Shown: positions 1-33,004 of the stretch, one piece after another
Position numbering within the stretch: the first letter of the stretch is position 1
Layout: each line of letters begins with the position of its first letter
Origin: an uncultured bacterium
Lineage (GTDB): Bacteria; Bacillota; Clostridia; Lachnospirales; Lachnospiraceae
Direction: 5' to 3'
Assembly: GCA_947177425.1 (NCBI GenBank)
Contig: CAMWUN010000041.1
Span: 1 to 33,004 of the forward strand
Length of the DNA: 33,004 nucleotides
Notes under the pieces: model-generated
The model's input: only the letters and a program-made list of their open reading frames with translations
Database searches by the model: none
Told to the model about the DNA's origin: nothing
Translations under genes and position numbers: made by a program

Positions 1-21
1 GTGATTGGATGAAAATGTTTA

Positions 22-50
22 TTGCTATCAGATATCCTTTTGGATATAAT
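22..50 (+). promoter_or_regulatory. Probable sigma-A promoter of the VanW-domain gene
   Basis: A -35 box TTGCTA (22-27) and a perfect -10 box TATAAT (45-50) are separated by 17 bases. The gene starts at 93 after an AAAGGAGA ribosome binding site. Seen in sequence; activity is inferred. Confidence 0.6.
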
Positions 51-92
51 AAGGTCATCAAAAGTTGATTTTACCAAAGGAGAATTTAAACA

Positions 93-929
93 ATGAAAAA
101 CAAATGGAAAAAGCTTACCGCTCTGCTTTTAACCGCCCTATGCTGTCTGTCCGGCTTTACCCCCGTTCAGGCTTCTGCCATAAACACAGCGGATTATTCC
201 CCGGTGTTTGATTCCAATTATTATTATAATACATACGCAGATTTACAGCAGAATATAGGGAACGACCCAGCCGCACTGCTTAACCACTTCGTCACCATCG
301 GCATGAAGGAAGGCAGGAATGGAAACGCCTTATTTAATGTAAAGGCATATATGAATAACAACCTTGACCTTCTTCCTGTTTACGGCGCAAAAGATTTAAG
401 TAATTATTACTATCATTATATCACCTGCGGCAGACAGGAAGGCCGCAGCGCTGTTTTCAGGGCCGGAAGCGAACTGCCTGCAGGCACCCTTTCTTCCTAT
501 TCTACCATTTATGACGTTACAGAGGACAGGGCGGTCAACGTGGAACTTGCCGCATCCAAAATCAACGGGCTTTCGATAGCTCCCGGTGAGAAATTTTCTT
601 TCAGTAATTCCATCGGCTCCAGAACCATAGCAAACGGGTACGTGGTGGCGCCTTCCTTTGCCAGCGGACGCGTCGTTTCAAGCGTAGGCGGCGGCATCTG
701 CCAGGTTTCCTCTACTATTTATGTTACCATGCTTCTTGCCGGAATTGCGCCTACACAGCGCTATGCCCATTCCCTTCCGGTAGATTATGTGCCTGCCGGG
801 CTGGACTCTGCTATTGTGGAAGGCTACAAGGATCTGACCTTTACCAATAACTTTGATTTCTCTATCGTCGTAAATGCCACTGCCCAGAACGGTGTGCTGA
901 CTGTAAGTCTCACCCAGCAGACTGCTTAG
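93..929 (+). CDS. Secreted VanW-domain protein with N-terminal aromatic repeats
   Basis: 278 residues. An N-terminal signal peptide is clear: KNKWKK, a leucine-rich core, then a likely cut after VQA near residue 27. Residues about 36-120 hold two degenerate repeats with the pattern FD..YY..Y.DL......AL..HF...G..EGR, a type I associate with extracellular proteins of Lachnospiraceae. Residues about 135-278 match the VanW family: VNV.LAA..INGL...PGE.FSFN-like start and the hallmark GGGICQVSST segment near residue 200. VanW was named from vancomycin-resistance clusters but its biochemical role is not established; many chromosomal copies have nothing to do with resistance, and no van genes are nearby. 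Start is set by the AAAGGAGA site eight bases upstream. Likely anchored or released at the cell surface; function unknown. Confidence 0.85.
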   Translation: MKNKWKKLTALLLTALCCLSGFTPVQASAINTADYSPVFDSNYYYNTYADLQQNIGNDPAALLNHFVTIGMKEGRNGNALFNVKAYMNNNLDLLPVYGAKDLSNYYYHYITCGRQEGRSAVFRAGSELPAGTLSSYSTIYDVTEDRAVNVELAASKINGLSIAPGEKFSFSNSIGSRTIANGYVVAPSFASGRVVSSVGGGICQVSSTIYVTMLLAGIAPTQRYAHSLPVDYVPAGLDSAIVEGYKDLTFTNNFDFSIVVNATAQNGVLTVSLTQQTA

Positions 930-975
930 CGCCTGCCCCTATGGCAGTTATAAATGAACACCGAAAAACTGATGC

Positions 976-1012
976 AGGAAATGTCATAAGGAAACCATTT
1001 ATGGCATTTCCT
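976..1012. terminator. Stem-loop between VanW gene and esterase gene
   Basis: AGGAAATGTCATAA (976-989) pairs with TTATGGCATTTCCT (999-1012) over 14 positions with one G-T pair and a loop of nine bases. It has no following T run in either direction, so it may be a weak terminator, a processing site or an RNA stabiliser rather than a classical terminator. Confidence 0.5.
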
Positions 1013-1040
1013 ACAATTAATTATAAGAAGGAAATAAAAG

Positions 1041-2165
1041 ATGATTACAAATAATAATCTGAAATACTACTCTATACATGATGTAAAATATAAAATACAC
1101 GGACGCACCGATGATACGCAGAATCCCATTCCCCTTTTCTGGAACGGAAGCGCAGTGGAAGTAAATGTAACCGGCTCTGAACTCTGGATAGACATTGAAG
1201 TGGATTTTGACATGCATGAGCCATGGGCAGGATGTTCTATTAACGGTGAAATGATAAGCCGCCAGATGCTTATGGCAGGCCGTTATAAACTCTGTCTTTT
1301 CCGTGGCATGAGTGAAGGTTCCATTAAAAATGTGCGTTTTTTCCGGGAGTTACAGGCCATGAGCGAGGATAATGCCAATCATCTGCTGGTTCACGGCTTT
1401 TCCAGCGACGGCTCCTTCTTTCCGGTTGCTGACAGGAAATATAAACTGGAATTTGTGGGAGACAGCATTACTTCCGGCGAAGGAACCTACGGCGCCAGAG
1501 CGGAAGAGGACTGGATTCCCATGTTCATGAGCGCCAGCCGGAATTATGCCGTTATGGTTTCGGAATGTCTGGATGCTGATTACCGGCTGATTTCCCAGGG
1601 CGGTTGGGGCGTCCTGTGCGGTTGGGATAATAACCCTTACCACAATCTCCCTTCCTGCTATGAAAAAATCTGCGGAATCGTTCACGGAGAGGCAAACGAA
1701 GCGCTGGGAGCTTTAAAACCCTATGCCTTTTCTTCCTGGCAGCCCGACGCTGTCATTGTAAATCTGGGAACCAACGACGCCTCTGCTTTTAACCAGCCCA
1801 TATGGCAGGATCCGGCAACCGGGGAAAGCTTTAAGCAGTACATGAATCCTGACGGCACTTACGAGGAAACCAGCCTTAGACGATTACAGAAAGGGGTTGT
1901 GGACTTTCTGACCATTATCCGCAAAAATAATCCTGGATCCCATATTGTATGGACTTACGGTATGCTTGGTTATGAACTGACCCTTCCTATTACTGATGCC
2001 ATAAACAGCTACAGGAAGCAGACAGGCGATAACAAAGTATCTTTCCTCCAGCTTCCTGCAACTACTGACGAGACGGTAGGTTCCAGATGCCATCCCGGCC
2101 TGTTATCCCACGAGCGTTCCGCCAAACTTCTTATTGAATACCTTAAGGTTCTTCTGGAGGCGTAA
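1041..2165 (+). CDS. SGNH/GDSL carbohydrate esterase, CE2-like
   Basis: 374 residues, no signal peptide, so probably cytoplasmic. The two-part architecture fits carbohydrate esterase family 2: an N-terminal beta-sandwich (about 15-130, including the F.WNGSAVE...GS stretch) followed by an SGNH hydrolase domain. Visible catalytic blocks are GDSIT with Ser142, the NLGTND block with Asn245 and Asp246, and CHPG with His351, followed by His357. CE2 enzymes remove acetyl groups from sugars of plant polysaccharides such as xylan or glucomannan. The gene lies 4 kb from the hydrolase locus on the other strand and is not in its operon, but deacetylation of imported oligosaccharides would complement it (inference). 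A GAAGG site precedes the ATG. Exact substrate cannot be read from sequence. Confidence 0.85.
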   Translation: MITNNNLKYYSIHDVKYKIHGRTDDTQNPIPLFWNGSAVEVNVTGSELWIDIEVDFDMHEPWAGCSINGEMISRQMLMAGRYKLCLFRGMSEGSIKNVRFFRELQAMSEDNANHLLVHGFSSDGSFFPVADRKYKLEFVGDSITSGEGTYGARAEEDWIPMFMSASRNYAVMVSECLDADYRLISQGGWGVLCGWDNNPYHNLPSCYEKICGIVHGEANEALGALKPYAFSSWQPDAVIVNLGTNDASAFNQPIWQDPATGESFKQYMNPDGTYEETSLRRLQKGVVDFLTIIRKNNPGSHIVWTYGMLGYELTLPITDAINSYRKQTGDNKVSFLQLPATTDETVGSRCHPGLLSHERSAKLLIEYLKVLLEA

Positions 2166-2180
2166 AAACGCCTCCTTTTT
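2156..2180 (+). terminator. Intrinsic terminator containing the esterase stop codon
   Basis: GGAGGCG (2156-2162) and CGCCTCC (2169-2175) form a perfect 7-bp stem with a six-base loop, followed by five T. The TAA stop of the esterase (2163-2165) is the first half of the loop, so the last two codons form the left arm. Confidence 0.9.
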
Positions 2181-2259
2181 ATTACAATAAACTCACGAAG
2201 TGTGGCAGCGTTTGTTGGCATAAGGGCAATTTACGAAACTACCTGTTTTGCAATCCCTC

Positions 2260-2760
2260 TTATTTTTCATCTAAATCCTGCTCCCCGTCAGAATCCTGCC
2301 CTGCAAGAAATGCTTCCCGCTTTCTGGTCAGACTTCCCACAACCCAAAACATAGCGAAAGATATGATAAATATAATAAGCATGTAGACAATAACCGTTAC
2401 CAGAACTGCTCCCGCATCTCCCTTATGCCACCTTATCCCGGACAAAATTCCAAATGGCATCCCTATGAGAACTGTGCTTATACAGCTATATATCAGAAAG
2501 TTCTTTACTCCTGGAACCTTTTTTGCCTGAAAACTCCATACGCCTTTCCTGATCCATCCCACAAGGACAAAGATACTTGTTGTCACAAACACAATCCATT
2601 CCCCTGCTGCCAGTCTGGCGCCCCCATCCATACAAATTCCCTGAACCAGCAGTATGGCAAGCAGCATCCAGTACATAAACCAGAATCCATAATGCTCCAC
2701 CCATAAAATATCCTTTTCCTGTCTTTCATCTACCTGCTTTTTAAACCAATTCTGTTTCAT
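2260..2760 (-). CDS. Four-helix membrane protein of unknown function
   Basis: 166 residues with a charged N-terminus (KKQVDERQEKD) and four predicted membrane helices, roughly residues 25-45, 55-75, 87-108 and 118-142, ending in a short acidic cytoplasmic tail (DSDGEQDLDEK). The organisation resembles a small uncharacterised Firmicutes family encoded beside XRE regulators (possibly DUF6773; recalled, not checked). The ATG at 2760 is preferred over the GTG at 2763 because the GGAGG site (2768-2772) is then seven bases away. It follows the XRE gene by 23 bases, so both are one operon and the regulator probably controls this protein. Function unknown. Confidence 0.75.
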   Translation of the reverse strand: MKQNWFKKQVDERQEKDILWVEHYGFWFMYWMLLAILLVQGICMDGGARLAAGEWIVFVTTSIFVLVGWIRKGVWSFQAKKVPGVKNFLIYSCISTVLIGMPFGILSGIRWHKGDAGAVLVTVIVYMLIIFIISFAMFWVVGSLTRKREAFLAGQDSDGEQDLDEK

Positions 2761-2783
2761 CACTAACCTCCGTCCAATTATAT

Positions 2784-2978
2784 CTACAATAATTTTTCAT
2801 CTTCTTCCCAGAATAAGTCATTTAATGTCCTGTCAAGTGCCCTGCATATAGAAAGGCAGAGCTGCAGGGACGGATTGAATTTCCCCGCCTCTATCATGCT
2901 TATGGTCTGCCGGGTAGCTCCCACCAGTTCCGCAAGCTGCTCCTGCGACAAGTCCTTTTCTACTCTGGCTATCTTCAT
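2784..2978 (-). CDS. XRE-family helix-turn-helix regulator
   Basis: 64 residues, essentially a single DNA-binding domain. The HTH is plain: LSQEQLAELVGATRQTISMIE followed by G.FNPSLQLCLSICRALD and an acidic end (FWEEDEKLL), the pattern of short YgzD/Cro-type regulators. It heads a two-gene operon with the membrane protein downstream. The ATG at 2978 has no good ribosome binding site; related proteins often begin KNLKMKIARVE, and here an in-frame CTG at 2993 (LKNKKMKIA) sits after a TGAGG, so a non-ATG start or translation coupled to an upstream in-frame mini-ORF (3068-3000) is possible. Confidence 0.85.
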   Translation of the reverse strand: MKIARVEKDLSQEQLAELVGATRQTISMIEAGKFNPSLQLCLSICRALDRTLNDLFWEEDEKLL

Positions 2979-3132
2979 CTTTTTGTTTTTCAGTGTGCCT
3001 CACCAGCCTTCCATTCTCCAGAATTCAGATTCCGGATTCCCAATTATATTCATTTTCAGGTTCTTCACCTCCATAAAATCTACCAGACAAGAGCAACGCC
3101 GTTATCCTGTTGAAATATTTTTCTTTTTATGA

Positions 3133-3161
3133 ATTATATAATATATTTTAATATATGTCAA
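3133..3161 (-). promoter_or_regulatory. Consensus promoter of the XRE/membrane protein operon
   Basis: Read on the minus strand: TTGACA (3161-3156), 17 bases, TATAAT (3138-3133), a perfect match to the sigma-A consensus with optimal spacing. The surrounding sequence is almost pure A/T. A perfect 18-bp palindrome (3177-3194) lies just upstream of the -35 box. Such a strong promoter usually needs repression, which would fit autoregulation by the XRE protein. Confidence 0.8.
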
Positions 3162-3176
3162 ATATATATTACATTT

Positions 3177-3194
3177 TTATAAATATATTTATAA
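3177..3194. promoter_or_regulatory. Perfect 18-bp A/T palindrome, possible operator
   Basis: TTATAAATATATTTATAA is its own reverse complement. It sits 15 bases upstream of the -35 box of the XRE promoter. It could be an operator, an UP-element or a chance product of A/T-rich sequence. Confidence 0.35.
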
Positions 3195-3202
3195 TCAAGG
3201 TT

Positions 3203-3302
3203 ACTGTTCACACAGATCTGCGCATTTACTGCGTTGGTCGTAAGAAAGTGATTCGAGAGTGCAAAAATCCCATTGCGAAGGCAATTTTCGATGGATTTTA
3301 TT
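3203..3302 (+). repeat. Dispersed repeat copy 1 with terminal hairpin
   Basis: Begins ACTGTTCAC (3203-3211) and ends in an imperfect palindrome (3261-3302): AAAAATCC-CAT ... ATG-GATTTTA arms around an inner TTGC-GAAG-GCAA hairpin. The reverse complement of the window's right edge (32960-33004) is nearly identical to the palindromic part, and that edge also carries ACTGTTCAC at 32940. No coding potential. Looks like a non-autonomous repeat of the REP/MITE type; the ends are not certain. Confidence 0.65.
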
Positions 3303-3315
3303 TTTGACAAAAGGG

Positions 3316-3344
3316 TTGACAGGTGTGTACCCATTTACTATAAT
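3316..3344 (+). promoter_or_regulatory. Consensus promoter of the BlaI/M56 operon
   Basis: TTGACA (3316-3321), 17 bases, TATAAT (3339-3344): perfect sigma-A consensus. The start codon of the repressor gene is at 3501, leaving a leader of about 150 bases. The promoter overlaps the inverted repeat 3325-3354. Confidence 0.85.
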
Positions 3345-3354
3345 ATAGGTACAC
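3325..3354. promoter_or_regulatory. Likely BlaI-type operator over the promoter
   Basis: GTGTACC (3325-3331) and GGTACAC (3348-3354) form a perfect 7-bp inverted repeat that brackets the -10 box. A second dyad, AGGTA (3347-3351) with TACCT (3362-3366), overlaps its right arm. BlaI/MecI repressors bind dyads built on TACA/TGTA cores (family knowledge), so repression by the product of the next gene is likely. Confidence 0.7.
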
Positions 3355-3500
3355 AGACGTATACCTTTTGCAATGAAAAACATATTATGCAGACGAATTA
3401 TTCCGTAGCGCAGCACCATCCGGCCATACAGATGAAATATGCCGAAAAATGACGGCCGCAAACGTCTGAATATAACAGGAATTCTAAAAGGAGATATATC

Positions 3501-3860
3501 ATGGTTCAATTATCAAATTATGAATGGAAAATTATGAATTTAATATGGGATGAACAGCCCCGGACGATTACACAAATTACAAAAGCTCTGGCAGAAGAAA
3601 CCGGGTGGTCCAAGCATACAGTCATTACTTATTTAAACCGACTGGAGGCCAAAGGTGCGGTTCACTATGAAGAAGGTGCAAAGGCGAAGCTTTACTTTGC
3701 AGATATTAGGAGAACGGATGCCCAGCTTCAGGAAATAGATTCCTTTTTAAATAAAGTGTTTTCGGGAAGCCTGGGGCTGATGGTAAAGACTATGATAAAG
3801 GATGAGAAGCTTTCGGATGAGGATATAGATGAACTGGTAAATATACTCAAAAACAGTTAG
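3501..3860 (+). CDS. BlaI/MecI-family transcriptional repressor
   Basis: 119 residues, the usual length of the family. The N-terminal winged helix is recognisable: LSNYEWKIMNLIWDEQP, ITQITKAL, and the recognition helix WSKHTVITYLNRLEAKG followed by a short beta wing (VHYEEGAKAKLYFA). The C-terminal helices (residues about 75-119) give the dimer interface. In the classical system the repressor is inactivated by proteolysis triggered by the partner BlaR1-type membrane peptidase, which here is the next gene, 11 bases downstream. AAAGGAGA precedes the ATG. No beta-lactamase or PBP2a gene is in the window, so the regulon is something else, at least its own operon. Confidence 0.92.
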   Translation: MVQLSNYEWKIMNLIWDEQPRTITQITKALAEETGWSKHTVITYLNRLEAKGAVHYEEGAKAKLYFADIRRTDAQLQEIDSFLNKVFSGSLGLMVKTMIKDEKLSDEDIDELVNILKNS

Positions 3861-3871
3861 GAGGACAGGAA

Positions 3872-5938
3872 ATGGGGACAATTATCCGTTCGGGAACCGT
3901 CGTATTGGGAATCCTTCTGATTCGGAGACTGGCAATGGGAAAAATAACAAGAAAACTTCAATATTTTATCTGGATTATCCTTCCAGTGACTCTGCTTGTT
4001 TCTTCCCATTTCTCCATTCCCGTTACTCTTCCGTTCTCCGCAGCCAGCCTTGGAAATGTCCTTATAAAAAAATGGGACGTTACGCAGGCGCCGGTTTCCA
4101 CTTACGGAAACGAAAATGCGTGGCATAATATTTTTTTACCTGATACAGCAAAAGACAACTTTGCAAACGCGGAATGGGATATCGAAAAAGAAAACAGCCA
4201 TCTTCAAACAGGCTCCCTCCAGAACAACCGCTCTCTCCAGGCAAGTATATGGAAAGCAATAAAATACAGCATTACCTGCCTGCTTATTGCTTTTTATATG
4301 GGAAGTAACTTAAAGTTTGCATTACAGTTGCGAAAAAGAAGGCATTTTTTAAAAGTGGACGGGGAAACAAGTCTTGCCATATATTTGCTGGCCGACTGTT
4401 GTTCCCCATTTTTGTTCGGAAAAGGCGTCTACCTGCACCCGGAAATGACAAAAAATGCAGTCTCTATGCGGTATATGATATTACATGAATACTGCCACCT
4501 AAAGCAGGGAGATTTGCTTTGGAATATAGTAAAGTACTGCTTCTGCGCCGCTTATTGGTTTAATCCTTTTATATGGCTGGCAGTCTATTTTATAAACAGA
4601 GACTGTGAACTGGCATGCGACGAAGCCGTAATTAGCATGATTGGTTTTGACAGGCGGCAGGAATACGGCATGACACTGTTGGAACTAATGAGAGAAAAGA
4701 ATCGCAAAAGAAATTTTACCATTGAGCCTTTTATGAAAGGAAAAAAGAGTATGATGAAAGAGAGAATCTTATTCCTGTCAAAACCATTCCATAAAAACCA
4801 ACCAGCCGCACTATGTGTACTGGCAGGCGCTTTACTGCTAACCGGATACTCGCTGGCCACGCCCGAAACTCCTTCCATGCAGAAAGAAAACCAAACGCCG
4901 ATACGCTTCTTATTAAATGTAGAAAATCCGGCAGCACCGCACATAGGGCTGGGCGACCCGGAAGCCGACGCAGAAAACCATCAAACACCGACACACTCTG
5001 CAAGCCAGCTTATTGATTCCGACACTCCGGCACAGGCAGGCCCGGAAGCACTTGAAAATCATTATTATAACAGCGTAAAAAAGAATGGTAGTGAAATCTA
5101 TTTTTATCAGTCCGGCTTTCTATGCAGCATGAATTTGAAAACAAAAATTGTCAGACAGTTGGAAGAAGGGAATTTCCGGCTTGGAAACATAGAAGGTAAC
5201 TATTTATATTATTTGAAGTATCCATGGGATTCAGCAGAAGATGCCGGAATCGGCAGACTCAATTTAACAACTTTAGAGAGGCAGATTCTGATTCCATGGG
5301 AGGAAAAGTATTTGCTCTGCGATGAAATATATGTAAAAGACGACTGCCTATATGTGGGCGTGGAGCGGGGTTGCGAGGTCTTTTCAGTAAATAGCTCTAC
5401 AGCCCAAAAGCTGGATACAAGCCAAAACCAAATTTTAAATATCCTCAGACAGTTTGAGAAACTGACAGCCGAAAGCCCACATATTAACTCCGGGTATCTA
5501 CATTCCATCTTTCGGTTTCATACCTTTACACTGGTTGATAATAACAGCCATATCTTGTATATTTGTGATGCCCAGACCGGACAGGCTGTTAAAAAGGAGA
5601 ACTGTCTGGGAAATATTCTAATCAGTGATAAAGGTATTGTTTATACTGCTATGGACGGCAATGTATACTTAAGCCCTCTGGGGAATTTAGATAAAGACAA
5701 GCTGTTATTCTCAGCCAGTGAAAATGGCTATAGTATCAACTATGGCACTTATGACGGAAAAGGGTTGTATGTGTTCCGCGAAAACGGAAACTCGGTAGAA
5801 TGTAAATGCTTATTATGGGAAGGGGGAATGACTGATATTATGGAATTTTATGATATCAGACTGGCAATTGATTTAAGGTTTAATGCATTTGGGGACTTTA
5901 AGGCTTATTTTATGAATGAGGAAATCAATTTGATATAG
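3872..5938 (+). CDS. M56-family (BlaR1-like) membrane peptidase with propeller-like C-terminal sensor domain
   Basis: 688 residues. The N-terminus is short compared with BlaR1: membrane segments near residues 5-20, 30-50 and 128-148, and one near 311-330 after the peptidase. The zinc protease signature is HEYCH (205-209) with the downstream glutamate in ELACDE (246-251). In place of the penicillin-binding domain of BlaR1 the outside part (about 375-688) consists of repeated short beta motifs such as NYLYYL, DCLYVGV, KGIVYTAMDGNVYL and GKGLYVF, typical of a beta-propeller related to DUF5050-like domains. Residues 333-375 form a polar linker. A GGAGG site lies in the intergenic space. Likely role: surface sensor that cleaves itself or the BlaI repressor after binding an unknown ligand. 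The sensing partner is inference. Confidence 0.85.
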   Translation: MGTIIRSGTVVLGILLIRRLAMGKITRKLQYFIWIILPVTLLVSSHFSIPVTLPFSAASLGNVLIKKWDVTQAPVSTYGNENAWHNIFLPDTAKDNFANAEWDIEKENSHLQTGSLQNNRSLQASIWKAIKYSITCLLIAFYMGSNLKFALQLRKRRHFLKVDGETSLAIYLLADCCSPFLFGKGVYLHPEMTKNAVSMRYMILHEYCHLKQGDLLWNIVKYCFCAAYWFNPFIWLAVYFINRDCELACDEAVISMIGFDRRQEYGMTLLELMREKNRKRNFTIEPFMKGKKSMMKERILFLSKPFHKNQPAALCVLAGALLLTGYSLATPETPSMQKENQTPIRFLLNVENPAAPHIGLGDPEADAENHQTPTHSASQLIDSDTPAQAGPEALENHYYNSVKKNGSEIYFYQSGFLCSMNLKTKIVRQLEEGNFRLGNIEGNYLYYLKYPWDSAEDAGIGRLNLTTLERQILIPWEEKYLLCDEIYVKDDCLYVGVERGCEVFSVNSSTAQKLDTSQNQILNILRQFEKLTAESPHINSGYLHSIFRFHTFTLVDNNSHILYICDAQTGQAVKKENCLGNILISDKGIVYTAMDGNVYLSPLGNLDKDKLLFSASENGYSINYGTYDGKGLYVFRENGNSVECKCLLWEGGMTDIMEFYDIRLAIDLRFNAFGDFKAYFMNEEINLI

Positions 5939-6090
5939 GTTAAGCTAAGAAATGCATTAAACGACTTTCAGAAAGTGCAAAAACGTATGTTATTGGCAAA
6001 AGAGGAAAATGCCGCCAGCACATATAGCAGGGCAACAGCCGTCATGGAACCAAAACTCACACCTAAATCATGTTCTCACGGGAATAAATA

Positions 6091-6115
6091 CGGCAGGGCT
6101 TATCACACCCTGCCG
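6091..6115 (-). terminator. Probable terminator at the end of the hydrolase operon
   Basis: CGGCAGGG (6091-6098) and CCCTGCCG (6108-6115) make a perfect 8-bp stem. On the minus strand it follows the GH3 stop by about 20 bases and is followed by TATTTATT, a weak T-rich tail. The stretch 5939-6136 otherwise shows nothing I can support. Confidence 0.55.
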
Positions 6116-6136
6116 TCATTACATGCCGCCTGTTAT

Positions 6137-8263
6137 CTAAATGAGAATTTTTATATCCTTCACGCTGCTTCCCACCGCCAGCCTGCATCCTTCCATTCTT
6201 TCCTTCACTTCAATCTGCAGACTGCCGCTTTCGCCTGTTCCCAGATAAATTTTCCCAAATCCCACAAGTTCCTTTACCGGCCTCATTCCCTTAAGGCTTT
6301 CACCTGCCTTTGGCCGCTGTGGCATTTCTTCTGGACTTTCCGTCATCCGGTACACCTGAACCGTTTCCGCCCCGGCATATGGCCCTGCATTAGAAATCCG
6401 GCATGTCACATATGCCTTTCCATCCTTTTCCTGATACCGGGCATCCTCATAGACAAATTCCGTATAGGAAAGTCCATGCCCGAAGCAGAACCGGGGTTCC
6501 ACGCCAAATGTCTCGTTATAGCGGTATCCCACGAAAATCCCCTCCTGGTATGCCACGCTTTCTTCCTTGGCAAACTCCCCGATACAGTGTGCAGAACAGT
6601 CCGTATGTTTCTTATAAAAAGTCTCTGGCAGTTTCCCGGAAGGATTCACCTGCCCAAACAGAACTTCCGCCAGCGCATATCCCCCTTCCATGCCTGCATA
6701 ATAACTCCATACAATACTCTGTGCGCTTTCTGCCCATTCTCCCATCTCCACGGGACTGCCGCCAATCAAAACCACAATAGTATCGGGCCTTGCCTGCAAC
6801 AGTTCTCTTATCAGCGCATCCTGCTCATAAGGAAGCTTCATGTCGCTTCTATCCAGCCCTTCACTGTCATAATCATGGTTCAAGCCTCCTACAAAAATAA
6901 CCGTATCATATGCCCCGGCAAGCTTTACAGCCTCTTCCCGCAGGGCAGCACGTTCCTTAGACAGATTTTCTCCTCTGCGCTGGGTTTCTGTGCGTCCGCC
7001 CCCGTCTTGCAGGCTTTTTTCCTGCCAGTTGCCGTCGTCTTCTGCTTCCTTTTTGCCGCTGTCATATCCTTTGGAAAAGTCCACCTGTACATTACCGCCC
7101 AGCAGTCTCTTTATACCCATAAGGGGAGAAGTCTCATAAAGCGCCTTGATTTCCGCGCTTCCACCTCCGTTTGCGTGCATCCGCTCTGCATTTTCCCCTA
7201 CCAGCAGTACCTTTTTCATCTTTTCCGCAGAAAGAGGCAGACGATTCCCTTCATTTTTTAAAAGAATTATAGATTCCCTGGCCCCGTCCAGCGCCGCCTG
7301 CCTGTGTTCAGGCGTATTATAACTTCCTCTCTTACGAACCGCCTGCCCACTATCCCCTATCATATGGAGACGCTGCATAAGCATCAGGATATGGATTACC
7401 TTTTTATCCACTTTTTCTTCGGGAACAATTCCCTGCTCCACTGCTTTTTTCAACGGGTCAGCCATAAAGTATTCATCAAAATTGTCGGTTACGGACATTT
7501 CAATATCCAGTTCTGATACAGCCACCAGCTCTGTGTCATGGACGCCGCCCCAGTCGGATATCACCACACCATCATATCCCCATTCTTTCCGCAGAATCTC
7601 TTCAAGAAGATACCTGCTCTGACAGCAGTGCTCCTTGTAAATCCTGTTGTAAGCCCCCATAGCCGTAAGACTTCCTCCCCGGAGCAGACAGTCATAAAAG
7701 GCCGGGAGATAGATTTCCCTAAGGGCCTTTTCATCTATCTCCACATCCACCCAGAGCCTTTGAGTCTCCTGGTTATTAGCCGCAAAATGCTTTACGCAGG
7801 CCGCCACATCCCACTGCTGTACCCCCTGTATAAAAGGAACCGCCAGTTCCCCTGTCAGATAAGGATCCTCGCTGAAATATTCAAAGTTCCTGCCGCACAG
7901 CGGGCTTCTCTTAATATTAATACCCGGGGCCAGTATCACATCCTTGCCCCTTCCTCTGGTTTCCTCCCCCAGAACACTTCCCATGGCAAATGCCAGTTTC
8001 CGGCTCCATGTGGCCGCCAGTGCGCTGTTGCAGGGAAGGTAGGTCACATAGTCGTCCGAGCATCCGACTGCTTTCCAGTGATCCGGCTCAAATTCCTGCC
8101 GCACCCCCATAGGCCCGTCCGACATGACCAGCGGCGGAATCCCCAGACGCTCCACACCTTTTGTGGCAAAAAGATGGGCGCCGTGAATCATCCCGATTTT
8201 TTCTTCCAGAGTCAACTGCCCCGCAATGGCCGCAGCTTTTTCCCTCATTTCATTATCCTTCAT
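6137..8263 (-). CDS. Glycoside hydrolase family 3, beta-glucosidase-type
   Basis: 708 residues, no signal peptide. Order of parts: (beta/alpha)8 domain (about 10-300) with LVMSDGPMGVR, KHFAANNQE and the nucleophile Asp237 in VVISDWGG; alpha/beta sandwich (about 325-570) with the acid/base candidate Glu468 in YDSEGLDRSD; fibronectin-III-like end (about 595-708). Residues about 400-440 are a charged, low-complexity insert. SEG(L)DR supports a beta-glucosidase-type GH3. The ATG at 8263 is chosen because GAGGAT (8271-8276) is seven bases upstream; a GTG lies one codon earlier. It is the last gene of the operon, 143 bases after the alpha-xylosidase; the gap holds a small CAGGCA/TGCCTG hairpin (8387-8402). 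Expected job: removing glucose units exposed by the other enzymes. Confidence 0.9.
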   Translation of the reverse strand: MKDNEMREKAAAIAGQLTLEEKIGMIHGAHLFATKGVERLGIPPLVMSDGPMGVRQEFEPDHWKAVGCSDDYVTYLPCNSALAATWSRKLAFAMGSVLGEETRGRGKDVILAPGINIKRSPLCGRNFEYFSEDPYLTGELAVPFIQGVQQWDVAACVKHFAANNQETQRLWVDVEIDEKALREIYLPAFYDCLLRGGSLTAMGAYNRIYKEHCCQSRYLLEEILRKEWGYDGVVISDWGGVHDTELVAVSELDIEMSVTDNFDEYFMADPLKKAVEQGIVPEEKVDKKVIHILMLMQRLHMIGDSGQAVRKRGSYNTPEHRQAALDGARESIILLKNEGNRLPLSAEKMKKVLLVGENAERMHANGGGSAEIKALYETSPLMGIKRLLGGNVQVDFSKGYDSGKKEAEDDGNWQEKSLQDGGGRTETQRRGENLSKERAALREEAVKLAGAYDTVIFVGGLNHDYDSEGLDRSDMKLPYEQDALIRELLQARPDTIVVLIGGSPVEMGEWAESAQSIVWSYYAGMEGGYALAEVLFGQVNPSGKLPETFYKKHTDCSAHCIGEFAKEESVAYQEGIFVGYRYNETFGVEPRFCFGHGLSYTEFVYEDARYQEKDGKAYVTCRISNAGPYAGAETVQVYRMTESPEEMPQRPKAGESLKGMRPVKELVGFGKIYLGTGESGSLQIEVKERMEGCRLAVGSSVKDIKILI

Positions 8264-8406
8264 CACTCATATCCTCAACTTTTCATGTCCAGAGCATATG
8301 CGCCTGCAGCAGCATCAGCCATTTTGCAGACGCATAGCGATTCTTGCTGGCTGGTCAACGCCCACGGCAGCCGCCAAATATCCGTGCAGGCACAGTTGCC
8401 TGGGAA

Positions 8407-10734
8407 TCAGCATACGCCCCGGAGCGTCACATCCTCTTCTGTAAGCGCAAGAACCGTATCATTTCCCTGAATCTCCATATCTGCCCCCTGTGCATCTGCA
8501 AGAACACAGTTGACCAGACGCACCCGGCATCCTGCGCCGCCAGTCACATGACCTTTTATGGTTTGGCCCTCCTTTTCAAACCGGGCTCTCACCAGTTCCC
8601 CTCCCGCCTGATAAACAACCGTTTCCGCTGTCGTCTCAAGAGCAAAAACTTTCAGTTCCAGATTTTTCTTAAAGTCATAATCTGCATTTTCAAATGCAAT
8701 TCCTGCAGCTATGATGCTGTCAGCACGCACCCATAAAGGCACGGACAGGTAATCCTGCTTTTCGCATCTCCACTTACCCCCTGACACCGTCTCTTTCGTC
8801 AGATAATTTACCCATGTTCCTTCTGGCAGATAGTAACGGGCCATTCCTTCTTCATTGAAAATGGGGGCTGCCAGCAGGCAGTCGCCCTGCATATACTGCT
8901 TATCCAGATAACGGCAGTTATAATCCCCTTCAAATTCCAGCGCCATGCTGCGCATCATGGGAATTCCCGTCCGCGACGTAAGCACCGCCTGGCTGTACAG
9001 ATAAGGCATAAGTTCCAGCTTTAGCTTTGTGAAAAACCGCACCACATCCACCGCTTCCTCGTCATATGCCCATGGCACCCGGTAGGAATTGCTTCCGTGC
9101 AGACGGCTGTGGGTTGACAAAAGGCCGAAAGCCGCCCATCTCTTATATACATCTGGTGTGGATGTACTCTCAAACCCGCCAATATCATGGCTCCAGAATC
9201 CAAAGCCGCTGCTGGTAAGAGACAATCCGCCCCGCAGACTTTCCTCCATGGACTCATAGTCAGACCAGCAGTCGCCGCCCCAGTGTACCGGGAACTTCTG
9301 CCCCCCTGCCGTAGCGGAACGGGCAAACAGCACCGCCTCTTCTTTTCCTCTCTTTTTCTCAAGCACTTCATAAACAGTCTTATTGTAAAGGTACGTATAG
9401 AAATTATGCATCTTCACCGGATCCGCACCGTTATAATATACAGCGTCCACAGGGATACGCTCGCCAAAATCCGTCTTAAAGCAGTCCACGCCCATATCCA
9501 GCAGCTTTTCCAGCTTTTCCTGATACCAGCGGCATGCCTGGGGATTGGTAAAGTCAACAATTGCCAGCCCCGGCTGCCACATATCCCACTGCCATACATC
9601 CCCGTTTGGCCTTTTTAAGAAATAACCTTTTTCCATCCCCTCGTCAAACAGTGCAGACTCCTGTCCTATATAAGAATTAATCCAGACGCAGATTTTAACG
9701 CCCTTCGCCTTAATCCTTTGCAGCATCCCCTTCGGGTCCGGGAACACTCTTTCATCCCATATAAAGTCCGTCCAGTGGAATTCCTTCATCCAGCAACAGT
9801 CAAAATGGAACACCGAAAGGGGAATTCCTCTCTCCAGCATGCCATCTATAAAACTCATTACCGTCTTTTCATCGTAATCGGTTGTAAAAGATGTAGAAAG
9901 CCATAGACCGAAAGTCCACTGGGGCGGCAAAGCCGGCTTTCCGGTCAAATCCGTATACCGCTCCAGAACCTCTTTCATGGACGGCCCGTTTATAAGGAAG
10001 TAATCCAGACTTTCCCCTTCCACTGAAAAGCCCACTTTGCTCACCTGCTCCGTTGCCACCTCAAACTCCACCCTTTCAGGATGATTCACGAACACGCCGT
10101 ATCCCCGGTTTGAGAGATAAAAAGGTATATTCTTGTAGGACTGCTCCGTACTGGTTCCCCCATCCTCATTCCAGATGGAAACCGACTGGCCATTTTTCAC
10201 AAAGGGAGTAAAACGTTCACCCATGCCGTAAACCAGTTCATCCACAGAAAGCCCTAACTGCTGGCACATATAAGCATTGCCGGGCTTATCGTAGGGCAGT
10301 CCCTTCCAGTCCTTCTTTACATATGCCAAATCCTTGGCTGCGCTTCTTGTAAGCAGCTTCCCGTCTCTTTCATAAGTCATTGACCATTGTTCCATATCAA
10401 TCACAAGGCTTAAATGACCATTCCTGACCGTAAGCATTCCGTCTTTTTCGGTTACATCCAGTTTCTGGTCCCCGGGCAGGTTCAGTTCAAACTCCGGCGC
10501 CTTTTTCAGTACCCCTTTATAATGATAAGCCTGCACACGTATCACCTCGGGGCTGGGCGCGCTGATCCGCACTGTAAGGTTAATCCCTCCCAGTGTATCG
10601 CCCTTTTTTATAATCCGGGCTGTAGGCGCACACAGTACCACTTCCTTTTCGCCTTTTCTCACTTCGTAAACATGCTGCGGATAAAAACAGCCAATTCCTT
10701 CCTTAAATAACCAGCATCCGTTATGATATTTCAT
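8407..10734 (-). CDS. yicI: Glycoside hydrolase family 31, alpha-xylosidase (YicI-like)
   Basis: 775 residues, against about 772 in Escherichia coli YicI. N-terminal beta-sandwich (1-250), catalytic barrel from about 270 with nucleophile Asp422 in FKTDFGE and acid/base Asp488 in HWGGDCWS, close to D416 and D482 of YicI. FHFDCCWM (310-316) keeps the cysteine position that YicI uses to favour xylose over glucose; the neighbouring phenylalanine is Cys here. C-terminal beta domains follow. The ATG at 10734 was chosen over longer options because AGGAGG (10741-10746) lies six bases upstream. No signal peptide: cytoplasmic. The enzyme removes alpha-1,6-xylosyl branches from the non-reducing end of xyloglucan oligosaccharides. 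It lies 112 bases after the GH3-GH42 gene. Confidence 0.93.
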   Translation of the reverse strand: MKYHNGCWLFKEGIGCFYPQHVYEVRKGEKEVVLCAPTARIIKKGDTLGGINLTVRISAPSPEVIRVQAYHYKGVLKKAPEFELNLPGDQKLDVTEKDGMLTVRNGHLSLVIDMEQWSMTYERDGKLLTRSAAKDLAYVKKDWKGLPYDKPGNAYMCQQLGLSVDELVYGMGERFTPFVKNGQSVSIWNEDGGTSTEQSYKNIPFYLSNRGYGVFVNHPERVEFEVATEQVSKVGFSVEGESLDYFLINGPSMKEVLERYTDLTGKPALPPQWTFGLWLSTSFTTDYDEKTVMSFIDGMLERGIPLSVFHFDCCWMKEFHWTDFIWDERVFPDPKGMLQRIKAKGVKICVWINSYIGQESALFDEGMEKGYFLKRPNGDVWQWDMWQPGLAIVDFTNPQACRWYQEKLEKLLDMGVDCFKTDFGERIPVDAVYYNGADPVKMHNFYTYLYNKTVYEVLEKKRGKEEAVLFARSATAGGQKFPVHWGGDCWSDYESMEESLRGGLSLTSSGFGFWSHDIGGFESTSTPDVYKRWAAFGLLSTHSRLHGSNSYRVPWAYDEEAVDVVRFFTKLKLELMPYLYSQAVLTSRTGIPMMRSMALEFEGDYNCRYLDKQYMQGDCLLAAPIFNEEGMARYYLPEGTWVNYLTKETVSGGKWRCEKQDYLSVPLWVRADSIIAAGIAFENADYDFKKNLELKVFALETTAETVVYQAGGELVRARFEKEGQTIKGHVTGGAGCRVRLVNCVLADAQGADMEIQGNDTVLALTEEDVTLRGVC

Positions 10735-10846
10735 AATCTGCCTCCTCTGAATAATTATTGTATCTTCGCCATCAAAATTAAGTCCGGCGGGCTTTGCTAT
10801 CCTCATTATACATAAAAACTGCCGCTGCCGATACTATATTTTTCAA

Positions 10847-13800
10847 TCATAAAGCACTGTAAATTTGGGAGGAATTTACCTTAAGAATTGCTACTCCTTT
10901 TGCCGGAATTTCAAACTGTTCCCCGGCTCCATACCGTCTGCCTTCAAGCAGGGATTCCCCGTCAGCCAGAGCGGTCACTTTAACGTCCCGCTCCCCATGA
11001 TTGAGGAAAAATAAAAAACACATATTCTCCTTGCTCCGGGCGCAGATCTCCACACCCGGAATCTCCTCCCAGAGCGGCCGTACCCCGATTTCTCCGGCAA
11101 TTTTCCACACAAAATCTTTATAAAAATCCTCATCCCCCCTGGATGCCACATAATACGCACTGCCGCCGCCATATCTGTTCTTCGTCAGCACCGGCGCTCC
11201 TGCATAGAAATCTTTTTCATAAAAGGCAAGAGCCTGCGCTTTCCGGGTGTAAAGAATATCACAGAGCAGTTCGCATTCGTATGTTCTGCCGCCCCACCTA
11301 AAACTGTTTTTAACATTCCGGGGCAGAGCGTCCGTCTCCTCCACCCAGATTCCCAGCACGTCTCTAAGCTGCCCCGGATATCCCCCGGGCTGCACCAGAT
11401 CATGTTCATCCACAATCCCTGAGAAGAAGGTGGTGACAAAACACCCGCCGCCCTCTACAAACCTTTCTATCTTTTGGGCATAACCTTCCTTTACCATATA
11501 AAGCACAGGCGCAATCACCAGGGAATAGCCATCCAGCGAATCTGACACGGAAATAATATCCACTGGGATGTTTTTATCAAAAAAAGCATCATAATAACGC
11601 TGTACTTCATCCAGATATTTTAAATCACAGCTTGGCCCGGCGGAGTATTCCAGCGCCCACCAGTTGTCCCAGTCCACTACAATGGCTGCCTGGGCCTTCA
11701 CCCTGCTGCCCAAGGTTTCTCCCCCCAGCCTGCCAAGTTCCCGGCCTAACGCTTTCACCTCCCGGAATACCCTTGTATATTCATGTCCTGCGTGGTCGAT
11801 AACCGCACCGTGATACTTTTCGCAGGCCCCGATACTTCTGCGCATCTGAAAAAACAGCACAGAATCAGAACCATGGGCAAGCGCCTGATAGCTCCACAGA
11901 CGCATAACACCGGGGCGCTTCAGGGCATTATATGCAAGCCAGTTGGTAACGCTGGGGGTCTGCTCCATCAGCACAAAAGGTGCCCCCTGCTTCAGCCCCC
12001 GCATCAGGTCATGATTCATTGCCGCAGCCGAAGGCGGCGCTTCATTGGCAGGGTAATTATCCCAGGACGCAAAATCCAGATACCTGGCCCACTTGTGGTA
12101 GTCCAGATTCTTATAAAACCCCATCATATTGGTAGTCACAGGAATTTCCGGCGTCACAGCCTTAATTTCCTGATATTCCATCTTATAGCAATCCAGCACA
12201 GAATCGGAAAAAAACCGCTTATAATCCAGAGAAATACCCTGAAACGTCGTCCTTTCCCTTTCAAAATGTTCACTGAGCAGATTCGGCACAGGCACCTCCT
12301 CCCAGTCATAAAAAGTGTGCCCCCAGAAGGATGTGTTCCATACCCGGTTCAGTTCCTTTAGAGAATCATATTTCTCTTTCAGCCATTTTCTGAACCCTCT
12401 TTCACAATTCCCGCAGTAACACTCTCCCCCGTATTCATTAGACACATGCCAGGCTATGATATTATCGTATCCCTGATACCGTTCTGCCAGCTTCCGTGCA
12501 AGCCGGGAGGAATACTTCCTGTATATGGGGCTGTTAGGGCAGGAATTGTGTCTGTCCCCGAATTTCCTCTTCATTCCTTCAAAATTCGTGCGCAGCACTT
12601 CCGGGTACTTTCTGGCCATCCAGGCCGGATGCACAGCGGTGGAAGTGGCAAGAATCACCTGCAGATTGTTTTTCCTTACTAACTCCATAATCCGGTCCAG
12701 CTTGTCAAAACAATAGGTATCTTCTGAAGGCTGTAAAGACGCCCAGCTAAACACATTCAGCGTAACACAGTCAATCCCCGCCAGCTTAAAAAGACGCATG
12801 TCTTCTTCCCATACCTCCTCGGGCCACTGCTCCGGGTTATAATCACCCCCATAGGGTATTTTCTTAATCTTCTCCGAAAAACTTTTATATGCCGTCTTTT
12901 TTTCAGCGGCAAATGAAAAGCTTTCCAGTTCTGCGCCCCCCTGCAGCTCTATCCTGAGTTCCTTAAATACCTTAGGATTTTCCACCATATTCAATGGTTT
13001 TCCTGTGCCCTCACAGGCCGCCTGCCCTTTCAGATTTTCTCTCTTAACTGGCAGTCTGACCTTTGAAAACTCCTGCCTTATTCCCTTCCATGATAGGACT
13101 TTTTCCGTATCCTCCCGGCATCCCGCAGCCCTGCTCTCCGCTGCCTGATGCCCTTCGGCGCCTTTTTCCTCTTCCGTCAGAAACACCCTGATACTCCCCT
13201 GCTGGCTGCTGCGCAGGTTCATCACCAGATGGGTTTCCTCCCCTGTCCATGCAAAGCCCCGGTAAATTAAAACCGTCTTTTCCTCCGGCCTTAAAACGCC
13301 TACACAGCTTACCCCTCCGCCGGCATGACGCAGGACCGCATTTTCATAATCGTCGTAATGGTCAGCCGCCGTCCTCTTTACAGGGTCGCGCACAGAAACA
13401 ACATCACCCTTAATAAATGTCCTGTACTGCTGCTTCCCGTCTCCTGCAGTAACAAGATACTCTCCTTCTTCCACAATTTTGCGGCGCCCTGCCACATCAT
13501 AAACTGCCAGCTCCATACAGGGGATTTCCAATTCCACTTTCCGCTTTTCCCCCGGAGCAATATCCTTTAACCGTCTGAACCCAATCAGACGCCTGGCAGG
13601 ATGCCTGATACGTGACGGGGAAAGGCGCTTTCCATAAATCTGTACTACCTCATCTCCCCGGCAGTCCCCCGTATTCTCCACTTCCATATCTACATACAGC
13701 ATATCTCCCGACTGCCTTACCTGCAAATTCCCATATCCGAATTCCGTGTAGGAAAGCCCGTGTCCAAAGGGGTAAAGAACTTCCCCCTCAAAGTACTGGT

Positions 13801-15862
13801 AAGTCCTCTTCCCTTTGATAATGTCGTAATCATCCATATCCGCCAGTTCTTTCACCGTCCGGTACCAAGTAAGAGGCAGACGTCCCGATGGGTTTACTTC
13901 CCCAAACAATAGGTCTGCAGCAGCATTTCCCATCTCCTGGCTCCCTGTAGCCATCTGCAAAATGGCAGGAAGATGTTCCTGTTCCCAATTAATGCTATAG
14001 GGATAATTGGTAAACAGCATCAGCACAATATTGGGATTTACCTTATAAATTTCCTGCACCAGCTTTTCCTGAAAAGGCGCCAGAATCAAGTCTGTCCTGT
14101 CAATCTCTTCCTTACTGTTAATCATAGGGTTACAGCCTAAGGCAACGATTACTTTTTCCGCATGCCCGGCCAGTTCTGCTGCTTCACGGATGCCGTCCCT
14201 TACCAGTTCCTGTACAAAGCATACAGCTTCTTCTTTTTCCCCTGCCCTTAGGTATCTGTCCTTCTCATTAGCTGAATCCTGCATTCTTTCAGAAGTTTTC
14301 CCTCTTAAACTGTCCCCGATTGCAATTCCCCGGCCATCCCAGCCGTACAGCCGTACACCTTTATCTGTCTCCTCCATGCGGAAGCTTTCCTTCACAAACC
14401 ATCCGAAAGGCGCGTCCTTATCCGCTTTCAGGTATCCCTCATCATGAAGACTCACATATTTTTTCAGGGACGGCACATACAGGGTAGTACTGCCAAATCC
14501 CCAGTCATTCACCTCCAGAACAACTGCCCTCTGCGCATCTGTTGTCAGGACAAGCTTCTGCTCCCCGTCCAGCCCCACATACCGGCTTCCCACCCGGAGT
14601 TTACTCCATGGCAGGCCGTTGTCAAAAGGAATCTCCCTGCCCAGCAGGTTTTTCAGCCCCTGCCTTAATGTGACCCGATAGGGCGGCTGCCCGCCATACC
14701 AGTCCTGAAACCATGCATCCCCCACTGGCCCGGCAACAGCAATCCTGTCTGACCTGCCAAGAGGAAGGAAATTATCTGTATTTTTCAAAAGCACGCCGCT
14801 CTCCTGTGCCATTTTCCTGCTGATATCCGCCGCCTTTTCTGTATTTAAGTCTCCCTCTCCAATACCTGCATAGGGATTCTTATCCCTGTCATACAGCCCA
14901 AGACGGAATTTCGTACGGAAACTGTTGGTCAGAGCCTTATCTATATCCATCTCTGAAATCAGGTGGTTCTCATAAGCTTCCCGCACTGCCTTCTCTACGG
15001 TTTCCGGATCATCCGTAAAGCAGTCTGCCCCCGCCTTCAGGGCTTCTGCAACAGTCTCCCCATGACTTTTATAATAATGATGAAACTGCACTGTCTGGGT
15101 CATATCTTTGCCATCGCACACCACATGCCCTAAAAGCCCCCACTTTTCCTTCACCAGCTCCTTTACCTCATGGTTTAAAATAGCAGGAACACCGTTAATT
15201 TCATTATAGGCAGTCATCAGTCCTTCCGCCCGCCCCTCAGTAACTGCTCTCCTGAAAGGCTCCAGATAATATTCGTATTTATTCCGGGGATTAATGGAAG
15301 AAGATTTCCAAATCCTCCCCTCCTCTACATTATTTCCATAGAAATGCTTTACAGATGCCGCCATTCTAAGGTATCTGTCATCTGTTCCCTGCATACCCTT
15401 AATATAAGCGGAAGCCATTTTCCCTGCCAGAAGAGGATCTTCCCCGTACCCCTCCTCCGTTCTTCCCCAGCGCGGATCACGCTCCATATCTATGGTAGGC
15501 GCCCAGCGGCTTAGTCCGCCGTCCCCATTTCTGTTGAACAATGCCCTGGCCTCGGTGCCAGTCACCTCCCCCGCCTGCCTTATCAGTTCCGTATCCCAGC
15601 TTGCGCTCATGCCAATGGGCTGGGAAAAAGATGTTGTCCCGAATGCCTCTCCGCCGCTTCCCTGGTCATTTCTTGCTTCCACTCCGTGGGCTGCCTCCCC
15701 GCCAAAGGAAAATGCCGGGATTCCCAGCCGTTCAAGTGCCGGATGACGGGTGGAAAGAAAGGAAAACTTTTCCGCCAGAGTCATCTCGCCAAGCAGATAT
15801 TGTATTCTTTCCTCTATTGTTAAACTGGTATCCCAAAAAAGATTATCGTACTTCTTTTCCAT
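10847..15862 (-). CDS. GH3-GH42 fusion glycoside hydrolase
   Basis: A single open frame of 1671 residues with two complete catalytic modules. GH3 part: barrel (about 5-325) with DMERDPRWGRTEEGYGEDP, KHFYGNN and nucleophile Asp250 in VVCDGKDM; sandwich domain (about 355-690) interrupted by an extra beta-rich region (about 420-540); acid/base candidate Glu585 or 586; fibronectin-III-like domain (about 725-815). A CBM6-like region (about 830-990) holds a charged insert. GH42 part (about 998-1671): PYGGDYNPEQW start, acid/base Glu1143 in HVSNEYGG, nucleophile Glu1300 in LMEQTPS, and the four zinc cysteines 1108, 1148, 1150, 1153 typical of many GH42 enzymes. The start at 15862 has AAGGAGG (15868-15874) five bases upstream; a 10-codon-longer frame would read through it. 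No signal peptide. Predicted to combine beta-glucosidase/xylosidase and beta-galactosidase activities in the cytoplasm. Confidence 0.93.
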   Translation of the reverse strand: MEKKYDNLFWDTSLTIEERIQYLLGEMTLAEKFSFLSTRHPALERLGIPAFSFGGEAAHGVEARNDQGSGGEAFGTTSFSQPIGMSASWDTELIRQAGEVTGTEARALFNRNGDGGLSRWAPTIDMERDPRWGRTEEGYGEDPLLAGKMASAYIKGMQGTDDRYLRMAASVKHFYGNNVEEGRIWKSSSINPRNKYEYYLEPFRRAVTEGRAEGLMTAYNEINGVPAILNHEVKELVKEKWGLLGHVVCDGKDMTQTVQFHHYYKSHGETVAEALKAGADCFTDDPETVEKAVREAYENHLISEMDIDKALTNSFRTKFRLGLYDRDKNPYAGIGEGDLNTEKAADISRKMAQESGVLLKNTDNFLPLGRSDRIAVAGPVGDAWFQDWYGGQPPYRVTLRQGLKNLLGREIPFDNGLPWSKLRVGSRYVGLDGEQKLVLTTDAQRAVVLEVNDWGFGSTTLYVPSLKKYVSLHDEGYLKADKDAPFGWFVKESFRMEETDKGVRLYGWDGRGIAIGDSLRGKTSERMQDSANEKDRYLRAGEKEEAVCFVQELVRDGIREAAELAGHAEKVIVALGCNPMINSKEEIDRTDLILAPFQEKLVQEIYKVNPNIVLMLFTNYPYSINWEQEHLPAILQMATGSQEMGNAAADLLFGEVNPSGRLPLTWYRTVKELADMDDYDIIKGKRTYQYFEGEVLYPFGHGLSYTEFGYGNLQVRQSGDMLYVDMEVENTGDCRGDEVVQIYGKRLSPSRIRHPARRLIGFRRLKDIAPGEKRKVELEIPCMELAVYDVAGRRKIVEEGEYLVTAGDGKQQYRTFIKGDVVSVRDPVKRTAADHYDDYENAVLRHAGGGVSCVGVLRPEEKTVLIYRGFAWTGEETHLVMNLRSSQQGSIRVFLTEEEKGAEGHQAAESRAAGCREDTEKVLSWKGIRQEFSKVRLPVKRENLKGQAACEGTGKPLNMVENPKVFKELRIELQGGAELESFSFAAEKKTAYKSFSEKIKKIPYGGDYNPEQWPEEVWEEDMRLFKLAGIDCVTLNVFSWASLQPSEDTYCFDKLDRIMELVRKNNLQVILATSTAVHPAWMARKYPEVLRTNFEGMKRKFGDRHNSCPNSPIYRKYSSRLARKLAERYQGYDNIIAWHVSNEYGGECYCGNCERGFRKWLKEKYDSLKELNRVWNTSFWGHTFYDWEEVPVPNLLSEHFERERTTFQGISLDYKRFFSDSVLDCYKMEYQEIKAVTPEIPVTTNMMGFYKNLDYHKWARYLDFASWDNYPANEAPPSAAAMNHDLMRGLKQGAPFVLMEQTPSVTNWLAYNALKRPGVMRLWSYQALAHGSDSVLFFQMRRSIGACEKYHGAVIDHAGHEYTRVFREVKALGRELGRLGGETLGSRVKAQAAIVVDWDNWWALEYSAGPSCDLKYLDEVQRYYDAFFDKNIPVDIISVSDSLDGYSLVIAPVLYMVKEGYAQKIERFVEGGGCFVTTFFSGIVDEHDLVQPGGYPGQLRDVLGIWVEETDALPRNVKNSFRWGGRTYECELLCDILYTRKAQALAFYEKDFYAGAPVLTKNRYGGGSAYYVASRGDEDFYKDFVWKIAGEIGVRPLWEEIPGVEICARSKENMCFLFFLNHGERDVKVTALADGESLLEGRRYGAGEQFEIPAKGVAILKVNSSQIYSAL

Positions 15863-15891
15863 ACCTTCCTCCTTAACTGCCTGTGAATACA

Positions 15892-15933
15892 AAACAGGCC
15901 ATATTCCAGAATTTCCGAATATATGACCTGTTT
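15892..15933 (-). terminator. Stem-loop between binding-protein gene and GH3-GH42 gene
   Basis: Reading leftwards, AAACAGGTCATATATTC pairs with GAATATGGCCTGTTT with one mismatch and a two-base bulge, and the last arm ends in TTTT. It stands in the 120-base gap after the binding-protein stop. It could be a partial terminator that lets the transporter part be expressed more than the enzymes, or an RNA-stabilising 3' structure. Confidence 0.6.
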
Positions 15934-15982
15934 CCTTAAAAAAATTTATTCTGCTGCCTTTTCCTTTACAGCAATATTTATT

Positions 15983-17665
15983 TTATTCAACCATTGCTAC
16001 TTTTTCTTTTACGATTTCCGTCAGCATCTGTTCTGCTTCGCCCATGCCTGTGCTCTCCAGGTCGGCAAGCATCTTGTCGTAAGATGCATCAAAGTCAGAC
16101 TCGCTTCCAATGACACAGCTAATCAGGGCAGACCATGCGATTTCATCCAGCTTGTTACCGATTTCATCAAATTCAACAGGCTTTGTGTAAGCCCAGATTG
16201 CAGAATATTTGGGTGTCTCAAACTCGGACGCCTGAGGATAAATATCTACCAGCAGATCCACGCCCCATGCTTCACATCCCGCTTTCTGCTCTTCATCATA
16301 CTCTGCCATAACGGCTTCCGCACTGGCAGTCGTGTAACTGCTTCCAGAAGCGTCCAGTACGCCGTTGCCATAGCAGGGGAAAGGATAATTGTGGAATCCT
16401 ACGCCCGTATTCTTTTTATAATCTTTATTGCTGTTGGACTCATCAATTTCTTCCTGGGTACGGTAACGGTGGCCTTCATCGTCAAGGAAATAGTTGGTGC
16501 CTTCAATTCCCCAGTTCACCAGTACCTGGCCTTCGTCTGAACAGAGGAAATCCAGATATTTGATTGCCGCCACAGGGTCTTTGCATGCAGTTGTTATACC
16601 TACACCCTGGCCTGTTGTAAGCCCCTGATACATCAGAGAAGGCGCCTTTGTACCAGCGTCCATTGTAAGCGGTATACCGCAATAAGTTTTATCCACTTTT
16701 CCATCTGCTTTTAAGATTTTTTCACCGTCACTGTAATCCCAGTCGGTATCAAAAAGCGACAGTACGCGGCCTGTGGAAATCTTTGCAATGTAATCCTCAT
16801 GGGTCTGGGTTGCAAATTCGTGGTCAAGAACCCCTTCATTATACATCCTGTTCAGCCATTTGAAATATTCGCGTACCTTTTGGGAACGGAATTTATAAAT
16901 TGCATTATAATTCTCATCGATAAGCCACTGCCCATTATCCGGCGCGCCTTCTGCAATGTATCCGGCAGGATTTCCCAGGGTAATCATCCAGTGCCAGTCG
17001 GAAGTGGAAAGGGTAATCCCAATGGTATCCATGCCATCGTCTGTAGTGGGATGGGCTGCAATATAATCTTTCAGCATCTTCTCAAATTCATCCAGCGTCT
17101 CAGGCACTTTGTAATTATTTTCTTTCAGGACTGCCCACTGAATCTGGGCATTGCCGGAATGTTTATAGTTTGTTCCCCCTACGGCATAAGAGGATAACTG
17201 ATAAATTGCCGGATCGTCATTTGAATATTTCAGCTTTTCAAACTCTTCTCCATACAGCTTTTTGATATTTGGCCCATATTCTTCAATCAAATCTGTCATG
17301 TCAATCAATGCGCCTGCGTCAATTAAACTTCCCGCATCGCCCTTTGCGTAAATCATATCAGGGTAATTTTGTTCTGCAATCATCAGCGCCACTTTCTGGT
17401 CGTCTGAAGATACCGGATACTCTGTTTTCAGCTTTACGCCTGTCTTTTCCGTCAATACCTGAGCAACCGGATCTGTCCATGGATCTTCCTCTCCGTCTGC
17501 ATTGTAAAAAGTCAGCTCAATGACACCGTCGCCACTTTCGCTTCCGCCTTCATTTCCGCCGCCTGACGTGCTGGAAGCATCTCCGCCTTTTCCGCCGCAT
17601 CCGCTTATCATTCCTGCTGCCAGGGAAAGCGTTAATAATAAGGTACATAACTTCTTTGCTTTCAT
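15983..17665 (-). CDS. Sugar ABC transporter substrate-binding lipoprotein
   Basis: 560 residues. A lipoprotein signal is clear: MKAKKLCTLLLTLSLAAG then ISGC with the lipid-anchored Cys23, followed by a Gly/Ser/Asp-rich linker (residues 24-47). The mature part fits family 1 extracellular solute-binding proteins of the large LplA-like kind that pair with LplB/LplC permeases: ADGEEDPWTDPV, MIAEQNYPDMIYAKGD, and a C-terminal lobe with AIKYLDFLCSDEGQVLVNWGIEG. Located on the outer face of the membrane. AAAGGAGAGG precedes the ATG. It follows the second permease gene by 45 bases in the same operon. Its ligand should be the oligosaccharide that the downstream enzymes break down; xyloglucan-derived sugars are my best guess. 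Confidence 0.9.
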   Translation of the reverse strand: MKAKKLCTLLLTLSLAAGMISGCGGKGGDASSTSGGGNEGGSESGDGVIELTFYNADGEEDPWTDPVAQVLTEKTGVKLKTEYPVSSDDQKVALMIAEQNYPDMIYAKGDAGSLIDAGALIDMTDLIEEYGPNIKKLYGEEFEKLKYSNDDPAIYQLSSYAVGGTNYKHSGNAQIQWAVLKENNYKVPETLDEFEKMLKDYIAAHPTTDDGMDTIGITLSTSDWHWMITLGNPAGYIAEGAPDNGQWLIDENYNAIYKFRSQKVREYFKWLNRMYNEGVLDHEFATQTHEDYIAKISTGRVLSLFDTDWDYSDGEKILKADGKVDKTYCGIPLTMDAGTKAPSLMYQGLTTGQGVGITTACKDPVAAIKYLDFLCSDEGQVLVNWGIEGTNYFLDDEGHRYRTQEEIDESNSNKDYKKNTGVGFHNYPFPCYGNGVLDASGSSYTTASAEAVMAEYDEEQKAGCEAWGVDLLVDIYPQASEFETPKYSAIWAYTKPVEFDEIGNKLDEIAWSALISCVIGSESDFDASYDKMLADLESTGMGEAEQMLTEIVKEKVAMVE

Positions 17666-17710
17666 AATTTCCTCTCCTTTATTTGTTTTTCCATTAACTT
17701 TTTATTTCGA

Positions 17711-18607
17711 TCAGTCTTTCACTGCGCCCAGCGTCATACCGCCTACAAAGTATTTCTGTAAGAAGGGATATACAATCAGAATAGGCACGGTTGCCACAAT
17801 GGTAATCGCCATACGCACGGACATGGGAGACACAGCGCTTTGAAGCTGATTTGCCTGTGCATGGGGATCAATTTTAATGGTGGCTTTTTCCATAATTTCA
17901 TACAATACATACTGTAATGTAGGAAGATTTCTGGCATAAAGATAAGTATCCATAAATGCATTCCACTGCCCTACCGCCAGGAACAGCGCCACTGTTGCAA
18001 TAGTGGGCGTACACAGGGGAAGGATTACCTTTGCCCAGATGACGAAATCGTTTGCCCCGTCTATCTTTGCCGCCTCCTGCAATGCCAGCGGCAGTCCTTC
18101 GATAAAGGAACGCATTAAAATAACATTGTACACCCAAATCAGGCCGGGGATAATATATACCATGAAATTATTGCTCAGATGCAGCGTTCTTGTAAGGAGC
18201 AGGTACTCGGGAATCATACCGCCGCTTACGTACATGGTAATAATAAACAAAATTGTAAAGGGCTTGTTAAAGTAGAAGTCTTTCCGGCTGAGCACATAGG
18301 CCAGCATTGCCGTGCATACCACACCGACAATAGTTCCCACCAGTGTCCTCACTACCGACATGACAAATGCACTGCCCAGATTATTTTCTTCAAATATGTA
18401 AATATAATTGCTGAGCGTAAACTTTCTGGGAATGATGAAGTTAATATTCCTCATAGTGTCCATAGGGTCATTTAAGGAAATTGCCAGCACATTCAAAAAC
18501 GGATATACCGTCATGACAATCAGCAGCAGGCAGAATACCACCAGCACATAATCCAGGGCCTTTTCGCTTTTCCCCATATTTTTAATCTGATAATTATTGT
18601 TTGCCAT
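17711..18607 (-). CDS. Sugar ABC transporter permease, LplC/MalG type
   Basis: 298 residues with six membrane segments and the inner-membrane loop EAAKIDGANDFVIWAKVILPL (residues about 200-220), the coupling motif that docks the ATPase. The sequence ends FLQKYFVGGMTLGAVKD, the standard close of LplC-type permeases. The gene follows the other permease by 12 bases and has GGAGG upstream of its ATG. It pairs with that permease and with the lipoprotein. No ATPase gene lies in the operon; as is usual for this subfamily in Firmicutes, a shared MsmX/UgpC-type ATPase encoded elsewhere probably powers it. Confidence 0.92.
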   Translation of the reverse strand: MANNNYQIKNMGKSEKALDYVLVVFCLLLIVMTVYPFLNVLAISLNDPMDTMRNINFIIPRKFTLSNYIYIFEENNLGSAFVMSVVRTLVGTIVGVVCTAMLAYVLSRKDFYFNKPFTILFIITMYVSGGMIPEYLLLTRTLHLSNNFMVYIIPGLIWVYNVILMRSFIEGLPLALQEAAKIDGANDFVIWAKVILPLCTPTIATVALFLAVGQWNAFMDTYLYARNLPTLQYVLYEIMEKATIKIDPHAQANQLQSAVSPMSVRMAITIVATVPILIVYPFLQKYFVGGMTLGAVKD

Positions 18608-18619
18608 CTTTCCGCCTCC

Positions 18620-19549
18620 CTATACAAGTTTACTCTCGCCAAGCATGCCCGCAATCTTATTGGCAATAAATAAGAGGATAATACCAACCACCGACTGGAA
18701 CATGCCTATGGCTGTACCAAGTCCGTAATTGTTGCTTCCTATACCGCGGATATAAGCAAACCAGGAAAGAACCATTGCATGATCCTGCACGATACCGTTG
18801 CTCAAAAGCATCTGGCGTTCCATGCCTACATTCAGGGCTCCGCCTATACTCATAATGAGCAGAACGATTACGGTGGGCTTAATACTGGGAAGGGTAATAT
18901 GCCAGATTCGCGCAAAACGGTTTGCACCGTCCACTTTAGCCGCCTCGTAAAGCCCCTGGTCGATTCCCGCCATGGCGGAAAGATAAATAATTGCATCCCA
19001 TCCCATCTCTTTCCAGACATTAATCAGGCAGACCACTATCCAGAACATGGGGGAATTGGTGGACATCAGATGGAGCTTCGTATTCAGCATCGTATCTACA
19101 GCGCCGCCATCGTTTAATAGCATCTTGGCAATGCTGGCAATGATAACCCACGATACAAAGTGGGGCAGATAAGATACTGTCTGTGTTATCTTCTTAAAAC
19201 GGGTAAAACAAATTTCATTCAGTACCAGCGCAAAGAAGATAGATGACACTGTCCCGATTGCAATGCCCAGAATACTGATTCCGATGGTGTTGATCATTGT
19301 CTGGGGGAACAGGCGGTCTGTAAATGCCTGGATGAAATTATCAACCCCCACAAACTTTCTCTCCCACACTGGCAATGCAAAGGAATTTGGTTTCACTTCC
19401 TGAAATGCCATTGTCCATCCCCACAAAGGCAGATACTTGAACACAATCAGCCATATGACAAACGGTACCGACATGGCCAGAAGATAGCGCTGTTTCCACA
19501 TTAATTGCATGGAAAACTTTTCTTTTTTGATTTTTTCTTTTTTCTTCAC
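18620..19549 (-). CDS. Sugar ABC transporter permease, LplB type
   Basis: 309 residues starting with a lysine-rich cytoplasmic tail (KKKEKIKKEKF), six membrane segments, and the coupling loop YEAAKVDGANRFARIWHITLP. The stretch KYLPLWGWTMAFQ is typical of LplB permeases. The GTG at 19549 is preferred to the TTG at 19573: a GGGAGG site (19558-19563) lies inside that longer version and eight bases before the GTG. First gene of the transporter-enzyme operon, preceded by a -10-like TATAAT and by the terminator of the regulator gene. Heterodimer partner of the permease encoded next. Confidence 0.92.
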   Translation of the reverse strand: MKKKEKIKKEKFSMQLMWKQRYLLAMSVPFVIWLIVFKYLPLWGWTMAFQEVKPNSFALPVWERKFVGVDNFIQAFTDRLFPQTMINTIGISILGIAIGTVSSIFFALVLNEICFTRFKKITQTVSYLPHFVSWVIIASIAKMLLNDGGAVDTMLNTKLHLMSTNSPMFWIVVCLINVWKEMGWDAIIYLSAMAGIDQGLYEAAKVDGANRFARIWHITLPSIKPTVIVLLIMSIGGALNVGMERQMLLSNGIVQDHAMVLSWFAYIRGIGSNNYGLGTAIGMFQSVVGIILLFIANKIAGMLGESKLV

Positions 19550-19574
19550 TTCTGCAACCTCCCTTTCTGTCAAT

Positions 19575-19580
19575 ATTATA
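19575..19580 (-). promoter_or_regulatory. Possible -10 box of the sugar operon
   Basis: TATAAT on the minus strand, 26 bases before the GTG start and after the regulator's terminator. No good -35 box is found 17 bases upstream (ATCGGC region), as expected for a promoter needing an activator such as the AraC-type regulator encoded next door. The implied leader is very short (about 20 bases). Confidence 0.4.
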
Positions 19581-19681
19581 TAGAAATACGTCTCTTTGCC
19601 GATACCGTGATTTTTGTAGTCATTTTGCCCTAATTTTCTTACCTTCCCCCTTCAAATATACCGATATTTAACCATTTTACC

Positions 19682-19710
19682 AAAAAAACTGCCGGAAAAC
19701 CGGCAGTTTT
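19682..19710 (-). terminator. Intrinsic terminator of the kinase-regulator operon
   Basis: AAAACTGCCGG and CCGGCAGTTTT form a perfect 11-bp stem around a four-base loop (19685-19710). On the minus strand it follows the regulator's stop and is followed by a run of seven T, so it ends transcription coming from the two-component genes and separates them from the permease operon. Confidence 0.9.
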
Positions 19711-19718
19711 AACAGTTT

Positions 19719-21242
19719 TTATTCCTCTATCATTTCTTTTTTGTACTCTTTGGGGCTGATTCCCACATACTTTTTAAATTTCAGGTAAAAATAATCAATG
19801 TTGCCATAACCAACCTGCTCCGAAATCTGATATACTTTCATGTCTGTCTCCCGAAGCAGCCGCTTGGCATTCACAATACGTATAGTATCAAGTATATTGT
19901 TAAAACTGTCCCCCATTTCCTTTCTGAAGATTTTCCCAAGATAGTTACTGTTATAGTTGAACATCTTCGCAAAACCTTCCACCTTAAGATCTTTACTGTA
20001 ATTCTTTTCCATATAATAATACATCCGCTTGATGACCGTCCCTGAATCATCGCTGCCTATCTGCCTGCTCATATCCTGCAGAATCCTGCAGTACAAATCC
20101 ATAAGAAGATTCAGCTTTTCCGCCCGGTTCATATCCTCCATCAGCTTCATAATCTGGCCTGTGATATTCCCGTATTTCTTCTCAATCTCCCCACGGATAA
20201 TCATCAGATTGTACATTATCTGGATTTTTATATCCATTTCCTTCATCAGCCGCTTCATACAGTAAGTCTTGAACTTCTCCACACATTCCTGTATCCCGTC
20301 CAGATCCCCTACCTCAATCAGCATCATGAACTGCTCTGTGGAGGGACATTCCGCTGTTTTCTGCTGCTGTTCAATGGTATCAATAGAAAGTACATCATAA
20401 TGTCCAAACAAAAACTCCTGCTCAAGCATAAATTGGGCGAATTCATAGGAATAGCACAAATCATACCACTTGTTTACATTGTGTCCCACCGCAACCAGCA
20501 GCCCTTCCCCGCATTTTTTGGAAAGCCGCTCATTCCGCTGTGACAGCAGTCCCACCCACCTTTTATAATCCAGCCCGGAACTCACCAGTACAATCTGATT
20601 GTCCATCACCATCTTCTCATCATATAGATCATCCTTCTGTAAAAAAAATTTAACCTTTTCCTGAAATTCTCCCGACTCCTTCCGGCTTAACATTTCCCGG
20701 TCCGTGAGAATGGCCGCGCACAGGATTTCCTCCCCGAAAGAAATCTGATACCGCTTCATCTGTTCTTCCAGAACTTCCTTAGTATCCATATGCAGGATAA
20801 TCCTGCGGAACAGTTCCTCTTTTGCAATGTCTTCATTGGCGGAATGATAACTCCGTTCACCTTCCTTATGTATCAGTTCCTCCCTTATCCTGCGCACACA
20901 TCCGCCAAGTTCCTCCTCGTCGATAGGTTTAAGGAGATATTCCTTCACCCCAAGCCTGATGGCGGATTTGGCAAACTCAAACTCCGAGTAACCGGTAAGA
21001 AGGACAAAATATCCCTCATAGCCTGTTTCCCTGGCAGCCTGAATCAAATCAATTCCGCTCATTCCCGGCATTTTGATGTCCACAAAAGCGAGGTCAGGTT
21101 TATAATCCAATAACTTTTTCAGGCCGTCCTTTCCATCCTTACCATCCTCGCAAAAGGTAAACCCTTCCGCTTCCCAGTCAAGCAAATCCTTAACGCCCCA
21201 TCTTATCATTTCCTCATCATCAATTATCATTACCTTGTACAT
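19719..21242 (-). CDS. Response regulator with AraC-type DNA-binding domain (YesN-like)
   Basis: 507 residues. An N-terminal receiver domain shows the acidic pair IIDDEE (7-11), phosphorylation site Asp55 in FVDIKMPG and the LLTGYSEFE and KEYLLKPID blocks. A long middle region (about 130-400) is followed by a C-terminal pair of helix-turn-helix motifs (about 405-505): FAKMFNYNSNYLGKIFRKEMG and QISEQVGYGNIDYFYLKFKKYVGISPKEYK. The ATG at 21242 gives the canonical MYKVMIIDDEE start; a longer start seven codons upstream is possible. It overlaps the kinase gene by 23 bases, so the two are translated together. By analogy with YesMN systems it should activate the adjacent sugar operon in response to an oligosaccharide. 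Confidence 0.92.
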   Translation of the reverse strand: MYKVMIIDDEEMIRWGVKDLLDWEAEGFTFCEDGKDGKDGLKKLLDYKPDLAFVDIKMPGMSGIDLIQAARETGYEGYFVLLTGYSEFEFAKSAIRLGVKEYLLKPIDEEELGGCVRRIREELIHKEGERSYHSANEDIAKEELFRRIILHMDTKEVLEEQMKRYQISFGEEILCAAILTDREMLSRKESGEFQEKVKFFLQKDDLYDEKMVMDNQIVLVSSGLDYKRWVGLLSQRNERLSKKCGEGLLVAVGHNVNKWYDLCYSYEFAQFMLEQEFLFGHYDVLSIDTIEQQQKTAECPSTEQFMMLIEVGDLDGIQECVEKFKTYCMKRLMKEMDIKIQIMYNLMIIRGEIEKKYGNITGQIMKLMEDMNRAEKLNLLMDLYCRILQDMSRQIGSDDSGTVIKRMYYYMEKNYSKDLKVEGFAKMFNYNSNYLGKIFRKEMGDSFNNILDTIRIVNAKRLLRETDMKVYQISEQVGYGNIDYFYLKFKKYVGISPKEYKKEMIEE

Positions 21243-23034
21243 ACGCTTTTCCCCCAAGCTCATCCGCCCCCGGCAGAAGAATCTCTACCCTTGTGTAGCT
21301 TTCCTCCACGCTGTCAATCGTAACTCCGTACGCATCACCATATTTCAGTTTCACTCTCTGATGTACATTGCTGACTCCGATATGCTTCCCATTTTCATTA
21401 TAACTGTTTAAGCTGCGGCGCAGCTCTTCCAGTTTTTCCGCATCCATACCCAGTCCGTCATCTTCAATTGCAATGACTGCTTTTTTGTCTCTCTGGAAAA
21501 TGCGGATATCAATTGTCCCAATTCCTTCCTTTCCCTCCAGTCCATGAATAATTGAATTTTCCACAATAGGCTGCATGATAAGAGGGAGAATATACCCGTC
21601 CTTCAAATCCTCCTCCACATAAATGCGATACTGGATTCTTTCTCCAAAGCGGTACTGCTGGATTTTCAGATAATGTTCCACCAGTTCCGTCTCCGCCTGA
21701 ATTGTCACTTCGCTGTTCCCCGCCTGCAGCGTGCTCCGCATAATCTTGGCAAGCATCCTCACCAGTTCCTCAATATCATACTGCCTGCTTTTTCGCGCCC
21801 TCATCCGTATGGTTTCCAACGTATTATACAAAAAGTGGGGATTAATCTGGCTTGCCAGCATCTTAAATTCCGCATCCTTCTGCTGGATGGTAAGCCGTTC
21901 CGCATGAAGCCTTTCCCGGTATATTTCCGCCAAAAGCTTTTGAATCTGAAAAATCATGGTTCCCAGATAATCGTAAAGGTCGCTGATTTCATCACTGCCT
22001 CCCAATTTTTCTTCCAACTGGAAATTTCCTTCCGCTGCCTTCTGCATCTGGGCACGGAAGTTCTCCACCCGGCTGCTGAAAGATTGGGAAAAAAGTAATA
22101 TTATCGTAATGGAAAGCACTGCGCTTACCACAAAAATAGCAGCGCTCCCGGCCGTCTGGCTTCCAACCTCCCTAAGTATGTCCTGATATGACTTAAAACT
22201 GATAATCTGCAAATAATCCTGGGACTCAATCAGAGGAATCGTCTCGCAGGTCATTACGTACTCCTGCTTTCCAAAAAAAATATTTTTCTGGCTCTGGCCG
22301 CTCCGCTCATTTTGGACGAACTGCATAATCTGGCCCGGCTCTATCTGGTCCCCCAGATCTACCACCACCATTTCTCCATTCAGCAGCACAAATGTATCGC
22401 AGTTTCTGTCCTGCAAAAGCGTACGGAACCGTTCAGGCCGGATATATACTGCCAGCACTCCCACTTCTTCCCCTCTTTGGGTCTTCAGCATCCGCATCAT
22501 GGATAGGGCACTGTAATCTGCGGCCGGAACCGGGTGAAAGCGCCATAAAGCGCCGCCGTTTTTCTGGCTAACATCCTTATACCACTCTTCCTCCTCCATC
22601 TCCTGTGTCACCCGGATGAAACGGGAATTTTCCACAATTGTAGGATTCTTCATATATATATTCATCCAGGCAATGGTACTGTTATAGTACCTTCCATAAT
22701 CCAGAAAGGATGTAAAATCCCTGTAATCACGTACCATATCCTGATATTCCGTATAATTTTTTGACGAAATCTCTTCCAACCGCTCATCAAAATAGAAATA
22801 TTTGGTAACGGTACTGACGGTATTCATAATTTCCTCCGCCTGTCTTCTTACCATTTCCATTTCAGTCACTTCCACATTCTTCGCCTGGTCAATTAAAATC
22901 CGTGACATGCCGTGAACCAGATACATACCGATCAGGATAATAGGCAGCGCCCCGCCAATCATATATACCAGCAGCATACGGTATCTGAGTTTGATTCCTA
23001 AAATCCGGTTCAAATAAGCCTTGACTTGGGCCAT
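21220..23034 (-). CDS. Sensor histidine kinase, YesM/LytS type
   Basis: 604 residues. Membrane helices at about 20-42 and 297-317 frame a large extracellular sensor region (45-295). A HAMP-like segment follows (about 318-372). The His_kinase domain of the LytS/YesM class carries the phospho-acceptor His400 in SQINPHFLYNTLE, and the ATPase domain shows LIMQPIVENSIIHG and the IEDDGLGM block. GGGAGA precedes the ATG. The gene starts 18 bases after the ABC exporter gene, which suggests shared transcription with it, and overlaps the response regulator downstream. The likely signal is an extracellular sugar, possibly presented by the binding lipoprotein. Confidence 0.92.
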   Translation of the reverse strand: MAQVKAYLNRILGIKLRYRMLLVYMIGGALPIILIGMYLVHGMSRILIDQAKNVEVTEMEMVRRQAEEIMNTVSTVTKYFYFDERLEEISSKNYTEYQDMVRDYRDFTSFLDYGRYYNSTIAWMNIYMKNPTIVENSRFIRVTQEMEEEEWYKDVSQKNGGALWRFHPVPAADYSALSMMRMLKTQRGEEVGVLAVYIRPERFRTLLQDRNCDTFVLLNGEMVVVDLGDQIEPGQIMQFVQNERSGQSQKNIFFGKQEYVMTCETIPLIESQDYLQIISFKSYQDILREVGSQTAGSAAIFVVSAVLSITIILLFSQSFSSRVENFRAQMQKAAEGNFQLEEKLGGSDEISDLYDYLGTMIFQIQKLLAEIYRERLHAERLTIQQKDAEFKMLASQINPHFLYNTLETIRMRARKSRQYDIEELVRMLAKIMRSTLQAGNSEVTIQAETELVEHYLKIQQYRFGERIQYRIYVEEDLKDGYILPLIMQPIVENSIIHGLEGKEGIGTIDIRIFQRDKKAVIAIEDDGLGMDAEKLEELRRSLNSYNENGKHIGVSNVHQRVKLKYGDAYGVTIDSVEESYTRVEILLPGADELGGKAYVQGNDN

Positions 23035-23052
23035 ATATTGTTCTCCCGTTTC

Positions 23053-24840
23053 CTATGCAATAGCAAACTGACTATTATACAGCTTCGCATAAAATCCATT
23101 CTTTGCAAGAAGTTCCTGATGATTTCCCTGCTCAATGATATGTCCGTCCTTCATTACCAGAATCACATCCGCATTCTGGATCGTTGAAAGTCTGTGGGCA
23201 ACAATAAAGCTGGTGCGCCCTTCCATCATAACGGCAAAAGCTTTCTGAATTTTAATCTCCGTCCTTGTATCAATGGAAGAAGTGGCCTCATCCAAAATCA
23301 GCATGGGAGGCAGGCTGAGCATAACTCTTGTAATACACAGAAGCTGCTTCTGTCCCCCTGAAAGGCTCCCTCCGTCCTCTCCAATTACCGTATCATAACC
23401 GTTAGGAAGTCTCTTAATAAAACTGTGGGCATGGGACGCTCTGGCCGCCGCAATGATTTCCTCTTCCGAAGCATCGGGCTTTCCTACAATAATATTGTCC
23501 CGGACAGTTCCCCGTTTAAGCCAGGTATCCTGTAACACCATGCCATAGGAAGTCCTTAAAGATTTTCTGGTTATATCCCGGATGTTACTGCCATCCACCG
23601 CAATCTTTCCTGTATCAACATCATAAAACCGCATAAGGAGATTGATAATCGTTGTCTTGCCGCATCCTGTTGGCCCCACAATGGCAATTCTCTGCCCCGG
23701 CTTTACATGAAGATTCAGATTTTCAATTAATTTCTTTTCAGGCACATAGGAAAAAGAAACATTCTCAAGTTCCACCTGTCCCTTAACGTCTGTCAGAACC
23801 ACCGCGCCTTCCTTGTCAGGCTCCTGGGGTTCTTCCTCTATCAGTTCAAAAATCCTCGCCGCACAGGCAAGGGCATTCTGCAATTCCGTAATCACCCCGG
23901 AAATCTCATTAAAAGGCTTGGTATACTGATTGGCATAAGAAAGGAAACAAGTCAGCTGCCCGACTGAAAGCCCCCTGTTTAAAACCGCAAGGGCGCCTGT
24001 CAGCCCTACTCCCGTATAAACAAGGCTGTTCACAAAACGGGTACATGGATTCGTAAGGGAGGAAAAGAAAATGGCCCGCAGGGAGCACTTTTCCAGTCTG
24101 CCGTTAATCTCATCAAAAGTTTCCAGCGTCTCATCTTCTCTGTTAAATGCCTGAACCACCTTCTGGTTCCCTATCATCTCGTTGATCAGGGCTGTCTGCT
24201 CTCCCCGTGTCTCCGACTGCAGTTTGAACATGCTGAAAGTCTTTTTTGCAATAAAGCTTGCCACGAACAGTGACACCGGCGTAATCACCACCACCACCGC
24301 CGTGATTCCCACATTCACGGAAAGCATAAACCCAAGGGTACCCAGAATCGTGACAATTCCTGTAAAAAGCTGTGTAAATCCAATCAAAAGCCCGTCTGCA
24401 AACTGGTCTACATCCGCCACCACCCGGCTCACAATATCCCCATGGGAATGTGCATCCAGATATTTAAGGGGCAGTTCCTCCAGCCTCTGAAAAGCCTTCT
24501 TTCTGATATCCTGAATCACATTATATACAATCCTGTTGTTGCATATATTCATTATCCACTGGGTAAACGCTGTCAGAAGAATTACAATTCCCATCTTCCG
24601 CAGAATCCTGAACAGACCTGCCCAGATTACAAGCATATCCACATTCAACGCAGAAGGGTCAAATATAAAAGCAATCCTGTCCACCGCATCTCCCGTTAAT
24701 ATGGGCAGGTACAAAGTAAGTACCACAGATACCACCGCCATCAGTATGGTCAGCGCCATTAGAAATCTATATGGTTTGATATATTTAAGCACCTTTATGA
24801 GGGTTTCCTTCTGTTTTGTATTCTTCTTTTCCGCTTTCAT
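23053..24840 (-). CDS. ABC exporter half-transporter, catalytically complete subunit
   Basis: 595 residues: six membrane helices (about 25-325) followed by a nucleotide-binding domain (355-595). Walker A GPTGCGKTT (389-397), signature LSGGQ (493-497), Walker B LILDEA with catalytic Glu518, and switch His549 in VAHRLS are all intact. The start overlaps the stop of the preceding exporter gene by four bases (ATGA), the usual arrangement for obligate heterodimers. Partner of the 579-residue protein. Family members (BmrCD, LmrCD, TM287/288 type) move lipids, peptides or drugs outwards. Substrate unknown. Could alternatively serve the neighbouring two-component system as a peptide or sugar-conjugate exporter, but nothing in the sequence shows this. 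Confidence 0.92.
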   Translation of the reverse strand: MKAEKKNTKQKETLIKVLKYIKPYRFLMALTILMAVVSVVLTLYLPILTGDAVDRIAFIFDPSALNVDMLVIWAGLFRILRKMGIVILLTAFTQWIMNICNNRIVYNVIQDIRKKAFQRLEELPLKYLDAHSHGDIVSRVVADVDQFADGLLIGFTQLFTGIVTILGTLGFMLSVNVGITAVVVVITPVSLFVASFIAKKTFSMFKLQSETRGEQTALINEMIGNQKVVQAFNREDETLETFDEINGRLEKCSLRAIFFSSLTNPCTRFVNSLVYTGVGLTGALAVLNRGLSVGQLTCFLSYANQYTKPFNEISGVITELQNALACAARIFELIEEEPQEPDKEGAVVLTDVKGQVELENVSFSYVPEKKLIENLNLHVKPGQRIAIVGPTGCGKTTIINLLMRFYDVDTGKIAVDGSNIRDITRKSLRTSYGMVLQDTWLKRGTVRDNIIVGKPDASEEEIIAAARASHAHSFIKRLPNGYDTVIGEDGGSLSGGQKQLLCITRVMLSLPPMLILDEATSSIDTRTEIKIQKAFAVMMEGRTSFIVAHRLSTIQNADVILVMKDGHIIEQGNHQELLAKNGFYAKLYNSQFAIA

Positions 24841-26576
24841 GCGCCTGCCCCCTCTTTCTTCTCAAACTGGCTGTAATAGATCTCCTGATAAGTCTCACAA
24901 TCCTTAAGCAGTTCCTCATGCCTGCCCATGCCAATTACCCTTCCGTCATCCAGCACAATAATCTGGTCTGCATGGAGCATGGAAGAGGCTCTCTGGGACA
25001 CAATAAAGACCGTGGTCTGCCCCGGCATTTCCTTAATAGACTTTCTAAGAGCGGCGTCTGTTGCATAGTCAAGGGCTGACGCGCTGTCGTCGAGAATAAG
25101 GATTTCCGGTTTTTTCACCAATGCTCTTGCTATGGAGAGACGCTGTTTCTGTCCGCCCGAGAGATTTCGTCCCTCCTGCTCAATCATCTCATCCAGCTTT
25201 CCTTCCTTCTGCATCACAAACTCTTCCGCCTGGGCAGTCCTTAAAGCCTCCCAAAGTTCTTCATCAGTAGCATTTTCATTGCCCCAGAGAAGATTTTCAC
25301 GGATAGTCCCTTTAAACAATACTGCTTTCTGCATTACCACGCCGATTTTATCCCGGAGGCTGGCCAGGTCATATTCCCTCACGTCCCTGCCGTCCACCCT
25401 AACTGCTCCCTTTTCCACATCATAAAATCTGGGAATAAGGTTCACAAGGGAAGACTTCCCTGAACCGGTACCTCCAATTACACCGATAGTGCTGCCCTTT
25501 TCCGCCTTAAAATGAATGTCCGTAAGGGCTTCCTCACCTCCCTGATGGTACCGCAGAACCACATGGTCAAATTCCACTGTCCCAACCGTTGTCCCTGCTG
25601 CTTTCCCATCCGCAGGGGAAACCTGTCCCATACCTGCCTGAATTTCAAAAATACTTTCTATTCTGTTGCCACATGCCACTGCTTTCGTCACAGTGATAAT
25701 CAGATTTGCCAGCTTTACAAGCTCCACTAAAATCTGGGACATGTAATTCACTAAGGCCACCACCTGTCCCTGTGTCAGAATCCCTGCCTCCACCCGGAGA
25801 GCCCCCACATAAATAAGCGTCATCAGCCCTCCGTTAATTACAATATAGGTAAGGGGGTTCATAAGGGCCGAAACCCTGCCTGCAAATTCCTGCACATGCT
25901 TTAAGCTGTCTGTCTCTTTGTCAAATTTCTGTATTTCGTGAGCCTCCTCCCCAAAGGCACGGATGACTCTCACCCCGGTAAGGTTTTCCCGCGTTATGCC
26001 CAGCACCCTGTCAAGGCCCTCCTGAACCTTCTTAAACATGGGAATGCTAATCAGCATAATGCCAAAAACAATAACCGACAATACGGGAATCACCACCACA
26101 AAAATCAGCGCCGCCTTTACATCCACCGTAAAGGCCATAATCATTGCGCCAAATACAATGAAAGGAGAACGTAAGAATAGGCGCAGCACCAGATTTACTC
26201 CGGACTGCACCTGATTGATGTCACTTGTCATTCTGGTGATTAATGTGGATGTTCCTTCCTTATCCATCTGGGAAAAAGAAAGGCTCTGAATATGCGCAAA
26301 CAGCCCGTGGCGCAGTTTTGCGGCAAAACCTACCGCCGCCTTCGCCGCAAAATACTGGGCCGTCACCGAACAGACAAGGCCAATAAGCCCCAGTGCCGCC
26401 ATCACCAGACACATCCGTATGATATACCCCTTATCACTATTGGCAATCCCCACATCAATCATGGATGCCACCACCAAAGGCACAATAAGTTCAAAAGAAG
26501 CCTCCAGTAATTTAAACAGAGGCCCTAACACGCTTTCTTTTTTGTAATCTTTCAGATAAACAAGAAGTTTTCTCAT
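24837..26576 (-). CDS. ABC exporter half-transporter with degenerate ATP site
   Basis: 579 residues: six membrane helices (about 15-300) and a nucleotide-binding domain (335-579). Walker A GGTGSGKSS (368-376) and signature NLSGGQKQRLS are normal, but the catalytic glutamate after Walker B is Asp497 (LILDDSAS) and the switch histidine is Gln528 (IVSQRAS). Such changes are the hallmark of the subunit carrying the non-hydrolysing site in heterodimeric exporters such as TM287/288 and BmrCD. GGAGG lies before the ATG. The 99-base gap to the SufB-like gene holds a hairpin (arms ACATCT/AGATGT, about 26597-26629) but no T run. Confidence 0.92.
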   Translation of the reverse strand: MRKLLVYLKDYKKESVLGPLFKLLEASFELIVPLVVASMIDVGIANSDKGYIIRMCLVMAALGLIGLVCSVTAQYFAAKAAVGFAAKLRHGLFAHIQSLSFSQMDKEGTSTLITRMTSDINQVQSGVNLVLRLFLRSPFIVFGAMIMAFTVDVKAALIFVVVIPVLSVIVFGIMLISIPMFKKVQEGLDRVLGITRENLTGVRVIRAFGEEAHEIQKFDKETDSLKHVQEFAGRVSALMNPLTYIVINGGLMTLIYVGALRVEAGILTQGQVVALVNYMSQILVELVKLANLIITVTKAVACGNRIESIFEIQAGMGQVSPADGKAAGTTVGTVEFDHVVLRYHQGGEEALTDIHFKAEKGSTIGVIGGTGSGKSSLVNLIPRFYDVEKGAVRVDGRDVREYDLASLRDKIGVVMQKAVLFKGTIRENLLWGNENATDEELWEALRTAQAEEFVMQKEGKLDEMIEQEGRNLSGGQKQRLSIARALVKKPEILILDDSASALDYATDAALRKSIKEMPGQTTVFIVSQRASSMLHADQIIVLDDGRVIGMGRHEELLKDCETYQEIYYSQFEKKEGAGA

Positions 26577-26675
26577 TTCAATCCTCCATGCCGGAACATC
26601 TTCCGCGCAGATGCGCAGGCCAGATGTCAGATTCGGCTCTGCCGCTCTAATTCATACAGCCGGCAAAGTTCTGGT

Positions 26676-27602
26676 CTAATTCAGGAAATTCTCTATAATA
26701 ACTGCTTCCGCCGCTTCATCGCCAAGGCCGAAGGTGTTCAGTTTAATCATCTGCTCATTGTTGATTCTGCCGATGGCCGCTTCATGTATGATGGCGGCAT
26801 CCACATGCTTGGCGTCAATCTCCGGTATGGAGCAGACCTGGGCCTGGTCCATAATGATAGAATCGCACTGGACATGGGCACGGCACAGGGCATTTCCAAT
26901 TGCTTTAGGATGGAATACCTGCCGGGAATTCCCTCTTGCCACAGAACGTGAAATAATCTGCGCCGAACTTCCCGGGCCGTTCAAATGAATATCCATATCG
27001 GAAACAGCGCTCTGGTTGTCATGGGTCATCAGCTTCTCAACCACAAACAGTTTTGCCCCCTCTCCCAGTTCCACCTGGGTTTCACGCTTTGTAGAGTCCA
27101 CGCCCTTAATCTGGGCTGTATCCAGGGTAAAAACAGAGTCCTTCCCGACGATAATCTTTGTCACCGGATTTAAAATCCTGGCTCCCGTCCCTTCTCCTTC
27201 GCCGTAATGCTTTTCCTCATAACGCACATTGGCATTTTCCCCCACATGGAACGTATGAATCCCGTCATGGCGGCTGTCATCGCATCCGCTGTTATGGATA
27301 CCGCATCCTGCTACGATTGTCACCTGTGCACCGTCTCCAATATAAAAATCGTTATATACCTCATCCGTCATCCCCGAAGCTGCCACCACTACAGGAATAT
27401 GCACCTGCTCTCCCTTTGTCTCCCCGCTGATGTAAACGTCGATTCCCTGTTTATCTTCTTTCCGTTTAATTGTAATATGCTCAGTATTCCCATGACAGAG
27501 AGAATACCCGTTGTATCTAAGATTGTAAGCGCCTTCCTGCTTAAATCCTTCGCTGTCTATTTTTTCAAGAATAGATTCTGTTACCTGATCGATATTAGCC
27601 AC
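26676..27602 (-). CDS. sufB: Short SufB/SufD-family Fe-S cluster scaffold protein
   Basis: 308 residues, clearly shorter than canonical SufB (about 470-500) and lacking its N-terminal domain. The beta-helix core is recognisable by VAGCGIHNSG, ARGNSRQVFHPKAIGNALCRAHVQCDS and the conserved end CSIPEIDAKHVDAAIIHEAAIGRINNEQ. Several cysteines and the conserved HEAAIGRI histidine-glutamate are present. The GTG at 27602 is chosen because AGGAAGAGG lies just upstream; a TTG start seven codons earlier would overlap it. It follows sufC by 28 bases. With SufC alone it resembles the minimal SUF-like (SMS) arrangement of archaea and strict anaerobes. No sufS, sufU or sufD is beside it. Confidence 0.85.
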   Translation of the reverse strand: MANIDQVTESILEKIDSEGFKQEGAYNLRYNGYSLCHGNTEHITIKRKEDKQGIDVYISGETKGEQVHIPVVVAASGMTDEVYNDFYIGDGAQVTIVAGCGIHNSGCDDSRHDGIHTFHVGENANVRYEEKHYGEGEGTGARILNPVTKIIVGKDSVFTLDTAQIKGVDSTKRETQVELGEGAKLFVVEKLMTHDNQSAVSDMDIHLNGPGSSAQIISRSVARGNSRQVFHPKAIGNALCRAHVQCDSIIMDQAQVCSIPEIDAKHVDAAIIHEAAIGRINNEQMIKLNTFGLGDEAAEAVIIENFLN

Positions 27603-27630
27603 TGTCCTCTTCCTTTCTGTCAAAATTTCT

Positions 27631-28362
27631 TTATGCCCTGTGCGCCGGATTCATGCAGACGCATCCCGTATTTTCATTCACAAGAGTTGGGAAAACATTT
27701 TCCCTTGTGTCAAGGGATTCCACTTTTCCGTCCCTGACTACCATGATTCTGTCCGCCATTTGTATAATCCTCTCCTGATGGGAAATCAGGATAAGGCTTT
27801 CCTTTTTATTTTCGTGAAGTTTTTCAAACTGCTTTACCAGCATGGAAAAACTCCACAAGTCAATGCCTGCCTCCGGCTCGTCAAAAATACATATTTTATG
27901 GGGCTTTGCCAGCACCGTCGCTATCTCCAGGCGCTTCATCTCCCCACCTGAAAGGGTATTGTCCACCTCCCGGTCTATATACTCTCTTGCGCACAGCCCC
28001 ACGCCGCTTAGATAATCACAGCATTTACTCTCTGGCATCTCATAGCCTGCCGCAAGGGACAAAAGCCTCTTTACAGTCATGCCCTTAAATCTGGGCGGCT
28101 GCTGAAAAGCAAAGCCGATTCCCATATTGGCCCGCTGGGCAATACTTAAACCGGTAATATCCACGCCGTCCATGACAATATTGCCACTGTCCGGCTTTTC
28201 AATCCCCATCATCAGCTTCGCAAGGGTGGATTTGCCGCCCCCGTTAGGCCCTGTAATTACCAGCATTTCCCCGTCTTCTACCGTAAAACTTACATCTTCT
28301 ATAATACTTTTTTCCACACCGTTATCAAGGGGATGGAATACCAAATTTTTAACTTCCAGCAT
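27631..28362 (-). CDS. sufC: SufC-type ATPase of Fe-S cluster assembly
   Basis: 243 residues, usual size for SufC (about 250). Walker A GPNGGGKSTLAKL, signature LSGGEMKRLEIA, and Walker B with the acidic end CIFDEPEAGIDLW are plain; the EAGID variant and GGEMKR are typical of SufC rather than of importer ATPases. The ATG at 28362 (MLEVKNLVFH) is preferred to the upstream start at 28425 since it begins at the family's first beta strand and has GAGGT upstream. It drives cluster assembly on the SufB-like protein encoded next in the operon. Cytoplasmic. Confidence 0.92.
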   Translation of the reverse strand: MLEVKNLVFHPLDNGVEKSIIEDVSFTVEDGEMLVITGPNGGGKSTLAKLMMGIEKPDSGNIVMDGVDITGLSIAQRANMGIGFAFQQPPRFKGMTVKRLLSLAAGYEMPESKCCDYLSGVGLCAREYIDREVDNTLSGGEMKRLEIATVLAKPHKICIFDEPEAGIDLWSFSMLVKQFEKLHENKKESLILISHQERIIQMADRIMVVRDGKVESLDTRENVFPTLVNENTGCVCMNPAHRA

Positions 28363-28440
28363 ATCTGACCTCGTTTCTGCGCAGCATCCGGCACATATAA
28401 GTATATCCGGTCTTTGCCGCTGCAAATTCCTCCATATTCG

Positions 28441-29325
28441 TTATTGCAAATATTCATCAAACTTTTCATTTGTTTCATTCAGAAAAACAATTCCCAGAAT
28501 TCCAGGCCCCGTGTGGGCGCCAATGGCGCATCCAACCCGGCTCTCCAGAAGCCCTTTTACATGGTAACGCTCTTTAAGCTGGGTTTTAATGTAATCATAG
28601 GCTTCTTTATCCATACCGTAGCACACGCCTACCACCTGGTTTTCCAGATTCTTTCCCTTCTCGCCCACCATATCAAGTATCCGCTTCTGGGCCTTCTTCC
28701 ATCCGCGCACCTTCTCTACTGCTTTCAGGGAGCCATTTTCATCCACGATGATAACAGGCTTGATATCCAGAACCGTCCCTGCAAGGAACGATGTCCTGCT
28801 AAGGCGTCCTCCTTTAAACAGATAGTCAAGCTCCATTACTGTTACCGCATGTTCCATATGCTGGCAGAAGAAATATGCCGCCTCAATCAGAAGTTCTTTC
28901 GGCGCTCCGTTTTTCTGCATGCGCAACAGTCGTTCCACCACCAGCCCATAGCCTACAGACGCACATTTTGTATCAATAATTGTAATTTTAAAATCAGGAT
29001 ATTCCTCCAGCACTTCCTCATATGCCAGTTTCGCCGCATTAAACGTCCCTGCAATTCCCGTGGAAAAGCATAAATACAGCACCTCATCCCCTCTCTGCGC
29101 AAAAGGAAGAAAATGTTCATGGAACATATACTGATTAATATGGTAAGTCTTAATCTCTCTGCCTGATGCCTGTATCTTATAAAATTCATCCGGGAAAATC
29201 GTCTCACCGTCAAAGTAATCTTTTCCCTCTATGGTAACAGGAGTCGGCATTACATGAAGATTATACTCCCTGATTACGCTCTCCGGCACATCGGAGGCAG
29301 AGTCTGTGATAATACAAAAAGCCAT
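28441..29325 (-). CDS. DegV family fatty-acid-binding protein
   Basis: 294 residues. The DegV fold is shown by ITDSASDVPESV at the N-terminus, PTPVTIEGKDYFDGE, the ligand-binding CFSTGIAGTFNAA block, and VGYGLVVERL. Proteins of this family bind fatty acids; in many Firmicutes they are FakB subunits that present fatty acids to the FakA kinase for phosphorylation. No fakA gene is in the window. The ATG at 29325 was selected because AAGGAGAAGAAAG directly precedes it; the longer frame to 29394 has no ribosome binding site. Upstream of sufC by 78 bases on the same strand, so it may be co-transcribed. Confidence 0.92.
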   Translation of the reverse strand: MAFCIITDSASDVPESVIREYNLHVMPTPVTIEGKDYFDGETIFPDEFYKIQASGREIKTYHINQYMFHEHFLPFAQRGDEVLYLCFSTGIAGTFNAAKLAYEEVLEEYPDFKITIIDTKCASVGYGLVVERLLRMQKNGAPKELLIEAAYFFCQHMEHAVTVMELDYLFKGGRLSRTSFLAGTVLDIKPVIIVDENGSLKAVEKVRGWKKAQKRILDMVGEKGKNLENQVVGVCYGMDKEAYDYIKTQLKERYHVKGLLESRVGCAIGAHTGPGILGIVFLNETNEKFDEYLQ

Positions 29326-29431
29326 CTTTCTTCTCCTTAACCTTTTTATAAAAATTTCCAATATTACTATACTACATTTAATGATTTTGTGCATCTTAAA
29401 AATTTATAAGCATAGTATAAAGAAAAAATGG

Positions 29432-29500
29432 TACATTTCAAAGGTTATCCGGCGGCTGGCGCGCATCCCGGACGGCTGGCAGGATAACCTTTGAAATGTA
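29432..29500 (+). repeat. 69-base imperfect palindrome with 19-bp perfect arms
   Basis: Left arm 29432-29450 and right arm 29482-29500 are exact reverse complements (TACATTTCAAAGGTTATCC). The 31-base centre is GC-rich and contains two copies of CGGCTGGC (29453-29460, 29473-29480). No T run follows. It lies in the divergent region between the DegV gene and the superoxide dismutase gene and ends 26 bases before the latter's start. Confidence 0.9.
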
Positions 29501-29526
29501 AAACAAAAATCTATAGGAATGATACT

Positions 29527-30024
29527 ATGTACCGTAATCAGATTACACCCAGAATTAATTTTCTACAGTTATTATCATATGAGCGTCCCGATGCTGCCGC
29601 ATGGATTACCGGCAATACCGAATATCCCCGGCTCAGCGGTCTTGTGAAATTTTACCAGACTTCTTATGATGGGATATTGGTGGAAGCGGAAGTTTTTAAT
29701 CTTCCCAATATAGACGAACCGGGCGCCAGCAATTTTTATGCCATGCATATCCACGATGTGGGCGACTGCACTGGCAATTTCCAGAATACCGGAAACCACT
29801 ATAATCCCGGGCAGACTCCCCACCCGGATCATGCCGGCGATTTGCTTCCACTGATGGGCAATCAGGGCTACGCCTGGTCAGCTTTCTATGATAAAAGATT
29901 CACTTTGGATGAAATTATAGGCAGATCCGTTATCATCCATTCAGGACGCGATGACTTTACCTCCCAGCCCTCCGGTGATTCCGGCACAAAAATCGGATGC
30001 GGTGTCATCAAGCGTACTATATAA
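29527..30024 (+). CDS. sodC: Cu/Zn superoxide dismutase family protein, no signal peptide
   Basis: 165 residues. Set beside eukaryotic SOD1, all metal ligands can be placed: His74 and His76 (HIH), bridging His91, His99, His102 and Asp105 (PHPDHAGDL), and His138 (IHSGRDDF). Cys81 and Cys158 can form the conserved disulfide, and an arginine equivalent to the active-site Arg may be missing near TSQPSGDSGTKIGCGVI. There is no secretion signal, unlike most bacterial SodC. The ATG at 29527 is chosen because AGGAAT lies just before it and the longer frame (29491) starts inside the palindrome. Predicted role: superoxide removal in the cytoplasm, though some family members (such as YojM) lack activity. 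Monocistronic. Confidence 0.88.
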   Translation: MYRNQITPRINFLQLLSYERPDAAAWITGNTEYPRLSGLVKFYQTSYDGILVEAEVFNLPNIDEPGASNFYAMHIHDVGDCTGNFQNTGNHYNPGQTPHPDHAGDLLPLMGNQGYAWSAFYDKRFTLDEIIGRSVIIHSGRDDFTSQPSGDSGTKIGCGVIKRTI

Positions 30025-30144
30025 ATTTTCCGCTCTTAGATGGAAAGAATCTCCTGCGGACATTGGGAGTATATCATTTTTCTGCCGGCTGGTGTTTCTA
30101 TATCTAAGGGCCTGGGGACTTAGAGCCATTTTTCCTAAACAGGC

Positions 30145-30182
30145 GGCCCGGACTGTTTCTATCCAGCCCGGGCCTGTGTTTT
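30145..30182 (+). terminator. GC-rich terminator after the SOD gene
   Basis: GGCCCGG-A-CTG (30145-30155) pairs with CAG-C-CCGGGCC (30164-30174), one A-C mismatch, eight-base loop, followed by TGTGTTTT. It ends transcription from the SOD gene about 120 bases after its stop. The rest of 30025-30323 has no coding features. Confidence 0.75.
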
Positions 30183-30282
30183 CTGACGCGTCCTTAAAAC
30201 TGCTTTCCGCCAAACAGACGCCGCAATCTTTATCGATCTTTCTATTAATCCTCCATGCCCCAACGCGGCATCTCAAATCCTT

Positions 30283-30328
30283 AGTAGTTCTTAGCGAAAC
30301 AGCCTTTGCTGTGAGCTTTAGAACTACT
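30283..30328. other. Branched stem-loop overlapping the stop codon of the small purine-operon gene
   Basis: AGTAGTTCT (30283-30291) and AGAACTACT (30320-30328) pair perfectly; inside, AGC/GCT and a CAGC...GCTG hairpin continue the structure. The minus-strand TAG stop at 30326-30324 falls within the first arm. There is no T run, so it is not a classical terminator; possibly a 3' stabilising structure. Confidence 0.55.
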
Positions 30329-30548
30329 TACTTTTCACCCTGTCTTCTTCCAAGTCAAAAAGCTTCCCTGTGGCAAAAGGGCTTCCTACATCGCACCTTC
30401 CATGATGGTATGCTTTTTGTATGTCCCCCTCCATAACTTCACCGGAAGTCTCCACCTTTATTCGGGAGACCCCTGTCTGTGTCATAGTGTCAAGCATATT
30501 AACTATTGCATTTATATTATCTGTCTCATTGCCAATTCTATTATCCAT
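30324..30548 (-). CDS. Small conserved-looking protein of unknown function in the purine operon
   Basis: 74 residues. I do not recognise a domain. The N-terminal half is helical (NRIGNETDNINAIVNMLDTMTQTG), followed by a short beta strand VSRIKVETSG and a polar end with HHGRCDVGSPFATGK, which has a histidine pair and one cysteine that could bind a metal. AGGAG before the second ATG (30548) supports translation; the first ATG at 30551 is too close to it. It follows the AICAR transformylase by 59 bases on the same strand. Short but with good ribosome binding site, no overlap and sensible composition, so probably real. Role unknown, perhaps linked to one-carbon or purine metabolism. Confidence 0.65.
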   Translation of the reverse strand: MDNRIGNETDNINAIVNMLDTMTQTGVSRIKVETSGEVMEGDIQKAYHHGRCDVGSPFATGKLFDLEEDRVKSK

Positions 30549-30607
30549 CATTTCTCCTACAGCCTTTTAAGTCTTACTGCCGTGAAAGTATATCCAGACA
30601 GAAAACA

Positions 30608-31786
30608 TTAATGGTGAAATAGCCGGATGCCTGTAAATGCCATCACCATATCATATTTATCACAACACGCAATTACAAGTTCATCGCGGACTGACCCTCC
30701 GGGCTGTGCAATGTATTTGACACCGCTCTTATATGCCCTCTCAATATTATCCGAAAAGGGGAAAAATGCGTCCGACCCTAAAGTCACATCCCTGTTTCCA
30801 TCCAGCCATGCCCTCTTTTCTTCCCTTGTAAACACAGGGGGCTTCACCTTAAAACGTTTCTGCCACTCCCCTTCGCGGAGCACATCCTCATATTCATCTC
30901 CAATATAGACGTCAATGGCATTGTCTCTGTCAGCCCGCCCTAAAGTATCGATAAACGCAAGATCCATCACCTGAGGGGCCTGGCGCAGATACCAGTTATC
31001 GGCTTTCTGGCCTGCCAGTCTGGTACAATGTATGCGGGACTGCTGTCCTGCGCCGATACCGATAGCCTGTCCGTCCTTCACATAGCAGACGGAATTGGAC
31101 TGGGTATATTTAAGGGTGATAAGGGCAATCTTCATATCAATCAGGGCAGACTCCGGTACCTCTGTGTTCTTCGTCACAATATTTGAGAGCAGACCGCCGT
31201 CAATATCCAGTTCATTTCTGCCCTGTTCAAAGGTAATTCCAAATACCTGTTTTCTCTCAACCGGCGCAGGCACATAAGAAGGGTCAATCTGGATAATGTT
31301 ATAGTTTCCCTTTTTCTTGGCCATCAGAAGTTCCAGCGCTTCCGGCGTATATCCCGGCGCAATCACACCGTCAGAGACTTCCGGCTTAATCAGCCGTGCC
31401 GTATCCCTGTCACATACATCGGAAAGGGCAATGAAATCCCCGAAGGAAGACATTCTGTCCGCTCCTCTTGCCCTTGCATAAGCACAGGCCAGCGGGGATA
31501 ATTCTTCCTGTGTTTCCACCCAGTATATTTTCGCAAGAGTCTCTGTAAGAGGAAGCCCCACCGCAGCCCCTGCCGGGGAAACATGCTTAAAAGACGTTGC
31601 AGCCGGAAGCCCTGTTGCCTCCTTTAATTCCTTTACCAACTGCCATCCATTAAAGGCGTCCAGAAAATTAATATATCCCGGTTTACCGTTCAGAACCGTA
31701 ACCGGAAGGTCGCTGCCGTCTTCCATAAATATCCTGGAAGGTTTCTGGTTCGGGTTGCATCCATATTTTAGTTGTATTTCATTCAT
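30608..31786 (-). CDS. Stand-alone AICAR transformylase (PurH without its cyclohydrolase domain)
   Basis: 392 residues. The sequence matches the C-terminal AICAR transformylase half of PurH: LKYGCNPNQKP at the start, the catalytic Lys67-His68 pair in SFKHVSPAGAA, FGDFIALSD, LKYTQSNSVCYVKDGQAIGIGAGQQSRIHC and the final PFSDNIERA..GVKYIAQPGGSVRD. The N-terminal IMP cyclohydrolase part of bifunctional PurH (about 200 residues) is absent, not truncated: the gene has its own ribosome binding site (AGAGG) and Met. The enzyme adds a formyl group from 10-formyl-THF to AICAR to give FAICAR, the substrate of the PurO-type cyclohydrolase encoded 80 bases upstream. ATG at 31786 is preferred over a start 11 codons earlier. 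Cytoplasmic. Confidence 0.93.
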   Translation of the reverse strand: MNEIQLKYGCNPNQKPSRIFMEDGSDLPVTVLNGKPGYINFLDAFNGWQLVKELKEATGLPAATSFKHVSPAGAAVGLPLTETLAKIYWVETQEELSPLACAYARARGADRMSSFGDFIALSDVCDRDTARLIKPEVSDGVIAPGYTPEALELLMAKKKGNYNIIQIDPSYVPAPVERKQVFGITFEQGRNELDIDGGLLSNIVTKNTEVPESALIDMKIALITLKYTQSNSVCYVKDGQAIGIGAGQQSRIHCTRLAGQKADNWYLRQAPQVMDLAFIDTLGRADRDNAIDVYIGDEYEDVLREGEWQKRFKVKPPVFTREEKRAWLDGNRDVTLGSDAFFPFSDNIERAYKSGVKYIAQPGGSVRDELVIACCDKYDMVMAFTGIRLFHH

Positions 31787-31866
31787 TACTTTACCTCTTT
31801 TCTGTGTCTGTTTTCGCATATGGCAAAATTTAAAACCTGTCCGTATTTATTCTCTGTCCATGCGGC

Positions 31867-32580
31867 TTACATATTTTTATTTACGATGCGGGTCTCATAT
31901 TCTCCGGTTGCAATATCAATATATCTTACAAATAAAGAAACCTTATTGTCCTCATTTAAACTATTCCAGATGCTGTCTGTAAAATCATCAATTCCGCCCT
32001 CAATGCCCACCAGCCTGGGTTCGCCCTCAAAACTTGGCAGAGGATTCCCATCATGCATATAGGTGTGGATGAAATGCCCCTCACCCGCCGCAGGGTTCCC
32101 ATAAGCATAAGTATACCTGTTACAGCCCTCCGGACTTCCGTTATTACTTTTTAAGATGGACATTACATAATTATACTTCCCGTTTTCCACATTCATAAGT
32201 CCTGAAATCCTGGGCGTATAATTAGGCGCATCCGGTTCAAACTCCCGGCTCCGCAAAGACTGCTCAAAAGTAAGACCATTTTTAAGCCCCTCGTAAACCG
32301 TATCTGTCTGATCCCCATTGGTCACAATTGTACTGCATCCAAGTACCCTGACTGGCGCATAAATAATAAGGCTGGGATCCTCCAGTTTTGACGGATCAAA
32401 AGCTTCCGTCCTGATTCCCTCTCCTTCTTCCACAAAAATGCGGTTCCGGCTGTTGGAGCTCCTCCCCATGATAAAATAGGCAGTAACTGCCTTTTTCCCA
32501 TCCCTGGAAACACCGATTACAATACCCCTTCCCGGGTACTCATTTCCCGCAAGTTCTTCCATAAGCGACAACATTTTCAT
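31867..32580 (-). CDS. IMP cyclohydrolase, archaeal PurO-type
   Basis: 237 residues, similar in size to archaeal PurO (about 200). Recognisable blocks: ELAGNEYPGRGIVIGVS near the N-terminus, AYFIMGRSSNSRNRIF (about 35-50), GDQTDTVYEGL, EPDAPNYTPRISG and the end segments YAYGNPAAGEGHFIHTYMHDG. Family name IMP_cyclohyd. It closes the ring of FAICAR to IMP, the last step of purine synthesis. The protein pairs functionally with the stand-alone AICAR transformylase downstream. The ATG at 32580 has GGAGG eight bases upstream; the longer frame to 32712 would translate the riboswitch and is rejected. Confidence 0.88.
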   Translation of the reverse strand: MKMLSLMEELAGNEYPGRGIVIGVSRDGKKAVTAYFIMGRSSNSRNRIFVEEGEGIRTEAFDPSKLEDPSLIIYAPVRVLGCSTIVTNGDQTDTVYEGLKNGLTFEQSLRSREFEPDAPNYTPRISGLMNVENGKYNYVMSILKSNNGSPEGCNRYTYAYGNPAAGEGHFIHTYMHDGNPLPSFEGEPRLVGIEGGIDDFTDSIWNSLNEDNKVSLFVRYIDIATGEYETRIVNKNM

Positions 32581-32642
32581 TTCCTTTCCCTCCATAATTG
32601 AATTACAAACTCTGCCACGCTTCACATGCCATCTTATTGTAT

Positions 32643-32686
32643 AAAAAACGTCTGGACATACTGCACCACAGCAGACTGCCCAGACG
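32643..32686 (-). terminator. Terminator of the purine riboswitch
   Basis: On the minus strand CGTCTGG and CCAGACG (7 bp) enclose a loop containing a smaller CTGC/GCAG hairpin, and TTTTTT follows. The left arm is part of the aptamer's conserved 3' pseudoknot segment, so ligand binding and terminator folding exclude each other. Confidence 0.9.
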
Positions 32687-32764
32687 GTCGGCTCATTCCA
32701 TTTCCGGTACACTCCCTGTAGGTTATCCTACACAGGCATTTCCTGTTTCCGTCAGTCGTATACC
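32678..32764 (-). ncRNA. ZTP (pfl) riboswitch of the purO operon
   Basis: The minus-strand leader has the pfl features: outer helix GGTATAC (32764-32758) with GTGTACC, the conserved GACTGACGGAA segment after it, an additional hairpin GTAGGATAACCTAC, and the conserved 3' block GCCGACCGTCTGGGC. The 3' block forms the ligand-binding pseudoknot and competes with the terminator. ZTP/ZMP (AICAR phosphate) signals folate shortage; the downstream genes make and consume AICAR, which matches the regulon. An 'on' switch: bound ligand allows read-through. Sequence match judged by eye from memory of the family consensus. Confidence 0.85.
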
Positions 32765-32772
32765 ATAATATT

Positions 32773-32801
32773 ATCATAATGGAATCCCCTTTTTTATGCA
32801 A
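32773..32801 (-). promoter_or_regulatory. Promoter of the riboswitch-controlled purine operon
   Basis: Minus strand: TTGCAT (32801-32796), 17 bases, TATGAT (32778-32773). Transcription would begin about 32766, only a few bases before the first helix of the riboswitch. Confidence 0.75.
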
Positions 32802-32939
32802 GCATATTTGGTAAAATTTCTTTCACTCTGATTTTTGGTATTTTTGAAAAATCAATCAATTGTACAATAAACAAAACACTTTGATTCATCAAATCACTAT
32901 TTTGTTAACTTTTCAATAATAATTTTACCTTATTTTGTC

Positions 32940-33004
32940 ACTGTTCACTCCAGTAACATGCAAAAATCCATTGAAAATTGCCTTCGGCAATGGGATTTTT
33001 ACAC
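32940..33004 (+). repeat. Dispersed repeat copy 2, cut by window edge
   Basis: Starts ACTGTTCAC (32940-32948) and contains a palindrome (32961-33001): AAAAATCCATTG arm and CAATGGGATTTTT arm enclosing TTGCCTTCGGCAA. The reverse complement of 32960-33004 is nearly identical to 3258-3303. The stretch 32802-32939 is A/T-rich and I see nothing coding in it. Confidence 0.65.

Follow-up and report, generated by a model that had tools for sequence, protein, structure and literature searches.

As far as the available text of its report goes, the xyloglucan-oligosaccharide locus of R. cellulolyticum (Gal42A, Xyl31A, Glu3A, SBP2458) encodes GH42, GH31 and GH3 enzymes, a sensor with an AraC-like regulator, and two permeases with a sugar-binding protein and no ATPase, and its enzymes are cytoplasmic, without typical signal sequences (PMC4780118). 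The order of action proven for this locus is removal of galactose by GH42, then of xylose by GH31 and then of glucose by GH3; according to the same text, the beta-glucosidase is inactive on XXXG until the alpha-xylosidase has acted, and Xyl31A can hydrolyse isoprimeverose (PMC4780118). The window analysed here, that is, the whole stretch of 33,004 nucleotides from an uncultured bacterium of the Lachnospiraceae, carries an operon with the same kinds of genes (Table 1), and the gene set of a xyloglucan-oligosaccharide locus is present in full: a GH31 alpha-xylosidase whose best solved matches are YicI, a GH42 that is a beta-galactosidase by family, GH3, an ABC importer and a two-component system. 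In contrast to R. cellulolyticum, where GH42 and GH3 are separate and the available text names one GH3 in the cluster (PMC4780118), the window has an extra GH3 that is fused to the GH42. By analogy with the described locus, the operon probably takes up plant xyloglucan fragments, and this resemblance in gene content supports the xyloglucan-type setting put forward in a preliminary description of this DNA. The second GH3 (GH3b), located downstream of the alpha-xylosidase, is a likelier candidate for the backbone beta-glucosidase than the fused GH3.

Table 1. Features of the fusion gene and its operon, with positions in the window and residue numbers of the fusion protein.
Feature	Position	Strand	Remarks
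Histidine kinase	21220..23034	(-)	
AraC-type response regulator	19719..21263	(-)	
ABC permease	18620..19573	(-)	
ABC permease	17711..18607	(-)	No Pfam match at 1e-5; weak NCBIfam permease matches
Extracellular sugar-binding protein of ABC importer	15983..17665	(-)	
Shine-Dalgarno AAGGAGG	15868..15874	(-)	Five bases upstream of ATG 15862
GH3-GH42 fusion ORF	10847..15862	(-)	1671 codons + stop; ATG 15862, stop at 10847
GH3 N-terminal catalytic domain	14927..15646	(-)	Residues 73-312, Pfam; nucleophile Asp250 at 15113-15115
GH3 C-terminal domain (GH3_C)	13748..14794	(-)	Residues 357-705, Pfam; insert at about 410-555
Fn3-like domain	13439..13651	(-)	Residues 738-808, Pfam
GH3 C-terminal tail domain	12908..13351	(-)	Residues about 838-985; strand-rich in model; fast-evolving
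Junction	12878..12907	(-)	Residues about 986-995
GH42 module	10850..12877	(-)	Residues 996-1671; barrel, trimerisation and C-terminal domains
GH31 alpha-xylosidase, YicI type	8407..10806	(-)	NCBIfam NF007940, 1213 bits vs cut-off 606
Second GH3 (GH3b), BglB-like	6137..8266	(-)	709 aa; SDW nucleophile motif

Outside this operon the window holds a stand-alone AICARFT/IMPCHase-type protein adjoining a PF07826 IMP cyclohydrolase, which we take to be of the archaeal PurO type (30608-32712, minus strand), a SUF-like pair of genes for a SufBD-core protein and an ABC ATPase (26676-28425, minus strand), and a BlaI/BlaR1-like pair of repressor and M56 sensor, the sensor having a long C-terminal extension (3501-5938, plus strand).

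Judged by its frame and its Pfam matches, the fusion ORF is two complete modules, GH3 and GH42, in a single frame, as had been described earlier for the 1671 codons; the strand, which the earlier account did not give, is minus. Pfam domains follow in the order GH3 N-domain, GH3_C, Fn3-like, GH42, GH42M and GH42C, with scores over cut-off for the GH3 N and C domains (130 and 157 bits) and for GH42 (residues 1007-1377, 497 bits), GH42M (1390-1594, 244 bits) and GH42C (1603-1661, 32 bits). The protein begins with MEKKYDNLFWDTSL, an N-terminus that by eye does not look like a signal peptide. The active-site residues Asp250, Glu1143 and Glu1300, previously listed as intact, were found at the places given for them: across 17 aligned GH3 rows (window included) there is no variation at Asp250 or at Glu585, which from its motif we take to be the candidate GH3 acid/base. 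Glu1143 (12434-12436) and Glu1300 (11963-11965), together with Cys1108/1148/1150/1153, are invariant in 17 aligned GH42 rows (window included), and from their positions we take these to be the catalytic pair and the zinc-site cysteines, the latter having been noted as present before. The insert in GH3_C comprises about 150 residues (14198-14635, minus strand), is strand-rich in the structure model and contains columns that are invariant across the 17 GH3 rows. The GH3_C span is longer in the stand-alone relative L046. The GH42 module shares with GH42 beta-galactosidases (best solved match 3tts) the full three-domain length, the Glu pair and the four zinc-type cysteines, and differs from them in bearing a GH3 of 985 residues at its N-terminus.

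The GH3 half looks xylosidase-like in its sequence. Its first 280 residues have beta-xylosidases as their five best solved matches (best E 1.2e-39), compared with E 7.2e-26 for the isoprimeverose-producing enzyme 5yot. Two separate structure models were made, of residues 1-1000 (mean pLDDT 77.3) and of residues 835-1671 (mean pLDDT 75.9); the model of residues 1-1000, the one compared with solved structures, has xylosidase 7vc6 as its best Foldseek match, with beta-glucosidases close behind. In common with GH3 beta-xylosidases (TrXyl3A 5a7m/5ae6; PcBxl3 7vc6; T. maritima 7zb3), the fused GH3 has a xylosidase-type Glu at O4, Glu56, which aligns with the O4-binding Glu89 of TrXyl3A and is invariant in the 17 rows, but unlike them it lacks the Trp at C5 and has the large insert and an extra tail domain. 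The position near C5 that is occupied by Trp87 in TrXyl3A, a residue that is credited, in the available text of its report, with a part in the preference for xylose over C6-bearing sugars (PMC8913315), is taken here by Gly54, likewise invariant in the 17 rows, so that a sugar with a C6 could also fit. As this Trp is absent, assignment of the GH3 half as a beta-xylosidase was rejected; the NCBIfam xylosidase equivalog, at 416.6 bits, did not reach its cut-off of 1250, and the GH3 half is below the cut-off of each NCBIfam model that it matches. Unfused, stand-alone relatives of this GH3 from the Lachnospiraceae and other Clostridia (e.g. L046, L041, L030) belong to the same subfamily and have the insert and the tail, and 15 such rows are 42-53% identical to the fused GH3.

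A second fused gene was found in Lachnospiraceae bacterium 1XD21-87 (L038; 193-kb contig QXWO01000005.1), where an ORF of 1659 aa sits in the same operon with the same neighbours, and likewise has AAGGAGG five bases upstream of its ATG. Its Pfam order is that of the window, except that GH42C is not among the matches at 1e-5. Identity between the two proteins is 81% over GH3 and 88% over GH42, with the tail lower at 53%, and they pair in the GH3 tree with support of 100/100. Between them dS is 0.75-1.41 across segments, and dN/dS is 0.075 for GH3 residues 1-409, 0.146 for the insert, 0.124 for GH3C, 0.369 for the tail and 0.077 for GH42. Both catalytic halves are under purifying selection (dN/dS 0.07-0.15), with the tail beside the junction less constrained.

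The position of the join can be placed from unfused relatives. Alignment of the GH3 half with 19 ORFs from other loci, namely the fused L038 and 18 stand-alone genes, showed that 16 of the 18 end at most about six residues from the strand of the tail that corresponds to residues about 976-985 of the fusion protein, unlike the fused GH3, where the chain continues; two stand-alone genes (L036 and L065) extend somewhat past this strand. Stand-alone GH42 relatives, their starts being taken mechanically as the first start codon, mostly begin within about 30 residues ahead of the motif GGDYNPEQW. The two modules are therefore joined almost end to end, with about ten residues (986-995) as a linker between them. 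In the model of residues 1-1000 a final long strand runs to 985 and a helix begins at 995; within the tail domain, confidence is low at 897-930 and 942-965. The earlier observation that there is no Met between about residue 959 and the GH42 start proved right, the only ATGs between codons 840 and 1025 being 881, 959 and 1022. An internal start that would yield a separate GH42 was considered and rejected, as no candidate is both well placed and conserved: those at 957/959/960 have 4/6 Shine-Dalgarno matches and no counterpart in L038, those at 880/881, within the GH3 tail, are common to L038 and poorly spaced, and that at 1022, with a 6/6 match spaced by 14 bases, is already within the GH42 barrel.

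What appears to be a relic of this junction is present in a third genome. G029, of the same genus as the window's genome, has the same operon without a GH3 in the corresponding slot, and its GH42 gene begins at a GTG in a stretch that is homologous to the final GH3-tail strand. Upstream of this gene, the DNA first corresponds to the fused genes' leader and then passes directly into junction sequence that codes for GH3 tail. When the alignment register is set by the GH42 motif, 13 of 27 junction residues match the window without a gap, a result equalled in 0 of 100,000 shuffles, and the first 17 residues alone give 7/17 (p 0.00035). In a GH42 tree made by a quick method without bootstrap, and with partial ORFs dropped, SH-aLRT is 98 for the window with L038 and 100 for these two with G029. 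As G029 branches outside the window and L038, the simplest reading is that the fusion was ancestral to all three and that GH3 was deleted in G029. This suggests that the fusion is older than the G029 split and was partly undone in G029. The G029 genome, with a completeness of 89% and about 100 contigs, could be mis-assembled, which we count against our best explanation. Just upstream of the relic junction, the frame of the G029 sugar-binding protein is interrupted near its end (L076, about 6021-6130).

Multi-catalytic glycosidases are already known as a kind. Our searches of the open-licence literature listed no paper on a GH3-GH42 fusion, and fused records in this analysis number two, the window and L038. 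The window's own genome gave the only fused match in each of three genome samples that overlap one another and the two that follow: 1 of 37 genomes of the genus (E 1e-150; best 13 candidates per genome), 1 of 397 of the family (1e-250; best 2 per genome) and 1 of 374 of a sample of relatives (1e-290; best 2 per genome). Among 392 genomes of the order, a GH42 match at 1e-120 was present in 82 (96 matches; best 3 candidates per genome); the 95 matches other than the fusion have frames no longer than 838 aa. For the phylum, 398 genomes were sampled, and PF02449 was matched at 1e-40 in 54 (79 matches; best 4 candidates per genome), with one other frame above 900 aa among them, the 1017-aa frame of G1055. 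A scan of genome contigs, which detects close relatives only, gave 37 loci, one of them fused (L038) and some of the others cut by contig ends. No further fused GH3-GH42 gene besides L038 was found among the best-scoring candidates of the sampled genomes.

Several long frames were considered as further fusions and rejected. In G1055, Pfam finds no GH3 domain, nor any family at 1e-5 in the first 320 residues. G024 has an apparent open frame of 1958 aa for GH3 and GH42, but direct translation shows many stops in the gap between them, and these are therefore separate genes. The 834-aa GH42 frame of L053 has an extension that looks like the region of another gene in a second frame and not like GH3, and in the 1274-aa frame of L079 the GH42 ORF is 680 aa.

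The slot occupied by the fusion, defined as the next matched gene after the sugar-binding protein, holds alternative enzymes in relatives. Synteny was compared in two sets, of 33 and 14 loci, after duplicate rows, weaker overlapping matches and loci of 9,000 bases or less had been dropped. The slot holds GH42 alone in L040, L064, L066 and G029 (L066 and L123 (G147:C1), whose contigs are equally long, being counted once), the fused-type GH3 alone in L041, L046, L127 and L128, and both enzymes, fused, in the window and L038. In L041 a GH42 lies nearby on the opposite strand. GH31 occurs in nine loci of the 33-locus set, with GH3b after it on the same strand in seven (not L057 or L075), and in four of the 14-locus set, with GH3b in one (L124, which is G029). 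In G016, G012 and G024, GH31 is beside a fused-type GH3 and no GH3b was found in the stretch compared, so there the fused-type GH3 could itself be the backbone glucosidase. Across the 37 genomes of the genus, the fused-type GH3 is found in nine besides the window's own (E 1e-150), seven of which also have a close GH42 (63-64% identity) as a separate gene. The unfused GH3 and GH42 genes of two loci, L077 (G018; 3071-3880) and L075 (G024; 4099-4923), are separated by an ORF of about 270 aa that is similar in both. In L057 the GH42 gene directly follows GH31 and has an in-frame stop within its first conserved motif (about 8037-8100).

We consider it probable, with moderate confidence, that the fusion is a single cytoplasmic two-headed exo-glycosidase for imported xyloglucan oligosaccharides, the benefit of which lies in co-production and co-localisation rather than in channelling. 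The sequence itself shows two intact modules in one frame, a fusion that occurs in a second species as well, with purifying selection acting on it, the gene content of the operon, and the junction relic in a third genome. With the N-terminus of a GH42 beta-galactosidase joined, almost without a linker, to the C-terminus of a GH3 glycosidase, the GH42 half would remove beta-galactose from the imported oligosaccharides and the GH3 half another non-reducing-end sugar, perhaps xylosyl or arabinosyl; GH31 would then take off the exposed alpha-xylose, and the second GH3 would shorten the glucose backbone. The most likely benefit would be fixed 1:1 production and co-localisation of enzymes that are alternatives in the slot of relatives. 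GH42 enzymes form trimers, and in them the N-terminus leads into the barrel from the side opposite the active site. Should the GH42 part of the fusion trimerise too, the complex would bear three GH3 modules, one on that opposite side of each barrel. The preliminary description had proposed that removal of galactose is channelled straight into backbone trimming. This is not borne out: in the proven pathway, as the available text gives it, the beta-glucosidase needs the alpha-xylosidase to act first, so the beta-galactosidase step does not feed the glucosidase directly, and GH3b is the likelier backbone glucosidase. Transfer from GH42 to GH3 by channelling is thus unsupported, given the alpha-xylosidase step in between and an N-terminus on the side of the GH42 barrel opposite the active site.

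Alternatively, neighbouring genes may have been joined by chance loss of a stop codon and spacer, with the two halves working separately and the link without function, which we regard as rather unlikely. Such an origin would suit G016, where these two genes stand unfused in tandem with 88 bases between them, as well as the apparent loss of GH3 again in G029 and the fast evolution of the junction-side tail (dN/dS 0.37), but the fusion has persisted over a dS of about 1 with both halves constrained. It is less likely still that the protein is an ordered two-step enzyme, in which the GH3 half would release isoprimeverose or act on the backbone once enabled by GH42 degalactosylation, with the YicI-type GH31 then splitting isoprimeverose; this is the preliminary proposal in the strongest version that it can take. 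GH3 enzymes that produce isoprimeverose exist, and one of them, PmIPase, did not hydrolyse LG, and so needs degalactosylation at the non-reducing end, while galactose on the second xylose was no hindrance to it, in the available text (PMC6325624). Hydrolysis of isoprimeverose by the GH31 Xyl31A (PMC4780118) and the room at C5/C6 left by Gly54 in place of the xylosidase Trp are consistent with such an order; the closer match of the first 280 residues to xylosidases than to 5yot, the tolerance of PmIPase for galactose on the second xylose, the second GH3 already present after GH31, and the action of GH31 before GH3 in the proven R. cellulolyticum pathway (PMC4780118, available text) argue against it. 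We are similarly doubtful of a broader form, in which the fusion would encode the order itself, GH42 stripping galactose first and the fused GH3 being an unrecognised bacterial isoprimeverose-releasing or second-layer debranching enzyme, the alternatives of the slot having been joined and GH3 lost in one lineage. An assembly or sequencing artefact at the junction, such as the frameshift or assembly join raised as a concern at the outset, is extremely improbable: although the window is a whole 33-kb contig from a genome of 142 contigs, L038 has the same in-frame junction in a separate record on a 193-kb contig, both frames are open throughout despite their different lengths (1671 vs 1659 aa), and a chance event, a frameshift or a mis-join is unlikely given that two assemblies carry the fusion.

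Natural fusions such as this one, probably of two cytoplasmic exo-glycosidases, point to enzyme pairs that may gain from joint production. Since close relatives have the two enzymes unfused, as alternatives or in an apparently reverted state, the value of the fusion can be tested. The analysis further draws attention to a GH3 subfamily found repeatedly next to sugar importers and, at some loci, next to alpha-xylosidases.
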